Source of the DNA: Rubrivivax sp.
GTDB taxonomy: Bacteria > Pseudomonadota > Gammaproteobacteria > Burkholderiales > Burkholderiaceae_C
Length of the DNA: 64,000 nt
Direction of reading: 5' to 3'
NCBI GenBank assembly: GCA_030653505.1
Contig: JAURZK010000098.1
Location: 1-64,000 of the forward strand
Shown: piece after piece, positions 1-64,000 of the stretch
Numbering within the stretch: the stretch's first letter is position 1
How the letters are laid out: each line of letters starts with the position of its first letter
The notes under the pieces: generated by a model
Database searches by the model: none
What the model was told of the DNA's origin: nothing
The model's input: the letters and a program-made list of their open reading frames with translations, nothing else
Program-made: the position numbers and the translations under genes

Positions 1-2184
1 GTGCTCGACCGCATCGGCGCGCAGGCGCGCGCGGTGCTGGCCGTGCTCAGCCCGCATGCGGCACCGGCCGACACCCTGCCCGGCCCGCTGGGCAGGCACC
101 AGGTGGTGGGTGCCATCCGACGCTTGCTTCTGGCCGCCGCACCGGGCAAGGAAGCCCTTGTGCAGATCGACGACGCGCACCTGGCCGACGATGCCGACGT
201 CGACGTGATCACGCAGCTGGCGACCACCGGCGCCGGGTTGTGTGTGCTGCTCGCCGCGCGCCCGCCTGCCACAGGCACCGCGCTGGCCCGCGCCCTGGGC
301 CGGCTGCAACGCTCGGGCGTGCTTCAAGTGCTCGATCTGGAGCCGCTGCCAGAAGACGAGTGCCGCAGGTTGGTGACGCGCGCGGCGCCAGCCGGCATGT
401 CGGACGACGTGGTGGCGCGCATCGTGCGCGCTGCCGAGGGCAACCCCTTCGCGGCCATCGAGCTGGCGCGCAGCGCCGGCGCCAACGCCGATGGGCGCTT
501 GCCTGGCGGCGTGGCCGAAGCCATCACCGAGCGGCTGTGCGACGTGCCCGACAGCGCGCTGAGCCTGCTCAAGTGGATGGCCCTGTGCAGCGACGAATTC
601 GATGTCGCCACCGTCGAGGCGCTGGCGGCCGAGGCGCAGGCGCCCAGCCTGGAATCGCTGGACGCCGCCTTGGCCGCTGGCGTGCTGCTGCCGCTGGCCA
701 GCCGCTACCGCTTCCGCCACCACCTTGTGCAGCAGGCACTGATCGACCAGGTGCCGCCGCACCGGCGGCTGAAGATGCACCGCCGGATCGCCGCCCGACT
801 GGCCGAGCTCGACAGCCCGCCGGCCGGCATTGCCCGCCACTGGCTGGAGGCTGGCCACCGGCGCGACGCGATGCCCTGGCTGCTGGCCGCCGCGCTGGAG
901 GCTGTGCGCCTGGCCGCCTTCAGCGATGCGCTGCGCCACCTTGAGCCGCTGCTGGCGTTTCAAGCCGACCATGCCGAGGGCCTGCGGTTGCGCGCCGAGT
1001 CGCTGGACGCCATGGGCGAACCCGCCGCGCTGGCCGCGTACCACGCAGCCGCCGACGTCGCGGGTGAGCCCGAGAGCCACAACCTGCGTGCCAAGGCCGC
1101 TCTGGCGCAGGTGAAGCTGGGTGATCCGAAGGGCGCGCTCGTCGCTCTGGCCGGCCTGACGCCCACCAGCGTCGAAGGCCGACTGTGCGAAGCACTGGCT
1201 TACAGCGGCGCGGCCGCGCTCGGCACGGGCGACCCCGCCGTCGGCACCGCCAAGGCGGCGGTGGCGCGGCAGCTGGCGCTGCAGTCGGGTGACACCACCT
1301 CGCTGGTCATCGCCTCGTGGGCCCAGGCCGCGGCAGCGCATGCGCGCGGCGAGCTGCATCGCAGTGTCTGGGCCGACCTGCACGAGACCAGCCAGGTGCC
1401 GCACCTGGCGCTGCGTGTCTTCGACGGCCACCTGTGCATCACCCAGCGCTTCCTTTATGGTGCGCGGCCCTACGCCGACGTCATCCACTTCGCTCAGACC
1501 CTTTCAACCGAGGCACAACGGCTGGGCGCCGGACGCGGCCATGCCTTCGGCGTGACGCTGCGCGGCGAGGCCGAGTGGCTGGCCGGCAACTTGACCGAAG
1601 CACGCGAGCACCTGCGCGAAGGCGCCCGGCTGCACCGCGCCATCGGCGGGCCGGTGGGCGAGGCGCTGTCGCTGCAGCGCCTGGCCGAACTGGCGTTGCA
1701 CGAGGGCCACCGCGACGAGGCCCGCGCCCTGATCGACGAAGCACTGGACGTGGCGCGCCAGACCGACATCGGCTTTCACCTGCTCGACCGCATCTACGGC
1801 ACGCGCATCAACCTGCATGCCGACGACCCGGGGGCCGCACTGCATGTGATGGAGGACGCCAGCGTCTCGGTGCGCGGGCCGCTGGAGACCTGCCCGGGCT
1901 GCCGCATCACCTTCGCCGTGCCCGCGGCCATCGCCGCCGCGCGTGCCGGCGAAGTGGCGCTGGCCGAAAAGCACGAAGAACAGTGCGCGTACCTGGCCAA
2001 CGTGGTGATGCGCCTGCCGGCGTGGTACGCCGCACACGACGAGGTGCGCGGGCATATCGCGGCAGCGCGCGGCACGGCCGGGGAGGCGCTGGCGCGCTTC
2101 ACCGCCGCAGCGGCGCGCTTTCGGGAGGCGGGGCACCCGATCGACGCCGAGCGCTGCGACGGGTGGGCCAGGCAGTCGAGGTAG
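1..2184 (+). CDS. Large ATPase-type transcriptional regulator or TPR-like protein, C-terminal part (5' end outside window)
   Basis: The frame is open from base 1, so the gene probably starts upstream. The visible 727 residues begin after a P-loop would occur; a Walker B-like stretch (VQIDDAHLADD, about residues 55-65) and an AAA-sensor-like segment ending in EGNPFAAIELAR (about 147-158) match the ATPase module of LuxR/MalT- and BTAD-type regulators. The remaining 400 or so residues are alanine- and leucine-rich helices with TPR-like spacing (for example LAELALHEGHRDEARALIDEA). No HTH is seen at the C-terminus, which stops at 2184. It may bind a ligand through the helical repeats, as in MalT-like ATPases. 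That is family inference; no specific target can be named. Confidence 0.7.
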   Translation: MLDRIGAQARAVLAVLSPHAAPADTLPGPLGRHQVVGAIRRLLLAAAPGKEALVQIDDAHLADDADVDVITQLATTGAGLCVLLAARPPATGTALARALGRLQRSGVLQVLDLEPLPEDECRRLVTRAAPAGMSDDVVARIVRAAEGNPFAAIELARSAGANADGRLPGGVAEAITERLCDVPDSALSLLKWMALCSDEFDVATVEALAAEAQAPSLESLDAALAAGVLLPLASRYRFRHHLVQQALIDQVPPHRRLKMHRRIAARLAELDSPPAGIARHWLEAGHRRDAMPWLLAAALEAVRLAAFSDALRHLEPLLAFQADHAEGLRLRAESLDAMGEPAALAAYHAAADVAGEPESHNLRAKAALAQVKLGDPKGALVALAGLTPTSVEGRLCEALAYSGAAALGTGDPAVGTAKAAVARQLALQSGDTTSLVIASWAQAAAAHARGELHRSVWADLHETSQVPHLALRVFDGHLCITQRFLYGARPYADVIHFAQTLSTEAQRLGAGRGHAFGVTLRGEAEWLAGNLTEAREHLREGARLHRAIGGPVGEALSLQRLAELALHEGHRDEARALIDEALDVARQTDIGFHLLDRIYGTRINLHADDPGAALHVMEDASVSVRGPLETCPGCRITFAVPAAIAAARAGEVALAEKHEEQCAYLANVVMRLPAWYAAHDEVRGHIAAARGTAGEALARFTAAAARFREAGHPIDAERCDGWARQSR

Positions 2185-2315
2185 CGGACAGTCAACGGCG
2201 CGGTGCGTCGCAGTGCAGACCTGCGGACCTGCCGCACTAGGTAAGTCAACGAGGCGCAGAATGCCACCATCGTCGTTCCACGCCCCGGGCGCCTTCCGAC
2301 CACGGGCAACATCCG

Positions 2316-2993
2316 ATGAAGCTCGCCAACCCGATTCCTGGCCCCGGTTTGCTGTCGCGCACCCTGCGCGTGGGTGCCAGCCAGGTGCTGGACTTGCCTG
2401 TTGCCGCGCAGCCGGGGGCAGTTTCAGGCCTCGGCAGCATCCCGACCGCCACGCCGATGGGCCTGCCTTTGGGCACGCAGTTGTCGGTGTCGTGGCGTCT
2501 GAAGTTGCCGCATCCGCTCGCGACCCCGCCAGCTCAGTCAACCAAGCCCAGTCCGACCCCCATCACGCTGGCCCATGTCACCAAGAATGTCGGCATCGGC
2601 CTGGGCCTGGGGGGCACGACCATGACGCTGATGCCGCTGGCCCAGGCCGCGACGACGGCGGAACTGTCCACTCGCTTGACCCAGTATGGTTTCGCGCCGG
2701 CCACCAGCGAGGTCATCGCACAGCAGGGTCTGGACTTCGCGCGCTCGCACGCCGGGCAGCTGACAACCCTCTTCGTCGCTGGCACTGCCGTGGGCGTGGG
2801 TGTCGTCGAAGCCGTGCGCCCCGACTGGTCATGGACCCGCAAGATCTTGACCGGCAGCTTGCTCGGTTTGGCGTTGCTGGGCCTCGCCGGATGGGGCCAT
2901 CACATGGGCTGGTGGGGCCAGGATGCCGCGCAGAAAACCAGTCCGCCGGCGTCGCCACATGCGGTGATCAAGAACCCCGCCTCGCCGCCCTGA
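2316..2993 (+). CDS. Hypothetical protein with C-terminal membrane segments
   Basis: This 225-residue ORF was not recognised. The N-terminal 80 residues are proline- and glycine-rich without an obvious signal peptide. Hydrophobic stretches follow at about residues 88-115 (glycine-rich), 148-165 and 185-205, the last one (LLGLALLGLAGWGHHMGWWG) being the clearest membrane helix. The start at 2316 has only a weak upstream purine stretch. It stands alone between the regulator and the convergent MoaD-like gene. Codon use is GC-rich like its neighbours, which supports coding, but no domain could be assigned. Confidence 0.5.
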   Translation: MKLANPIPGPGLLSRTLRVGASQVLDLPVAAQPGAVSGLGSIPTATPMGLPLGTQLSVSWRLKLPHPLATPPAQSTKPSPTPITLAHVTKNVGIGLGLGGTTMTLMPLAQAATTAELSTRLTQYGFAPATSEVIAQQGLDFARSHAGQLTTLFVAGTAVGVGVVEAVRPDWSWTRKILTGSLLGLALLGLAGWGHHMGWWGQDAAQKTSPPASPHAVIKNPASPP

Positions 2994-3081
2994 AGCCGCG
3001 TGCTGATCGGCCTGGAGTCGTCGGCAGTCCACGAAACCGGGCACCACTTCGAGTGGCCGCGCAGCCGAGCTGTGAAACCGG

Positions 3082-3339
3082 TCAACCGCCGCTCAGCGCC
3101 AGCACGACGGCCACGAAGTCGTCCGGCTGCAGCGCATGGTGAAGCTCGCGCACGCCGACGCCGTTGACGAAGATGCGCATGTTCGGCCGCAGCCGGTTTT
3201 GCTCGTCGACGACGCGAAAGCGCAGCCCGGGGTAGCGGCGGTCGAGTTCGGCGAACAGCGCGTCGAGCGTGTCGCCCGTGGCCTCGACCTGCCCCACGCC
3301 CGTGTAGCTGCGCAGCGCGCCGGGAATCAGCACCTGCAT
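3082..3339 (-). CDS. MoaD/ThiS-like beta-grasp sulfur carrier
   Basis: An 85-residue protein starting at MQVLIPGALR and ending in the di-glycine tail (LALSGG) typical of the MoaD/ThiS family, where the terminal glycine is adenylated and thiocarboxylated. The longer frame upstream of 3339 lies inside the preceding gene and is not needed for the fold. It follows the BNR-repeat gene on the same strand after a 28-base gap, so the two are probably one operon. No MoaE, ThiG or E1-like partner is near, so it may serve a pathway other than molybdopterin or thiamine. The di-glycine end is direct evidence; the pathway is unknown. Confidence 0.82.
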   Translation of the reverse strand: MQVLIPGALRSYTGVGQVEATGDTLDALFAELDRRYPGLRFRVVDEQNRLRPNMRIFVNGVGVRELHHALQPDDFVAVVLALSGG

Positions 3340-3367
3340 CCGCCGGCCTTCGATGCTTGGCCAGATG

Positions 3368-4585
3368 TCATGCCAGCTCCGCCACTTCCACGGCATAGAT
3401 CTCGGGCAGGTGGCGGGCGATGTTCGACCAGCGCGCGCCTTCGTCACGCCCTATCCACAGCTCGCCGCTGGTGGTGCCCAGGTAGAGCGCCGGCACCGCC
3501 TGCCTGTCCGCTGTCATGGCCTGGCGCTTCACGGTCCACCAGGCCTGGCTTTCCGGCAGGCCCTGGTCCAGCCGGTGCCAGGTGCGGCCGGCGTTGCGCG
3601 TGACATAGGCGGCCGGCCGGCCCCCGGGGCTGGTGCGCGGCCAGACGTCGGTGCCGTCCATCGGGAAGACCCATGCCGTGTCGGCGTCGCTCGGGTGCAC
3701 GACCATAGGGAAGCCGATGTCGCCCACCCGCTTGGGCATCTTGCGGCCGATGCGCTGCCAGATGTCACCTTTGGCGTCGCCCGACGGCCCGCCCGACCGG
3801 TCGAGCCGGTAGATGCCGCAGTGGTTCTGCTGGTACAGCCGGTCGGGCTGGCCCGGGCACAGCCGCACGCAGTGCGGGTCGTGGAAGCTGATGTCGGCAG
3901 CGTCGAAGCCTTCGACCACTTCCAGGCCCTGGATCAACGTGGTCCAGCTGCGACCGGCGTCACGCGACTCGTGCACGCCGCCACCCGACATCGCGAAGTA
4001 CAGGTGCGCAGGGTCGCGTGGATCGACGATGATGGAGTGCAGCTTCGGCCCGTCTGGCGTGCCGTCCTGCGCCGAGCCCATCCACCCGCGGAACTTCGGG
4101 TCGTCGTTCACCGCCGGCAGCGGCGTCCAGCTGACGCCGCCGTCCTCCGATCGGAACAACCCCTGCGGCGAGGTGCCCGCGTACCAGCTGCCGGTTTCGC
4201 TGGCATGCCCCGGTGTCAGCCAGAAAGTGTGGTCGACCGCCCGGCCGGGCAGCCCGCCGGTCGCAGGGGCGAAGGCCGGCGGCTGCTGCGCCTCCTTCCA
4301 GCTGCGGCCGAGGTCGGTGGAACGGAAAACCGTCGGCCCGAGGTGGCCGGTCTTGGCCGCCGCGAGCAGCGTGCGGCCGTCGCGCGCGTCCAGCTGCACG
4401 TGGCTGATGTTGTGGCCGAGGAAGTGCGGGCCCTCGGCCGTCCAGGCCTGGCGTCTGGCATCGCCGTGGAAGAACCACGCACCCTTGCGTGTCGCGACGA
4501 GGATGACGATGCGCGTCTGCGCGGCCGCGGCGCGGCGTGCGGGGGCTTTGCGGGAGACTGTCGAAGGGGCAGCTGTCGGGCTCAT
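3368..4585 (-). CDS. BNR/Asp-box repeat (sialidase-fold beta-propeller) protein
   Basis: A 405-residue product beginning MSPTAAPSTVSRK, chosen because a GGAGG motif lies just upstream of 4585; the open frame extends further without support. At least four Asp-box motifs (S/T-x-D-x-G-x-x-W) are visible: STDLGRSW, SEDGGVSW, SRDAGRSW and TRNAGRTW. They mark a six-bladed propeller of the exo-alpha-sialidase or photosystem HCF136-like type. There is no clear signal peptide; the N-terminus is basic and alanine-rich. Paired with the downstream MoaD-like gene. Glycosidase activity should not be assumed, because Asp-box propellers have many functions and the sialidase arginine triad cannot be confirmed by eye. 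Confidence 0.75.
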   Translation of the reverse strand: MSPTAAPSTVSRKAPARRAAAAQTRIVILVATRKGAWFFHGDARRQAWTAEGPHFLGHNISHVQLDARDGRTLLAAAKTGHLGPTVFRSTDLGRSWKEAQQPPAFAPATGGLPGRAVDHTFWLTPGHASETGSWYAGTSPQGLFRSEDGGVSWTPLPAVNDDPKFRGWMGSAQDGTPDGPKLHSIIVDPRDPAHLYFAMSGGGVHESRDAGRSWTTLIQGLEVVEGFDAADISFHDPHCVRLCPGQPDRLYQQNHCGIYRLDRSGGPSGDAKGDIWQRIGRKMPKRVGDIGFPMVVHPSDADTAWVFPMDGTDVWPRTSPGGRPAAYVTRNAGRTWHRLDQGLPESQAWWTVKRQAMTADRQAVPALYLGTTSGELWIGRDEGARWSNIARHLPEIYAVEVAELA

Positions 4586-4688
4586 GGGATCCTCCGGGTG
4601 GGCTGGGGTTGTTTGTTTCCGTTGCGGCCGGCGGCCGCGGGGTCGACGGTGGGCAGCACGAACCTGCGGCACGCAGGCTCGCACCGCG

Positions 4689-5048
4689 TCAGAGCCTGAC
4701 GATTTCCTTGAAGCCGCCCCAGAACATGCGCTTGCCGTCGAAGGGCATGTCTTTCATGGGCATGTCGGCCATCAGCGGGTCGGTCATCACCTTCTTGTTG
4801 ACCGCATCGCGATGGCGCCGTGACTTGAAGACGATCCACGAGAACACCACCAGCTCGTCGGGCTTGAGCTTCACGGCCTGGGGAAAGGACGTGAGCTTGC
4901 CGGGCTTGACATCGTCGGCCACGCACTCGTGGACTTCGAGCGCGCCGTGCCGGATCCACAGGGCGCCGTACTTGCGCGCCATGCGGCGGTAGTCGGCGAG
5001 TCTTTCCTTCGGCACGGGAACCACGAAGCCATCGACATAGACGCTCAT
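4689..5048 (-). CDS. DUF1428 family protein
   Basis: A 119-residue protein (MSVYVDGFVVPVPKERLADY at the start, MFWGGFKEIV near the end) with the layout of the DUF1428/YbaA family, small dimeric alpha-beta-barrel-like proteins of unknown function. The start overlaps the stop of the ECF sigma factor gene in an ATGA arrangement (5045-5048), so the two are translationally coupled. It is the last gene of the sigma-factor operon. Conserved-looking features are the YVDGFV opening, the MARKYG segment and the terminal FWGGF motif. Confidence 0.85.
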   Translation of the reverse strand: MSVYVDGFVVPVPKERLADYRRMARKYGALWIRHGALEVHECVADDVKPGKLTSFPQAVKLKPDELVVFSWIVFKSRRHRDAVNKKVMTDPLMADMPMKDMPFDGKRMFWGGFKEIVRL

Positions 5049-6370
5049 GCTTTGCCTCCTTCGGGCGGGGTGTGGTGCGCACGTTCGAGCAGCAGCTCGC
5101 GTTCGCGCGCGTTGCGGGTGAGTTCGGCGGCGCGCAGCCACAGCACGCGCGCTTCGGCGTGGCGGCCCAGGCGGGCCAGCAGGTCGGCCAGCACGCTGGG
5201 CAGCAGGTGGTAGTGCGCAAGTTGCCCGTGCGACACCAGGGCCTGCACCATGGGCAGCGCGGCAGCCGGCCCGTGGGCCTGGCTCACCGCCACCGCGCGG
5301 TTGAGCGCGACGACCGGTGAATCCTGCTGCAGCATCAGCGCGTCGTAGAGGGCGCAGATGCGCAGCCAGTCCGTCGCTTCGGCGCGGGCCGCCTGCGCGT
5401 GGCAGCCGGCAATCGCCGCCTGCAAGGCATAGGGGCCGAGCGGCTGCCGCGCGGCGCGGCACAAGGCCTCGGACTGGGCCAGCGCCGCCTGGCCGCGGCG
5501 GATCAGCAGCCGGTCCCAGCGGCTGCGGTCCTGGTCCATCAGCAGCACCGCTCGCCCCTGTGCATCGACACGCGCCGGCGTGCGCGAGGCCTGCAACTCC
5601 AGCAGCGCCTGCAGGCCATGCACCTCGGGTTCCAGGGGCGCCAGCGCCGACAACATGCGCGCCAGCCGCAGCGCCTCGTCGCACAGGGCCGGGCGCATCC
5701 AGTCCTGCCCCTGCGTGGCGGCATATCCTTCGTTGAAGATCAGGTAGACCACTTCGAGCACGGCGGCCAGGCGTGCACCGAGCTGCTCACGCGGCGGCAG
5801 TTCGAAGGGCACGTGCGCATCCGCCAGGCAACGCTTGGCGCGGACGATGCGCTGCGCCACAGTCGCAGCAGTGGCCAGGAAGGCGCGCGCGATTTCCTCC
5901 GTGCTCAGGCCGCCCACCAGCTTCAGCGTCAGCGCCACCTGCGCATCGCGCGAGAGCACGGGGTGGCAGGCGGTGAAGACCAGTCGCAGCAGGTCGTCGC
6001 CCACGGGGTCGGCCTCGGCGGCCAGCAGGGTGTCGATCACGCTGGGCACGACCATCGCCTGGCGCGCTTCGTCGTCGCGCGCCAGGGCCTCGTTCGCCGC
6101 CGCGGCCAGCGCGCGGTGGCGCAGCCAGTCGAGCGCGCGCCGCTTGGCGGTGGTGGTGAGCCAGGCACCAGGTTTGTCCGGCACGCCGTCGTGCCGCCAA
6201 TGCTCGAGCGCGGCGACGAGTGCATCGGCCGCCAGCTCTTCGGCCACGCCGACGTCGCGCGTGAGCCGTGCGACGGCGGCGATGACCTTGGCCGCCTCCA
6301 GCCGCCAGACCGTGCCGATCGCCTCATGCGTCGCCTGCGTTGTCTCGTGCACGGCGCTACGGTGCTCCAC
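5045..6370 (-). CDS. ECF sigma factor, ECF42-like, with C-terminal helical extension
   Basis: About 440 residues, far longer than a plain ECF sigma factor (about 190). The N-terminal region carries sigma2 (AAKVIAAVARLTRDVGVAEELAADAL) and sigma4 (LVGGLSTEEIARAFLATAATVAQRI) elements, followed by an extension of about 230 residues of the DUF6596/TPR type (GYAATQGQDWMRP, LLRLVFTACHP). This architecture, with DGPF (YCII) genes next door, defines the ECF42 group, which usually lacks an anti-sigma factor and is thought to be controlled by its own extension. Two GTG starts are possible, 6370 (overlapping the DUF1801 gene) and 6352 (preferred by homology to typical N-termini). Targets are probably the neighbouring DGPF genes. 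Confidence 0.88.
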   Translation of the reverse strand: MEHRSAVHETTQATHEAIGTVWRLEAAKVIAAVARLTRDVGVAEELAADALVAALEHWRHDGVPDKPGAWLTTTAKRRALDWLRHRALAAAANEALARDDEARQAMVVPSVIDTLLAAEADPVGDDLLRLVFTACHPVLSRDAQVALTLKLVGGLSTEEIARAFLATAATVAQRIVRAKRCLADAHVPFELPPREQLGARLAAVLEVVYLIFNEGYAATQGQDWMRPALCDEALRLARMLSALAPLEPEVHGLQALLELQASRTPARVDAQGRAVLLMDQDRSRWDRLLIRRGQAALAQSEALCRAARQPLGPYALQAAIAGCHAQAARAEATDWLRICALYDALMLQQDSPVVALNRAVAVSQAHGPAAALPMVQALVSHGQLAHYHLLPSVLADLLARLGRHAEARVLWLRAAELTRNARERELLLERAHHTPPEGGKA

Positions 6371-6779
6371 GGCGCGGCGCGTGTGCCGCGTGTTCCTTCA
6401 ACCGCTGCCGGACGACACGACGGATCAGGTCGTAGGGCATGGCCCCCGCCAGCGGGAACGCCAGGTTGCCCTTCTTGCCGAGGTACGGCGCAAGGGCGGC
6501 AAGCAGCGCAGCGTCGCCGCGCACCGGCGGGTAGACGCCGATGTGGTGCTTGAACGCCGAAAAGTAGATCAGCACGCCGCCCTGCCTGAAGGCCGGCATG
6601 CGGTAGCTGATGCCTTCCTGCGCCAGGGGCGCCTCTTCGTGCAGGATGGCCTGCAGGCGTTGCACGATGGGTTGCACGGCGCTGGCCTGCATCGCGATGT
6701 AGTCGTCGATGCCCTTGACCACGGCAGGCGGGGCGTCCAGGCGCCCGGCCGCCGTCGCGATGGTCTCGGTCCGGGGCAT
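6357..6779 (-). CDS. DUF1801 (iron chaperone/YdhG-like) protein
   Basis: A 140-residue protein with the DUF1801 pattern: a helical start (VVKGIDDYIAMQASAVQPIVQRLQ), then ISYRMPAFRQGGVLIYFSAFKHHIGVYP, which is the family signature of frataxin-like fold proteins. The C-terminal 15 residues are basic and probably flexible. It sits inside the ECF42 operon, 9 bases after the DGPF gene at 6789 and overlapping or abutting the sigma factor start. DUF1801 proteins often occur in such operons, but their role in them is not known to me. Confidence 0.85.
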   Translation of the reverse strand: MPRTETIATAAGRLDAPPAVVKGIDDYIAMQASAVQPIVQRLQAILHEEAPLAQEGISYRMPAFRQGGVLIYFSAFKHHIGVYPPVRGDAALLAALAPYLGKKGNLAFPLAGAMPYDLIRRVVRQRLKEHAAHAPRRGAP

Positions 6780-6788
6780 GCTTGGCCC

Positions 6789-7169
6789 TCAGGCGTTGCC
6801 GGGCACGAAGTCTTCGTTCTCGAACAGCTGCCGCACCTCGATCTCGCAGGCGCTGCCGTGCTGGGTGGGGTTGGGGTAGCGGCGCGCCCACTCGACGGCC
6901 TCGTCGCGCGTGCGCACCTGGATCAGCGTGTAGCCGGCGATCAGCTCCGGGGTCCGTGCAAAGGGGCCGTCGACGACCTGCCGGCTGCCGTCGCCACCGA
7001 TGTGCACACGCCAGCCGTGTGACGATGCCTTCAGGCCCGCGCCGTCGAGCAGCACGCCGGCACGGGCGAGTTCCCCGTGATAGGCACCCATCTCGGCGAG
7101 CAGGGACGGCACAGGCATGGTGCCGGCTTCGCTGTCGGCGGTGGCCTTGACGATGATCATGAAGCGCAT
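6789..7169 (-). CDS. YCII-related DGPF-domain protein
   Basis: A 126-residue protein opening MRFMIIVKATADSEAG and containing VVDGPFARTPELIAGYTLIQV, the DGPF motif that gave the family its older name. The YCII fold is a dimeric ferredoxin-like barrel. In ECF42 loci these genes are the usual target of the sigma factor. The start is supported by a GGAGG-like motif immediately upstream (plus-strand tcatcctcct). It is the second of two DGPF genes in this operon. Confidence 0.88.
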   Translation of the reverse strand: MRFMIIVKATADSEAGTMPVPSLLAEMGAYHGELARAGVLLDGAGLKASSHGWRVHIGGDGSRQVVDGPFARTPELIAGYTLIQVRTRDEAVEWARRYPNPTQHGSACEIEVRQLFENEDFVPGNA

Positions 7170-7268
7170 GGGTTCATCCTCCTGAAGAGCGCGGTGTCCT
7201 CCACACGACGAACGGGCGCGCCTGGAATCGACAATGCCGACGCCGTCCCCGGGAAAGCACCGATCCGT

Positions 7269-7622
7269 TCAGGTGAAGCAGGGCCCGGTCTCGCGCACCT
7301 CGACGGTGGCCCAGGCCGCGGCGGGGCAGCGCCCGGCCCAGTCCAGCGCGGCCTGGCGCGTGGCGCAGTTCAGCAGGAAGAAGCCGCCGACCATCTCCCT
7401 GGCTTCGGCAAAGGGGCCATCGAGCACACGTGGCGCGGCGGCGCCTGCGGGGCGCTGCAGCCGGGTTGCTGGCGTGGCCAGCGAACTGCTGGCCATCAGC
7501 ACGCCGTCGCGCCGCAGCTCTTCGGTGAAGTCGAGCATCCGCTGGTAAAGGGCCTGCCCGCCCTCTACCCCGCGCTCCTCGCGCTGGCCGACGGGTTCGA
7601 TGATGAGCAGCATGTGTGGCAT
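7269..7622 (-). CDS. YCII-related DGPF-domain protein
   Basis: A 117-residue protein starting MPHMLLIIEPVGQREERG, with VLDGPFAEAREMVGGFFLLN carrying the DGPF motif. The open frame extends 37 codons upstream, but that part is low-complexity and lies in the probable promoter region, so the ATG at 7622 is chosen. It is the first gene of the ECF42 operon, about 100 bases upstream of the second DGPF gene and divergent from the HD-GYP gene at 7844. The promoter recognised by the sigma factor is expected in 7623-7843. Confidence 0.82.
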   Translation of the reverse strand: MPHMLLIIEPVGQREERGVEGGQALYQRMLDFTEELRRDGVLMASSSLATPATRLQRPAGAAAPRVLDGPFAEAREMVGGFFLLNCATRQAALDWAGRCPAAAWATVEVRETGPCFT

Positions 7623-7843
7623 GGTCGTATCCCCGTGCAGAGTCGATGCGGAGCCGGCATTGTGTGCGCGCCGCAGCTGCACGGCGAGCCGGCAGCCGTC
7701 GGCGCGGGGGATCATGCCGCAACCGTGCCGCAACCCCTTGCCGCAACCCCGCCTTCAAGTTGAAGACCCTCGCGGTCGATATCCTTGCAGACCGCGGCCT
7801 CGTGTCTGCGCCGTCCGTCGTCCACCGCCCCGCTGCAAGAAAA

Positions 7844-9112
7844 GTGCTTAAGAAGATCACCGTCGAGCAGTTGCGCATCGGCATGCACGTGCACAAGCTG
7901 GAAGGCAAGTGGATAGACCACCCGTTCTGGAAGACACGTTTCATGCTCGACAGCACGGCCGACCTGGAGCGGCTGCGCAGCAGTGGCCTGGTGGCGTGCT
8001 GGATCGATCCCGGCCTGGGGCTCGACGTGGCCGATCCGGTGCTCGACGACCCCGTGCCGCCAACCGCAGTGCACGGTGCCGGCGCGGCCGGTGAGCGCGC
8101 CGGCACGACCTCGCCTGCCCCTGCCGTTGCCACGCCGGCCAGCGCGCCGCGCCCGATGGCCGCCGAGCTCAAGGAGGCCGCAGCGATCTGCGACCGCGGC
8201 CGTGAGGCCGTGGTGGCGATGTTCGGCGAAGCGCGCATGGGCAAGACCGTCGACGCCGACGGCTGCCTCGACCTGGTGGACGACATCGCCAGCTCCATCC
8301 TGCGCAACCCCGGCGCGCTGGTCAGCCTGGCACGGCTGAAGACACGCGACGACTACACCTACATGCACTCGGTGGCCGTGTGCGCGCTGATGGTGGCGCT
8401 GGGGCGGCAGATCGGGATGGACCAGGATCAATGCCGATCTGCCGGCCAGGCCGGCCTGCTGCACGACATCGGCAAGGCCGTGATGCCGCTGGAGATACTG
8501 AACAAGCCGGGCAAGCTGAGCGAAGGTGAATTCAGGATCATCCGCAGCCACCCCGAGCGTGGCCACGCCTTGCTGGTGGAAGGGCACGGTGCCACCGCCG
8601 AGATGCTGGACGTGGTGCTGAACCATCACGAACGTGTCGACGCCACCGGCTACCCACGGCGGCTGCCGGCCGAACAGCTGTCGCAGCTGGCACGCATGGG
8701 TGCGATCTGCGACGTCTACGACGCCATCACGTCCAACCGCCCCTACAAGGCAGGCTGGGACCCGGCCGAGTCGATCGCGCGCATGGCCTCGTGGAAGGGC
8801 CAGTTCGACGGCGCGCTGTTTGCGGCCTTCGTGCAGAGCCTGGGCATCTACCCGACAGGCTCGCTCGTGAAGCTGGCGTCGCAGCGTGTGGCCATCGTCG
8901 CCGACCAAAACCCGGGCAATCTGGTCGCGCCGGTGGTGATGGCCTTCTACTCGATGCGTTCGCAGCTGCGCATCACGCCGCAGCGGCTGGACCTGGCCGA
9001 TGCGGGCTGCAGCGACCGCATCGTCGGCCGGCATACCGAGGACTTCAGCGGCTTCGGCAACCTCGACGAGCTCTGGGCCGACCCCGAGGTGCTGCGCAGG
9101 CGCGGTCGCTGA
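7844..9112 (+). CDS. HD-GYP domain protein with N-terminal DUF3391
   Basis: A 422-residue product. The DUF3391 domain opens at the GTG at 7844 (read as MLKKITVEQLRIGMHVHKLEG, the normal beginning of this family), which makes the longer upstream frame unnecessary. The HD-GYP domain follows a linker rich in alanine and proline: the HD motif is in LLHDIGKAVMPLEIL, then HHERVDATGYPRRL in place of the canonical HHExxDGxGYP, with Ala for Gly in the first position after Asp. Later DVYDAITSNRPYK is the usual region lining the metal site. The likely activity is cyclic-di-GMP hydrolysis in the cytoplasm, a family inference. Confidence 0.9.
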   Translation: MLKKITVEQLRIGMHVHKLEGKWIDHPFWKTRFMLDSTADLERLRSSGLVACWIDPGLGLDVADPVLDDPVPPTAVHGAGAAGERAGTTSPAPAVATPASAPRPMAAELKEAAAICDRGREAVVAMFGEARMGKTVDADGCLDLVDDIASSILRNPGALVSLARLKTRDDYTYMHSVAVCALMVALGRQIGMDQDQCRSAGQAGLLHDIGKAVMPLEILNKPGKLSEGEFRIIRSHPERGHALLVEGHGATAEMLDVVLNHHERVDATGYPRRLPAEQLSQLARMGAICDVYDAITSNRPYKAGWDPAESIARMASWKGQFDGALFAAFVQSLGIYPTGSLVKLASQRVAIVADQNPGNLVAPVVMAFYSMRSQLRITPQRLDLADAGCSDRIVGRHTEDFSGFGNLDELWADPEVLRRRGR

Positions 9113-9204
9113 CGCGGCTGGGCGGCTGACTCAGGCTCGCGACTTGAAATCGCCGCTCGCCCTTCGTCAGGCGCCCAAGCCCTTCCGGGCCCGTGCGTCC
9201 GGAC

Positions 9205-9636
9205 TCAGCGCGTGGCGCGGCGGCGCACGGCGTCGATGTAGGCGTTGCCGTCGGGCGGCAGCCCGCTGCGCTGGCTGGCCCAGATCATCTCGCCCAGGCA
9301 TTCCATCACCTCGTGGTGCGCGGCATGCAGCGAGTTGCGCCGCGCCGCCAGCAGTTCCACCGCCTGGCGGATGCCGGTGGGCTGGTCGATGGCCACCTGC
9401 TCGTGGATGGACAGGTGCATGGACAGGTGCAGGAAGGGGTTGGTGCGGCCGTCCTCCACGCTGTAGACGGCGGCCAACGCCGCGGCCTCGTCGGCGAGTT
9501 CGGCGTGGTATTCGGGGTGTTCGGCGGTCCAGCGTACGGCGATGGCTTCCATCGCGTCCAGCGGCCGGCCGTCACGCTGCTTGGCGTGGGCGGCGCAGAA
9601 GAATCGCCGCACGTCGGACTGGGAGGGCTGGAACAT
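9205..9636 (-). CDS. DUF1841 family protein
   Basis: A 143-residue protein (MFQPSQSDVRRFFCAAHAKQ) with the DUF1841 layout: HLSMHLSIHEQVAIDQPTGI in the middle and HHEVMECLGEMIW near the end. DUF1841 is a conserved beta- and gammaproteobacterial family of unknown function. It stands alone on the minus strand between the HD-GYP gene and the TSUP gene. The histidine-rich HLSMHLSIHEQ segment could bind metal, but that is speculation. Confidence 0.88.
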   Translation of the reverse strand: MFQPSQSDVRRFFCAAHAKQRDGRPLDAMEAIAVRWTAEHPEYHAELADEAAALAAVYSVEDGRTNPFLHLSMHLSIHEQVAIDQPTGIRQAVELLAARRNSLHAAHHEVMECLGEMIWASQRSGLPPDGNAYIDAVRRRATR

Positions 9637-9721
9637 CCGAGAATTGTCGCCCCGCGCGCGGTCCGCGCCGCGACCGCCAGCCCATCGGGCCCGACAACCC
9701 CCAGCCCGAAGGCTTCAAGAC

Positions 9722-10483
9722 TTGCTCGCCTCCCTGCCCGTCGTCCAGGACCCCTGGTTCTACGCCGTCGCCGTGCCCGCGGTGCTGATCACGGGGCTGT
9801 CGAAGAGCGGCTTTGCCAGCGGCTTCGGCTCGCTGGCCACGCCGATGATGGCGCTGACGCTGCCGGTGCCGCAGGCCGCGGCCATCATGCTGCCGCTGCT
9901 GCTGGCGATGGACGCCACCGGCCTGCAGCAGCTCTGGCGCGAGCGCAACCGCGCACTGGTGCGTCACCTGCTGCCGTGGGCGCTGCTGGGCACGGTGGTC
10001 GGCACGCTGCTCTTCGGTGTGTTCTCCAGTGCCGCCGTCGCCGGTGTGGTGGGGGCGCTGACGCTCGCCTTCCTGGCGCAGCGCCTGCTCTTCCCACCGC
10101 GCGCGGGCGGGCCGCCGGCAGCACGCTGGGTGGGTTCGGCCTGCGCCACGGTGTCGGGCTTCACCAGCTTCGTCGCGCATGCCGGCGGGCCGCCCATCAG
10201 CGCCTGGCTGCTGCCGCTGAAGCTGCCGCCGCGTGAACTGGCGGCGACGATGGCGGTGTACTTCGGCGTCGTCAACCTGTCCAAGGTCGGGCCCTATGCC
10301 TGGCTCGGCTTGCTCGACCTGCGCAACATGGTCACCGCGCTGCTGCTGATGCCGCTGGCACCGCTGGGCGTGTGGGCCGGCGTGTGGCTGACGAAGCGTG
10401 TCAGCCCGGTGCTGTTCTACCGGCTGGCCTATACCGGCATGTTCCTGACCGGCGTGAAACTGCTGTGGGACGGGCTGCGCTGA
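9722..10483 (+). CDS. TSUP (TauE/SafE) family membrane exporter
   Basis: A 253-residue protein with about eight hydrophobic segments and the TSUP signature regions FASGFGSLATPMMAL (about 25-40) and SGFTSFVAHAGGPPISAWLLP (about 137-160). TSUP proteins move sulfonates, sulfite or other organic anions across the inner membrane. The start is taken as the TTG at 9722; a longer frame exists upstream but reads through sequence divergent to the DUF1841 gene. No sulfonate-metabolism gene is adjacent, so the substrate is open. Confidence 0.87.
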   Translation: MLASLPVVQDPWFYAVAVPAVLITGLSKSGFASGFGSLATPMMALTLPVPQAAAIMLPLLLAMDATGLQQLWRERNRALVRHLLPWALLGTVVGTLLFGVFSSAAVAGVVGALTLAFLAQRLLFPPRAGGPPAARWVGSACATVSGFTSFVAHAGGPPISAWLLPLKLPPRELAATMAVYFGVVNLSKVGPYAWLGLLDLRNMVTALLLMPLAPLGVWAGVWLTKRVSPVLFYRLAYTGMFLTGVKLLWDGLR

Positions 10484-10539
10484 CGCGCCATTACCATAGG
10501 CGCCATTCCGCCCGGGGGCGGCCCAGCGAGGAGCACAAC

Positions 10540-11163
10540 ATGCCCGTGATCGTGGTCGCCAACCCCAAGGGCGGTGTCGGCAAGAGCACCCTGGCCACCA
10601 ACGTGGCCGGCTGCCTGGCCGCCGCGGGCCACGCCGTGATGCTGGGCGATGTCGACCGCCAGCAGTCCAGCCGACAGTGGCTCGACCAGCGCCTGCGTGT
10701 GCTGCCACCGCTGCCGCGCATCGCCGGCTGGGACGTCACCACCGACGAGCTTGTCCGCCCGCCCAAGGGCACCACCCACGTCGTGCTCGACACGCCCGCC
10801 GGCCTGCACGGCAAGCGGCTCGACGCCGTGATGAAGATTGCCGACCGCCTTCTCATCCCGCTGCAGCCCAGCCTCTTCGACATCCAGGCCACGCACAACT
10901 TCGTGCAGGAGGTGCGCGCGCACCGCCGTGGCCACGAGGTGAAGTTGGGCCTGGTGGGCATGCGCGTGCGCGAACACACGCGCGCCAACGAGCAGCTGCA
11001 CCACTACCTGAGCACGCTGCCGTTGCCCGTGGTGGCCTGGCTGCGCGACACGCAGAACTACGTGCAGCTGGCGGCACGCGGGCTGACGCTGTGGGACGTG
11101 GCGCCCAGCCGCGTCGAGCGCGACCTCGAGCAATGGGCCCCGCTCGTCGCCTGGGTGGCCTGA
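10540..11163 (+). CDS. Orphan ParA/MinD-type ATPase
   Basis: A 207-residue P-loop ATPase with the deviant Walker A motif ANPKGGVGKSTLATN (about residues 6-20), a Walker A' region (MLGDVDRQQSSRQWL) and a Walker B-like HVVLDTPAG. The ATG at 10540 follows a good AGGAG. No ParB or parS is seen, so it is not a standard partition system; in this group such single ParA proteins are often chromosomal orphans. The MaoC-like gene starts 15 bases downstream on the same strand. Confidence 0.88.
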   Translation: MPVIVVANPKGGVGKSTLATNVAGCLAAAGHAVMLGDVDRQQSSRQWLDQRLRVLPPLPRIAGWDVTTDELVRPPKGTTHVVLDTPAGLHGKRLDAVMKIADRLLIPLQPSLFDIQATHNFVQEVRAHRRGHEVKLGLVGMRVREHTRANEQLHHYLSTLPLPVVAWLRDTQNYVQLAARGLTLWDVAPSRVERDLEQWAPLVAWVA

Positions 11164-11178
11164 GGCCGGGGCCGCCGC

Positions 11179-11631
11179 GTGAAGCACCATGCCACGCTGG
11201 CCGGGCTGCAGGCGCTGGTTGGCCAGGACATCGGTTGCAGTGACTGGGTGACGGTCGACCAGGCGCGCATCGACCTCTTCGCCCAGGCCACCGGCGACCA
11301 CCAATGGATCCACACCGACCCGGAGCGCGCCGCCAGCGGGCCTTTCGGTGCCACGGTGGCCCACGGCTACCTCACGCTGAGCCTGGTGCCGATGATGTTC
11401 GAGAGCGGCTTTGCCATCGACGATGTGCGGCTGGGGGTCAACTACGGCCTGAACCGCGTGCGTTTCATGGCACCGGTGAAGGCGGGCAGCCGGCTGCGCG
11501 GCCACTTCCGGCTGCTGGGCTACGCGCCACTGGACGGCGGCGCGCAGCTGACGGTGCAGGTCAGCATCGAGGTCGAGGGTGCGGTCAAACCGGCCTGCGT
11601 GGCCGAGACGGTGTCGCGGCGCTTCGTCTAG
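11179..11631 (+). CDS. MaoC-like (R)-specific enoyl-CoA hydratase-type dehydratase
   Basis: A 150-residue single hot-dog-fold protein. The catalytic Asp-His signature is in DLFAQATGDHQWIHTDPERA, followed by GPFGATVAHGYLTLSLVP, as in PhaJ and MaoC hydratases. It starts with GTG at 11179, 15 bases after the parA stop. It would hydrate or dehydrate acyl-CoA thioesters in the cytoplasm; the exact chain length cannot be told from sequence. Confidence 0.9.
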   Translation: MKHHATLAGLQALVGQDIGCSDWVTVDQARIDLFAQATGDHQWIHTDPERAASGPFGATVAHGYLTLSLVPMMFESGFAIDDVRLGVNYGLNRVRFMAPVKAGSRLRGHFRLLGYAPLDGGAQLTVQVSIEVEGAVKPACVAETVSRRFV

Positions 11632-11719
11632 CGTCGAACCGCGGCGCACCCCCAAATTGGGGGCGCGGCAGAGGATGAGCGCAGGCTCACAATGGTTTTG
11701 TACTCGGCTTGGAGGCGAC

Positions 11720-12490
11720 ATGAAGGTGCTGCTGGTTGACGATCACCCGCTGGTTCTCTCGGCGCTGCAGCAGGTCATCCAGACCGTGGGCAGCGAAACC
11801 ACGGTGGTCGGCGTCGACAGCGCCGCCGCGGCGCGCGCCGCGCTGAAGGCCGACGCCGACTTCGACCTCGTGCTGCTCGACCTGGCGCTGGGCGACGCCG
11901 ACGGCTTCGACGTGCTGGTCGAATTCCGCGCCGCCTACCCGGCGGTGCCGGTGGTCGTGGTGTCGGCTTCCGACCGCGCCAGCGACGTCATCCGCGCCAT
12001 CGACAGCGGCGCCATGGGCTTCGTGCCCAAGCGCAGTTCACACGCCGAACTGCACGAGGCGCTGCGCATGGTGATGACGGGGGCGATGTACGTGCCACCG
12101 TCGATGCTGGGCCTGGACTTCACGCGCGAGGTGCACATGGGCGACACCGTGCCCGGTGTGATGCGCCCGGCCGGCGAGCCGGCTTTCGTGAGCACCGGCG
12201 AAGCCCCGCTAGGCCCCGGCGCGCGCGCCGAGCCGCACCAGAAGGTGCCGACGATGGCCGAGATCGGCCTCACGCCGCGCCAGGCCGAGGTGCTGTCGCT
12301 GCTGCTGCAGGGCCTGCCGAACAAGCTCATCGCGCGCCAGCTCAACCTGTCGGTCGAGACCGTGAAGGACCACGTCGCTGCGGTGCTGCGCGCCCTGGGT
12401 GTCAGCTCGCGCACGCAGGCCGTGCTGGCGGTGAGCCAGATGACGCAGGGGCAAGGCAGCTCCTTCGCCTGGCGGCTGCCCCCACGTTGA
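11720..12490 (+). CDS. LuxR-family response regulator
   Basis: A 256-residue NarL/FixJ-type regulator. The receiver domain opens MKVLLVDDHPLVLSAL with the acidic pair, has the phospho-acceptor Asp in DLVLLDLALGDADG and the conserved Lys in GFVPKRSSH. A linker of about 70 residues (180-240 in nucleotide terms rich in Gly and Pro) leads to a LuxR HTH, LTPRQAEVLSLLLQGLPNK to VKDHVAAVLRALGV. A GGAGG lies 4-8 bases before the ATG at 11720. The hybrid kinase starts 7 bases downstream, so the two form a two-component pair. Confidence 0.93.
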   Translation: MKVLLVDDHPLVLSALQQVIQTVGSETTVVGVDSAAAARAALKADADFDLVLLDLALGDADGFDVLVEFRAAYPAVPVVVVSASDRASDVIRAIDSGAMGFVPKRSSHAELHEALRMVMTGAMYVPPSMLGLDFTREVHMGDTVPGVMRPAGEPAFVSTGEAPLGPGARAEPHQKVPTMAEIGLTPRQAEVLSLLLQGLPNKLIARQLNLSVETVKDHVAAVLRALGVSSRTQAVLAVSQMTQGQGSSFAWRLPPR

Positions 12491-12497
12491 CCACCCG

Positions 12498-14432
12498 ATG
12501 GCGGCCCACCCGGCAGCGCTGGCACAAGACACGGATGCGTTCGCGCCGGCCGTCGTGACAGCCGCCTCGCCGTCCCGGCAGGACAACGCTGCCGCCTTGC
12601 CGCCGCCGTGGTCGGCCGCCGATGCTGCCGCCGCGGGCCGCGTCGACCACATCCGCGCGCTCTACGTGCAGACGCCGGCCACGCTCACCGGCAACCTCAT
12701 CGGCATGGTGCTGATGACGGCCATCTTCGGGCCGCTGGCCGAGCCGGCGAAGATGCTGGGCTGGCTGGCGGTGGCCGCCACGCTGTGGCTGCTGCGGCTG
12801 GCGCACTACGCACGTTTCCGCCACCAGCGCGACGCCGACGGCGACACGCTGCGCCTGTGGCGGCGCAGCTGGATGGTGCTGGTGCTGGCGCAGGGCGCGC
12901 TGTGGGGTGTGGCGGTGTGGCTGTTCTGGGGGCTGGGCACGCCCTACCACGTGGTCTCGCTGATCCTCATCGTCTACAGCTACTGCCTGGGCTCGGTGCA
13001 GCTGCTGGCCACGCAGTCGCGGGTCTTCCTGGCCTTCATCAGCCTGGTGCTCACGCCCACCATCGTGCGCATCGCCAGCGACAGCTCGCAACCCTGGCAC
13101 CTGCAGCTGGCCATCATCCTGACGCTGCTGTTCTGCATCACGGTGCTGATGGCACGCACCTACGGCAGTGCCCTGGGCCAGGCCATCTCGCTGAAGTCGC
13201 GCACCGACGACCTGGCCGAACGCCTGCGCCACGAGATGGTGGTGACCGAAGAGGCCCGCCGTGTCGCCGAGGAAGCCCGCCGCGCCGCCGAGGCCGCCAA
13301 CCGCGCCAAGACGCAGTTCTTCGCCGCCGCCAGCCACGACCTGCGCCAGCCGCTGCACGCCATGGGCCTGTTCGCCGAGGCGCTGCGCCAGCGCAGCCAC
13401 GACCCCGAGGTGGCCAGCCTGGTGAACAGCATCAACGAAAGCGTCGACGCGCTGGAGGGCCTGTTCGGCGAACTGCTCGACATCACGCGCATCGACACCG
13501 GCGGCGTCGAAGTGCACCCGGCGCCGGTGCGCATGCGCGACCTCTTCCAGCGCCTGCGCCTGCACTTCGAACCGGTGGCCTTCGAGAAGGGCCTGATGCT
13601 GAGTTTCCACGGCGAGCAGCATGTGGCGCACGCCGACCCGGTGCTGCTCGAGCGTGTGCTGCGCAACCTGGTCAGCAACGCCATCCGCTACACCGACGAC
13701 GGCGGCGTGCTCGTCAGCTGCCGCCTGCGCACCATGGCCGAGGGCCCGCGGCTGCTGCTGCAGGTCTGGGACAGCGGCATCGGCATTGCCGAAGCCAGCC
13801 TGCCACGCATCTGGGACGAGTTTTTCCAGGTCCACGGCAACCGGCCGCTGGAAGCGCACCAGCGCAAGGGACTGGGCCTGGGGCTGGCCATCGTCAAGCG
13901 TCTCGCGGCGTTGCTGGAAGCGCCGATCGACGTGCGTTCACGCATCGGTCACGGCACCGTGTTCAGCCTGCAGGTGCCGGTGGGCAAGGCACCCCGCAGC
14001 AGCCCCGAAGCCACGCCGGGCAGCGTCAAGCTGCCCATCGGGCTGACGCTGGACGGCCGCTTCATCCTCGTCGTCGAGGACGAGGCCGCGGTGCGCGAAG
14101 GCCTGGTGGTGCTGCTGCAGGCCTGGGGCGCGCGTGTCATCGCCTTCGACACCATCGCGGCGCTGCAAGCCTGGCTGGCCACGCCCGGCATCGAGCCTCC
14201 CCACCTGCAACTGGTGGACTACCGCCTGCCCGAAGGCCGCACCGGCATCGAGGCGCTGGTGGCGATGCGCGCACGCTGGCCCGAGCGCAAGCTGCCGGCC
14301 ATCGTCATCACCGGCAGCAGCATGGGCGGGCACGAGGACGAGGCCGTGACGCACGACTACCACCTGCTGATCAAGCCCGTGCTGCCGAACAAGCTGCGCG
14401 CGATGATCGCCTTCAAGCTGGGCGTGAGATAG
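12498..14432 (+). CDS. Hybrid sensor histidine kinase with C-terminal receiver
   Basis: A 644-residue inner-membrane kinase. Hydrophobic segments lie between about residues 65 and 225. A coiled linker rich in Ala, Glu and Arg then leads to the HisKA box with the phospho-accepting His (AASHDLRQPLHAMGLF, about 278). The HATPase domain has its N box (RNLVSNAIRYTDDGG), G1 (VWDSGIGIAE) and G2 (GLGLGLAIVKRLA). The C-terminal receiver has its acidic pair in FILVVEDEAAV and its Asp in LQLVDYRLPEG. It pairs with the LuxR regulator just upstream. The signal sensed is unknown. Confidence 0.92.
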   Translation: MAAHPAALAQDTDAFAPAVVTAASPSRQDNAAALPPPWSAADAAAAGRVDHIRALYVQTPATLTGNLIGMVLMTAIFGPLAEPAKMLGWLAVAATLWLLRLAHYARFRHQRDADGDTLRLWRRSWMVLVLAQGALWGVAVWLFWGLGTPYHVVSLILIVYSYCLGSVQLLATQSRVFLAFISLVLTPTIVRIASDSSQPWHLQLAIILTLLFCITVLMARTYGSALGQAISLKSRTDDLAERLRHEMVVTEEARRVAEEARRAAEAANRAKTQFFAAASHDLRQPLHAMGLFAEALRQRSHDPEVASLVNSINESVDALEGLFGELLDITRIDTGGVEVHPAPVRMRDLFQRLRLHFEPVAFEKGLMLSFHGEQHVAHADPVLLERVLRNLVSNAIRYTDDGGVLVSCRLRTMAEGPRLLLQVWDSGIGIAEASLPRIWDEFFQVHGNRPLEAHQRKGLGLGLAIVKRLAALLEAPIDVRSRIGHGTVFSLQVPVGKAPRSSPEATPGSVKLPIGLTLDGRFILVVEDEAAVREGLVVLLQAWGARVIAFDTIAALQAWLATPGIEPPHLQLVDYRLPEGRTGIEALVAMRARWPERKLPAIVITGSSMGGHEDEAVTHDYHLLIKPVLPNKLRAMIAFKLGVR

Positions 14433-14530
14433 GGCCCCCCAGCTCGCTGGCGCTCGCTACCCCCCCGGGGGGGAGGCCCCGCAGCGGCCCGGCAGAGCCG
14501 GTTCCGCGCGGGTGGCTGGGTGACGCGGCA
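14433..14530. repeat. GC-palindromic intergenic repeat, REP-like
   Basis: Between the kinase stop and the convergent lldD stop is a dense GC block. It contains a perfect 14-base palindrome of seven C then seven G (14460-14473), preceded by CTCGCTGGCGCTCGCT and followed by CCCCGCAGCGGCCCGGCAG. This composition is familiar from intergenic repeats of Comamonadaceae-type genomes and could serve as a bidirectional terminator between convergent genes. Copy number in the genome cannot be seen from one window. Confidence 0.5.
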
Positions 14531-14549
14531 CCCTGCGAGTGCGTGATGC

Positions 14550-15704
14550 CTACGCTGTGGGGTAGGTGCCGGGCATCAGGATCCTCCGGTCGACGTTGCG
14601 GATGTCGGTGTGGCCGCAGAAGGCCATCGTCACGTCGAGTTCCTTGTGGATGATCTGCAGTGCCTTGGTCACGCCGGCTTCGCCCATCGCACCCAGGCCG
14701 TAGACCATCGCGCGGCCGATCATCGTGCCGCGCGCGCCCAGTGCCCAGGCCTTAAGCACGTCCTGGCCGCTGCGGATGCCACCGTCCATCCAGACCTCGA
14801 TCTTGTCGCCTACCGCCGCGACGATGGCCGGCAAGGCCTCGATGCTGCTGGGCGCGCCGTCGAGCTGGCGGCCGCCGTGGTTGCTGACGACGATGGCGTC
14901 GGCGCCGCTCTTCACCGCGAGCTGGGCGTCCTCGACGTCCATGATGCCCTTCAGGATCAGCTTGCCACCCCACTGTGCCTTGACCCAGGCCACGTCGTCC
15001 CAGTTCAGCCGCGGGTCGAACTGCTCGTTGGTCCAGGCGGCCAGCGAGCTCACGTCGCTGACACCCTTCACATGGCCCACCAGGTTGCGGAAGGTGTGGC
15101 GGCGCGTGCCCATCATGCCCAGGCACCAGCGCGGCTTGGTCGCGATGTCGAGCATGTTGCCCAGCGACGGGATGACGGACGCGCGCAGCTTGTTCTTCAG
15201 GTCCTTGTGACGCTGGCCGATGACCTGCAGGTCCAGCGTCAGCACCAGCGCACTGCACTTGGCGGCCTTGCAGCGGCCGATCATGGCCGCCATCGCATCG
15301 CGGTCGCGCATCATGTAGAGCTGGAACCAAAATGGCGCCGTGGTGTTCTCGGCGATGTCCTCGATCGAGCAGATGCTCATCGTCGACAGCGTGAACGGGA
15401 TGCCGAACTTCTGCGCCGCGCGGGCGGCGTGGATTTCGCCGTCGGCGTGCTGCATGCCGGTCAGTCCCACCGGCGCGATGCACACCGGCATCTTCACGTC
15501 CACGCCCACCATCTTCGTGGCCGTGCTGCGGTTCTCCATGTTCACCGCCACGCGCTGGCGCAGCTTGATCTTCTGGAAGTCAGCGCTGTTCGCGCGGTAG
15601 GTGGTTTCGGTCCAGCTGCCGCTGTCGGCGTAATCGTAGAACATGCGCGGCACGCGCTTCTTCGCCAGCACGCGCAGGTCTTCGATGGTGGTGATGACGG
15701 TCAT
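14550..15704 (-). CDS. lldD: FMN-dependent alpha-hydroxy-acid dehydrogenase (L-lactate dehydrogenase type)
   Basis: A 384-residue member of the L-lactate dehydrogenase/glycolate oxidase family. It opens TIEDLRVLAKKRVPRMFYDYADSGSW, has the APVGLTGMQHADGE FMN-binding stretch, the LILKGIMDVEDAQLAV lysine region, SNHGGRQLDG with the catalytic His and Arg, and WMDGGIRSGQDVLKA for FMN phosphate binding. Substrate is probably L-lactate, with electrons passed to quinone, but related enzymes act on other 2-hydroxy acids. It lies convergent to the hybrid kinase and 85 bases downstream of the dinB stop. Confidence 0.9.
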   Translation of the reverse strand: MTVITTIEDLRVLAKKRVPRMFYDYADSGSWTETTYRANSADFQKIKLRQRVAVNMENRSTATKMVGVDVKMPVCIAPVGLTGMQHADGEIHAARAAQKFGIPFTLSTMSICSIEDIAENTTAPFWFQLYMMRDRDAMAAMIGRCKAAKCSALVLTLDLQVIGQRHKDLKNKLRASVIPSLGNMLDIATKPRWCLGMMGTRRHTFRNLVGHVKGVSDVSSLAAWTNEQFDPRLNWDDVAWVKAQWGGKLILKGIMDVEDAQLAVKSGADAIVVSNHGGRQLDGAPSSIEALPAIVAAVGDKIEVWMDGGIRSGQDVLKAWALGARGTMIGRAMVYGLGAMGEAGVTKALQIIHKELDVTMAFCGHTDIRNVDRRILMPGTYPTA

Positions 15705-15789
15705 GGGGGGTTGTGCTCCTCGAAGCGCCGCATGCTACCGACCGCGCCGGCCTGCGCGATGCGGGCCTGCCCGCAGTCCTGCCGCTGCG

Positions 15790-16923
15790 TTACAGCTTCA
15801 CCAGCGAAGCCGCGCGCACACCCAGCAACCGCAGCCGGCGCCCCAGGTCCACACGCTTCAGGCACAGCCCGGCGGCATGGCGGATGGCCGCGGCGTCGGC
15901 CACCGGCTGCGGCAGCGTGAGGTCGCGCGTGACGGTCTTGAAGTCGTCGAAGCGCAGCTTGATGCCGATGGTGCGCCCCGCGTAACCCTTGCGCTGCAGG
16001 TCCGTGGCCACCTGCTCGGCCAGGTGGGTGAAGACGGCACCGAGTTCCTCGCGGTCGCGCACCGCGTGCAGGTCGCGCTCGAAGGTGGTCTCGCGGCTCA
16101 TCGACACCGGCTCGCCGCGCGTTTCCAGCGGGCGGTCGTCGACGCCGTGCGCGGCGTCGAAGAGCCAGCGGCCGTAGCTGCGGCCGAAGTGTTCCACCAG
16201 CCAGGGTCTGTCGCGCTGTGCGAGCTGGCCGATGGTCTGCACGCCCAGCGCCGTCAGCCTGGCTGCGGCCTTGGGGCCGATGCCGTTGATGCGGCGCACG
16301 CCCATCGGCCAGATGCGGGTGGGGACGTCGTCGTGAGTCAGCACCGTCAGGCCGTCGGGCTTGTCCAGCTCGCTGGCGATCTTGGCCAGCAGCTTGTTCG
16401 GCGTCACGCCTATCGAGCACGACAGCCCGGTGCGGCGGCGCACGTTGTTGCGGATGTCCTGCGCCACCGCGCGCACGCCGCCCTGCGGGTCGTGGCCCAC
16501 CGCGTCCTGAGCACCGGGCACGTGCGTCAGGTCGATGTAGATCTCGTCGATGCCCCGGTCCTCGATCACCGGCGCCACCTCGGCCACTGCGGCCTTGAAT
16601 TCGCGCGAGTAGTGGCGGTACTGCTCGAAGTCCACCGGCAGCAGCACGGCCTGCGGCGCCAGCGCGGCGGCCTTCATCAGGCCCATGCCCGAGTGCACGC
16701 CGAAGTCGCGTGCGGCGTAAGTGGCGGTGGTGATCACGCCGCGGCCGGCGTAACCGGCCAGCGTCGCGAACCGGCGTGTGCCGTCGGGCTGCAGCGCCGG
16801 CTGGTGGCGGCGGCCGCCGCCGATGACCACCGCTTGCCCGGCCAGTTCGGGGTAGCGCAGCAGTTCAACCGACGCATAGAAGGCGTCCATGTCGAGGTGG
16901 GCGATCCAGCGGCGTGGGGGCAT
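15790..16923 (-). CDS. dinB: DNA polymerase IV (Y family)
   Basis: A 377-residue translesion polymerase. The catalytic opening IAHLDMDAFYASVELLRYPEL carries the first metal-binding Asp; YSREFKAAVAEVAPVIEDRGIDEIYIDLT holds the second acidic patch; the thumb HhH motif is in INGIGPKAAARLTALGVQTIGQLA. The little-finger domain fills the C-terminus. A stretch of about 20 residues between GGGRRHQPALQPDGTRRF and ATYAARDFGVHSGM is longer than in E. coli DinB. No LexA box of the CTGT-N8-ACAG type was found upstream by eye. Confidence 0.93.
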   Translation of the reverse strand: MPPRRWIAHLDMDAFYASVELLRYPELAGQAVVIGGGRRHQPALQPDGTRRFATLAGYAGRGVITTATYAARDFGVHSGMGLMKAAALAPQAVLLPVDFEQYRHYSREFKAAVAEVAPVIEDRGIDEIYIDLTHVPGAQDAVGHDPQGGVRAVAQDIRNNVRRRTGLSCSIGVTPNKLLAKIASELDKPDGLTVLTHDDVPTRIWPMGVRRINGIGPKAAARLTALGVQTIGQLAQRDRPWLVEHFGRSYGRWLFDAAHGVDDRPLETRGEPVSMSRETTFERDLHAVRDREELGAVFTHLAEQVATDLQRKGYAGRTIGIKLRFDDFKTVTRDLTLPQPVADAAAIRHAAGLCLKRVDLGRRLRLLGVRAASLVKL

Positions 16924-17025
16924 GTTGGCGGGGTGGGCTGCGCGAGCGTAACGCGGCAGGGCCGGGTCAGCAGGTCACCTGGCGGGCGCTGCCTGTCGTT
17001 CACCAGAAGACACAATACTTCGTAC

Positions 17026-17046
17026 AAATGTGCATAAAGCACATTT
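17026..17046. promoter_or_regulatory. Palindromic operator-like site in lipoprotein promoter region
   Basis: The arms AAATGTGC and GCACATTT form a perfect 8-base inverted repeat around the spacer ATAAA. A TATACT hexamer (17046-17051) that could serve as a -10 box abuts the right arm. The site lies in the AT-richest part of the 178-base gap between the divergent dinB and DUF5666 genes. A regulator bound here would block RNA polymerase; the regulator is unknown. Confidence 0.45.
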
Positions 17047-17101
17047 ATACTGCGGACAAGCGGTGCCGGTGTCGGCCACCGCAACAACCGGGAGATACAC
17101 C

Positions 17102-18322
17102 ATGTCCACCCCTCACAACCCCACCCGTCGCCAGGCTCTCTTTACCGCTACCGGTCTGGCCGCAGCGGCCTTGTTGGCCGCCTGCGGTGGCGGCGGCAGC
17201 GACGCCGGCGCCCCTGCCGGCGCCGGCCCGGCCACGCCCGCCGACGCCAGCACCTACACGCTGGGCGCCATCACCGGTTTCGGCTCGGTCATCGTCGGCG
17301 GCGTGCGCTATGACGACAGCCGCGCCGAGTGTGTCGACGAAGACGGCAACGCCCGCGACCGCAGCCTGCTCAAGCTGGGGATGGTGGTGGCCATCGACGC
17401 CGGCGCCGTCAACCGCGCCGACGCCTCGGCGCTGGCGCTGCGCATCCGCATGGGCAGTGAAATCGTCGGCCCGGTGGGCACCATCGACACCGCCGCGTCC
17501 ACCGTGCAGGTGCTGGGGCAGACGGTGCTGGTCACCACCAGCACGTTGTTCGACGAAACGCTGGCCGGCGGCCTGGCGGCGCTGGCGGCCGGCCGGGTGG
17601 TCGAAGTCCACGGCATCCTCGACCCGGCGAACGCCCGCATCGTGGCCACGCGCATCGAGGCCGAGGACTCGCCGGCCGCCTACAAGGTGCGCGGACCCAT
17701 CGCCAACCTCGACACCACCGCCAAGACCTTCACCGTCAACGGCGAGCTCATCTCCTACGTCGCGCTGCCCGGCGTTCAGGTGCCGCCCGGCTTGACCAAC
17801 GGGCAGATCGTGCGTGTGCTGCTGCAGACGACGCAGGCGGGCGGCGCCTGGGTGGCCATCGCGCTGCGCGGTGGCCTGCGCCTGCCCGACCGTTCGGGTG
17901 AAGCGCACCTGGAAGGCGTGATCACGGCATTCACGACGGCTGCCGAATTCAGCGTCAACGGCCTGCCCGTGGATGCCCGCGGCGCCAGCTTCCCCGACGG
18001 CACCACCGGCATCGGACTCGGCGCACGTGTCGAGGTCGAGGGCATGGTGGTGAACGGCGTGCTCATGGCGAGCAAGGTCGAGATCGAGGAGCGCGGGATG
18101 CCGATGCGGCGCCAGTTCGAACTGCGCGGCGAACTCGGCAACCTGAACACCGCCGGGAAGACCTTCGCGCTGCGCGGTGTGACCGTCTGGTACGGCGGCG
18201 CAACGATGGAGTGGCGAGACGGCACCGAGGCCATGCTGAGCAACGGCCGGCGCATCGAGGTGAGCGGCGTGCTCGCCGCCGACCGCACACGCCTGGAAGC
18301 GCGGCGCATCGAGTTCAAGTGA
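17102..18322 (+). CDS. DUF5666 repeat lipoprotein
   Basis: A 406-residue exported protein. It begins with a twin-arginine-like stretch (TRRQALFTATGLAAAALLAACGGGG) that ends in a lipobox LLAAC, so it is probably a lipoprotein carried by Tat or Sec. After a Gly/Ala/Pro linker come several DUF5666 units, recognisable from repeated patterns: GFGSVIVGGVRYDD, VVEVHGILDP, VRGPIANLD, VEVEGMVVNGVLMASKVEIEE and FELRGELGNLN. DUF5666 is a small OB-like beta domain of unknown role. The start ATG follows GGGAG. Confidence 0.85.
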   Translation: MSTPHNPTRRQALFTATGLAAAALLAACGGGGSDAGAPAGAGPATPADASTYTLGAITGFGSVIVGGVRYDDSRAECVDEDGNARDRSLLKLGMVVAIDAGAVNRADASALALRIRMGSEIVGPVGTIDTAASTVQVLGQTVLVTTSTLFDETLAGGLAALAAGRVVEVHGILDPANARIVATRIEAEDSPAAYKVRGPIANLDTTAKTFTVNGELISYVALPGVQVPPGLTNGQIVRVLLQTTQAGGAWVAIALRGGLRLPDRSGEAHLEGVITAFTTAAEFSVNGLPVDARGASFPDGTTGIGLGARVEVEGMVVNGVLMASKVEIEERGMPMRRQFELRGELGNLNTAGKTFALRGVTVWYGGATMEWRDGTEAMLSNGRRIEVSGVLAADRTRLEARRIEFK

Positions 18323-18384
18323 TGGCCCTGCGCTGAAGCCCCGGGCCGCCCGCTACAGTGCGGGCGGCCCGTTCTGGCTGCCCC

Positions 18385-19290
18385 ATGGACCTCCACCCCG
18401 ACGCCCCCCTCCCGCCGCCCGGCACGGTCCCCGAGCAGCCCGCGCTGCGCGAGGCGCTGGCCGGGCTGATGGCGTCGGTGGCGCGCCTGGCCGTGGCGCG
18501 TGGCCTGCCTTGCGCCGAGGCCGAAGAGATGCTGCGCCTGGCCTTCGTGCAGGCCGCCGCACGGGCCCATCCGGGGCTGCCCGAGCACCGCAAGGTCAGC
18601 CGCATCAGCACCACCACCGGCATCAACCGGCGCGAAGTCACGCGCCTGGTGCAAGTGGCGCAGCAGGCGCAGCCGGCACCACGTGCGCGTTCGGTGGCCA
18701 GCGAGGTCTACACGCACTGGCGCACGCAAGCGCCTTACCGCGGCACCGACGGTGAACCCCGGGTCCTGCCGCGCCTGGGCCCGGCGCCCAGTTTCGAGGC
18801 GCTGGCCCAGGCCGTGACGCGCGACGTGCACCCGCGCAGCCTGCTCGACGAGCTGTGCCGGCTGGGCCTGGCGGCCTGGGACGAAACCGGCGACACGGTG
18901 CGCCAGACACGTGAGAGCTTCGTCGCCCACGGCGACCTCGTGCGCCAGCTCGGGTTTCTGGGCGACAACGTCGGCGACCATCTGCGTGCCGCCGTGGCCA
19001 ACGTGATCGACGGCGACGACCGTGCGCACTTCGAGCAGGCGGTGTTCGCCGACGGCCTGTCGGCCGAGTCCATCGCCTCGGTGCGTCCCGCCGTGCGCGC
19101 GCAGTGGCAGGCGCTGCTGCGGGCACTGGCGCCGGCACTGGAGGCCCGCGTCGAGGCCGACGCCACGCTGCAGCCACCGCCACGGGGCCGCCTGCGCGTG
19201 GGCCTGTACACCTACCACGAGGGCGCCGATCCGGCGCCCGAACCCTCACCGCGCGAGCCCCTTCGGCCGCGCGCGAACCGAAAGAAGTGA
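18385..19290 (+). CDS. DUF6502 family protein
   Basis: A 301-residue cytoplasmic protein. The core is RLAVARGLPCAEAEEMLRLAFVQAA then KVSRISTTTGINRREVTRLV, which resembles a winged-helix or HTH module (the ISTTTGINRREVTRLV part reads as a recognition helix). The DUF6502 family is found next to DUF5666 lipoprotein genes in Burkholderiales, as it is here, so a role as the regulator of that pair is plausible but inferred. The start MDLHPDAP at 18385 is preferred to a slightly longer frame. It ends one base before the next gene. Confidence 0.75.
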   Translation: MDLHPDAPLPPPGTVPEQPALREALAGLMASVARLAVARGLPCAEAEEMLRLAFVQAAARAHPGLPEHRKVSRISTTTGINRREVTRLVQVAQQAQPAPRARSVASEVYTHWRTQAPYRGTDGEPRVLPRLGPAPSFEALAQAVTRDVHPRSLLDELCRLGLAAWDETGDTVRQTRESFVAHGDLVRQLGFLGDNVGDHLRAAVANVIDGDDRAHFEQAVFADGLSAESIASVRPAVRAQWQALLRALAPALEARVEADATLQPPPRGRLRVGLYTYHEGADPAPEPSPREPLRPRANRKK

Positions 19291-19291
19291 G

Positions 19292-20479
19292 ATGAACACC
19301 ACCGTGACCCGCAACGGGGCCCTGCGCGGCCTGCTCGCCACCACGCTCGCGCTGCTCGCCGCCGTGGCCATCGTCGCCGGCTGCGGCGGTGGTGTCGGCA
19401 GCGGCGGCACCGGCAGCTTTGCGTCCGGGCCGATCACGGGGTTCGGCTCGGTCATCGTCGGCGGCGTGCGCTTCGACGACAGCGGGGCCGAGGTCGTGGA
19501 CCTCGACGGTTTCCGCCGCAGCCGCGACGAGCTGCGCCTGGGCATGACGGTGGAGATCGACAGCTCGGCCATCACCACCGGCAGCGCAGGTGCCACCGCC
19601 ACGGCCCAGCGCATCCGATTCGAGAGCGAGCTGTCGGGCCTGGTGGGCGTGGTCGACGTGGCCGGCGGCAGCTTCACGTTGCTGGGCCAGCGTGTCACGG
19701 TGGACGCGGCGACGGTCTTCGATGAAGGTCTGGACGGCGGCCTGGCCGGCCTGCGCACGGGCGACATGGTCGAGGTCTACGCCGTGTTCGACAGCGCGCA
19801 ACAGCGTTACCGTGCCACGCGCGTGGAGCCCGCGCCGCTGGCCCGCGGCCTGCGCCTGCGCGGCCCGACGTCCGAGGTCAACACGGTGGCGCAGACGCTG
19901 CGCGTGGGGGGCATCAGCTACAGCTTCGCCGGCGCCAGCGGCGTGCCGGCGGGGCTGGCGGCGGGCCAGTTCGTGCGCCTGCGGCTGGAAGCCGAGCTGC
20001 TGCCCACGCCGGGCTGGGTGGTGCGCAGCTTCGGTACCGCGCTGCGGCCGCTGGCCGACGCCGACGGCGTGAAGATCGAGGGCCTGATCTCGGCCTACAC
20101 CTCGCCGGCGGCGTTCAGTGTCAACGGCCGTGCCGTCGACGCCAGCGTCACCATGCCCGGCGCAGGCCTCGGCGTGGGGGTGCGTGTCGAGGTCGAAGGC
20201 AACCTGCGTGGCGACGTGCTGCGCGCCACGCGCGTGGTGATCAAGAGCGAAGACGACGTGATCGGCCGCGAGTTCGAACTCGACGGCCACATCGCCAGGG
20301 TGAACGCCGGCGGCGCCAGCTTCGTGCTGCGCGGTGTCACGGTGAACACCGGGCGCCCGGGCTTGCGCTATGAGGGCGGCACGGCGGCGGACCTCAACGA
20401 AGGCCGCCGCGTCGAGGTGCGTGGCGTGCTGTCGACCGACCGCCGCAGCGTCGACGCCACACGCATCCGTTTCCGCTGA
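19292..20479 (+). CDS. DUF5666 repeat lipoprotein, paralogue of the 17102 gene
   Basis: A 395-residue exported protein with a hydrophobic signal (LLATTLALLAAVAIVAGC) ending in a lipobox cysteine followed by a glycine run. The DUF5666 units match the earlier lipoprotein line by line: GFGSVIVGGVRFDD, LVGVVDVAGG, VEVYAVFDS, LRLRGPTSEVN, VRVEVEGNLRGDVLRATRVVI, FELDGHIARVN and VEVRGVLSTDRRSVDATRIRF. The start overlaps the ribosome-binding region at the end of the DUF6502 gene (AAAGAAG, then ATG at 19292), so both are likely cotranscribed. Confidence 0.85.
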   Translation: MNTTVTRNGALRGLLATTLALLAAVAIVAGCGGGVGSGGTGSFASGPITGFGSVIVGGVRFDDSGAEVVDLDGFRRSRDELRLGMTVEIDSSAITTGSAGATATAQRIRFESELSGLVGVVDVAGGSFTLLGQRVTVDAATVFDEGLDGGLAGLRTGDMVEVYAVFDSAQQRYRATRVEPAPLARGLRLRGPTSEVNTVAQTLRVGGISYSFAGASGVPAGLAAGQFVRLRLEAELLPTPGWVVRSFGTALRPLADADGVKIEGLISAYTSPAAFSVNGRAVDASVTMPGAGLGVGVRVEVEGNLRGDVLRATRVVIKSEDDVIGREFELDGHIARVNAGGASFVLRGVTVNTGRPGLRYEGGTAADLNEGRRVEVRGVLSTDRRSVDATRIRFR

Positions 20480-20535
20480 AGGGGCTGCGGGGCGCGGCCT
20501 ACACTGGCGCTTCCATCCCGTCTGAGGAAGCCGCC

Positions 20536-20868
20536 GTGTCCGCACGCTTCGAAGCCGCTGTCCGCCGTTCCCTGGCAGGCTCTGCCGCCGCCTTGTTCGC
20601 GGCGCTGGGCTGCATCGCGCTGCTGCTGCCGCCGCTGGCCGAGCGCACGCTGGCCACGCCGCTGCGCACCGCGCTCACGGTGCTGGCGCTGGCCGGTGCG
20701 ATGTTGCTGCACTGGTGGCTGCTGGGCCGCACCGCGCGCCGCCTGGGCCAGTCGGTGGCGGGCTGGGTGGGCTTGTCGGTGCTGCTGTTCCCGGTGGGCA
20801 GCGCCGCGGCGCTGATGCTGCTGGGCGGCGCGGGTCGCGCGCGGCACGGCGACGCGCACGCGATGTGA
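20536..20868 (+). CDS. Small membrane protein, function unknown
   Basis: A 110-residue protein with three hydrophobic stretches: SLAGSAAALFAALGCIALLLPP (about 12-33), TALTVLALAGAMLLHWWLLG (about 45-64) and VGLSVLLFPVGSAAALMLLGG (about 78-98), and a basic N-terminus. The start is GTG at 20536, with GAGGAAG just upstream. Not recognised. It is convergent with argH and separate from the DUF5666 gene by 56 bases. Confidence 0.6.
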   Translation: MSARFEAAVRRSLAGSAAALFAALGCIALLLPPLAERTLATPLRTALTVLALAGAMLLHWWLLGRTARRLGQSVAGWVGLSVLLFPVGSAAALMLLGGAGRARHGDAHAM

Positions 20869-20919
20869 CGGCGAGGGCCACGGGCAGCCGCAGCGCGCAC
20901 GCTGCGGGTGGTGGGTCGC

Positions 20920-22332
<1,413 letters not shown>

Positions 22333-22383
22333 GCGCGGGGCGCCGCAGAGGGCGTGGGCGGAGGGGAAGCTCCGTATTATCCG

Positions 22384-22413
22384 GGCACCCCCTGGCACCC
22401 CCTGGCACCCCCG
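22384..22413. repeat. Three tandem 10-base repeats in a divergent promoter region
   Basis: The unit GGCACCCCCT occurs three times head to tail, the last copy ending in G in place of T, followed by a partial fourth (GCACCCG). It lies in the 98-base gap between the divergent argH and kinase starts, right after a TATTAT hexamer. Ten-base spacing places the copies on one face of the helix, so it could be a regulator site or merely slippage-prone sequence. Confidence 0.45.
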
Positions 22414-22430
22414 GCACCCGCTGCCTTCCG

Positions 22431-23591
22431 ATGAACCCCCCGGCGCCGAACGAACCCGACTTCAGTTCCACCGCCGACAGGCCCGCCAGCCTGTGGCCCG
22501 AGAGCGCGCGCCTGTCGGACGCCCCCAGCGCCGGTTTTGCCAGCACCCGCTTCGACCCGCTGGCCGAGGAACGCGGCCGGCTGAATGCACAGGCTGCCGC
22601 CAGTTTCGACGTCTGCCACCCTGCGCTGGCGCTGCGTGCGGTGCTGCTGGTGCAGGTGGTGCTGGCCGTCGCTGCGTTGGGCGGTGCACAGACGTTGGCC
22701 GCCTGGGGCGCGCGCCAGGCGGCGTTTGCCTTCGGCGGCGTGGCGGGCACGGTGCTGTGGCTGGTGGTGGTGTGCGCGCTGCAGCGGCCGCTGCGTGCCC
22801 TGGGCGCCGCGTCCCGGGCCGCCGTGGTGCTGGGGCTGGGCGGTGCGGCCGGTCTGCTGGCCTGGTGGCCGCTGGCCTGGGCCGGCCTGGCCGGCGAGGG
22901 ACACGCCCTGAAGCTCGTGGCCGTGGCGCTGTCGGGCGTCGGCTTCGCGGCGCTGCTCTGGGCCTGGCTCGACCTGCGTGCGCGCATCTGGCACCCTGCC
23001 AATGCCAGCGCGCGGCTGGCCGAGTTGCAGTCGCGCATCCGTCCGCACTTCCTCTTCAACGCGCTGAACACGGCGCTGGCGCTGGTGCGCGTGGACCCGG
23101 CGCGCGCCGAGGCGGTGCTGGAAGACCTGGCCGAACTCTTCCGCGTCGCGCTCGCCGAGGTGGGCGCTTCGGTGTCGCTGGCGGAAGAGATCGCGCTGGC
23201 CCGCCACTACCTGGCCATCGAGCAGGTGCGTTTCGGCCCGCGGCTGGTGGTGCAGTGGGACATCGACCCCCGTGTGCACGCCGCGCGCGTGCCGCCGCTG
23301 GTGCTGCAGCCGCTGGTGGAAAACGCCGTGCGCCACGGCATCGAGCCCGCCGCGCGCGGCGGCCGGGTGTGGGTGAAGGCCGTGGTGCAGCGTGGCCAGG
23401 CAGTAGTGACGGTGAGCAACACGTTGGCCGGCGATCCTGGACAGCCCGGCCACGGCATGGCGCTGCACAACGTGCGCGAGCGTCTGCGCCTGCTGCACGA
23501 CGTGGGTGCGCAGGTCGATGTCTGGCGCAAGCCCGGCACGGACGGCGAGGCCGACCAGTTCCATGCACGGGTCATGCTGCCGCTGCCATGA
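22431..23591 (+). CDS. LytS/AlgZ-type sensor histidine kinase
   Basis: A 386-residue protein. About four hydrophobic segments occupy residues 65-180, then the His_kinase box [20 protein letters not shown] with its phospho-acceptor His (about 204), [20 protein letters not shown], and an ATPase region with [16 protein letters not shown] (N box) and [17 protein letters not shown] (G2). This is the LytS/YehU layout, partner of LytTR regulators. The cognate regulator follows at 24054 after an unusual interval of about 460 bases. Confidence 0.9.
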
Positions 23592-24053
23592 GCGTGCTGA
23601 AGGCTTTCGGCCCATTGCTGTCGGTCGCTGGCGTTGGGCGTGCTTGCGTTCGTGGCTGCAGGGCGGCGGCGTCACCTGCGTTCTCCGACCCACCGCGCGG
23701 TCGACCACTGTGGCCAGTCCACCGCCCTGCCATGAACACCGCCATCGATGACCCACCTGCCGGGCGGCCCCGCATGGGGTCTACGCCCGCAGGTGCCACC
23801 GCCACCCTGCGCGTCAGCCGGTGGCACGCCGATACGCACGCCACCGCCGGTGGTTGGCCGAGGGTGTTGGGTGGGGTGCGGAGTGAAGTAGAGGAGGAGG
23901 CCCGGGCGAAGCCCGTGCCGGGGGACATGAACGCAGCACCCCACCCAACGGCCTCGGCCTGCGCCGGTGCTGGAGCGCGAGAAGCACGAAAGCAGACGGT
24001 CGCGAACGTCCGCAAAGGGCCGAAAGCCGCCCCCGCAGCGGGGCGCCCGTGAC
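23592..24053. other. 462-base interval between a kinase and its regulator, no convincing gene
   Basis: An ATG at 23588 overlaps the kinase stop and opens a 154-codon frame to 24052. Its product (opening [17 protein letters not shown]) shows no domain, is rich in Arg, Pro and Ala, and does not look like coding sequence. The interval holds GC-rich hairpin-forming stretches, among them GCCCGGGCGAAGCCCG near 23900 and CCCCCGCAGCGGGGCG near 24031. It could be a decayed gene, an inserted repeat or a structured leader for the regulator. Confidence 0.4.
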
Positions 24054-24827
24054 ATGAACGTACTCATCGTCGACGACGAGCCCCTGGCCCGTCTGCGCCT
24101 GCGCTCGCTGTTGCTGGGCCTGCCGGAATTCGACGTCAACGTCGTTGCCGAGGCCGGTGACGCGCAGGAAGCGCTGGTGGCGCTGCATGCGAACCCGGTG
24201 GACGCCGTGCTGCTGGACATCCGCATGCCCGGCCTGACGCCGCACGAAGGCCTGCACCTGGCGGCGCGGCTGAAGGCCATGCCGCAACCGCCGGCGGTGA
24301 TCTTCGTCAGCGCGCACGCCGAACACGCTCTGAAGGCCTTCGAACTCGAGGCGCTGGACTACCTGACCAAGCCCGTGCGCAGCGAACGCCTGCGCGACGC
24401 GCTGCAGCGTGTGCGCCAGCGCCTGCAGCCGGTGTCGACGATGCACGCGGCGCTGCTGGACGCGCCGGCGCTGGTGGTCAACGACCGTGGGCGCACGCTG
24501 CGCCTGCCGCTGCCCGAGGTGCTGGTGCTGAAGGCGGGGCAGAAGTACGTCACGCTGCGCACGCCGCTGCGCGAATACGTGCTCGACGAGTCGCTGTCGG
24601 AACTGGAGCAGCGCCTGGCCGCGCTCGGCGGCGACCTCGTCCGCATCCACCGCAATGCGCTCGTGGCGCGCCACGCGATACGTGAACTGGCGCTGCGCGA
24701 CGCCACTGACATTGGCGACGACGTCGGCGACGGCTGGGCCGTGCGCGTGGCGCCGCTGGACGAATGGCTGGCGGTGTCGCGGCGCCAGGTGGCGGCGGTG
24801 CGGGCGGCGCTGGCCGCGCAACGGTGA
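24054..24827 (+). CDS. LytTR-family response regulator (AlgR-like)
   Basis: A 257-residue regulator. The receiver opens MNVLIVDDEPLARLRLRSLL, has the phospho-acceptor Asp in DAVLLDIRMPGLTPHEG and the Lys in LDYLTKPVRSERL. The LytTR DNA-binding domain follows, with LVLKAGQKYVTLRTPLREYVLDESLSELEQRL and VRIHRNALVARHAIREL. It pairs with the LytS-type kinase at 22431. LytTR domains contact DNA through beta strands, usually at paired direct repeats. The start MNVLIV is fixed by the receiver fold. Confidence 0.93.
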   Translation: MNVLIVDDEPLARLRLRSLLLGLPEFDVNVVAEAGDAQEALVALHANPVDAVLLDIRMPGLTPHEGLHLAARLKAMPQPPAVIFVSAHAEHALKAFELEALDYLTKPVRSERLRDALQRVRQRLQPVSTMHAALLDAPALVVNDRGRTLRLPLPEVLVLKAGQKYVTLRTPLREYVLDESLSELEQRLAALGGDLVRIHRNALVARHAIRELALRDATDIGDDVGDGWAVRVAPLDEWLAVSRRQVAAVRAALAAQR

Positions 24828-26044
24828 AGCCCAGGCGGGCCGCGGGCCGGGCCGCCGCGGCGGCGCTGCTGGCCGTTCTGGCGTTGGGCGCGCTGCTGTG
24901 GTGGGCGCTGCGCCCGGCGCCGGTGCACGAGACACCGGCCAGGTTGCCCGCGGCGGCCACGCGGGCATCGGGCGTGTCCATCGAAGTGCGCTTGCCCGAG
25001 AGCCCAGTGGCGGGCGCATCGGCTGCGCCCACTGCGGCTTCGCCCGCTGCGTCCTGGCCTGCGCTCGAGGGCACAACCGGAACGGCCGCCGGTACCGCCA
25101 CGCCAGTCGCCGACGCCCCCGTGTGGGACCTGTGCGGCGTGGGGCGTCTGCCCGTGCCGCGCGGCGCGACCGCGCGCATCGACCCCGAGCAGGCGCTGGC
25201 CGCCCTGCCACCCCACCTGGGACGCGACGCCCTGATCGACGCCTACCGTGCCCTCTTCGCCGCGCTGGACGCCGGCCCGCCGCGCTGGCGTGCCGCGGCG
25301 GTGATGCTGCGCGGCAGCGATGCCGCGGGCCGGCCGCAGGCGCTGGCCCTGCCCGAGATGGCGCGCAGCACCGACGATCCCGTGGTGGCGATGTGGGCGC
25401 AGCAACGCTGCGACCTTGGCGCCAGTTGCCTGGAGATGGCCGAGCGCTGGGCGCAGGTCGAGCCGCAGAACATGGCGCCCTGGGTCACGCTGCTGGCCAG
25501 GCAGCCGCAGCGGCGTGACGAACTGATGGCGCGCATGGCTGCCGCCACCCGCTTCAACCGCCACGCGCAGGCGCTGTCGCTGGCCATGCTCGAAGCGATG
25601 CCGGCCGGGGTCGCGCCCTACGTGCAGCCAACGCTGTGGGTCGAGGCCATCGGCACCGAGGCGGCGATGTCGATGCCCAGCTTCAATGCGGTGTTCGACC
25701 ACTGCCGCGACCCGCTGGCGCCAGGCAGCGATGCCCTGCGGACCTGCACCGCCGTGGCGCGCACCCTGGTCGAGCGCAGCGACGGCTTGACCGGTGTGCG
25801 ACTCGGCCTGCGGCTGGCCGAACGCAGCTACCTCAGCAGGGCCGAAGCCGCCGCACGCCGCAAGGCAGTGGACATGCTGCTGGTGCCATCGGACGATCTC
25901 TTCGACCGCCAGCAGCCCTTGTCCTGCGCCGACGTGGCGCGCACCCGGGCCTGGGTCGAGCAGCGTGCCCGGCTCGGTGAACTCGGTGCGCTGCGGGCGC
26001 GCGCGGCGCAGCGCGCCCCATCGGCCGCATCGGGCTCGCGCTGA
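24824..26044 (+). CDS. Hypothetical single-span membrane protein coupled to the LytTR regulator
   Basis: A 406-residue product, not recognised. The GTG start at 24824 overlaps the regulator stop (GTGA), indicating translational coupling. A basic N-terminus and one hydrophobic segment (AAAALLAVLALGALLWWAL, about 10-28) suggest a membrane anchor with a periplasmic remainder. A Pro/Ala/Thr linker leads to a helical region with several cysteines (CDLGASCLEMAERW, DHCRDPLA, CTAVAR, LSCADVARTRAW). Such anchored proteins may act as accessory sensors for the kinase pair; this is inference from position alone. Confidence 0.7.
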   Translation: MKPRRAAGRAAAAALLAVLALGALLWWALRPAPVHETPARLPAAATRASGVSIEVRLPESPVAGASAAPTAASPAASWPALEGTTGTAAGTATPVADAPVWDLCGVGRLPVPRGATARIDPEQALAALPPHLGRDALIDAYRALFAALDAGPPRWRAAAVMLRGSDAAGRPQALALPEMARSTDDPVVAMWAQQRCDLGASCLEMAERWAQVEPQNMAPWVTLLARQPQRRDELMARMAAATRFNRHAQALSLAMLEAMPAGVAPYVQPTLWVEAIGTEAAMSMPSFNAVFDHCRDPLAPGSDALRTCTAVARTLVERSDGLTGVRLGLRLAERSYLSRAEAAARRKAVDMLLVPSDDLFDRQQPLSCADVARTRAWVEQRARLGELGALRARAAQRAPSAASGSR

Positions 26045-26060
26045 AGCGGCGCCGGCGTCG

Positions 26061-28901
26061 TCAGCCGGTGTTGCGCAGCCCGGCCGCGATGCCGTTGATC
26101 GACAGGTGGATGCCGCGCTGCACGCGTTCCAACGCAGCAGGGCTCTCGCGGCCCTGGCGGTGGCGGCGCATCAGTTCCACCTGCAGGTGGTTCAGCGGGT
26201 CCAGGTAGGGGAAGCGGTGCGCGATGCTGCGCGCCAGCGCGGCGTTGGCCTGCAGCGGTTCGGCCTGGCCGGTGATGAGCATCAGCGCGTCGTGCGCACG
26301 CTGCCACTCGGCGCGCAGCAGCGTGAAGATGCGCCGGGCCAGCTTCTTGTCGTCGACCAGCTCGACATAGCGCGCAGCGATGCGCAGGTCGCTCTTGGCC
26401 AGCACCATGTCCAGGTTGGACAGCAGCGTGCGGAAGAAGGGCCATTGCCGGTGCATGCGCTGCAGCAGCGCCACGCGCTCGTCGCGGTCGCCGCCGGCGA
26501 TGAAGGCCTCGATGGCACTGCCGAAACCGCACCAGCCCGGCAGTGCCATGCGGCACTGGCCCCAGCTGAAGGACCAAGGAATCGCGCGCAGGTCCTCGAT
26601 GGCGCGCGTGGCCTTGCGGCTGGCCGGTCGGCTGCCAATGTTCAGTTCGGCGATCTCGCGTATCGGTGTGGCGGCGAAGAAGTAGTCGGTGAAGCCGGGT
26701 GTGCCGTAGACCAGCCGGCGGTAGGCCTGGAAGCTGGCTTCGCTGATCTGCGCCGCGGCGTCGAGGAAGGCCCGGGGCGCGCTCTTCGTCGGGTTCAGCA
26801 GCGTGGCTTCGAGCGTGGCCGCCACCAGGGTTTCCAGGTTGCGGTGTCCGATGTCGGGGTTGGCGTACTTGCTGGCAATCACCTCGCCCTGCTCGGTCAG
26901 CCTGATCTGCCCGTTCACCGTGCCCGGCGGCTGCGCCAGGATGGCCTGGTAGCTGGGCCCGCCGCCGCGACCGACGGTGCCGCCACGGCCGTGGAAGAGG
27001 CGCAGCGTGATCGGCGGCGCGCCGTCTGCGGCCATTTCGGCGAAAAACGCTGCCAGCGCGGTTTCGGCGCGGTAGAGCTCCCAGTGGCTGGTGAAACTGC
27101 CGCCGTCCTTGTTGCTGTCGCTGTAGCCCAGCATCACGTCCTGCTCGCCGCCGCTGGCGGCCACCAGCGCGCGCACGCCGGGCAGGGCGTAGAACTCGCG
27201 CATGATGGCTTCGCTGCGCCGCAGGTCGCCGATGGTCTCGAACAGCGGCACGGTGATCAGCGCTGCGCTTGCCGGGCTTTCGACGTTGTCCAGTGTGCCG
27301 GTGAGCAGGCCGGTCTCCTTCTGCAGCAGCAGCACTTCCAGCAGGTCGCTCACCTCCTCGGTGTGGCTGATGATGCAGTGGCGGATGGCATAGCGGCCGT
27401 AGCGCGTCAGCGCCTCGCGCGCGGTCTCGAAGATGGCCAGCTCGTCCAGCGTCAGTTCGCCGTACACGGCCCCGTGCACACGCAGCGGGCGTGCGTCGTT
27501 CAGCAGCGCCAGCAGGCGTTCACGGCGTGCGGGCTCGGTGAGCGCGGCGTAGTCGGTCTCGATGCGCGCCACGCGCAGCAGTTCGGCGATCACGGCCTCG
27601 TGTTTGTCGCTGCTCTGGCGCAGGTCGAGTGTGGCGAGGTGGAAGCCGAAGACCTGCACCGCGCGCTTCAACGGTGCCAGGCGCGGCCCCACCAGCGCCT
27701 GCGCATGGTGCGAGGCGAGCGAAGACTCGATGACACGCAGGTCGGCAAGGAACTCGTCGGCATCGGGGTAGGGCATCTGCGGCGCCACGGCATGGCGCAG
27801 CGCCTCGGTGCCCGTCAGCCGGTGCAGCGTGGCGGCCAGCCGCGCGTACATGCCGATGAGCGCGCGGCGGTAGGGCTCGTCCTGGCGGTGCACGTTCTGG
27901 TCGGGTGAACGCTCGGCCAGTGCCAGCATCGCCGGCGACACGGCGCTGAGCGTGCCGCTGATCGACAGCTCCGCGCCCAGTTCGTGCAGCTCGGTGAGGT
28001 AGAAGCGCAGCGCCACCTCGGCCTGGCGCCGCAACGCGTGCGACAAGGTGGCAGCGGTGACGTTGGGGTTGCCGTCGCGGTCGCCGCCTATCCAGTGGCC
28101 CATGCGCAGGAAGGACGCGATGACGTGGCCGGGCAGGGCACGTTCGATGTCGCGGTACAGCCGCGGGATCTGGCGCAGGAAGGTGGTGTTGTAGTAGCTC
28201 AGCGCGTTTTCCACCTCGTCGGCCACCGTCAGCTTGGCGGTGCGCAGCATGCGTGTCTGCCACAGCTGGGTGACGCGGGCGCGCATCAGCGCCTCGTTCT
28301 CGGCACGCTGCTCGGCCGTGCGCAGGTCGTCGCGTGCGCCCAGCAGTTCAGCCACCGCGCGCTCGGCGTCGAGGATGCTCTTGCGCTGCACCTCGGTGGG
28401 GTGGGCCGTCAGCACCGGGCTGATGTAGGCCGTGGCCAGCGTCGCGGCAATGTCGGCGGCGCGGTGCTCGGCGCGGTGCAGGCGCTCGAAGCACAGTGCC
28501 AGCGAACCTTCCTGCAGGTCGCCCGCCAGTTCGTGCACGGCGCGGCGGCGCACGTGGTGGCGGTCTTCGGCGATGTTGGCCAGGTGGCTGAAGTAGCTGA
28601 AGGCGCGGATGACGGTGACGGTGCGGTCGGCCGATAGGTTCTTCAGCAGCCGGTCGAGCACACGCCCGGCGCTGGCGTCGGCCTTCAGCCGGTAGGCCAC
28701 GCTGAGCTGACGGATGCGTTCGATGAGCTCGTAGGCGTCGGTGCCTTCTTGTTCGCGGATGACGTCGCCCAGGATGCGGCCCAGTAACCGGATATCTTCG
28801 ACCAGCGGCTTGTTCTTCGCGGCAGCGTCGCCAGCGGGCGCGGATCGACTGGTTTTGGTGCGTTGCGCCACGCTGGTGCGGGCAGGGGTGGTGCGCGGCA
28901 T
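26061..28901 (-). CDS. ppc: Phosphoenolpyruvate carboxylase
   Basis: A 946-residue enzyme, normal length for bacterial PEPC, which adds bicarbonate to PEP to give oxaloacetate and refill the TCA cycle. Visible signatures are [15 protein letters not shown] with the catalytic His (about 172), [12 protein letters not shown], the [20 protein letters not shown] glycine loop, [16 protein letters not shown] and the C-terminal [11 protein letters not shown], whose final residues are needed for activity in the family. The first 30 residues are a basic, Ala/Thr-rich leader. It is divergent from hemC, with 125 bases between. Confidence 0.96.
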
Positions 28902-29026
28902 GGCAGGCTCCTGGGCGTGTAACCGGGTTACCGATTGTCGCCCGGGCTGCCCGCAAGGCGCATGCCCGCGGGCCGACGCCCGGCCCGGCGCTCGGTTCGG
29001 CGGCTTGCGCTGGCTATCATCGCCAG

Positions 29027-29956
29027 ATGACTCAAGCCACCGTCATCGCCACGCGCGAAAGCCGCCTTGCCCTGTGGCAGGCTGAACATGTGCGCGACGC
29101 CCTCGTTGCGCGTTTCGGTCTGCAGGTCGAACTGCTGGGCATGACCACGCGCGGCGACCAGATCCTCGACCGCGCGCTGTCCAAGGTGGGCGGCAAGGGC
29201 CTCTTCGTGAAGGAGCTGGAAACGGCGCTGGAAGAAGGCCGCGCCCATCTCGCCGTGCATTCGCTGAAGGACGTGCCGATGGACCTGCCGGCCGGCTTCG
29301 TGCTGGCCGCCATCTGGGAACGTGAAGACCCGCGCGACGCCTTCGTCTCGTCGAAGTACGCCGGCCTCGACGCGCTGCCGGAGGGCGCCGTGGTCGGCAC
29401 GAGCAGCCTGCGCCGCGTGGTGCAGCTGCTGAACCGCCGACCCGACCTGCAGATCGAACCGCTGCGTGGCAATCTCGACACCCGCCTGCGCAAGCTCGAC
29501 GAAGGCGGCTACGACGCCATCGTCCTGGCCGCCGCGGGGCTGAAGCGGCTGGGGTTGGCCGCGCGCATCCGCGCCACCTTCGACCCCGAGCTGATGATCC
29601 CGGCGGCCGGGCAGGGCGCCCTGGGCATCGAGGTGCGCGAAGACGCCACCGAGTTGCGTGCCCTGCTGGCCAAGACCATCCACCGGCCCACCTTCCTGGC
29701 CTGCCACGCCGAACGGGCGGTGTCGCGTTCACTGGGCGGCAGCTGCAGCATGCCGCTGGCCGCGCACGCGGTGTGGGTGGGCGACACGCTGCGGCTGGAC
29801 GCCGCTCTGGGCGACGCCAACGACCCCAAGAGCCCTCTGCTGCACGTGCGCCTGAACGGCGCCGTCACCGACGAGGCCGGCGCACGCGCCTTGGGCAACG
29901 AGGCTGCCGCCCAGCTGCGCGAGGCGGGCGCCGGCAGCTACCTGCCGGCGGCCTGA
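29027..29956 (+). CDS. hemC: Porphobilinogen deaminase (hydroxymethylbilane synthase)
   Basis: A 309-residue enzyme that links four porphobilinogens into hydroxymethylbilane. It opens [22 protein letters not shown], has [44 protein letters not shown] and [22 protein letters not shown]. The cofactor-attaching cysteine is in [15 protein letters not shown]. First gene of the hemC-hemD-hemX-hemY run, all on the plus strand. Confidence 0.97.
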
Positions 29957-29976
29957 AGCCGGCCGCGGGCGCGGCG

Positions 29977-30759
29977 ATGCGGCTCATCGTCACCCGCCCC
30001 GCGGCGCAGGCCGCCGACTGGGTGCAGGCGCTGCAGGCCCTGGGGCAGGACGCGGTGGCGTTGCCGTTGCTGGACATCGCGCCGGTGGCGGACCCGGCGC
30101 CGCTGCACGCTGCCTGGCGCGGGCTGGCGTCCGCCCACTTCGTGATGTTCGTCAGTGCCAACGCCGTGGCGCACTTCTTCGCCCAGGCGCCGGCCGGACT
30201 GGACTGGCCTGCCGGCCTGCGGGCCGGCTGCACCGGGCCGGGCACCTCGGCGGCCTTGCGCGCGGCCGGAGTGCCGGCGGGCAGCATCGTCGAGCCGCCA
30301 GCGGGCGCGAGCTTCGATTCCGAATCGCTGTGGGCGCTGCTGGCGCACGAGGACTGGGCCGGCCGCCGGGTGCTCGTCGTGCGTGGCGAGGAGGGCCGCG
30401 ACTGGTTCGCCGACACGCTGCGAGCCGGCGGCGCCGCGGTGGACTTCGTGGCCGCCTACCGCCGCTGCGCCCCGGCACTCGACGCCACCGCGCACGCGCT
30501 GCTGGCACACGCGCTGGCCGCGCCGGCCGCGCACCTGTGGCTGTTCAGCAGCAGCGAAGGTGTGGCCCATCTGCGCACGCTGGCGCCGGGCGCCGACTGG
30601 TCGCGCAGCCGCGCGCTGGCCTCGCACCCGCGCATCGCGCAGACGGCGCGCGAGCTGGGCTTCGCGCAGGTGACGCTGACGGCGCCTGCGCCGGCGGCCG
30701 TCGCCGCAGCGGCCGCGGCCGCGGCCGCAGGGCCATCGATACAATCTGCATCCCAGTGA
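29977..30759 (+). CDS. hemD: Uroporphyrinogen-III synthase
   Basis: A 260-residue product (MRLIVTRPAAQAADWVQALQ) that closes hydroxymethylbilane to uroporphyrinogen III. The family has low identity; recognisable pieces are FVSANAVAHFF, GCTGPGTSAALRAAGV, VLVVRGEEGRDWFADTLR and LWLFSSSEGVAHL. The position between hemC and hemX settles the call. An alanine-only stretch near the C-terminus (about 240-250) is unusual. The stop overlaps the hemX start (GTGA). Confidence 0.92.
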   Translation: MRLIVTRPAAQAADWVQALQALGQDAVALPLLDIAPVADPAPLHAAWRGLASAHFVMFVSANAVAHFFAQAPAGLDWPAGLRAGCTGPGTSAALRAAGVPAGSIVEPPAGASFDSESLWALLAHEDWAGRRVLVVRGEEGRDWFADTLRAGGAAVDFVAAYRRCAPALDATAHALLAHALAAPAAHLWLFSSSEGVAHLRTLAPGADWSRSRALASHPRIAQTARELGFAQVTLTAPAPAAVAAAAAAAAAGPSIQSASQ

Positions 30760-31892
30760 CCGATACCCTCGTGCCCCCTCCTGCCCAGCCGAACGAGGCG
30801 CACGCTGCGGCAACCTCGCCTGCCGCGGCGCCGGTGGTGGCCGCTGTGCAAGGCCACGGCCGCTGGATTGCAGCGGGCGCCAGCGTACTGGCCGCGCTGG
30901 CCGCGGCGGCGCTGGTGCTGGCCTGGAACACGCAGCAGCGGGTGAAGTCGCTGGAAGCCGAACTCGTCAAGCGCCAGCAGGACAGCGGCAGCCAGGCCAC
31001 CGAGGCGCGCACCTTGGCGCGCCAGGCCGAACTCACCGCACGCGAGACGGCGGCCAAGCAGGCGCTGCTGGAAGTCCGTGTCGCCGAGACTACATTGCAG
31101 CGCACGCAACTCGAAGAGCTGATCCAGTCGCTCTCGCGTTCACGCGATGAAAACGTGCTGGCCGACGTCGAGACCGCCATCCGCGTGGCGGTCCAGCAGT
31201 CCGCCATTACCGGCAGCGCCGAGCCACTGGTGCTGACGCTGAAGCAGGCCGACGAGCGCCTGGCGCGCTACAACCAGCCGCGACTGGAACGCGTGCGCCG
31301 CGCCGTGGCGCAAGACCTGGAACGCACCCGCAGCGCGGGCGTCACCGACATCGCCCAGCTCACCATCCGCCTGGACGAGGTCATCCGCCAGGTCGACGAC
31401 CTGCCGCTGCTTTCGGCACCCGAGCGCCGTGTGCCGGCGCGCGTGGTGCCGGTGGCGGCCGCGGCCAGCGTGGCGGGCTCGGCTTCCGCCCCGGCCGCAG
31501 CAGCCAGCGCAGGGGCTTGGCCCTGGGTCGCACCCTGGCGCGAGTTCGGCGCGGTGGTCTGGCACGAAGTCAGGAACCTCGTGCGCGTGACGCGCATCGA
31601 CGCGCCCGAGGCCATGCTGCTGGCGCCCGAGCAGGCATTTTTTCTGCGCGAGAACCTCAAGCTGCGCCTGCTGAACGCGCGCCTGGCGCTGCTGTCGCGC
31701 CAGTTCGACACCGCGCAGTCCGACCTGCGCGACGCGCAGGCCGCGCTCGACCGCTACTTCGACCGCAGCACGCGGCGTGTGGCCGCTGCCAGCGATCTGG
31801 TGCGTGGCGTCACGGCCCAGGCGCGGCTGGTCAACGTGCCGCGGCCCGACGCCACGCTGGCGGCCATCGCCACCGCGTCGGCCGGTCGCTGA
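30756..31892 (+). CDS. hemX: HemX-like uroporphyrinogen-III C-methyltransferase-family membrane protein
   Basis: A 378-residue protein beginning at the GTG at 30756 that overlaps the hemD stop. One membrane segment (WIAAGASVLAALAAAALVLAW, about 39-59) is followed by a coiled coil (QQRVKSLEAELVKRQQDSG to LLEVRVAETTLQRTQLEELIQ) and a helical domain ending around LLSRQFDTAQSDLRDAQAALDRYFD. HemX lacks the methyltransferase active site and may scaffold haem-pathway or quality-control complexes. Long pieces of the neighbouring frame upstream of 30756 are not used. Confidence 0.9.
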   Translation: MTDTLVPPPAQPNEAHAAATSPAAAPVVAAVQGHGRWIAAGASVLAALAAAALVLAWNTQQRVKSLEAELVKRQQDSGSQATEARTLARQAELTARETAAKQALLEVRVAETTLQRTQLEELIQSLSRSRDENVLADVETAIRVAVQQSAITGSAEPLVLTLKQADERLARYNQPRLERVRRAVAQDLERTRSAGVTDIAQLTIRLDEVIRQVDDLPLLSAPERRVPARVVPVAAAASVAGSASAPAAAASAGAWPWVAPWREFGAVVWHEVRNLVRVTRIDAPEAMLLAPEQAFFLRENLKLRLLNARLALLSRQFDTAQSDLRDAQAALDRYFDRSTRRVAAASDLVRGVTAQARLVNVPRPDATLAAIATASAGR

Positions 31893-31937
31893 CGGCGCGG
31901 CGCGGGCCAGCAGCGCGGACCACAGGCAGCAACCCCG

Positions 31938-33200
31938 ATGCGCGGCGTCATCTGGCTTGTGGGCTTGTTCGTGGTCGCCGTGGTGGCCGCCACGACGCTG
32001 GGCAGCAACGACGGCCTCGTCAGCATCTACTGGGGCGGCTGGCGCACCGACTTCTCGCTCAACCTCTTCGTGCTGGCGCTGCTCGGCGCCTGCCTGGTGC
32101 TGATGGCGGCGGTGCGGGCTTTCAGCTCGTTGCTCAGTCTGCCCAAGCGCGCCGGTGCCTGGCGTGCGCTGCGTCGCGAACGTGCCGCGCAGGCCGCGCT
32201 GCGCGAAGCGTTGACAGAGTACTTCGGCGCCCGCTATGGCCGCGCGCGCGGCGCCGCGCAGCGGGCGATGCTCATCGCCGAAGAGCACGAGGTGCTGAAA
32301 GCCGACCCCGAGTTCCGCGTGCTGGCGGGCCTGCTGGCCGCCGGCAGCCTGCACCGCCTGCAGGACCGCCCGCGCCGCGACGCCGCGCTGGCACAAGCGC
32401 TGCGGGCCGCGCAGGGCAGCTCCAAGGGCCTGCGCGGCGGCGCCCGCAACACCGAGGAGGCCGTGCGCCTGCTGGCCGCCGAATGGGCGCTAGACGATCG
32501 CGACGCGCCACGCGCGATCGAGACACTCGACGCCATGCCGCCGGGCGCCGCGCGCCGCACCCACGCGCTGCGCCTGAAGCTGCAGGCGCTGCGCATGGTG
32601 CGCCAGCCCCTGGACGCGTTGCAGACGGCGCGCCTGCTGGCCAAGCACCAGGCCTTCTCGCCGCTGGTGGCGCAGGCGCTGCTGCGTGCGCTGGCCGGCG
32701 AGACGCTGGAAGGCGCGCACGACGTGCAGCAGTTGCGCCGCCTGTGGGGCCAGTTCGACGCTGCAGACCGCCGCGACCCTCAGGTAGTGGCACGCGCGGC
32801 GCTGCGCGCCGTTCACCTCGACGCCGGCGAAGACGCCAGGCAATGGCTCAAGCCCTTCTGGGACCGGCTGTCGGAACTGTCGCGCGAAGATCGCGAGCAG
32901 GTGGCGCTGGCGTTGATCGAGGCGCGTACCGGTATCGGCGTCGACTGGCTGCCGCGGCTGGAGGCCGCGGCGCAGGCCCACGGCCACGAAGCTGCGGTCG
33001 TCGCCGCCGTGGGCATGGTCTTCGCCGAACGCCAGCTCTGGGGCAAGGCACGCCTGCTGCTCGAGCAGGCCGCCGCGGCGCCCGGGCTGGCCTCGCGCAC
33101 CCGCCGCGCCGCCTGGCGCCAGTTGGCGGCGCTGGCACGCGAGGAAGAGGACGAGGCGCGGGCGCTGCGCTGCGAGCAGGCCGCGGCGGCGCTGGATTGA
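31938..33200 (+). CDS. hemY: HemY-like membrane TPR protein
   Basis: A 420-residue protein with two N-terminal membrane segments (VIWLVGLFVVAVVAATTLG, about 4-22, and FSLNLFVLALLGACLVLMAAV, about 38-60) and a TPR-like helical body (EHEVLKADPEFRVLAGLLAAGSLHRLQ, DALQTARLLAKHQAFSPLVAQALLRAL). It is the proteobacterial HemY family, unrelated to the Bacillus protoporphyrinogen oxidase of the same name. It closes the hem run, 57 bases before the tRNA. Confidence 0.92.
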   Translation: MRGVIWLVGLFVVAVVAATTLGSNDGLVSIYWGGWRTDFSLNLFVLALLGACLVLMAAVRAFSSLLSLPKRAGAWRALRRERAAQAALREALTEYFGARYGRARGAAQRAMLIAEEHEVLKADPEFRVLAGLLAAGSLHRLQDRPRRDAALAQALRAAQGSSKGLRGGARNTEEAVRLLAAEWALDDRDAPRAIETLDAMPPGAARRTHALRLKLQALRMVRQPLDALQTARLLAKHQAFSPLVAQALLRALAGETLEGAHDVQQLRRLWGQFDAADRRDPQVVARAALRAVHLDAGEDARQWLKPFWDRLSELSREDREQVALALIEARTGIGVDWLPRLEAAAQAHGHEAAVVAAVGMVFAERQLWGKARLLLEQAAAAPGLASRTRRAAWRQLAALAREEEDEARALRCEQAAAALD

Positions 33201-33257
33201 GGCGGTACCGGCGCGGCCGGCGGGCCACTGATCCGCTGGTATACTGCGAGGCTTGAT

Positions 33258-33334
33258 GCGGCTGTAGCTCAGCTGGATAGAGTACTTGGCTACGAACCAA
33301 GGGGTCGTGGGTTCGATTCCTGCCAGCCGCACCA
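33258..33334 (+). tRNA. tRNA-Arg (anticodon ACG)
   Basis: A 77-base tRNA. Acceptor arms GCGGCTG (33258-33264) and CAGCCGC (33324-33330) pair fully; discriminator A and an encoded CCA end at 33334. The anticodon stem is CTTGG/CCAAG with the loop CTACGAA, giving ACG. D stem GCTC/GAGT, T arm around TTCGATT. It marks the change from conserved chromosome to mosaic sequence, so it is a likely integration site. Confidence 0.97.
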
Positions 33335-33344
33335 TAAAAGACGA

Positions 33345-33372
33345 GGGTTAGCACGTTAGCGCGTGCTAACCC
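33345..33372 (+). terminator. Strong hairpin after tRNA-Arg
   Basis: The arms GGGTTAGCACG (33345-33355) and CGTGCTAACCC (33362-33372) form an 11-base perfect stem with a six-base loop, followed by a T-rich but interrupted tail (TTTAGTCTTT). It is probably the tRNA terminator; the stem may also belong to an attachment site of the island. Confidence 0.75.
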
Positions 33373-33393
33373 TTTAGTCTTTCTGACGATGTC

Positions 33394-33411
33394 TGGGAAC
33401 GATTTGGGAAC
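33394..33411 (+). repeat. Direct repeat TGGGAAC, 11 bases apart
   Basis: TGGGAAC occurs at 33394-33400 and again at 33405-33411, one helical turn apart, just downstream of the tRNA hairpin. Similar short direct repeats next to tRNA genes serve as arm-type sites for integrases. No integrase gene is visible nearby, so this is a weak call. Confidence 0.35.
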
Positions 33412-33807
33412 AGTTGAGATACTGCTTCGCCGCTATCGGATATGGGATGCGGTGGGCCCTCGTGAGCTGATCGATTGATCGCCACTGGACGTCATCACCG
33501 TCCATGAAGAGGGATCTCGCGTCCGGTCCGATCCCGCGTTCCTTTCTTGGCTGCCGCGAACGCCCGCGTAAAGCAAAGATGCAGCGTCGTTACCCGGTGC
33601 CTACCTTGCCTGCAATGGATTCTGTGAGGCTTCTTGAAGTCGAATGGACCGGAATCGATGGCGAACGTGCGTCTTGAGCCCGTTTTCTCCGTGTTCTCTC
33701 GGCCCTGAAGGTCGTAGAAATTGGAGGTCCGGAAGCCAAGTGCGAGAGGGCCACTTCGCGCGTCATGAAGAGGCGTTGACGGGTGGGCGCCCCACAAGGG
33801 TCGTCGC
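33412..33807. other. Gene-poor start of the island
   Basis: This stretch has visibly lower GC than the hem genes. Open frames on both strands here are short or overlap the end of the next gene in another frame, and their translations have no domain. It may hold decayed pieces of an integrase gene, but nothing recognisable remains. Confidence 0.4.
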
Positions 33808-34851
33808 TCAGTCACTGATCGCCTTGTAGATGTCCTCTGAATTCCAGCCAAGAGTCTCAGAGACGACAAGCGCGACAGCGAGCAGCGTGCACTCGTCGGA
33901 TTTGAACATCGCAGCCAACAGCTTGGCTTCATCGTCGTTGCCTGTCGCCAAGGCAGCAAGCAATGCTCGCGCAACGGCCTTGCCCGTGGCGGATTCGGCT
34001 TTGATCAAAGACTGGAAATCGACCTTGTGCAGACCGCGAGCAAGATAGTTGAGCGCTGGGCGCATCCGATACGGCAACTTGGCGGTTTCATCGTCGTCGG
34101 CGAAGCGTTTCATCAAGGCTGACAAGTCGATCCCTCTTGCCGCCGCCGCCGCGAGAAACTTCGCCCCGCCTTTGCCGCTCGGCAAGCCGAGTTCGGCACA
34201 CTTTCTTGGCGCACCGCGGTGAACGGAGCACCAATCCGAATGGTGCGAGACAAAGTCAATGTGTCGAACCCTTCTCAGAGGCAGATCGGCCTCGAGCATG
34301 AACTCCAGGCAAAGTTTGCCATTGCGATAGTGGGTATCGGTCGCTTGGTCGTGCCACCATGGACCCGTTGCTGCCGCGGGATCGTAGGGCTTCAGGGTCC
34401 GGCTTCTGTCCTGGTCCGTGATCAGAATGCGGCATGCCGTAGGGTTGTAGGCTGTGATGGCCTCCACCCAATAGAACTGCATGCCCTTGATCAGGTCGGC
34501 AAATCGGTAGGTGAATCTGACGTTGCCGTAACGGAAGCCATCATTCCAATCGTTGGGCGACAGCCAAGTCACTAGGATGCGGCGACGGTTCAGCACGGAC
34601 TCATCGAAGACCAGGCTCTGGCGTATCCGGTCATCCAGAACAATTCGCACAGCGCTGTCAACGTGACTGACATGGCTGACCTCATCGAAGGGTCGACAGT
34701 CGTCGTTAGTCCAGTTGCTCTGTGTTGAGGGCTTGCCTACCTTGTATGGCTCCCACTCCAGCTTTGTAACCACGTAAAGCCCTCCGAAGTTGCCAGTGCG
34801 ATTTTGGCGGATCGGTCCGCGCGGCTCGTCGCGGCAGCGGACCAAGCTCAT
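33808..34851 (-). CDS. Hypothetical island protein
   Basis: A 347-residue product that I do not recognise. It has an N-terminal region rich in Trp, Tyr and charged residues with beta-like patterning (VVTKLEWEPYKVGKPS, RILVTWLSPNDWNDGFRYGN, WVEAITAYNPTACRILITDQD), a DFVSHHSDWCSVHRG segment with His and Cys that could bind metal, and a helical C-terminal half. Codon use is less GC-biased than the chromosomal genes, consistent with transfer. It is divergent from the alpha/beta hydrolase gene. ATG at 34851; a later start in the first 30 codons is possible. Confidence 0.65.
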   Translation of the reverse strand: MSLVRCRDEPRGPIRQNRTGNFGGLYVVTKLEWEPYKVGKPSTQSNWTNDDCRPFDEVSHVSHVDSAVRIVLDDRIRQSLVFDESVLNRRRILVTWLSPNDWNDGFRYGNVRFTYRFADLIKGMQFYWVEAITAYNPTACRILITDQDRSRTLKPYDPAAATGPWWHDQATDTHYRNGKLCLEFMLEADLPLRRVRHIDFVSHHSDWCSVHRGAPRKCAELGLPSGKGGAKFLAAAAARGIDLSALMKRFADDDETAKLPYRMRPALNYLARGLHKVDFQSLIKAESATGKAVARALLAALATGNDDEAKLLAAMFKSDECTLLAVALVVSETLGWNSEDIYKAISD

Positions 34852-35048
34852 GATGCGTCGTCATGGGCCGGTCCGTCGCGGAACTACATAGAGGAATGGC
34901 GCGCGCCCCGACATGGACTCATTGGGGATGGGTGATACTGATTGGCCGCCGCAGAGCGCGCTGCGCGCCATCCCTCCATCATGAGGATGATGCGTCAGGT
35001 CGGCTCATCGAATATGAAGAAGCGCGTCGCACCAATGTGGAGGACCGT

Positions 35049-36335
35049 ATGCGCATTCGCTTCGCTCTCGTCGTCGTGGCGCTCGCCAGTTTCGGCGCTG
35101 CCGCCTTCGCGGAGTGCGGCGCCGTGTCGCCGGAAGCGCTCGATACGCTGGAGGCGAAGCTCGCTCAGACGCAGAGTGCGATGGCGGCGACTCCGGAAGC
35201 GGATCGCGACAAGCCTGGCTACAGGGTCCTGCAGGAACGCGCGCTGCTGGAACTCGAACAAGTGCAATGCAAGCGCGAGGCCACAGCACCGACCGAGGCG
35301 GTCAAGCGAGGGCCAGGGGTCGCGACCACCTTTGCCACGATCCCTGTGCTCTTCGTGACGGACCGAGCACCGGTCGAGCCACCGCCAGACGCGGCAGGCT
35401 TCTTTGGAGCGCAGCGCCGTACGACCGGGGTCGCCTATGGTCGCGTCATGGTCCGCATGCCGGCCGAAAACTACGTCGCCGGAGCCGCTGCGCCGAAAGG
35501 AATCACCCTGTCGACCGAGGAGGGCTCCTCGGCGGGCATCAGCGTGGCCATGCCCCAACTCATGGACGCCGACGCGTTCTCGGCCGAGATCGCGAAGTAC
35601 AAGAGTGGGCTGCCAACGAGCGCGCCCGTCAGGGTGCTGCTGTTCGTGCACGGCTTCAACGTGTCGTACAAGGACAGCGTCCAGGCCGCCGCGCGCTTGG
35701 CCTGGGGTGTGCGCTTCGACGCCTTGCCGATTGCGATCAGTTGGCCGTCCCAGGCCAAGGTGCTCCGATACTGGCAGGACGAGCAATCGATCGAGCCCTC
35801 GACCGAACGGCTCAGACCCATCGTGCAGAAGGTCCTTTCGCATCCGCAGATCGACGAGGTGATCGTCGTGGCGCACAGCATGGGAACGCGCCTGACGACC
35901 CGGCTGTTGTCCCAGCTTGACCTGGCGAAGGCGTCGATCCCGAAATTGACTCGCGTGGCATTCGCGGCCGCTGACCTGAACGAGGAGGAGATCAACGAAC
36001 TCTGGCCTCGCATCCAATCCTTGCCGAAGAAGGGGTGGACGTTCTACACCTCGGGCAACGACTACGCGCTGCTGGCATCGGACATCGTGCATGCGCGGCC
36101 GCCGGTCGGAGACTCCCGCGACCGCGTCTTCACCGCCAAACCCGGCGACACCGTGGACGCAAGCGCGATCGCGCCGGCGTTGAAGGGCTACGGCCATTCA
36201 TACGTCGTCGACAACCCGCAACTGCATGTGGACCTGCGGCGATGGGTCTTCGACGGGCTGGCCGTCGCAGACCGCGGGTTGAAGGCCGGTGATCGGCCGC
36301 CCGCGGAGTTCTGGGTCCTGCCCAAGAAGCCTTGA
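35049..36335 (+). CDS. Exported alpha/beta hydrolase, DUF900-like
   Basis: A 428-residue protein with a signal peptide (RIRFALVVVALASFGAAAFAEC). The hydrolase domain begins about residue 105 (ATIPVLFVTDRAPVEPP), with the oxyanion region VLLFVHGFNVSYKDSV, the nucleophile elbow VVAHSMGTRLTTRLL (Ser in AHSMG), FAAADLNEEEINEL carrying the likely Asp, and GHSYVVDNPQLHVDL the likely His. DUF900 enzymes are secreted esterases or lipases of uncertain substrate. ATG at 35049 is chosen for the signal peptide. The CHAT gene starts 7 bases downstream, so they form one operon. Confidence 0.85.
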   Translation: MRIRFALVVVALASFGAAAFAECGAVSPEALDTLEAKLAQTQSAMAATPEADRDKPGYRVLQERALLELEQVQCKREATAPTEAVKRGPGVATTFATIPVLFVTDRAPVEPPPDAAGFFGAQRRTTGVAYGRVMVRMPAENYVAGAAAPKGITLSTEEGSSAGISVAMPQLMDADAFSAEIAKYKSGLPTSAPVRVLLFVHGFNVSYKDSVQAAARLAWGVRFDALPIAISWPSQAKVLRYWQDEQSIEPSTERLRPIVQKVLSHPQIDEVIVVAHSMGTRLTTRLLSQLDLAKASIPKLTRVAFAAADLNEEEINELWPRIQSLPKKGWTFYTSGNDYALLASDIVHARPPVGDSRDRVFTAKPGDTVDASAIAPALKGYGHSYVVDNPQLHVDLRRWVFDGLAVADRGLKAGDRPPAEFWVLPKKP

Positions 36336-36342
36336 GGGCGGC

Positions 36343-38907
36343 ATGCGCGCGGCCCATCGGTTCGTCGTTCGCGCCGCCGCGCTCGCGGCGTGCGCCGTGG
36401 TGACCCTCGCCGAGGCCCAGCCCGCGGGCATGATCGATCCACTCTACGAGCATCGCTGCAATGTCGTTGTCGATCCCGCGCTCGCGAAAGCGGGCAAGGG
36501 GGCGTTGCGGGAGAAGTTGATCCAACTCGACGGCTTGTACAAGCGCAGCATCGTGCTGGCGCAATCGGGCGACCCGCAAGCTGCATTGCAGCAGCTTCTC
36601 ACTTTCCAGAAGGCAATGGCGGCCATCTTGGCGCCGACGCATCATGTGTACGTCGATGCACTGCTGCGCGGGGTTGCACTGCGCAGTGAACTGCGCGATT
36701 TCGAGGATGCGATGCGGGATGCCGAGGCGGCCGTCCGCACGAGGGAGGGCTGCCTCGGGCCGGGCAACCCGTTCACGCTGGAAGCGATGTCGGTCATGGC
36801 TCGCTTGCAGGAGCGGATGGGACTGTTTCCCACCTCGCTGAAACTGTCCCAAGAGATTCTGGGGCGCCAGCGGCGGCGCCTCGAAGGCATGAATCCAGTC
36901 GACGCAGCAGCGCCGACGGAGCAGAAGCGCCTGCTCGTCGCCTCGGCAAACGTCGCGGCGTTGGCGTACCGCACTCGCGACTTCGAGCGGGCCAAACTCG
37001 GCGCGGCGGCGACCGTGGAAGTTGCCGACAAGCTGCCGGCCGATGATCTCGAACGCTATGAATTGCTGAACAGCGCCTGGTACATCCTCGACCGCATTGC
37101 GTTCTTCGGCAAGGACGCGCAGAGCCAGCTCAGTGCCATCGAGGGGCTGGAGCAAAGCTACCAGGCGATGCGTGCCAGGCTCGGACAGGAACACCCCCGT
37201 ACGCTGCCGCTACTCAGCAACCTGGGGTTCGCGGTGGCGGACGTCGATGCCAAGCGGGCGGTCCCGATTCTCGGCGACTATGTGGCGATGGTGGAGGCGC
37301 AGCGATTGCGATCGCCACTGCCCGGCGATCGCCGCGTGCTGCTCGAGAGCCGGGCCAACGTCTACCAACGCTTTGCCTTTGCGGCGCACGAGGCGCAGCG
37401 CACCGAAGAGGCCTTCTGGGGCATGGAGTGGTCCAAGTCGCGGGCCCTGCGCGATGACCTGTCGATCAAGCTGGCGCTTGCCGACAAATCGCTGACGAGC
37501 GAGGACCGGGCGGCGCTGGCCGCGTCGGAATCCCGGATCGCCCAGTTGGAGGCGGCGGTCGAGGCCGTTCAGGCCGATCCACCGAAACGTGACGCCGCCC
37601 GGCAGGCACTACTCAACGAAAAGCAGGCCTATGAGCGCACATTCAGCGCTGCCGAGGCGCGCAATCCGGCGCTTCGTCTGGCGTCGTTGTCGAAGATCCA
37701 ACGGCCCGACAACGCCAAGGAGCTCCTGAAATTGGATGAGGTGTACCTCGGCTACCTGACGCGGCGCGTGGACGGCCCCATCTTCGAGGTGCTGATCGCG
37801 GTGCTCGAACCTACTGGCCGGCTGACGCTGGCCGGGCCGGTGACGGTGCTGGGGCTCGAGAACTCCGTGTCGAGCTTCGCGCAGATCCTCTCCACCGCCG
37901 GCGGCCTGGACGCTGTGGCACAAGCCGGGAAGGACCTGTTCCGCGTCGGTGACGCGTTCTTCATCGACGATGCCAACAAGACGTATCCGCAGGCCAAGAA
38001 GATCGTGACCATCGATCCATTGCGCGTGACGCTGTCGAACACGCTGTTGCCGGACGCTGTGCGCGACATCGTTGCCCGATACCGCCGATGGATCATCTCG
38101 CCCGGCGGCGCGCTGTGGAATGTCCCGTTCGAAGCCTTGAGCGATGGCAAGGGTCTGGTGGTCGATGAAAGGATCGTGCGCTACGCCCACTCGTGGAGCA
38201 TGCTCACACTGCTGAACGCGAGGTCCAAGGCACGCGATCAGGCACCTCCCACGGAGTTGCTGGCCATCGGCGGGGCGACCTATGCGGACCGCGTGCTGCC
38301 GCGAGGGGTGCCCAACGAGGCGTTCCCCAAGTGGGGCGATCTCACCTACTCCGACAAGGAACTGCTTCGCGTCGCTAAGACGTACGGGCTCGTCGAGGGC
38401 CGTTCGCTGTTTCGCGGCGCCAATGCCACGCGGCAGACCATCGCGACGCTGCAGTCTTCGGGCGAACTCGCGCGAGCGCGCATGGTTCTGATGTCGGCGC
38501 ACGGATATCTGAACCTTGCGAACCCCGCGCTCAGTGCCGTTGTGTTGGGGCGGCCGACCGATGGCACCGAAGTGGACCGATACCTGAGTGCGCACGACAT
38601 TGCGCGGCTGTCGCTCAACGCCGACGTGGTCGTGGTGTCGAGTTGCGAGAGTGGACGTGGGCGGCTCGCGGCCGGAGAGGGCGTGCTGGGTCTGCCCTAT
38701 GCCTTCTTCTCGGCCGGGGCGCTGAGCACGGTGCTCACGGTGTGGAAGATCTACGATGACGCCGCCACGGCGAACCTGGTGGATCAGTTCATGGACGGAA
38801 TGCGGCGCGGCTTGCCGACGGACGAGGCGCTCACGCTCGCCAAGCGCACGATCCGGAGGTCGGCTGACGAGGCCAACTGGGCGCCTTTCATGCTGCTCGG
38901 CCGCTGA
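36343..38907 (+). CDS. CHAT-domain protein with N-terminal TPR-like region, exported
   Basis: An 854-residue protein. A signal-like N-terminus (FVVRAAALAACAVVTLAEAQ) precedes TPR-like helices of about 320 residues, a coiled linker (LAASESRIAQLEAAVEAVQAD) and a C-terminal CHAT peptidase domain. The catalytic dyad is visible: His720 in SAHGYLNL and Cys768 in SSCESGRGRLA, with GEGVLGLPYAFFSAGA behind it. CHAT proteases are caspase-like and several act in defence or cell-death systems, but those are usually cytoplasmic, whereas this one appears exported together with a hydrolase. The substrate is unknown. Confidence 0.87.
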   Translation: MRAAHRFVVRAAALAACAVVTLAEAQPAGMIDPLYEHRCNVVVDPALAKAGKGALREKLIQLDGLYKRSIVLAQSGDPQAALQQLLTFQKAMAAILAPTHHVYVDALLRGVALRSELRDFEDAMRDAEAAVRTREGCLGPGNPFTLEAMSVMARLQERMGLFPTSLKLSQEILGRQRRRLEGMNPVDAAAPTEQKRLLVASANVAALAYRTRDFERAKLGAAATVEVADKLPADDLERYELLNSAWYILDRIAFFGKDAQSQLSAIEGLEQSYQAMRARLGQEHPRTLPLLSNLGFAVADVDAKRAVPILGDYVAMVEAQRLRSPLPGDRRVLLESRANVYQRFAFAAHEAQRTEEAFWGMEWSKSRALRDDLSIKLALADKSLTSEDRAALAASESRIAQLEAAVEAVQADPPKRDAARQALLNEKQAYERTFSAAEARNPALRLASLSKIQRPDNAKELLKLDEVYLGYLTRRVDGPIFEVLIAVLEPTGRLTLAGPVTVLGLENSVSSFAQILSTAGGLDAVAQAGKDLFRVGDAFFIDDANKTYPQAKKIVTIDPLRVTLSNTLLPDAVRDIVARYRRWIISPGGALWNVPFEALSDGKGLVVDERIVRYAHSWSMLTLLNARSKARDQAPPTELLAIGGATYADRVLPRGVPNEAFPKWGDLTYSDKELLRVAKTYGLVEGRSLFRGANATRQTIATLQSSGELARARMVLMSAHGYLNLANPALSAVVLGRPTDGTEVDRYLSAHDIARLSLNADVVVVSSCESGRGRLAAGEGVLGLPYAFFSAGALSTVLTVWKIYDDAATANLVDQFMDGMRRGLPTDEALTLAKRTIRRSADEANWAPFMLLGR

Positions 38908-38977
38908 CCCCTCGCTGGAAAGTCGGTGTGCGCCAGAGTCAGCCCACGTTCTTGAGCGGCGAAGCGCTGCAACGGAT

Positions 38978-39097
38978 TGTCCGAAAAATGCATGCAAATT
39001 TCGGACAGATCAGGGGTGCAAGTTGTCCGAAATAAAACAACAGTTTTCGGACAAATGGGTTGCCAAAAGTCCGAAAAAAACATACAAATATCGGACA
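38978..39097. promoter_or_regulatory. Three spaced operator palindromes upstream of abiEi
   Basis: Three near-identical 30-base inverted repeats occur at 38978-39007, 39024-39053 and 39068-39097. Each has a left arm matching TGTCCGAAA (the third begins with A), a 12-base A-rich spacer, and a right arm matching TTTCGGACA (third: TATCGGACA). Their start points are 46 and 44 bases apart, about four helical turns. AbiEi antitoxins of the family repress their own promoter by binding inverted repeats, so these are the probable operators. A further half-site TGTCCGA (39101-39107) overlaps the start codon. Confidence 0.85.
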
Positions 39098-39099
39098 CC

Positions 39100-39816
39100 A
39101 TGTCCGATCTCAAGGCCAAGATATCCACGCGCGTCGAATCCGACGGTCCCGGCCGTGTCTGGGTGCCGACCGACTTCGCCCAATTCGGGACCCGTGACGC
39201 GATCGACAAGACCCTGCAGCGCATGGTCTTGGCCGGTGAACTGCGGCGTATCGACCGCGGCCTATACGACAGGCCGGTCATCAACAAGCTGACGCAACGC
39301 CCCACCACACCCGACTACCGCGCCATCGTGGAGGCAATCGCCAGGCGCGACCAGTTGCGCATGCTGGTAGATGGCATGACCGCTGCCAACGACCTGGGCT
39401 TGACCGACGCCGTGCCGGCCCGGGTCACCATCCACACCGACACGCGCCGCAAGTCCGTCAAGCTGGACAACCTGGTCATTGACTTCAAGCAGACGGCGCC
39501 TAGCCGCCTGTACTGGGCCGGGCGGCCTGCCATGCGCGTCGTACAGGCGTTGCACTGGCTCAAGGACACCCTGGCGTCCGACCATTCAAGGGTCATGACT
39601 CGGCTGGCCAAGGTGCTGGGCGACCCTGTCCATGGCCTCGCGATCCGGCAGGACCTGATCGACGGCTTCGCCGTCCTGCCGGGTTGGATGCAGGGCCTTG
39701 TGCGCGAACTACCCGGCTGCGATCCTCAACGGGAGGTCGACGGCACCGACAAGCTGGGCGCCGGCCAGGCCAGAGGCGCGCACCGGCCCACCAAACAGGT
39801 GGCGGTGGCCCGATGA
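39100..39816 (+). CDS. abiEi: AbiEi-type antitoxin and autoregulator (DUF6088)
   Basis: A 238-residue protein. The N-terminal winged-helix region (VWVPTDFAQFGTRDAIDKTLQRMVLAGELRRIDRGLYDRPV) precedes a domain with DQLRMLVDGMTAANDLGLTDAVPARVTIHTD and VIDFKQTAPSRLYWAGRPA, the pattern of AbiEi/DUF6088 antitoxins. The start is the ATG at 39100 directly after the third operator; an upstream in-frame ATG would run through the operators. The stop overlaps the toxin start (ATGA). Role: neutralise AbiEii and repress the operon. Confidence 0.88.
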   Translation: MSDLKAKISTRVESDGPGRVWVPTDFAQFGTRDAIDKTLQRMVLAGELRRIDRGLYDRPVINKLTQRPTTPDYRAIVEAIARRDQLRMLVDGMTAANDLGLTDAVPARVTIHTDTRRKSVKLDNLVIDFKQTAPSRLYWAGRPAMRVVQALHWLKDTLASDHSRVMTRLAKVLGDPVHGLAIRQDLIDGFAVLPGWMQGLVRELPGCDPQREVDGTDKLGAGQARGAHRPTKQVAVAR

Positions 39817-40874
39817 ACCCCGCCTTCAACACGGTGATCACGGCCAGCCACGCCGAACGGCGCGATTTGTTCCTTGCTGCTGCCGCCCGGTTGGGGACAG
39901 CCGTGCAAAACGTGGAGAAGGACTTCTGGGTGTGCTGGACGCTGGACGCCCTGTTCAACGGACTGCCCGCCGGTGGCCCGCGCCTGTTGTTCAAGGGCGG
40001 AACCTCCCTGTCCAAGGCGTTCGGCCTGATCTCCAGGTTCTCGGAAGACATCGACATCACGGTGTTCCGTGACGACCTGGGGCAGGGAGCCCATGCAGCC
40101 GATCTGGAGGCGCTCAGCGGCAAGAAGCGCCGGGCAAGGCTTGATGCCATTCGGGCAGCCTGCCAAGCCTACATCGCGGGGACCATGACCGGGCAACTGG
40201 CCGAGATCGCCACCGTCGTGATTCCCGATGCCGCCTTCAAACTGGAAGCGGATCCGGATGACAAGGACGGCCAGACGCTGCTGTTCTGGTACCCCTCCGT
40301 GACGGCGGCGACCGGGGACTACATCCGGGCAGCAGTCAAGATCGAGGCGGGTGCGAAATCTGCCCTAGACCCCAATGTTGCGTCGACCGTGGTGCCCTAC
40401 GTTGCGCAGGACGTTGTCGGCGCCAACCTGGCGGTGGCCAACATCACCACGGTCAAACCGGAACGCACGTTCTGGGACAAGGTGATGATCCTGCATAGCC
40501 TGCGACAATGGCATGACCGGCGCAAGGAACTGCGCCACGAGGGCCAGCGCGTCTCCAGGCACTACTACGACGTCCATCGGTTGCTGCAACAGGAACCGGT
40601 ATCCGACTGGCGGGCGGACCAGGCCCTAGCGATGGATTGCGCCACGCATGCTCGCCTGTTCTTCGGCAGTGCCGACCTGGGGCTGGATACTGCCAAGCCA
40701 GGCTCGTACACGCTGATGCCTGAAGGGGCCATGCGCGACGCGCTGGCGAAGGACTATGTCGCCATGTCGGGCATGATTTTCGGCGCGGTGCCGTCGCTGG
40801 ACGAAGTGCTGGTCAGTGTGGAACAGCTGCAGCAGTCGATCAACCGCGAGGTCGCCGCGGCGGCTGCTGCATGA
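39813..40874 (+). CDS. abiEii: AbiEii/AbiGii nucleotidyltransferase toxin
   Basis: A 353-residue toxin. The nucleotidyltransferase motif I is in FKGGTSLSKAFGLISRFSEDIDITVFR, with GGTS and the acidic pair ED-I-D, about residues 66-90. In this superfamily the enzyme transfers nucleotides, probably to tRNA, blocking growth and aborting phage infection. The lysine- and tryptophan-bearing stretch TTVKPERTFWDKVMILH is the later conserved motif. It overlaps the antitoxin stop by four bases and the following gene's start by four bases, so three genes are translationally coupled. Confidence 0.9.
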   Translation: MNPAFNTVITASHAERRDLFLAAAARLGTAVQNVEKDFWVCWTLDALFNGLPAGGPRLLFKGGTSLSKAFGLISRFSEDIDITVFRDDLGQGAHAADLEALSGKKRRARLDAIRAACQAYIAGTMTGQLAEIATVVIPDAAFKLEADPDDKDGQTLLFWYPSVTAATGDYIRAAVKIEAGAKSALDPNVASTVVPYVAQDVVGANLAVANITTVKPERTFWDKVMILHSLRQWHDRRKELRHEGQRVSRHYYDVHRLLQQEPVSDWRADQALAMDCATHARLFFGSADLGLDTAKPGSYTLMPEGAMRDALAKDYVAMSGMIFGAVPSLDEVLVSVEQLQQSINREVAAAAAA

Positions 40875-41779
40875 GCGACTACTTCAGCGACCGCGAGAAC
40901 GGTCCGCGCGCCCGTACAGAGCAGGTGATCACGCCCACCGTCTGGGCGGCCATCGCTGCAACCGTGCAGGGGCTGATGAACAGCGGAGCGTTGGCCCAAC
41001 GCTTCCCCGAGCGATGCCCGGATGGGCAGGCGATCTGCGGCTGCGACGAAGGCGCGCTGGCCGCTTCCGTCATGGCCGAAATACCTGGGCTGGAATGGCC
41101 GCTGCAGATCACAGCCGAGGTCGGCGAGGGCTTCATGTCCAAGCGCGAACCGTTTGCGCCGTCAACGCTTCTGGTGCTGGACTTCATCGAGTTCGTCTAT
41201 GGCGCAGTCGCCAAGCCGGTGCCCGGCAAGTACCACGACTTCTTCAGCCACCACCATCTGACGTTCGATCAAGAGGTGGGGAAGGAAGAGTTCCGCGCCG
41301 CGATCAACCGTCTGTTTTCGCGGAACGGGCTGGCGTTTGAGATGCTCACCAGCGGCCGGATCGTCCGCGTGTTGCCACCTGTGCTTGGGGACGACCTTCG
41401 GCGCACAACATTCAACTCGGGCGATCGCATGCTGGACGTCTTGCTTGAGGAGTGCAGGGTGAAGTTCTCAGACCGCAATCCCCTTGTGCGGCGTGAAGCC
41501 CTCGAGCGATTGTGGGACGCCTGGGAACGTTTGAAGTCCCTGGCGGATCCTGACAAGAAAACCTCTGTGCAGAAGATCCTGGATGCAGTGACATCGGAGC
41601 CGACGCTGCGCGCCAGGCTGGGGGTCGAGGCCAAGGAACTCACCGACATAGGAAACAGCCATCTGATCCGTCACTACGAGGTCAAGCAGGTACCGGTGAT
41701 CGACGTCGATCACGTGGACTACCTCTTCCACCGCCTGTTCGCGATGATTCAGTTGGTGCAGAGAAAGAAGGGGCCGTGA
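40871..41779 (+). CDS. Unknown protein coupled to the AbiE toxin
   Basis: A 302-residue protein starting at the ATG overlapping the toxin stop (ATGA). Not recognised as a named family. The N-terminal half has a compact region (LVLDFIEFVYGAVAKPVPGKYHDFFSHHHLTF, then FRAAINRLFSRNGLAFEMLTSGRIVRVLPPVL). The C-terminal half is helical, with a closing segment GNSHLIRHYEVKQVPVIDVDHVDYLFHRLFAMIQLV that resembles the ends of some abortive-infection proteins. Position argues for an accessory role in the same system. It could also be an unrelated cargo gene. Confidence 0.75.
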   Translation: MSDYFSDRENGPRARTEQVITPTVWAAIAATVQGLMNSGALAQRFPERCPDGQAICGCDEGALAASVMAEIPGLEWPLQITAEVGEGFMSKREPFAPSTLLVLDFIEFVYGAVAKPVPGKYHDFFSHHHLTFDQEVGKEEFRAAINRLFSRNGLAFEMLTSGRIVRVLPPVLGDDLRRTTFNSGDRMLDVLLEECRVKFSDRNPLVRREALERLWDAWERLKSLADPDKKTSVQKILDAVTSEPTLRARLGVEAKELTDIGNSHLIRHYEVKQVPVIDVDHVDYLFHRLFAMIQLVQRKKGP

Positions 41780-42006
41780 TGGAGGAAGCACGCGCACTTT
41801 CCCTGAGCCGGGCCGCCAACCACCGGCAAAGTACCAAAACGTTGAGGATGATTTAATACCATGAAGAAACACGCGCAATTCCCCGCCCATCGGTGTTCGA
41901 GTGGCGCATCTGCTTCCCTGTCGAATTCACAAGTGGCAGTGACGGAAGCAGGGTCGCGCGCGGTCGGGCTGCAGGACCGCACAACAACAAGACAGGAAGG
42001 GGCGAA

Positions 42007-42915
42007 ATGAGCAGCAGCAGCAACGACCGCTTTTCCGGCCACGAGTCTTTCGTGTGCCGCTATGGCTGGCTTCCCAAGGTGTTTCGCGCCGTCAAGAAGG
42101 AGCCCAACCTCCTGCGTACCGAGGAACGAGCGATCAATACGCTCGGCATTGGGCGCAACATGGTGAAGTCCTTGCAGTTCTGGGCTGAGGCCTCGGGTGT
42201 CCTGAGGTCAGCGGAAGACGGCGGTCATGAACCCGGCGTGGTCGGCTCCATCCTGTTTGCGGGACAAAAAGCCTGGGATCAGTATCTCGAATCCCTTGAG
42301 TCGCTTTGGCTCATTCACTGGCACCTCACGACCAAGGGAGGCTTGGCTGCGTGGCGCGAGGTGTTCGCCGAAGGTGGGCTGGTTCGCTTCGATCGAAAGC
42401 AACTGATCGAAGCATTGGCGCGGCGAGGCGCCGGCGCCTCGCGGGCGCTCGCCCCCAGCACCCTAGAGCAGCATGCCTCCATCTTTGTCCAGTCGTACTA
42501 CCAGGAGGAGCGAGGCACAGACGACACGTCATGGTCGCCGCTGCAGGACCTGGCGCTGCTCAAGGCGACCAAGGGCGAGGATGGTCGGACCGTGTTCAGC
42601 ACGGAGTCCCGTGCCCCGGTGGGATTGACCTGCCGTGTTTTTGGGATAGCACTTTCGGACTTCATCGCCGGCGCAGGCGAGGGTGAGTTCAGCATGGACT
42701 TCCAGCGCCTATTGAAGGACGTGGATAGTCCCGGCGTCGTGTTCAGGATGGACGAGCACCAATTGCGGTTGTTCATTGAAACGATGAGCGACCTGCTTCC
42801 TGGCGCGCTCCGCTTCGTGGACACGGCCGACACGCAAAGCGTTGTCCTGAACACCAAACGGATGGATCCGCAATTCCGACTCCGGCACGCAGAGGGAGTG
42901 GCCGCGCATGTCTAG
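42007..42915 (+). CDS. DUF4007 family protein
   Basis: A 302-residue protein with the DUF4007 opening FSGHESFVCRYGWLPKVFRAVKKEP and LGIGRNMVKSLQFWAEASGV, which reads as a helix-turn-helix-like region. DUF4007 genes are often found near DNA-modification or anti-phage loci, where they may regulate or recognise DNA. AGGAAGGGG lies before the ATG at 42007; the longer frame upstream is not supported. It overlaps the truncated partner gene by eight bases, as in an intact operon. Confidence 0.85.
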   Translation: MSSSSNDRFSGHESFVCRYGWLPKVFRAVKKEPNLLRTEERAINTLGIGRNMVKSLQFWAEASGVLRSAEDGGHEPGVVGSILFAGQKAWDQYLESLESLWLIHWHLTTKGGLAAWREVFAEGGLVRFDRKQLIEALARRGAGASRALAPSTLEQHASIFVQSYYQEERGTDDTSWSPLQDLALLKATKGEDGRTVFSTESRAPVGLTCRVFGIALSDFIAGAGEGEFSMDFQRLLKDVDSPGVVFRMDEHQLRLFIETMSDLLPGALRFVDTADTQSVVLNTKRMDPQFRLRHAEGVAAHV

Positions 42916-43060
42916 GAGAATCATTGATTTCCTTGCCTTGGGTGGTGGGCACACGCGTTCCATCGCGTTGGACCGCGACCTTCACGACGACTCGGTCGTC
43001 AACAACTACCTGCTGACACCGGCCGCGATCAATGCTCTAAAACAGATCGGCACGGGTCTC
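42908..43060 (+). pseudogene. Decapitated partner gene of the DUF4007 protein (first about 45-50 codons only)
   Basis: Translation from ATG 42908 (SRRIIDFLALGGGHTRSIAL, then NYLLTPAAINALKQIGTGL) reads like the N-terminus of a large P-loop ATPase of the kind that sits after DUF4007 genes, where a Walker A would follow. Around 43035-43060 the frame instead enters sequence complementary to the end of traG and drifts on to 43225 without meaning. The gene was cut by the recombination that joined the two modules. The family call is inference; the truncation follows from the overlap with traG coding sequence. Confidence 0.6.
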
Positions 43061-45196
43061 CGAGAGCCTCGATGCCAACTCCCGGGCCTCTCGCGAGTCG
43101 TTGGACAGGGCGTTGACGAGGCTGGAGTCGCGCGACACACGGTCACCGAATTGTTTGAACTCGGCAATCTGCTCGCTTGTCATGGCGCCGAGAACCTTGC
43201 GTTGTTCGGCGGACAGGCCCGATAGATATGCTTTCTCGCCGCTGGCCTGTGCCTGTGCACCTGCAATTCCTGCGTTGATTCCAAGGTGTCCCGAAGCACC
43301 GAAGGCAATCCTTGCTACTTGCGATTGGGACAGGCCGGTGCTGTCCGCAACGCTCTTCGATATTTGATCCAGTCGGTTCATCGTCTCGCCAAGCTGCTCG
43401 AAGCTGCTGGAAGTTGACCCGCTGCTACTGCGCGACGAGCGCACCTTTGTCAGACCGCGCGTGAACGCCTCTGTGAGCACGGTCGATCGCTGCTGGCCTG
43501 CTGACACGGCTTCGCTACGGGCCGCATCGGCCTGCCGACTCGCCTCGGTCACATCCTGCTCCGTCACCCGCATGGACACGACGCGCGAAGCGAAGCCTTG
43601 GTTGCGCAGCAAGGTCACGGCCGTGCGTCCTGTCAGTGCGTTCGACGAGAACGTGTTCCCTGTCAGGTCGTTTTGCAAACTGCCCATGAACGCAGACGTC
43701 CTATTCGGCGCCAACTGCGTCTGGTCCATTGCCACGTTGCCCAAGTTCACATTACCGGTCGCCGCCGCGCCTGTGCTGCCTGAAAGCACCCCCTGCAGCC
43801 CCGACAGCCCACCGACCAGCGCCGTGCCGAAGTTCTCCATTCGCTTCAACGCTGCCCATGCGATGAAGGGAATGCTGATCGCCAGATACCCCACAACCGC
43901 CTCGCCAGAAATCGCCCGCGAGTAGATCGTCGACGCCGTTTGCAGCGACAACGCCTTCACGCCCGCGCCGAGATCGGCCGCAGCCGCCAGGTCGTAGGAC
44001 GCGTAGATCGACGCCATGTAGTTCAGCACCGCGTACAGCGGCGGCCACAACTGGATCCAGATCAGGATCGCCGCGTAGCCCTTGAAGGCCAGCATCGTCT
44101 CGCGCCCGCTGGTCAGGAGAAGCAGCAGCACGAGCAGCGGGAAGAGGGCGTAGGTCACCGCCTCGATCACGTTGCGGAACACCGGCAGCGCTTGCTCGGC
44201 CACCTTGCCGTAGTTCAGCCACGACGCGTTCTGCTGCGCCACTGCCTGCGCCCGACCCACTGCCAGCACCATCGCTGCCGGGTCGTTCACCTTCTGTCCG
44301 ATGATGTTGCTCGTGTCGTTGATCGCGTTGAGCACCGCGTTCTGTCGAATCAGATCGGCGGCGGTGGCTGAGGCATCCGCGATGCTGTTCTTCAGATAGG
44401 CCTGCTGGATCTGTCCTGCGATCGCCGCTGCCGCAGCAGCACCAGGCAAGGTCGGGTTGAGCTGGAAGGCCAGGCGCCCTTGGATCAACGTAATCTGCGC
44501 CGGGATGCGCCCATTGAGGTTCGCATAGACGTTGGGGCAGGTGTCCACGTCCACGCTGCTGCCAGACGCGGTGATGGTGCTGAAGCGCGCCGGATTTGGT
44601 GTCGCCATCAGTGGCCACACGTCGCCAGAACTCGAGAACGTCGATGGACTGATCGTGCCGTCGATCAGGTCGTACATCGTGCAGTTATGAATGAAGTTGA
44701 TCAGGTCCGTGCGGAAGTTCGGGTCCTGGAACACCACATTGCCGGTTTCGCGGATCAGCCGGTTGCCGAACATGAGCCCGTTCTTTTCGTAGGCGAGTTC
44801 GCTGGGCAGAGCGCCCTGCCCAGGAATGACCTGGAAGGCCGTCTCGAATAGGCCCGTCAACGTGTGGCCGATCGTGCTGGTTATGCTGCCCAGCATCGCA
44901 ATGCCGAAGGGCACGTTGTCGACCACCTTGACCGGCGCGCCGCCCGTCTTGTCGACGATGCCTACCGTCACCTTGGGGACGATCAGGATCGAGAACACCA
45001 GCACCACGGTGGCCAGCCACTTCCAACCCTGCAGTTTCTCCGGTGCGAAGGCGTACGCGATCAGCGCCGCGACGAAGCCGCAGAAGGCCACCGCGGCGAC
45101 GGCAGCCAGGTAGTCGCTCGATGCATGGATGGCTGCGGCGGCGTTGAAGATGCCGAACAGGCTCTCCGAGTTCTGGTAGGCATAGATCTCCCACAT
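43037..45196 (-). CDS. traG: TraG-like mating-pair stabilisation protein, C-terminally truncated
   Basis: A 719-residue inner-membrane protein. N-terminal membrane segments lie at about residues 30-50 and 60-80, and a second cluster at about 355-470 (LFPLLVLLLLLTSGRETMLAFKGYAAILI, LAISIPFIAWAALKRMENFG). The C-terminal region is helical and Ser/Ala-rich (SRSSSGSTSSSFEQLGETMNRLDQIS). F-type TraG proteins are about 900-1200 residues, so 200 or more are missing. The stop at 43037 falls at the junction with the DUF4007 module. It follows traH after a gap of 41 bases. Confidence 0.88.
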   Translation of the reverse strand: MWEIYAYQNSESLFGIFNAAAAIHASSDYLAAVAAVAFCGFVAALIAYAFAPEKLQGWKWLATVVLVFSILIVPKVTVGIVDKTGGAPVKVVDNVPFGIAMLGSITSTIGHTLTGLFETAFQVIPGQGALPSELAYEKNGLMFGNRLIRETGNVVFQDPNFRTDLINFIHNCTMYDLIDGTISPSTFSSSGDVWPLMATPNPARFSTITASGSSVDVDTCPNVYANLNGRIPAQITLIQGRLAFQLNPTLPGAAAAAAIAGQIQQAYLKNSIADASATAADLIRQNAVLNAINDTSNIIGQKVNDPAAMVLAVGRAQAVAQQNASWLNYGKVAEQALPVFRNVIEAVTYALFPLLVLLLLLTSGRETMLAFKGYAAILIWIQLWPPLYAVLNYMASIYASYDLAAAADLGAGVKALSLQTASTIYSRAISGEAVVGYLAISIPFIAWAALKRMENFGTALVGGLSGLQGVLSGSTGAAATGNVNLGNVAMDQTQLAPNRTSAFMGSLQNDLTGNTFSSNALTGRTAVTLLRNQGFASRVVSMRVTEQDVTEASRQADAARSEAVSAGQQRSTVLTEAFTRGLTKVRSSRSSSGSTSSSFEQLGETMNRLDQISKSVADSTGLSQSQVARIAFGASGHLGINAGIAGAQAQASGEKAYLSGLSAEQRKVLGAMTSEQIAEFKQFGDRVSRDSSLVNALSNDSREARELASRLSETRADLF

Positions 45197-45237
45197 GATG
45201 GACGCTCCTGGCTCTCGGCGGCGCCGTTAGCGGCCCA

Positions 45238-46677
45238 TTACCGGCGAAGATAGGCCGCCTGCTGGCCCAGCATGTCCATCACGTGTTGCGGCATGCTCGA
45301 GCGCAGTTGTCGTTCCAGTTCTTCCAAGTGGCTGGATACCGCGCGGAAGGAGCCCACCTTTTGGTACAGCAGGTTCTTCTCCTGCGAGATCTGCAGCAGC
45401 ATCGCCTGCGCGCGATCACGAATGCGGTTCGCCTGCTCGCGCTGGGTCTGCTGCAGTTGGTAGTTCTTGTCCAGCGCGGCCATGCCCAGCCGCAGGTTGC
45501 GCTCCAGGAACACGTAGGCATAGTCGGCGGCGATCACGTCGCGGTACTGACCGATCAGGCTGTCGGCGAGGCCCGAGCCGGGAATGGTCGAGCCGATCGA
45601 CAGCATCTTGTAGACCGGCTCGGTGGTCTGATTCACAAATCCCACCTCGGCCGAATTGTTCGGGATCGCGGTACGCAGGGCGATCTTGTCGGCGATCGAG
45701 CGCATCATGGTCTCGACCTTCGCGGTGAAGGGCGTGTGGGTGTAGGCGGTGTTCAGTGTCACCACGTCGCAGTTCGTGTAGTCGTTGCATTTCAACATGT
45801 GCTGGACGACGTCTGTCCCCGCCGCGGCGCTCTGCCCATACAGAAGCTGGCTGATCGAGGTGATGGTCGGTGCGATGGGTTCGGGATCGCGTGCCGCCTC
45901 GTCGGGGTAGTAGACGATGGTGCCCACCATGCTCATGATCAGTTCGCGTTCCTGGTCGTCCAGATAGGAGCCGGTGTACTGCAGTGCCTTCCAGGTGAGG
46001 TTGCCGACGAAGGGAGCCTTGTTCTTCACGTTCGGGTCGGTCGAGGATCGCGCAGACGCGAGGATGCCCGGCCGGTCCGTCGCGCAGCGCCGGCGTGCTG
46101 CATCGCGATCACTTTCCAGGCCCATCTCGACGGCCAGGTCGGCGCAGGTTTCCTGCGAGCTGTAGCCGGTCGCCTCGGCCGCGGTGCTGACGATGGCCTT
46201 GGCGGTTTCGCAGGAGTTGATGCGCGCGTTGTTGATCCAGGTCTCCAGCCCCTTGGCCCACTTGGTCAGCCCACCCAGCAGCGGCGAGACGGCTTCCAGC
46301 GCGAGTTGAAAGGCGATGCCCGGAAGCGCCGCCGTGATGTTCCTCAGCATGTTTTTGAACTCGGTCGCCGAGATGTGCGAGAACGAACCGCCGAACACGT
46401 CGATGCCGCCGCAGCCGGCCTTGGCGCTCGGGAACTGGATGGCAGCGAGCTGGTAGACCTTGTTCGGCGATCGCATGAACAGGCTGCCGCCGGTGTAGGT
46501 GTTGAAGGTCTGGCCGCGGAAGGCGCCTGGCGCGGTGTAGTTGCCGATGGCGCCCAGGTTGTTGAACATGTTGTTCACCTCTGCGTTCAGGTCGCCGGCC
46601 CGCAGCGGCAGCGGCGAGACTGCGAGCAACGCTGCAATCAAGACAGCGCAGGACTTCTTCATCGATTCGGGGACCAT
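45238..46677 (-). CDS. traH: TraH-like conjugation protein
   Basis: A 479-residue exported protein. A signal peptide (KKSCAVLIAALLAVSPLPLRAG) is followed by the TraH pattern: DLNAEVNNMFNNLGAIGNYTAPGAF, GGSLFMRSPNKVYQLAAIQFPS, AGCGGIDVFGGSFSHISA and FQLALEAVSPLLGGL. A coiled coil lies near the C-terminus (ALDKNYQLQQTQREQANRIRD, EKNLLYQKVGSFRAVSSHLEELERQL). TraH takes part in F-type pilus assembly in the periplasm. A TAGGAG motif supports the ATG at 46677. Confidence 0.92.
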   Translation of the reverse strand: MVPESMKKSCAVLIAALLAVSPLPLRAGDLNAEVNNMFNNLGAIGNYTAPGAFRGQTFNTYTGGSLFMRSPNKVYQLAAIQFPSAKAGCGGIDVFGGSFSHISATEFKNMLRNITAALPGIAFQLALEAVSPLLGGLTKWAKGLETWINNARINSCETAKAIVSTAAEATGYSSQETCADLAVEMGLESDRDAARRRCATDRPGILASARSSTDPNVKNKAPFVGNLTWKALQYTGSYLDDQERELIMSMVGTIVYYPDEAARDPEPIAPTITSISQLLYGQSAAAGTDVVQHMLKCNDYTNCDVVTLNTAYTHTPFTAKVETMMRSIADKIALRTAIPNNSAEVGFVNQTTEPVYKMLSIGSTIPGSGLADSLIGQYRDVIAADYAYVFLERNLRLGMAALDKNYQLQQTQREQANRIRDRAQAMLLQISQEKNLLYQKVGSFRAVSSHLEELERQLRSSMPQHVMDMLGQQAAYLRR

Positions 46678-46686
46678 GGAAGACTC

Positions 46687-47574
46687 CTACTGAAGGACGA
46701 CGTGCCGGCTGGTGCTCGGCAGCATCTCTTCGGCACTGGGTGCCGAGACGGTGGTGATGCGTTCGAGCAGTTCGGCTTCCGACAAGACGCCGAAGCCGAT
46801 CGGGGTGATCTTTCCGGTGAAGGGTTGGGCGAGGAAGACGGCGGGGACCTGGGTCACCTGCAAGGTGCGGGCGATACCGTTGTCGCTACGTGCATCGGGG
46901 AAGCCCGGCATGCTTCCGCCATCCACGCTGATGCCCACCACCTTGATGCCGTGGCGCTCCTGGAAGGCCGCGAGCGTCGGCGCGAAGGCATGGCAGTACG
47001 GGCAGTCGCCCCTGAAGAAAAAGAACAGCACGTGGTCCTGGCCCAGCGCGCCGATCGAGCTGGAGCGGTCGCTGATCTGCTGGCGCTCGAAGACCTCCAG
47101 CGCCTTGGCGTTGACCGGCCGGCCCTGCAGCGTCGGATCGAGCTCGGGTGTGGCCCAGGCCACCCGCTGCGCGACGTCGGCGAAGTACGAGGCGCGGGCC
47201 ACGACCTTGGCCTCGAGCTCCATGTAGCGCCGCACGTTCGCCTCGGTTGGCCGCATGATGGCGACGTTGCGATACTCCTCCAGCGTCTTCTGCAGGCGCT
47301 GGAACTGGACCAGTTCCGGTGGCTTGGGCGGTGGTGTTTTGGCGGATGGCGTGGCGGGCGGCGGGACGGGTCTGCGCGGCGACGCGGCGTCTTCGCCTTC
47401 CGGTTCGGGTTCCTCGTAAAAATGCCAGCCGCGCCAGGCATCGGCCCAGTAGGGCGAGGCCGCCGTAGCTTCCTGGCGACCACTGTCCTGGGCCGACGAT
47501 CCGGCAGGAAGCCATGACAGCGCCAATGTGGTCCAGACGGCAAAGCATGCGGATGAGAAGAGTGATCGCTGCAT
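46687..47574 (-). CDS. traF: TraF-like thioredoxin-fold conjugation protein
   Basis: A 295-residue periplasmic protein with a signal peptide, a proline-rich linker (about 70-90) and a C-terminal thioredoxin-like domain. The active-site motif is CPYC in FFFRGDCPYCHAFAPTLAAF, then VVGISVDGGSMPGFPDA and the cis-Pro in VTQVPAVFLAQP. F plasmid TraF lacks this CXXC pair, while TraF of related elements keeps it and works as a disulfide isomerase. It probably matures the cysteine-rich TraN and TraH. Nine-base gap to traH. Confidence 0.92.
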   Translation of the reverse strand: MQRSLFSSACFAVWTTLALSWLPAGSSAQDSGRQEATAASPYWADAWRGWHFYEEPEPEGEDAASPRRPVPPPATPSAKTPPPKPPELVQFQRLQKTLEEYRNVAIMRPTEANVRRYMELEAKVVARASYFADVAQRVAWATPELDPTLQGRPVNAKALEVFERQQISDRSSSIGALGQDHVLFFFFRGDCPYCHAFAPTLAAFQERHGIKVVGISVDGGSMPGFPDARSDNGIARTLQVTQVPAVFLAQPFTGKITPIGFGVLSEAELLERITTVSAPSAEEMLPSTSRHVVLQ

Positions 47575-47584
47575 GTCAGCCTCT

Positions 47585-47956
47585 TCAGGTCAGCGACTTC
47601 GGCGGCAGGCCGTCGAGGCAGTAGTTGATGCCGAACTCGATGGTCTGCTTGCGCGGCGCCTTCGCACCGGGCAGCAGCACACCGTCCTGCCAGAACGTCA
47701 CCTTCAGTCGGCTGCAGCCCGCCTGCACGTAGCGACGCTCGGTCGTCACGTCGATGAAGATCGGTGTGCTCGCCGCAAAGCGCTTGGAGATGGCATCGGC
47801 TACGTCGCCGGTCAACACACCGCGGGCCTGGCCATCGGTGGACTGGATCGCAGCCAGCAGCAGCGGGCGAGGATCTGTCACCGGCGTGCGTTCGGGGGCC
47901 TGGGCACTGCAGTCCAGGGCCGCGGCCAACAACAATATGAGAACGGTGGCTTTCAT
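47585..47956 (-). CDS. Small exported conjugation-region protein
   Basis: A 123-residue protein with a signal peptide (KATVLILLLAAALDCSAQA), possibly a lipoprotein through the Cys at residue 16. The body (TPIFIDVTTERRYVQAGCSRLKVTFWQDGVLL, IEFGINYCLDGLPP) has two cysteines that could form a disulfide. It sits between traN and traF, where such small genes occur in F-type systems. The start overlaps the traN stop (ATGA-type overlap at 47953-47956). Function unknown. Confidence 0.72.
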   Translation of the reverse strand: MKATVLILLLAAALDCSAQAPERTPVTDPRPLLLAAIQSTDGQARGVLTGDVADAISKRFAASTPIFIDVTTERRYVQAGCSRLKVTFWQDGVLLPGAKAPRKQTIEFGINYCLDGLPPKSLT

Positions 47957-48495
47957 TGGCAACGCCCTTGACCGTAGTAGCAATTCGGCACGCGCCCTGC
48001 GCTGCCGCTCTGCAGCGAACCGACGTTCGGCAACGTCGGCACGATGGACGCATAGAACTCGCTCAGGTCCATCGCCGCGAAGTTCAGGCTTTGCAGTTGC
48101 GCCACCGTGAAACCCGAGCAGTCTGGGCTCTCGGCGCTGCCCCAGCCCTTGGCGACCTGCATGCGGCCTTGCTCGTTGACGATGCGCGCGAGCTTGCTGT
48201 TGAAGCAGCACTTGCCGGTCGTGTGCTCGAGGCAGGACACGCACGAGCCAAAGAGGTTGATGCACGACGAGCAATAGGTGCCGATGCTGTGGCACAGACC
48301 CGCGCCTTCCTGCATCGCGAGCCGGCCTTCGTCTTCGTTGCAAGACATCATCGACATCACGATGTAGATGATGATGGCGATCACGAGCGACCAGGGGTCG
48401 AAGGCGATCACCAGGCTGTCTCCGGCATAGAGCACCGACGACCCGGCCGGCAGGGCGGTGCCGTTGACCGCGACGGTCACGCCGTAACTCGTGAA
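47953..48495 (-). pseudogene. traN: C-terminal fragment of traN, cut by the IS21 element
   Basis: The 175 or so visible residues are cysteine-rich (CHSIGTYCSSCINLFGSCVSC, LEHTTGKCCFNSKLARIVNEQG, GWGSAESPDCSGFT), matching the C-terminus of the F-type adhesin TraN. The frame stays open upstream into the left end of the IS (48496), so the N-terminal part was removed by the insertion or by associated deletion; it is not found on the far side of the IS. TraN is an outer-membrane protein that stabilises mating pairs, so this fragment should be non-functional. Confidence 0.85.
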
Positions 48496-48499
48496 TGTT

Positions 48500-48523
48500 A
48501 ATTTCCACGTAATCCTGACCCAC
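48500..48523 (+). repeat. IS21 left-end motif
   Basis: AATTTCCA, an eight-base variable centre, then CTGACCCAC; the right-end copy at 50967-50990 is its near-perfect inverse. A second, looser copy (TTTCCATCC to TGACCCACC) follows at about 48526-48547. These are transposase binding sites in the family. Confidence 0.8.
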
Positions 48524-48568
48524 CGTTTCCATCCAATGTTGACCCACCCGTGTTCGAGCCCCGCGGGC

Positions 48569-49366
48569 TCACGTTGTGGATAACTTCTTGGTCTTGGACT
48601 CCTTCTTGGGCTGGGTTGGTTGCGCTGAGCTGTTCTTGAAGCGGTAGCTGTCGTTGCCGGTTTCCAGGATGTGGCAATGATGCGTGAGTCGATCCAGCAA
48701 CGCCGTTGTCATCTTCGCATCGCCGAACACGCTGGCCCACTCGCTGAAGCTCAGGTTGGTCGTGATCACCACGCTGGTCCGCTCGTAGAGCTTGGACAGC
48801 AGATGGAACAGCAGTGCGCCTCCTGACGCGCTGAACGGCAGGTAGCCCAGCTCATCGAGGATCACCATGTCGGCGTACATCAACCGGTGCGCGATCTGCC
48901 CGGCCTTGCCCGTGGCCTTCTCGAGCTCCAGCGCATTCACGAGCTCGACCGTAGAGAAGAACCTCACGCGCCGATGATGATGCTCGACCGCCTGGACCCC
49001 GAGCGCAGTGGCCAGGTGCGTCTTGCCCGTGCCCGGCCCGCCGACGAGCACCACGTTCTGCGCATCCTCCAGGAACTCGCATCGGTGCAGCTGACGCACC
49101 AGGGCTTCGTTGACCTCGCTCTGCCCGAAGTCGAAGCCTGCGAGGTCGCGGTAGACGGGCAAGCGCGCCAGCTTCAGCTGGTAGGCCACCGAGCGCACCT
49201 CACGCTCGGCCGTCTCTGCCTTGAGCAGCTGCGACAGCACCGGCTGCGCTGCCTCGAAGGCCGGTGCGCCTTGTTCGGCCAGCTCCGCCACCGCGTGCGC
49301 CATGCCGTGCATCTTGAGCTCGCGCAGCATGATCACGATGGCTGCGATCGCAGGGTCATGACGCAT
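48569..49366 (-). CDS. istB: IS21 helper ATPase IstB
   Basis: A 265-residue AAA+ ATPase. Walker A is in [18 protein letters not shown], Walker B in [15 protein letters not shown], and [36 protein letters not shown] is the sensor and arginine-finger region. IstB loads and remodels DNA for IstA during transposition. The start overlaps the end of istA. The C-terminus is lysine- and serine-rich. Confidence 0.96.
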
Positions 49367-50921
49367 GGCAGTTCTCCTTGGCCGCGCAGGCGTGCACCGC
49401 GGCCTGGGCCTTGCCCCGCAACGCGTCGTAGCGCAGCACGTTGGCCTGTGGCTCGTTGACCAGGCGCAGTGCCTGCGGCGCGGTCACCGGCGGTGCGGGC
49501 GGCTTGCCGTCGAGCAACCGGTGCAGCACGTTGAGCACATGCGTCTTGGTTGGCACGCCGGCCTCCAGCGCCAACTCCACCGCGGTGAGCACGGCCTGCT
49601 CGTCGTGGTGCAGCACCAGCGCCAGGATCTCTACCATCTCCCGGTCGCCGCCAGGTTGCCTGAGCAACGAGCCTTGCAGGCGCCGGAAGCCTTCAGGCAG
49701 CTCGACGAACGGTGCGCCGTTCCTGAGTGCGCCGGGCTTGCGCTGCAGCACCGCCAGGTAGTGGCGCCAGTCGTAGACGGTCTGGCCGCTCGTGTCGTGG
49801 CGCCGGTCGATGATGCGAACGTGCTCGCACACGATCTGGCCCTCGGCCGCGACCACGAGCCGGTCGGCATAGACCCGCAGGCTCACCGGTCGGTTCGCAT
49901 ACGACGCCGGCACGCTATAGCGGTTGCGCTCGAAGTGCACGAGGCAGGTCGGCGAGACACGCTTGGTGTGCTCGACGAAGCCGTCGAAGGATCGAGGCCG
50001 CGGCATCAGGAAGGCCCGCTCTTGCGCCCACGCGTCGGCGACGGTGCCGGGCAGCTTGCCGTGGCTGATCTCGGCCCACAGCGCCTTGCAGCGCAGCTCG
50101 AGCCAGTCGTTCAATGTCTGCAGCGTCGGGAACACAGGCGTCGGTTGCCACAGCCTGTGCCGCGAGTCGCGTACGTTCTTCTCGACCTGGCCCTTCTCCC
50201 ACCCGGAGGCCGGGTTGCAGAACTCGGCCTCGAACAGGTAGTGGCTGACCATGGCCTGGAAGCGTGCGTTGATGTCGCGCTCCTTGCCGCGTCGGACCTT
50301 GTCGACGGCGGTGCGCATGTTGTCGTAGATGCCGCGGCGCGGGACGCCGCCCAGCACCTCGAAGGCGTGGTTGTGGGCGTCGAACAGCATCTCGTGGGTC
50401 TGCAGCGGGTAGGCCCGCAGCAGGAACGCACGGCTGTGGCTGAGCTTGAAGTGCGCGACCTGCAGCTTGGTGCGCTCGCCGGCAATGACGGCCCAGTCCT
50501 CGCTCCAGTCGAACTGGAACGCTTCGCCGGCACCGAAGGTCAGGGGCACGAAGGTGCCTCGGCCGGTGGTCTGCTCGGCCTCGTGGCGCTGCGCGGTCCA
50601 CTCACGGGCGAAGGCCGCGACGCGGTTGTAGGAACCGGCGTAGCCGAGCACGACGAGGTCGGCGTGCATCTGCTTCAACGTTCGCCGCTGCTTGCGCGAC
50701 CTGGTGGCCTCCGCCTTGAGCCAGCCCGAGAGCTTGTCGGCGAACGCGTCCAGCTTGCTCGGGCTGATCCGCTTGGCAAACCGCGGCTCGGCAGCGCCGG
50801 CTCGAAGGTACTTCCTGATGGTGTTGCGAGACAGGCCGGTGCGCCGGGCTATCTCTCGGATGGACAGTTGCTCGCGCAGTGCCCAACGCCTGATGACACT
50901 CAATGTCGCCACGTCAATCAC
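49356..50921 (-). CDS. istA: IS21 transposase IstA
   Basis: A 521-residue DDE transposase. An N-terminal HTH ([22 protein letters not shown]) is followed by the RNase H-like core: the first Asp in [12 protein letters not shown], the second in [15 protein letters not shown], and the Glu in [16 protein letters not shown]. The C-terminal part holds [19 protein letters not shown]. Starts at GTG 50921. It overlaps istB by 11 bases; the complete, uninterrupted frames suggest a recent insertion. Confidence 0.95.
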
Positions 50922-50966
50922 TCCTACTGCTCCCTGCCACTCAAAGTGGCAGGTTAGGGTTTTTGC

Positions 50967-50990
50967 GTGGGTCAGTTTTAAATGGAAATT
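50967..50990 (-). repeat. IS21 right-end motif
   Basis: The inverse of the left-end motif, GTGGGTCAG, variable centre, TGGAAATT. A further outer copy (GGGGTCAGTGG to ATGGAAATC) runs to the terminus at 51028. Confidence 0.8.
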
Positions 50991-51011
50991 AGCGGGGTCA
51001 GTGGATCACTT

Positions 51012-51272
51012 CTAGATGGAAATCAACACACAGGGCACGTCGCCTTCCGGCGTGGCTGCGTCGGCGCTGTTGGTCCGTGGATCGAAAGCCAGGTCGTTCG
51101 TCTGCACTTCCGGGTCGTTGACGGTGAGTGTCTTGCCCGTCGGGCAATCGACAGGTGCCGCTGATTGCCGGGCTTCTTCCAGCATCACCGCGTCGCCGTA
51201 GTCGATGCGTCCCGCGATGCCATACGCGACCAAGATCGCCAGCAGGCACAAGACGTCTTTCTGGGTGGACAT
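51012..51272 (-). CDS. Small exported element protein, end altered by the IS
   Basis: An 86-residue protein beginning STQKDVLCLLAILVAYGIAG with one hydrophobic segment and AAGGAGTCC just before the ATG at 51272. Its last codons and stop lie inside the IS right end (51012-51028), so the natural C-terminus was replaced. The remainder (PVDCPTGKTLTVNDPEVQTND) looks like a small periplasmic protein of the conjugation region. Function unknown. Confidence 0.65.
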   Translation of the reverse strand: MSTQKDVLCLLAILVAYGIAGRIDYGDAVMLEEARQSAAPVDCPTGKTLTVNDPEVQTNDLAFDPRTNSADAATPEGDVPCVLISI

Positions 51273-51331
51273 GAGGACTCCTTGAAAATGGGCGGGCTTG
51301 CGCATCGAGACGCAAGCCCGAAGGGTTGATG

Positions 51332-51910
51332 TCAGGCGAACAGGTCGCCTTCCGTGGACATCCGCTTGAGCTGCTCGTTGATCCACTGCGGGTTCTTGGC
51401 GAGACGCGCCTCGATCCACGCAGGGTTGATCGCGACGGCCTCGCGCACCCAGTCGGGATAGCGTCGAAGCGTCTGGCCGAACCACGCCTTCACGCCGTTG
51501 CGGATGTGGTCGCGCAGTTCCTCCGCATCGACCAGCCCGCAATAGGCGATGGGCGACATCGGACTGCAGCCCACCACGCGCAGGCAGCTCACGAACGAGA
51601 AGGGGCGTCCGTCCTTCTCGCGCTCGGTGAAGACCCAGCGCAAGGTGTCGAACTTCTCTTCCAGCGGCGTGTCCGGGTCAGCCAGATGACTGACTTCCTG
51701 CAGCAGGCGCCAATGCAGGAAGACAACGTCTTCCTCGCTCCACTCGACCGGCGACGTGTCGTCGTCGAGCAGGGCGTCGGTGGTGGCGCGATCGGGCAAG
51801 GTGGCCGACGGCCGGTGCAGCGGCGCCGCGAGCGGCGGGAACGGGAGCTCCGCAGACGCAAGGCCAATCTCTCTGAGCGATGTGCTCGGGTTCAACATCG
51901 TTGCCTCCAT
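51332..51910 (-). CDS. Hypothetical element protein
   Basis: A 192-residue cytoplasmic protein not recognised by family. Recognisable pieces are VEWSEEDVVFLHWRLLQEVSHLADPDTPLEEKFDTLRWVF and the C-terminal VNPAW-like segment (REAVAINPAWIEARLAKNPQWINEQL). Proteins of this kind occur in integrative elements of Burkholderiales, to my recollection. It lies upstream of the small exported protein on the same strand, 59 bases apart. The start may be at 51910 or four codons later. Confidence 0.65.
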   Translation of the reverse strand: MEATMLNPSTSLREIGLASAELPFPPLAAPLHRPSATLPDRATTDALLDDDTSPVEWSEEDVVFLHWRLLQEVSHLADPDTPLEEKFDTLRWVFTEREKDGRPFSFVSCLRVVGCSPMSPIAYCGLVDAEELRDHIRNGVKAWFGQTLRRYPDWVREAVAINPAWIEARLAKNPQWINEQLKRMSTEGDLFA

Positions 51911-52423
51911 GAAATGCAGGAGGCAACGCGCACCGGGGCTGAGGGCGTATGCCCCCAGGGGGTGATGAACTGCCGGTCGAAGCCGGCGCTATCGGATGTG
52001 ACTCCAGGGCTGGCTTGGTGGGACGGTACGAACCGCCTGGATCGGTGTGCCAGCTACCGATCGGAGAAAGCTTTCGACGGGAGGGCCAGGAGGCAAGACA
52101 TTGCCCCCGCCTCGAAAGTTCGCTTCGATGGCGTCACAAGACAGGCGCCGTCACGAGTGCCGCGACAGCCGCAACGCCATCGGATCGTGGCCGGCTGATG
52201 GCATGCGTAACAACGATGAAACTCCAGGGCTTGCCAAGTTTGAATGCAGGGCCAGCTGCTGCATGACGCAAAGGTAGCGGCGGGCCGACGCACGGTCAAC
52301 TTCGAATCGATGCCAATCACGCCCTGATGCCGAAACGCCGCTCAACTGATGGCCTTTCCGCGTGGCGATTGCGAAGCGGGGTTCAGAAGATCGAGCCTGG
52401 CCTTCAACGTGCGGAGCTCGAAC
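51911..52423. other. 513-base interval without a convincing gene
   Basis: It separates divergent element genes and should contain both promoters. Open frames are short or translate to low-complexity products. A short hairpin-like stretch (TATGCCCCCAGGGGGTGATG) lies near 51949. Nothing else was recognised. Confidence 0.4.
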
Positions 52424-53167
52424 ATGTCGGACATCGAGATCGTCAAGATGGACCGGGGCAGTGTCAACGCCCGCATCCTTGCCAAGGAAACGAAGGCCGA
52501 CTTCCGCCGCGTCGAGGCAGCCAGCCTGAAAATGCCCACGCGCTTCACGAGCGCCGAGGGCAAGCGTTTCTTCGTGAGGTTGTTCAACACCCAGCAGCTC
52601 AATGCGCATTTCATTTCGGTGATCGCCCGCACGCGGCTCGATCACGACGACATCGCCCAGGTCGAGGTGGCGATACGCACACAGATGGAGGCCGTGACGG
52701 AGAACCTCAACAAGGCCATTGACGGCGCCGAGGCGCTGTTCAAGGCGAACGGCATCAGCAGCGCGGCGACCTACGACACCGTGCCGCTGGACGTCCAGGT
52801 CGGCGTGCTGTCGTCCAGCGGTCGACGTTTTTTGGAAGTGCTGGGCAAGCTCGATCAACTGATGCCGTTGCTGCAGACGCTGGAAATCCACGAGGTCATC
52901 TCCGCGCAGCAGGTGGACATCCAGCGGGCGGGGCTCAAACGCCAAGTGCGGGACGTGGCCAACGGAACGCGGAACTTCGCGATGGGTCTGCGGCGGCGGA
53001 TGAATGCCATGGGAGGTCGCGATGGCGTCGACGGCGCGGGAGATGATGTTGCGCCTGAAGGTGCCGCGGAGGCAGCAAGCGCGATCGGTGAACCCGAAGG
53101 TGCTATTGCGCACGGAGCGGACCTCGGTGTCGTGGAAAAGCGCGACGCGGTCCAGATCGGCGAATAG
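52424..53167 (+). CDS. AcaB/DUF1845-family element protein
   Basis: A 247-residue protein. The core (SDIEIVKMDRGSVNARILAKE, RTRLDHDDIAQVEVAIRTQME, VQVGVLSSSGRRFLEVLGKLDQLMPLLQTLEI) matches DUF1845, a family typical of integrative conjugative elements and renamed AcaB in some databases. The start is the ATG at 52424; a longer frame has no support. The last 40 residues are Gly/Ala/Asp-rich and may be a drifted tail. It supports an integrative-element origin for this stretch. Confidence 0.78.
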   Translation: MSDIEIVKMDRGSVNARILAKETKADFRRVEAASLKMPTRFTSAEGKRFFVRLFNTQQLNAHFISVIARTRLDHDDIAQVEVAIRTQMEAVTENLNKAIDGAEALFKANGISSAATYDTVPLDVQVGVLSSSGRRFLEVLGKLDQLMPLLQTLEIHEVISAQQVDIQRAGLKRQVRDVANGTRNFAMGLRRRMNAMGGRDGVDGAGDDVAPEGAAEAASAIGEPEGAIAHGADLGVVEKRDAVQIGE

Positions 53168-53639
53168 GGACGTTGTGCCACGGCACGCCCAGCGGGTCGG
53201 AACCTGCCATCCACAAGGGCGGCAACTCTAGGTTGGTTGCGTGGTGAGTGGTGCCGATGGTCTTGATCCGGCCCACGAGCCCGTATAAGGTCTCATCAGG
53301 TCGCCCAGCGTGGCGATCCGTGTGCCGCGCGCGCACCACCGTTGCTTCCGCAACGGCGTCGCAGTCGATACCTGCCCCGTGCTGAACGATCCCAGTGCCA
53401 TCGCGTTGTGCGCGATGAGCAAGCGGATCGTGTTGCAACGTCTCGTCAGTGATTTCGGATGCGGTTTCGCCTCGGCGTAGACAGCGTCATCCTTTGTCCA
53501 ACCAAACACCGTGCGCTCGGAACGCCGGCGGTGTGCATTGGTGTTTCGCGTTCCTGGCGGCTCGCGCATTTCTGACCTATGCGGCCGCGAAAGAGCAGGT
53601 CATGTCTTCCATCGGCGCAAGCCGCAACGAGGCCAGATC
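53168..53639. other. 472-base interval, possibly decayed
   Basis: No frame gives a recognisable protein. The plus-strand frame around 53300-53480 (AHHRCFRNGVAVDTCPVL, AMSKRIVLQRLVSDFG) looks faintly protein-like but has no proper start or end. It may be a remnant of an element gene. Confidence 0.35.
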
Positions 53640-53894
53640 ATGCCCAAGACAATTTCCAACCCGGCTGCCAACACGGCAGCATCTCCTGTACCCCAACCCG
53701 CGCCGACATTGCCGGAGGCGGGGTTCCTGCGGCAGCCGCAAGTGCTGGCGTTCGTGCCAATTTCCAAGTCGACGCTTTGGCGGCGCATCCAGGCGCGAAC
53801 CTTTCCTGCACCTGTGAAGCTCTCGGCGCGAATCACCGTTTGGAGGGCCGAGGACATCCGCCGTTGGATTGCGCAGCAAGCGACCGGAATATGA
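53640..53894 (+). CDS. AlpA-family DNA-binding protein
   Basis: An 84-residue protein. After a Pro/Ala-rich start, GFLRQPQVLAFVPISKSTLWRRIQARTFPAPVKLSARITVWRAEDIRRWI is the AlpA/excisionase-type winged helix. AlpA proteins are carried by prophages and integrative elements and often activate integrase or excision genes. ATG at 53640 is preceded by AACGAGG. It is the last clear element gene before the coenzyme M locus. Confidence 0.88.
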   Translation: MPKTISNPAANTAASPVPQPAPTLPEAGFLRQPQVLAFVPISKSTLWRRIQARTFPAPVKLSARITVWRAEDIRRWIAQQATGI

Positions 53895-54068
53895 AACTGC
53901 GGGCAATGGAATCAAGCCTCACAAGCTAGGGCCGGCATGTGCTTGGGCGGCCTTCCCGCAAGTCGGCTTTGCTCGAGCCGCCTCCATTTCTTCGCGATGG
54001 TCCGGTATCCGCGACGGCAGAACTTCGTCACACGCGCAACTTGCGCGGCGCTATTGGGCGCATTCGCG

Positions 54069-54863
54069 TCACGCCGCTACAAAGAGGCCGGGAACCAATC
54101 GGTCATTGAGTTGTACATGCGTATGGCTGCACAGCGCTCCGAGAGTCACCGCTCCATCCATTCGATGTGTGTCGTAGTGGCAAACGATCGTCACCTCCGG
54201 GTGACGGGTGAGCAACTTGTTGAGAAGGGCCTCATATTCGATCATCCGCTCGGTGCCTGGCGTTCCCTTCAGGTACCAACTCATCTCGCCGGAGATCAGC
54301 ACCTTCTCGTGGCCGGACGCGCGAAATGCCAGGATGGCCGCTTCCATGAAGTCGACCATGCGGTCAGGGACGAAAGTGCCGGCGCGCAAGTACCCGTCGG
54401 ACGGTTCGAGCAGTCGAAGCAGACCCGCATTGCACAGCTCTTCGGGGTCGTGCCCTTCCGAGCGGATCCGGGACATGACTGCGTCGCGCCCGTTCTCCTC
54501 ATGGATGTAGAGGATCGGTGCTCGTTGGCGCAACTGCTCGAGAACATACGGCCGAAAGAGTCGCCACAGATCGTCCGCGTCGCTGTAGTGCAGACATACG
54601 TGCCGCGGGACTCCTCGTGAGGCAGCTTCGGCGAGCACCGCCACTGGGTCAGTCGATCCTGCTGGCGCGTCAGGGGGCGCGACGCTGACATCGTCCCTGC
54701 TCACACAGGCATCGAGATCCTTCTGGAGGAATCGCCGCTCACCCTTCACGCCGATGCGTGAACAGCGGAGTGTGCCCGCCTTGGTCCATCGGCGCAGTGT
54801 CGTCTTGCTGATGTTCAAGTATTGGGCCGCCTCCTCGATTGTGAACAACCGATCCTTCTCCAA
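54069..54863 (-). CDS. DcmR-like regulator: HTH plus MEDS sensory domain
   Basis: A 264-residue regulator. Residues 6-55 form an excisionase/MerR-type HTH (LFTIEEAAQYLNISKTTLRRW, KAGTLRCSRIGVKGERRFLQ). Residues about 85-260 form a MEDS domain (MEthanogen/methylotroph, DcmR Sensory), with HVCLHYSDADDLWRLFRPYVLEQL, PILYIHEENGRDAVMSRI, LISGEMSWYLKGTPGTERMIEYEALLNKLL and VTIVCHYDTHRMDG. MEDS resembles KaiC-like P-loop folds without clear nucleotide motifs. DcmR represses dichloromethane dehalogenase in methylotrophs. Here it is divergent from the coenzyme M locus and is the likely controller. Confidence 0.88.
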   Translation of the reverse strand: MEKDRLFTIEEAAQYLNISKTTLRRWTKAGTLRCSRIGVKGERRFLQKDLDACVSRDDVSVAPPDAPAGSTDPVAVLAEAASRGVPRHVCLHYSDADDLWRLFRPYVLEQLRQRAPILYIHEENGRDAVMSRIRSEGHDPEELCNAGLLRLLEPSDGYLRAGTFVPDRMVDFMEAAILAFRASGHEKVLISGEMSWYLKGTPGTERMIEYEALLNKLLTRHPEVTIVCHYDTHRMDGAVTLGALCSHTHVQLNDRLVPGLFVAA

Positions 54864-55248
54864 GATAAATCCTCCGAGTCCGAGAAGCCTTCGACGTCGG
54901 GGCGATCGCCCTTCCGTGACGTAGCCATACTAGCACAATCTGCGCCACCTTGACCGACTCTGCCATGAAGACCGCCGCTCGACGCTTGCCCGCAATGCTT
55001 GTAGCCACGGGGGATAAAGCCGGCCGCAGTCAGTGGAAGTGAACCCGGCTCGACGATCACGCGCTGGTGACCAATGCTTGGGCCGGAGAGGGAGTGAGTT
55101 CCGGGTTTTCACTGATCAAGTATGGATATGTATGGACTATCCTTGCATGGAAGATTGGATACGCAAGGCGTGTCACAACTTGAGCAAAGTGACCCGTCGC
55201 GTGAACAGGCGAAAGGGCTTGTGGGGTTAGGTGCAAAGGAGGCGAGTC
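54864..55248. promoter_or_regulatory. Regulatory gap between the DcmR-like gene and the coenzyme M locus
   Basis: A 385-base divergent region of lower GC. The pentamer GGATA recurs within TATGGATA at 55121-55128, at 55157-55161, and inverted (TATCC) at 55138-55142. An inverted repeat CCTTGC/GCAAGG (55141-55146 and 55163-55168) encloses the second box. The same TATGGATA returns at 55479-55486 before the transferase gene. These are candidate regulator sites. No gene was recognised in the gap. Confidence 0.5.
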
Positions 55249-55473
55249 ATGTCTGCCCATTCGACCGTCGAGCTGGTCCGGAGTCGCTACCAGTTGAGCT
55301 TTCTCTCGCTCTTCCGCGGCACTGGGTTCGCCTTTCCGTGTGATGAGGCCGGGCGAGTCGATCTGGATGCAATGAGCGACAAGCAACGGAACGCCTATCT
55401 GTACGCGAGGGCGCTCATTGGGTGGGAACTGGCATATCCCGTGGTGCAGCCCGCGCATGAGTGTTTACGATAG
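55249..55473 (+). CDS. Small protein at the head of the coenzyme M locus
   Basis: A 74-residue product with a strong AAGGAGG seven bases before its ATG. The sequence (SAHSTVELVRSRYQLSFLSL, CDEAGRVDLDAMSDKQRNAYLYARALIGWELAYPVV) looks like small proteins found on plasmids and integrative elements, so it may be a leftover of the island and not part of the pathway. Its good initiation signal and position next to the transferase keep a role open. Confidence 0.7.
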   Translation: MSAHSTVELVRSRYQLSFLSLFRGTGFAFPCDEAGRVDLDAMSDKQRNAYLYARALIGWELAYPVVQPAHECLR

Positions 55474-55616
55474 TACTGTATGGATAGGTTAGACATAGCA
55501 TGAACATGCATTGCACTGGAAGTGTGGTGCTTCTCGACAAAACGCTACATAACTTCTTTTCACCATTCCAATCCAAACGCGCCCATGCAGTGGCGACGTA
55601 CTTAGGAGTTCACCAA
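55474..55616 (+). promoter_or_regulatory. Leader and promoter region of the CoM transferase gene
   Basis: An AT-rich 143-base stretch. It contains the GGATA-type box TATGGATA (55479-55486) and the perfect palindrome GCATG-AA-CATGC (55498-55509), both suitable as operator sites. TAGGAG lies nine bases before the ATG at 55617. Confidence 0.55.
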
Positions 55617-56744
55617 ATGCAGATCGGAAGCCAGAACGTACTGATCCCCACCAGCATGGTGGGAAATTATCCAAACCCGCGCTGGTGGGACTCCCAGTTC
55701 GCGCGTCACTTCACCGGTGACATGCAGCCGCCGGACTCGATGTGGCAAGAGGCGCTTGAGGATGTCATCGGGGCGATGGCTCGAGACCAAGAGCAAGCTG
55801 GGTTGGACATCATTTCGGACGGTCGTGTCCAGGGCGACAACTACGCTGACGTGGCGGTCTACCACTACCTCCATCGTCTGGGCTACGACCTCAAAGGTGG
55901 TCACCTCGGGTTTCCGATCTACAGCCGCCTGCACTCGGGCACCGCGACCAAGGAGATCAAGCGGTACGGCGCGCTGATGGTCGAGCAGGCCAAGGCGCTG
56001 CGCAAGGCAACCAAGAAGCCGATCAAGGTCCAGTACACGGGCGTGCAGGTGCTGGCGCAGTGCACCAACGACCTGTTCTACAAGTCCAGTCGCGAGCGCG
56101 CGATGGCCATCGCTGCTGCGATCAACGAGGATCTCAAGGAAGTCGAGGCCATCGGCGCCGACTTCATCCAGCTTGACGAATTCACCTGGCCGTACTTCTT
56201 CGAGGACTATGCGATCGAGGCGTTCAATCGTGCGGTCGAGGGAATCAAAAAGGCGAAGATCATCGTCCACGTGTGTTGGGGCAATTGGGGCGGCACGCCC
56301 GCGTACATGCCCGACACAACCGCCAAGTCAGGTGAAGTGTTCGACCTCACGAAGCGAGTGGGCCAGGCGCCGTCGGCCACAGCGTCCATCATCCCGAAGG
56401 CGTACCAGGCGAACATCAGCGTCCTGAACCTCGAGAGCTGTGGGCGCCGTGCGGACGACCTGTCGGGTCTGGACATCATGAAGCAGCATCCGCTGCCGCC
56501 CAACGTGGACTTCTGGGCCGGCGTGATCGACGTGAAGAGCACGATCACGGAGACGGCCGAAGAAGTGGCGTCGCGGATCCGCCGGCTGCTGGAGTACGTG
56601 CCCGCCGACCGCCTCGGTGTGACGACCGACTGCGGGCTGATCCTGCTGCAACGCTACATCGCCATCGACAAGATTCACGCGCTGGTCGAAGGAACCAAGA
56701 TCGTGCGTGCCGAGCTGGCTGAACAGCAGAAGAAAGCCGCCTGA
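55617..56744 (+). CDS. xecA: Epoxyalkane:coenzyme M transferase homologue
   Basis: A 375-residue MetE-fold zinc enzyme, close to the 377 residues of XecA from Xanthobacter. It would attack an epoxide with the CoM thiol to give a hydroxyalkyl-CoM. Zinc ligands of the His-X-Cys-Xn-Cys type are visible: His218 and Cys220 in IIVHVCWGNWGG and Cys339 in LGVTTDCGLILL. Other MetE-like marks are TSMVGNYPNPRWW and FIQLDEFTWPYF. The ATG at 55617 is chosen for its TAGGAG; a 39-codon upstream extension has no such signal and no homology expected. The CoM-synthesis genes downstream strongly support the assignment over methionine synthase. Confidence 0.9.
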   Translation: MQIGSQNVLIPTSMVGNYPNPRWWDSQFARHFTGDMQPPDSMWQEALEDVIGAMARDQEQAGLDIISDGRVQGDNYADVAVYHYLHRLGYDLKGGHLGFPIYSRLHSGTATKEIKRYGALMVEQAKALRKATKKPIKVQYTGVQVLAQCTNDLFYKSSRERAMAIAAAINEDLKEVEAIGADFIQLDEFTWPYFFEDYAIEAFNRAVEGIKKAKIIVHVCWGNWGGTPAYMPDTTAKSGEVFDLTKRVGQAPSATASIIPKAYQANISVLNLESCGRRADDLSGLDIMKQHPLPPNVDFWAGVIDVKSTITETAEEVASRIRRLLEYVPADRLGVTTDCGLILLQRYIAIDKIHALVEGTKIVRAELAEQQKKAA

Positions 56745-56810
56745 CGGTCCACGGAAGGCGCCCGACGCCTTCCATTTCATTCCTGAGCACACCGACTGAA
56801 GGAGGGCCGG

Positions 56811-57035
56811 ATGCCTGTCTACGCCTTGGCTTGCCCGAATTGCGGACACGAGTATTGCGGCATGGTGCTCGAAGGGACGCGTCCCCCTCCGGTCTGGGAG
56901 TGTTCCGAGTGTGGGAGTGACCAGGTTGTGCTCAAGCCAGGCGCTCCGGTCCTGGCGCATCCGTGGGAGCAACGGGATTACCACAGCGCCTGTCTGTGTT
57001 GCGCACCGAAGGCGAAGTCAGGCTTAAGCATGTGA
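56811..57035 (+). CDS. Zinc-ribbon (FmdB-like) small protein
   Basis: A 74-residue protein with GAAGGAGGG before its ATG. CPNC (residues 9-12) and CSEC (about 31-34) form a four-cysteine zinc ribbon of the FmdB/rubredoxin-like type, and a third pair (CLCC, about 62-65) may bind a second metal or be redox-active. FmdB-type proteins occur next to C1 and amide-degradation genes with unknown roles. It lies between the transferase and the SDR, so it is likely cotranscribed. It could be a metal or regulatory accessory; function unknown. Confidence 0.8.
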   Translation: MPVYALACPNCGHEYCGMVLEGTRPPPVWECSECGSDQVVLKPGAPVLAHPWEQRDYHSACLCCAPKAKSGLSM

Positions 57036-57224
57036 TGAACAGCAGCGCAAAGCACCGGAGGGTTCCGTCGATGGCAGGCGTCAATCGAGGACGTGGTCGC
57101 ACTGAACGCTCCCGCTGCCGATTCGGCGGCGCATCACTTCATTCATTGGGTGCGCTCGTCGCGGTGTTAGTCGCGCCGAGTGAGCGTTCCTGAATTTTCG
57201 AATTACCTACCGAAGGAGAGAGAG

Positions 57225-57992
57225 ATGGCAGGACTCATGGTTGGGCGGACGGTGGTCATCACCGGCGGCGGCGCGGGCATCGGGCTGACGACCGCGCGCA
57301 GGTTGATTCAGGAGGGTGCGGCAGTGGCACTGCTCGACCTGGACGGAGCGGTCGCTGCGCACGCGGCCGAAGAGTTGCGCAAGGAGGGCGGTAAGGCCTT
57401 TGGCGTGGCGGCCGATGTCACTGATGCGCAAAGCCTGGATCGCGCTGTGGCCGCGGCCGCCGATGCGCTCGGGACCATCGACGGGTTGTTCAACAACGCG
57501 GGCATTGCTGGATTCGGTACCGTCCACGAGAGCACTCTCGAGAGCTGGCAGCGCATCTGGGACGTGAACGTGACGGGCACGTTCCTCGCATCGCGCGCCG
57601 TGCTGCCGCAGATGATCGCCAAAAGACGTGGCGCAATCGTCAATGTGGGCTCGGTGGCAGGCATGGTCGGCATTCCGGGCATGGCGGCCTACTGCGCAGC
57701 CAAGGGTGCCATCGTCAATCTGACGCGTCAGATGGCGATCGACTATTCGAAGCTGGGCGTGAGAGTCAACTGCGTCTCCCCCGGAACGATCGCGGAAACG
57801 GCGATGGGCAAGTCGCTGCTGGGAAATGACACCAGCGAAGAAGCCATGAATAGGCGGCTCTCTAAGTATCCGCTTGGCCGCTTCGGCAAGCCGGTGGAGA
57901 TCGCCGAAGCAGTGGTTTTCCTCCTCTCCGATGCGGCCAGCTTTTGCGTCGGATCGAACTTGGCAGTCGATGGCGGGATGACGGCGGCATGA
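57225..57992 (+). CDS. SDR dehydrogenase, hydroxypropyl-CoM dehydrogenase-like
   Basis: A 255-residue short-chain dehydrogenase. The cofactor loop is TGGGAGIG (13-20), the acidic end of beta-2 (LLDLDG) indicates NAD over NADP, NNAG is at 90-93, and the catalytic residues are Asn115, Ser143, Tyr156 and Lys160. From memory, S-hydroxypropyl-CoM dehydrogenase binds the CoM sulfonate with Arg211 and Lys214; this protein has Arg211 and Lys214 in [13 protein letters not shown]. Position 152 is Gly, unlike the R-specific enzyme. It would oxidise hydroxyalkyl-CoM to the oxo form. GAAGGAG precedes the ATG; the stop overlaps the next start (ATGA). Confidence 0.85.
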
Positions 57993-58933
57993 TTGCGGTC
58001 TTCGCCCAGCGCGACAAGCGGGCGAGCCTGGCCGAGCTCGCAGCGCACGTAAACGACGGCGACTGGGTCGCAGTCGGAGGCGGGCTTTCGTCGCGCGAGC
58101 CCATGGCCCTGCTGCGTGAGCTCATCCGCGCCGGCCGCCGCGGCCTGAAGGTCGTGGGGTCGGCGCACGGCATCGACATCGATCTGCTGTGTGGAGCGGG
58201 CGCCGTCGCGCGGTCGGCGGAGAGCTACGTCGGCTTTGAACAAGACTTCGGCATGGCGCCCAACTATCGGCGCGCCTGCGAATCGGGAGCGGTCGAGGTC
58301 GACGACAGTTGCTGCTATACGGTGGTGCAACAGTTGCGCGCTGCTGCCTACGGCTTGCCCTTTCTGCCGGTCCGATCCGTCAGGGGAACGAGCTTCGAGA
58401 ACATGCACTCGGAGTACAAGCGCATCACCTGCCCTTTCACCGGGGAGGAACTGATCCTGGTTCCCGCTTTGCAGCCGGACATCGCGCTGATTCACGCCCA
58501 GTACGGCGACGCGCATGGGAACCTGCGCATCGAGGGGCCACCGGTCGCCGACATTCTCGCGGCACGCGCCTCCAAGAAAGTCGTCGCGACCGTCGAGCGC
58601 ATCGTCTCGAACGACGAGTTGCGTTCGCTCGGCGGAGCGAACGTGCCTTACTTCTATGTCGCAGCGATCGCCGAGGTTCCGTTCGGCGCGCACCCCACTG
58701 CGTGCTACCCGATGTACGCCTACGACCGCCCTCACACTGCGGCCTACTACGCTGCAGCTAGCGCCGGGCCGCAGGAGTTCGAGTCGAACTACCTGGGGCC
58801 GTTCGTTCACGGGTGTCCGGATCACCACGACTACCTGGAGCGCATTGGGGGCAGCGCGCTTCGATCGCGTCTCGGCTCATGGGGCGAAGGCACAGAGTCT
58901 TGGATGAACCTCTACCGCGAGGAGTCCGCATGA
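57989..58933 (+). CDS. CoA-transferase-family subunit A (GctA/IpdA-like)
   Basis: A 314-residue alpha subunit of the family I CoA-transferase fold. Recognisable: [73 protein letters not shown] and [14 protein letters not shown], all matching glutaconate CoA-transferase A and IpdA. ATGA overlaps on both sides tie it to the SDR and to subunit B. In the ethene and vinyl chloride clusters of actinobacteria a CoA-transferase pair also sits near the CoM transferase. The acyl substrate is unknown. Confidence 0.88.
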
Positions 58934-59775
58934 ATAAGACTTGCAGTGTTGGCGAGGTGATGATCTTCAATCTCGCGCGCACCGTCGGGAATGGCGATCT
59001 CGTCTTTCATGGTTTCGGGTCGCCCCTGGTTCAACTGGCGCTTCATCTTGCCAAGCGCACACATGCACCGGATCTCGTCTTCGTGGCCGGCGCAACCTAT
59101 GGGCTGAACCCGGAACTTTCCTTCCTTACACCGACGTCAAACGACTGGGCCCTTGACCGCGGCGCCGAGTGCGCCATCGACATCGAGGAACTCTTCGATC
59201 TGGCAGCCTCGGGCCGAATGAGCCGGATGTTCCTTTCCGGCCTGCAGATCGATCCTTGGGGCAACGCCAACGTGACGCGACTTGGCGAAGACCGCCTGCG
59301 CCTGAAGCTTCCGGGCGGCGGCGGCGGCTGCAACTTGTCCTGCGATGCGGGCAACTTCACCCTGTGGACACCGGCCCATCGCGGCCCCGTCGGCAAGGAC
59401 GGCAAGCGGATGCTTCGCCTGGTTGCGCAGTGCGATTTCGTCACGACACTCGGGCACAGGGCAGTCGACGGGCGCTCCCGCCGTGAACTCGGCCACCGTG
59501 GCGCGGGACCCGATACGCTTCTTACCGAGCTCGGCCTGTTTGACTTCGATAGTGAAGGTCATGCACGGCTCAGAGCCGTCTTCCCGGACACGGAACTCCA
59601 GGAGATCAAAGCCAACACGGGATTCCCTCTAAGGCTCGCCGAGCGCCTAGAGCCCATTCCGCTGCCCGATGCGGAAAGTGTCGCGTTGATCCGCAGGCTC
59701 GACCCACTCGGCGTCCACCGCAAGGAACTGCGGCCGGCCGACCTCGAGCGTCAATTCTCGGTGTCGTCGCACTGA
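58930..59775 (+). CDS. CoA-transferase-family subunit B lacking the catalytic glutamate (GctB/IpdB-like)
   Basis: A 281-residue beta subunit. It aligns by eye with glutaconate CoA-transferase B: APDLVFVAGATYGLNP corresponds to the segment that holds VESG there, so the catalytic Glu54 is replaced by Ala53. SGLQIDPWGNANVTRLGED and a glycine run (PGGGGGCN, about 134-141) correspond to the later conserved region. IpdB-type relatives, which lack this Glu, work as CoA-thioester ring-cleaving hydrolases. The pair may therefore do hydrolysis or C-C cleavage and not CoA transfer. It overlaps subunit A by four bases. Confidence 0.87.
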   Translation: MNKTCSVGEVMIFNLARTVGNGDLVFHGFGSPLVQLALHLAKRTHAPDLVFVAGATYGLNPELSFLTPTSNDWALDRGAECAIDIEELFDLAASGRMSRMFLSGLQIDPWGNANVTRLGEDRLRLKLPGGGGGCNLSCDAGNFTLWTPAHRGPVGKDGKRMLRLVAQCDFVTTLGHRAVDGRSRRELGHRGAGPDTLLTELGLFDFDSEGHARLRAVFPDTELQEIKANTGFPLRLAERLEPIPLPDAESVALIRRLDPLGVHRKELRPADLERQFSVSSH

Positions 59776-59789
59776 TCGCGGAGTCGCAG

Positions 59790-60707
59790 ATGCCTACTTC
59801 CGCCTTGGCCTTGCATCACAAACGCAATATGGTGCCGCTGCCCTACAGGCAGGTCAGTGTGCAGCCGTACGCCGGGCCCATGACGGAAGCAGCCCTGTTC
59901 GACCATCTGCTCGGCCGCGAGGCCTACCGGCGGACGAACTTCATTGTTCTGCACCGCGGCGACGTCGCGAGCAGTGACGTCGCAGTGGTTGCGATTGCAC
60001 GGGAGGATGACGAGCGCTTGTTCTCGCCGATCACCGATGTCGAGGTCCTGGCGCTGCCCGACACGTGCGTGTTCGCGAAAGACCCCTCCACGGATTGCGC
60101 CAACCGATCGGCGCTGGCATCGCTCGCCCACCATCGCGGCGTTGGATCGGATCGCACGCTCGTCGTGTGGGGAAAGTACGACCACATCAACTTCATCCAC
60201 CATCCCGACCCGGTCGTGCTGCGCATCGTCGAGGTCGCGCCGCCCGAGCCGGCCAAGCTGTTCGACCTCGTCCAGCACGTGCTCAGCTATGCCGACCTCC
60301 CCGCGATTCGGGTCGAACTCGAGCGCATCGACATCGTCGATCTTGCGCGTCGGCATGTCGCCAAAGAGTATCTGGTGCCGTGTAGATCGGGGGGACTCGA
60401 TTCGCTGGACGCGCCGGTGAGCTATCTCGATGAGCGCCCCCCGCAGCGACGCGACTGGGTGCTCGTCGGTTGTGAACGAAGCCTGCAGTTCCATCGGCAC
60501 TACTACGGCGATGAGCCGCCGCGAGTCGAAATGTGTCCGAGGCGCATTGCGGGTTCGCGCGACGAATTGACGATGGTCAAGTGCTGCCTGCTCGAGTTCG
60601 AAATCGAGCGCGACGGACAGGTCATGACGGTGCCCTGGGGGACCGACCTCGCGATGGTCGAGCGCGCCCTGGGACAACTGACGAGGGAGCCAGGCGATGC
60701 TCGATAG
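59790..60707 (+). CDS. Unrecognised protein of the coenzyme M locus
   Basis: A 305-residue soluble protein with no family I can name. Visible features: YAGPMTEAALFDHLLGREAYRRT at the start, VVVAIAREDDERLFSPITDVEVLALPD, a His-rich stretch KYDHINFIHHPDPVVLRIVEV, EMCPRRIAGSRDE and MVKCCLLEFEIERDGQ. His and Cys clusters suggest metal binding. GGAG precedes the ATG at 59790. Its end overlaps the start of the phosphosulfolactate synthase gene by 11 bases, so it is tightly coupled to CoM synthesis. Possible roles are a missing CoM biosynthetic step or a CoM-conjugate enzyme. Confidence 0.85.
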   Translation: MPTSALALHHKRNMVPLPYRQVSVQPYAGPMTEAALFDHLLGREAYRRTNFIVLHRGDVASSDVAVVAIAREDDERLFSPITDVEVLALPDTCVFAKDPSTDCANRSALASLAHHRGVGSDRTLVVWGKYDHINFIHHPDPVVLRIVEVAPPEPAKLFDLVQHVLSYADLPAIRVELERIDIVDLARRHVAKEYLVPCRSGGLDSLDAPVSYLDERPPQRRDWVLVGCERSLQFHRHYYGDEPPRVEMCPRRIAGSRDELTMVKCCLLEFEIERDGQVMTVPWGTDLAMVERALGQLTREPGDAR

Positions 60708-61641
60708 TCACTGGCGCCATCTCGCGGCCATAGGCGAACTGCGCCAGCAACGCAGCGTTGCGCCGCGCGCTTGCGGGCCAACGATGGTGATCGATACAGG
60801 GCTTGGGGCCGCGGCGACAGACGACATCCTGGAAGTGGCCGGTGAGTACATCGACATCTGGAAGCTGAGCTTCGGCACTTCGGTCTTCGTGCGCCCCGCC
60901 GTTCTCGAGCGGAAGCTCGAACTATTGAAGGCTCGAAAGGTACTGTCCTGCCCCGGCGGGACGCTTTTCGAAGCGGCTGTCTTGCAGCATCCCTGTCGCT
61001 CCTTCATGAAGCATGCAGCCGACATCGGATTCGATGCCGTTGAGATATCCGACGGCACCATCGACTTGTCGGCATTTCGTCGCAGGCACGCGATCGATTG
61101 CGCGCTCGAGGCCGGGCTCATCGTAATCACCGAGGTCGGCAAAAAAGATCCGACGATGCAGCCACCGATCGCCGAATTGGCTCGGCAGGCCCAACGAGAT
61201 CTCGATTGGGGGGCCCGCTGGGTCATCGTCGAAGGTCGCGAGTCGGGCGTTGGTGTCGGCATATTCGACGCGTGCGGCAATGTTGCAGTTGGAGACGTCG
61301 AAACCTTCGCGGGCATTCTCGACGGCCGCCAGGATCGTGTCATTTGGGAGGCCCCGCGCAAACATCAGCAGGCCGCACTGATCGCGCGCTTCGGTGTCAA
61401 TGTCGGGCTCGGCAACATCGCGCCCGAAGGAGTGTTGGCACTGGAGGCCCTGCGCCTCGGCCTGCGATACGAGACCCTCAAACCGATTGCCGATGCGTTG
61501 AGGATGTCGGGACGATGCGCGTCTGACCAGATCGAGGCGGTCCTGATCGGTGACGCGATTGATGGACGTGCGAGCCTGTCGCGTTCGCTGCGAACGTTTG
61601 CGGCCGCCTCCGCGAGGAGTACCGCGAATGGTACGTTCTGA
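60697..61641 (+). CDS. comA: Phosphosulfolactate synthase (ComA/XcbB1-type)
   Basis: A 314-residue TIM-barrel protein that joins sulfite and phosphoenolpyruvate to (R)-phosphosulfolactate, the first step of CoM synthesis. Family marks: [56 protein letters not shown] and [16 protein letters not shown]. The archaeal enzyme is about 250 residues; this one has a longer N-terminus. The stop overlaps the next gene's start by 14 bases. It is the strongest evidence that the cell makes its own CoM. Confidence 0.93.
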
Positions 61642-63166
61642 GCACCACGGCGTCACGGCTCCCGACGCCGAGAGGCTGCGGGCGCTAGAGGTCGGTGGCC
61701 GGCTCGCCGACGCGCCCGGTGCCGCACTGGTGGCGTTTGCGTTCGCGGAAGAACTACGCCACCAAGCGGTGCTCGCCGAGGCCATCGGGCTTGTCGACCT
61801 TGCGTATGTATTGGCGCTCGTCGAGGAACGGAAGATCCCGCGCCGTGAGGGTTACGAACTGCTAGCGGCGCTGCTGGATCTTCACGAGCTTCCGCAGGCG
61901 CTGGTGCTAGACCCTCAGCTCGGCGACCTGTACACGAACCGTGAGCACTGGCTGGGTACCCGAACAACCTCAGTGGGCTGGTTGGGCACCGGGCGGGCGA
62001 GACGGGAAGCAACCACATCGGCCTTCCACCTTGTGGTTTGCGAGCGTCTGCTGCTGCTGTCAAATGCGCTGGTCGACTTGGGTCTCGAGGTCTTGGCTTG
62101 CGCACATGCGCAGCGCGACGTCCTGGTCGCCGACTACACGTATCTGCAGGCCGGGCAGCCGACCACCTTCGGCCACTACTTGCTCGGTTTCGTTGGACCC
62201 ATTCTGCGCGACATCGAGCGCATTCAGTCCTTTCACGCGAGATTTAACCTGAGTCCGGCAGGCTGCGGGAGCACCAATGGATCGCGTCTAGCGCCGGACC
62301 GGGCGCGCGTCGCGGCGCTGCTCGCCTTTGACGGCATCGTGACCCACACGCGCGATGCGATGTGGCAGGCCGATGGTCCGATCGAAGGCATGGCCCTGGT
62401 CGTGGCGACGCTGGTCAACATGGATCGGCTGAGCGAGGACTTGATGGTCCTGGCCACTGTCGAATTCAGTGTCGTCACGCTGGACGACGGCCAGTCCAGG
62501 GCCAGCAAGATCATGCCGCAGAAGAAGAATCCATTCGCCCTGGCGTACATCCGCGCGGCGGCCAATCAGGCGATCGGTCTGCAAGCCTCGTTGGCAGCGT
62601 CGGGGCGCACCCCAACCGGCCAGATGGACAACCGCCTGCTCGCGTACGGCGAACTGCCCAGAGCCCTCGAACTGGCCGCCGGCGCCGCCGGACTGATGCG
62701 CGCGACGCTCGCAGGCCTCACCGTGTCGCGGGCGAACGCGGCCCGCACGCTGGATCGCAGCTTCGCTCTCGCCACCGATCTGGCCGAAGCGCTGGTGCGC
62801 CGCGCTGATCTTGACTATCGCTGTGCGCACCGCGTGGTTGGCCGGCTGGCGCGCATGCTGCACGACACGAACAGGGCGCCGGCGTCGCTGAAGCCCGCCG
62901 ATGTCGCGGCGGCTGCCGAATCGATTCTGGGTCGGCCGGTCGCGATTGGCGAGGCCGATCTCGCTCGCGCACTCGATGCACGCGTGGCCATCGAAGCGCG
63001 CCACTGCGTCGGAGCGGGGTCTGAGGCCTCGATGGCGAGCATGTTCGAGGATTACGCCGCGAAATTCTCCCGGGCCGCTGCTTGGACGAAGGCCACGACG
63101 GAGGGGGCGAACCATGCGCGGATAGGCCTCGTCGCCGCGGTTCGGCACCTGCTCGCGGAGGCGTGA
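61628..63166 (+). CDS. xcbC1: Aspartase/fumarase-superfamily enzyme of CoM synthesis (XcbC1-like)
   Basis: A 512-residue argininosuccinate-lyase-like protein. The superfamily signature is [16 protein letters not shown], about residues 290-305; the His-bearing region is [20 protein letters not shown]. In the bacterial CoM pathway of Xanthobacter, XcbC1 of this superfamily removes phosphate from phosphosulfolactate to give sulfoacrylate. True argH is elsewhere in this window (20920), which favours the special role here. ATG at 61628 overlaps comA; the stop overlaps the next start (TGATG). The assignment to XcbC1 over XcbD1 is by gene order. Confidence 0.82.
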
Positions 63167-64000
63167 TGGCTGCCGCGACGATGATTGACTCGGTGGTGTT
63201 CGGTGGGCTGTGGAGCCACCGGGCGATCAAGGCGCTGTTCGAGGAGGACCGGCGCACGCTTGCTTGGCTCGAGATCATCGCCGTCCTTGCCGAGGTCCAG
63301 GCCGAGTTCGAGCTGATTCCATCGTCTGCCGCAAGGGCCATCGCGACGTCTTGCCGAGCGATCGAGGTGGGTGCCGGATTTCTGGAGGAGGTCCGTCAGG
63401 GGCGCGAGGCGAGCGGCCATTCGATGCAAGGCTTGATCCGTGCGGTCCAGGCGCGACTGACGCCTGGAGACGCCCAATGGGTCTACGCCGGCGCCACGGT
63501 ACAGGACGTCACGGACACCTGGCTGATGATGGCGCTGCGCGATGCACACCGGATGCTGGAAGAGGATCTTCGACGCGTCTTGAAGTCCCTGGCCACACTC
63601 GCGCGACAGTACCGTGACACGCCGATGGCCGGGCGCACGCACGGCCAGCAGGGCCTGCCTATCACCTTCGGCTTCAAGGTGGCAGTTTGGCTGGCCGAGG
63701 CGCAGCGCCACCATCAGCGACTGACCGAGATCACCTCACGGATGGGTATTGCGCAGCTCGCCGGCGGTGTGGGTAGCGTGTCCTCCCTGGGTGGGCGTGG
63801 ACTCGAAGTGCAGCGCCGATTTGCGGAGCGGCTGGGCTTGACGGCGCCTCGTGTGTCCTGGACCTCCAGTCGTGATGTGCTGGCCGAGTGGTGCGGTCTG
63901 CTCGCGATGATCAGCGCGACCGCAGATCGCATCGGGCATGAGGTCTACAACCTCCAGCGCAGCGAGATCGCTGAAGTGCGCGAGGGTCTCGTCGACGGCA
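63166..64000 (+). CDS. xcbD1: Second aspartase/fumarase-superfamily enzyme of CoM synthesis (XcbD1-like), cut by window end
   Basis: The first 278 residues are visible. The start [20 protein letters not shown] is followed by TLAWLEIIAVLAEVQAEFELIP and the superfamily conserved region DTPMAGRTHGQQGLPITFGFKVAVW, typical of adenylosuccinate lyase and carboxymuconate cycloisomerase relatives. WVYAGATVQDVTDTWLMMAL holds the first active-site segment. The signature loop would lie beyond 64,000. It starts inside the TGATG overlap with the preceding gene. In Xanthobacter the next gene (xcbE1) encodes a PLP enzyme; it would be expected just past the end. Confidence 0.8.
   Translation, partial: MAAATMIDSVVFGGLWSHRAIKALFEEDRRTLAWLEIIAVLAEVQAEFELIPSSAARAIATSCRAIEVGAGFLEEVRQGREASGHSMQGLIRAVQARLTPGDAQWVYAGATVQDVTDTWLMMALRDAHRMLEEDLRRVLKSLATLARQYRDTPMAGRTHGQQGLPITFGFKVAVWLAEAQRHHQRLTEITSRMGIAQLAGGVGSVSSLGGRGLEVQRRFAERLGLTAPRVSWTSSRDVLAEWCGLLAMISATADRIGHEVYNLQRSEIAEVREGLVDG

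Follow-up and report, generated by a model that had tools for sequence, protein, structure and literature searches.

Coenzyme M (CoM) is made from phosphoenolpyruvate and sulfite. The locus described here is a further example of a type of gene cluster already published from Methylohalobius and Mycolicibacterium. With the xec/xcb genes of Xanthobacter autotrophicus Py2 (pXAUT01, CP000782) it shares XecA (77% identity), an S-type dehydrogenase of the SDR family (62%), the N-terminal part of 2-KPCC (65-68%), XcbA-E, a small zinc-ribbon-like ORF and a divergent regulator. The clusters of Nocardioides JS614 and Mycolicibacterium NBB4 have in common with it EtnE, a CoA-transferase-fold pair, an acyl-CoA synthetase, a SauS-like aldehyde dehydrogenase (ALDH), CoADR, Xcb genes and a MEDS gene; SsuABC lies near CoM genes in Mycolicibacterium (PMC8727900, in the portion available). 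According to the available portion of PMC11507031, Py2 carries additional copies, spread over three clusters or more, and the etnE cluster of Methylohalobius crimeensis is induced by ethylene at the protein level. The same portion gives that cluster EtnE, an SDR, the pair, ComA, XcbC-E homologues, the synthetase, a SauS-like ALDH, CoADR-like and E3-type flavoproteins and a MEDS regulator, all shared with our locus, as are its setting on a mobile island and the failure to find an alkene monooxygenase. The literature compared proposes, without demonstrating it, how ethene-epoxide carbon passes from 2-oxoethyl-CoM to acetyl-CoA.

By the window we mean the whole stretch of 64,000 nucleotides that was analysed; the contig continues past 64,000 and ends at base 75,517. 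It very probably carries a laterally acquired operon that provides its own CoM and uses it to break down short epoxides. An earlier note on the window had likened its genes to the Xanthobacter xec/xcb and actinobacterial ethene/vinyl chloride clusters, a likeness that holds, and the genes it named (transferase, SDR, pair, ComA, XcbC and XcbD) are present where it placed them, without internal stops. Three genes come in addition: XcbA, an ORF of 74 codons, and a divergent regulator (54069..54863, minus strand) with an HTH (PF12728, HTH_17) and a MEDS domain (PF14417, 132 bits), relatives of which stand divergent to xecA in Py2 (locus L006) and in loci L018, L024, L026 and L043. As had been described, most junctions from the SDR to XcbD overlap by 4-14 bases: computed from ORF ends and start codons of our choosing, five of the six are overlaps (4, 4, 11, 14 and 4 bases) and one is a gap of 14.

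The gene at 55617..56744 (plus strand) is, by its sequence, that of an epoxyalkane:CoM transferase (EaCoMT; XecA/EtnE). Its product is 77.3% identical to the Py2 2-hydroxypropyl-CoM lyase, 50.8% to the JS614 protein and 47.5% to that of NBB4, after which identity falls to 31.9% or less among the best 40 of 265 records. Methionine synthases are ∼32% or less identical within these best 40, and a methionine synthase was rejected on the strength of that gap. The zinc site, His-X-Cys...Cys, is likewise as first read: the ligands H218, C220 and C339 are invariant in all three aligned EaCoMTs.

The 74-codon ORF (56811..57035, plus strand) encodes a small protein of uncertain role, which we take to be zinc-ribbon-like. 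It has a counterpart at the same place in Py2 (Xaut_4866, between xecA and xecC) and translated similarity to L069, L006, L018 and L017. A remnant of xecC was considered for this interval between xecA and the SDR, and none was seen, the gap being filled by the ORF. The SDR itself (57225..57992, plus strand) is a predicted S-type 2-hydroxyalkyl-CoM dehydrogenase. Its best PDB match is 4gh5 (3.7e-87), presumably S-HPCDH; it is 62% identical to the Py2 S-type enzyme and 39% to the R-type, and clusters with the former in a FastTree phylogeny (like the other tree used here, midpoint-rooted and printed without support values). The R152/R196 pair of R-HPCDH is absent from it.

Judged by family profiles, the set for CoM synthesis is complete on the contig: XcbA, XcbB, XcbC, XcbD and XcbE all score above NCBIfam cut-offs and lie in one operon, in keeping with the full set first proposed. 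XcbA (DUF7714; 59790..60707, plus strand; PF24830) reaches 462.5 bits against a cut-off of 150 (NF052538), and the phosphosulfolactate synthase ComA/XcbB (60697..61641, plus strand) 299.6 against 280 (TIGR03849). XcbC, of the aspartase/fumarase superfamily (61628..63166, plus strand), scores 619.1 against 575 (NF052535); its profile scan began at 61670, the start codon being our choice. XcbD (63163..64000, plus strand, continuing to contig base 64524) scores 616.5 against 600 as a whole gene, its within-window portion giving 374 bits (NF052536), and XcbE occupies 64521-65531. The predicted model of XcbA (mean pLDDT 94.2) found no match in the PDB at E 0.001 or better, and therefore no mechanism is drawn from its fold.

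The island setting given in the earlier reading is supported: the locus is part of a mobile-looking island of lower GC that lies behind a tRNA-Arg and carries F-type conjugation genes. In 2-kb steps GC falls from 0.68-0.75 before the tRNA-Arg (ACG; 33258..33334, plus strand; ARAGORN), the probable left border, to 0.59-0.67 after it. Direct repeats were rejected as a mark of the island ends: none of at least 25 bases was found across 33200-64000, and for this reason the border is an inferred one. TraG, TraH, TraF and the 3′ part of TraN (43037..48480, minus strand) match NCBIfam PRK13735, PRK13723, TIGR02740 and PRK12355, of which TIGR02740 (TraF-like) alone exceeds its cut-off; the TraN fragment covers profile positions 621-795 of 795 and adjoins two ORFs (48569..50921, minus strand) that we take to be an IS21-type istB/istA pair. 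The host genome is 93% complete in 200 contigs, and no 16S was found in it. The locus is probably a betaproteobacterial example, a label tested weakly by the best plasmid-collection matches (PEP carboxylase of Cupriavidus, 57.6%; TraG of Janthinobacterium, 56.5%).

Such loci had been called rare and mostly known from other lineages, a view that a single scan of GTDB does not support: 100 stretches encode a relative of the transferase, and of the 80 loci kept (47-91% identity) seven have betaproteobacterial titles. Moreover, a betaproteobacterial MAG is named in the available portion of PMC11507031 as top match for most cluster genes. Largely the same genes occur in Rhodoferax, Rhodocyclaceae, methanotroph and actinobacterial loci, presence and absence around the 80 loci being visible only within 10 kb on either side or up to the end of a contig. 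Inside its own order the cluster is uncommon: at E 1e-80 one of 399 sampled genomes gave a match, the window's own.

The remainder of the operon lies past the window, with start codons that are partly our choice. XcbE is followed by an ADP-forming acyl-CoA synthetase (65528-67585), the SauS-like ALDH (67588-69027), a CoA-disulfide-reductase-like (CoADR-like) flavoprotein (69126-70514), a sulfonate-type, SsuABCC-like ABC transporter (70532-74027) and a presumably ZIP-like gene (74065-74802). The earlier note had pointed past 64,000 for xcbE and a monooxygenase: the former is there, and no alkene monooxygenase was found in the 93%-complete genome. It had also seen no XecC in the visible part and concluded that the downstream route differs. 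The absence holds for the window alone, and the conclusion is not supported: ∼220 residues of the N-terminal part of 2-KPCC, cut by the contig end, are encoded another ∼11 kb along the contig (74860-75517). This part matches 1mo9 at 9e-97, contains the redox pair Cys82/Cys87 and the HNACVPHH segment, and is 65-68% identical to Py2 XecC and 82-86% to the 2-KPCCs of L017, L018 and L019. A search of the rest of the host genome did not recover the C-terminal part, which would hold positions Phe501 and His506. L017, L018 and L019 keep Phe501 and His506 and have an adjacent R-type SDR; given this adjacency in the closest relatives, the sequence past the contig end probably continues from 2-KPCC into an R-type SDR as well. 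Among 42 2-KPCCs (at least 45% identity, 85% coverage; the window's own left out because it is cut), position 506 is Tyr instead of His in 13; each of these comes from a methanotroph-titled locus, and in no case is an R-dehydrogenase visible.

The epoxide may come from a monooxygenase whose gene fell into a gap of the assembly, or from co-oxidation. Neither SDIMO (PF02332) nor AMO/pMMO (PF02461) was matched in the host genome (93% complete, 200 contigs), although PF02332 matches both control plasmids and PF02461 a methanotroph genome. The genome of L017 (XecA 90%) likewise has no match to either. It is a real, if minority, possibility that the locus serves detoxification only, its host having no alkene monooxygenase and meeting epoxides from co-oxidation or from neighbours, as has been proposed for methanotrophs. 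However, the 2-KPCC gene is itself truncated by the contig end, and further genes may follow; PF02332 matches were found in five of ten relative genomes tested, including L018, the closest by XecA (91%), with a protein 28% identical to the alpha chain of the Py2 alkene monooxygenase, and proteins of L102 and L103 are 45-47% identical to that chain.

We consider it highly likely, from the gene content, that the locus serves the use of small epoxides derived from ethene, propene or similar gases; the EaCoMT, the S-type SDR and the N-terminal part of 2-KPCC, by close homology, agree with the use of epoxides proposed at the outset. By the same homology XcbB-XcbE, with XcbA, would make CoM, the EaCoMT would open the epoxide with it, the SDR would oxidise the hydroxyalkyl-CoM, and 2-KPCC would cleave the oxoalkyl-CoM reductively and add CO2. 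A propene-derived epoxide would then yield acetoacetate, to be activated by the acyl-CoA synthetase, while epoxyethane would yield malonate semialdehyde, which the SauS-like enzyme, as an acylating dehydrogenase, may convert to malonyl-CoA, and the CoA-transferase-fold pair may decarboxylate this to acetyl-CoA. Against the proposal weigh the lack of a monooxygenase match and of the C-terminal part of 2-KPCC in the genome; the malonate branch, moreover, is one that we infer, the ALDH misses the SauS cut-off, and subunit A of the pair is nearer to glutaconate CoA-transferase than to AibA.

SauS is the best NCBIfam match of the ALDH, at 506.5 against a cut-off of 600 (NF047625). NBB4 and JS614 have copies that are 66-68% identical to it on three plasmids, of which two also carry an EaCoMT gene, and the next best match falls to ∼45%. 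In malonate semialdehyde a carboxylate stands where sulfoacetaldehyde has its sulfonate. The available portion of PMC11507031 places the enzyme in CoM synthesis, handling sulfoacetaldehyde. Such a role accords with the SauS match but seems rather doubtful here, given the score, the presence in the same operon of XcbA, its functional analogue according to that portion of PMC11507031, and a Py2 cluster (L006) with no match to the ALDH at E 1e-15. Xaut_4863, within L006, is annotated as an aldehyde dehydrogenase despite this.

What had been called a CoA-transferase-like pair has that fold, but its second subunit is without the catalytic Glu. Subunit A (57989..58933, plus strand) matches PF01144 (CoA_trans) and, in the PDB, 1poi_A (1.1e-40) and AibA (5mzw_A, 3.5e-36). 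Subunit B (58930..59775, plus strand) has Ala53 for the catalytic Glu and matches AibB (5n00_B, 1.7e-30); no Pfam or NCBIfam family matched it at E 0.001, and its predicted fold is best matched by the AibA/AibB decarboxylase (TM 0.88 on target). Across 60 homologues (at least 35% identity, 70% coverage, window included) position 53 is Ala in 27 and Glu in 33. Ala is found in 27 of 28 proteobacterial-titled clusters, the window among them, labels having been assigned by hand from record titles with ‘actino’ as the default; the exception by title is L033 (Pseudomonadota), tallied as unnamed in the count, which keeps Glu and has an actinobacterial-type gene set. Actinobacterial copies retain Glu. 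The Glu of AtoA fell on Ala53 under two of three MAFFT settings, the third and hhalign misaligning the loop; the call relied on two features: all 27 Ala sequences have a loop without Glu or Cys, and the spacing from Glu to Pro is 8 both in AtoA and in the actinobacterial proteins. For glutaconate CoA-transferase B the Glu position was taken from a statement in PMC7756340, from AtoA and from the spacing.

Subunit B thus has neither the beta-subunit Glu of family I CoA-transferases nor the Cys56 of AibA/AibB, in whose place stands Ala or a loop neighbour. AibB C56A retains decarboxylation (PMC7756340). Because the catalytic Glu is Ala, the proteobacterial pair is probably not a transferase. That it is a true one, charging malonate or acetoacetate as in the ethene/vinyl chloride clusters, is the published assignment (PMC8727900 and PMC6440738, in the portions available), and the nearness by sequence of subunit A to glutaconate CoA-transferase and the Glu of the actinobacterial copies speak for it; it nonetheless appears unlikely in view of the Ala in the window and in 26 of the 27 other proteobacterial-titled homologues (L033 having Glu), the absence of Glu and Cys from the loop of the 27 Ala sequences, and the inactivity of CtfB E46A and E46S (PMC12400318, portion available).

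Tentatively, then, the proteobacterial pair may represent a new AibA/AibB-like decarboxylase, with a C2 route in which 2-oxoethyl-CoM would be carboxylated by 2-KPCC to malonate semialdehyde, converted by the SauS-like enzyme to malonyl-CoA and released by the pair as acetyl-CoA; as part of the same suggestion, the change of His506 to Tyr in methanotrophs together with absence of the R-dehydrogenase, apparently twice independently, might mark a 2-KPCC tuned to achiral C2 substrates. The change of Glu to Ala speaks against a textbook transferase mechanism and makes a defined alternative function testable with two purified proteins. The split by His506/Tyr506 and R-dehydrogenase is a candidate sequence rule by which C2-only loci might be told from C3-capable ones in metagenomes, with use in studying the turnover of ethene, propene and vinyl chloride.

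Among solved structures, the 3-methylglutaconyl-CoA decarboxylase AibA/AibB of Myxococcus xanthus resembles subunit B most, in sequence as in predicted fold. The transferase Glu is replaced in both, by Cys56 in AibB and by Ala here; the window's subunit B has one extra loop residue, its subunit A is nearer to glutaconate CoA-transferase than to AibA, and the pathway differs. Compared with the 13-gene list of Methylohalobius (by text, in the portion of PMC11507031 available) our contig adds the sulfonate-type ABC transporter, the ZIP-like gene and XcbA, and its 2-KPCC part is nearest to relatives with His506, the residue itself being off the contig. The 41 kb of the Py2 locus L006 show no match to the pair, the synthetase or the SauS-like ALDH, and there a monooxygenase stands alongside xec/xcb. 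In JS614 and NBB4 the EtnE is just 47-51% identical to ours and the pair keeps its catalytic Glu, and in NBB4 the alkene monooxygenase adjoins etnE. To these systems the window adds an island-borne, probably betaproteobacterial example of the CoM epoxide cluster.

Judged by sequence identity, the protein encoded at 55,617 is an epoxyalkane:CoM transferase (EaCoMT), as the earlier note had proposed: among the best 40 of 265 records listed, it is 77.3% identical to the enzyme of Xanthobacter autotrophicus Py2, 50.8% to that of Nocardioides JS614 and 47.5% to that of Mycolicibacterium NBB4, with methionine synthases at 31.9% and below. The zinc site that the note had read in this MetE-fold protein also holds, with His218, Cys220 and Cys339 invariant across three aligned EaCoMTs. 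The nearest structure to the SDR of the window is 4gh5, which we take to be S-HPCDH; in a tree built from 100 SDR hits and two Py2 references it groups with the S-type enzyme of Py2. Pfam and NCBIfam scans covered 18 distinct proteins (those of the locus and its continuation, plus the regulator), XcbD being scanned both cut and whole. Within the window XcbA, ComA/XcbB and XcbC pass the NCBIfam cut-offs; XcbD and XcbE exceed theirs when scored on the contig. Most gene junctions overlap, as had been noted: five of six do so, given the ORF ends and with start codons chosen by hand.

Two further features of the locus deserve description. A small zinc-ribbon-like ORF (56811–57035) lies behind xecA and has counterparts in Py2 (L006) and in the related loci L017, L018 and L069. 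XcbA (DUF7714; 59790–60707) is modelled with a mean pLDDT of 94.2, and its model matched no PDB fold at E 0.001. Cys198, Cys228, Cys249, Cys265 and Cys266 are invariant and His235 and His237 nearly so; together these residues could be a metal site.

The window takes up bases 1–64,000 of a contig of 75,517 bases, which continues with XcbE, an ADP-forming acyl-CoA synthetase and a SauS-like acylating aldehyde dehydrogenase (506.5 bits, below the cut-off of 600), followed by a CoA-disulfide-reductase-like flavoprotein, a sulfonate-type ABC transporter, a gene that we label ZIP-like by assumption and a partial 2-ketopropyl-CoM carboxylase (2-KPCC). The transporter lies inside the cluster, at 70532–74027 of the full contig C170 (10532–14027 of L002, the stretch covering its continuation). 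The contig ends within the 2-KPCC gene, of which ∼220 residues are present, including both redox cysteines. The remainder does not turn up in the rest of the genome, where the ten other matches are distant (24–34% identity). Because the continuation carries this N-terminal part, the suggestion that the downstream route differs, drawn from the absence of XecC, falls.

The CoA-transferase-fold pair has been named a CoA-transferase acting in the final steps that lead to malonyl- or acetyl-CoA (excerpts of PMC8727900 and PMC6440738). The best sequence match of subunit B is AibB of the M. xanthus decarboxylase, and a PDB search with its predicted fold returns AibB at ranks 1–10 and glutaconate CoA-transferase at rank 11 (mean pLDDT 87.2; the residue-53 block averages 83, residues 124–132 fall below 50). 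For subunit A the closer match is glutaconate CoA-transferase, ahead of AibA (1.1e-40 vs 3.5e-36). Residue 53 of subunit B, the position of the transferases' catalytic Glu, is Ala in 27 of 60 sequences and Glu in 33. The Ala53 sequences form one clade in the subunit B tree, are by title betaproteobacterial (7, window included), gammaproteobacterial (17) or alphaproteobacterial (3), and in none of the 27 does the subunit B loop hold a Glu or Cys. The Glu set comprises 26 actinobacterial sequences, two from Chloroflexota and five tallied as unnamed; among the last is that of L033, a locus titled Pseudomonadota, yet with Glu. The Glu-to-Pro spacing is eight residues both in E. coli AtoA and in actinobacterial subunit B, and the AtoA Glu falls on Ala53 of the window in two of three alignments. 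According to the portions of the sources consulted, a CoA-transferase is inactive once the equivalent Glu is changed to Ala or Ser (PMC12400318), and AibAB keeps decarboxylation with Cys56 changed to Ala and has 13% left with Cys56Glu (PMC7756340). Given Ala53, a loop free of Glu and Cys, and these mutants, the proteobacterial pair most likely lacks transferase activity; we infer a putative malonyl-CoA decarboxylase. Actinobacterial copies, however, retain the Glu although their neighbours are the same, which speaks against one function common to all copies.

A second substitution concerns 2-KPCC. Cys82, Cys87 and Phe501 do not vary in 42 homologues; at position 506, 29 of them carry His and 13 carry Tyr. 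All 13 Tyr506 loci (L021, L027, L028, L038, L041, L053–L056, L058, L060, L066 and L068) bear methanotroph names; 11 are gammaproteobacterial and two Methylocystis, and the two groups branch separately in the tree. An R-type SDR is encoded in the fetched stretch of 25/29 His506 loci vs 0/13 Tyr506 loci. Two loci count against a simple rule equating methanotrophs with Tyr506: L030, titled USCa (presumably a methanotroph group), and L026, whose genome has four AMO/pMMO-type matches, both combine His506 with an R-type SDR. The 2-KPCC part on our contig is nearest to His506 loci L017, L018 and L019 (82–86%). Neither the Ala53 nor the Tyr506 change was found described in the literature searched, which mostly excludes subscription journals, and we make no claim that they are unpublished.

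As to the source of epoxide, neither SDIMO (PF02332) nor AMO/pMMO (PF02461) was matched in the 93.24%-complete genome (4.56 Mb, 200 contigs, 4.59% contamination). PF02332 was detected on both control plasmids and PF02461 in the genome of methanotroph L066; among ten related genomes they matched in five and three, respectively. The assembly breaks off at a point beyond which more operon genes may lie, so the operon may serve either growth or detoxification.

GC content drops from 0.68–0.75 to 0.59–0.67 directly behind a tRNA-Arg gene (33,258–33,334). Between it and the operon lie F-type conjugation genes TraG, TraH and TraF and a TraN fragment, TraF alone exceeding its curated cut-off, together with AbiEii-type, AbiJ-N-domain and CHAT-domain genes and an AlpA-like regulator. 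A DUF900 alpha/beta hydrolase gene and the CHAT-domain gene (34863–38907) lie at the start of the island; the AbiEii-type, AbiJ-N-domain and DUF4007 genes (39684–42915) are possibly its defence genes. TraN is cut to its last 175 codons beside a pair that we take to be IS21-like (both within 47953–50921), and the conjugation region is therefore probably broken. The best plasmid matches are Janthinobacterium and Piscinibacter for TraG and Cupriavidus for the PEP carboxylase gene of the high-GC part, which fits, without proving, a betaproteobacterial host; no 16S gene was found in the genome.

In one scan, three aligned EaCoMTs were run against GTDB genomes (E 1e-3); this returned 100 stretches encoding a relative, of which the best 80 were retained (47–91% identity). 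Their titles name Beta-, Alpha- and Gammaproteobacteria, Actinomycetota and Chloroflexota, with many methanotrophs; in a sample of 399 genomes of the order to which the window belongs, only its own gave a match at E 1e-80. At >100 bits, all counts being limited by flanks and contig ends, these best 80 of 100 loci contain subunits A and B (59 each), ComA (56), XcbA (54), XcbD (50), XcbC (45), 2-KPCC (43), the synthetase (38), XcbE (34) and the aldehyde dehydrogenase (29); SsuA and SsuB were found within the flanks of none.

Two published clusters largely share this gene set, and the locus therefore belongs to a type already known. As far as the excerpted source reports, that of Methylohalobius crimeensis matches ours in almost all genes, 11 of its 13 proteins are up after ethylene, and the top match for most of its genes is the betaproteobacterial MAG HGW-Betaproteobacteria-11 (PMC11507031); the locus of that MAG is our L019. 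The vinyl chloride cluster of Mycolicibacterium, as excerpted from PMC8727900, resembles ours in the pair, synthetase, CoADR, xcb genes and SsuABC.
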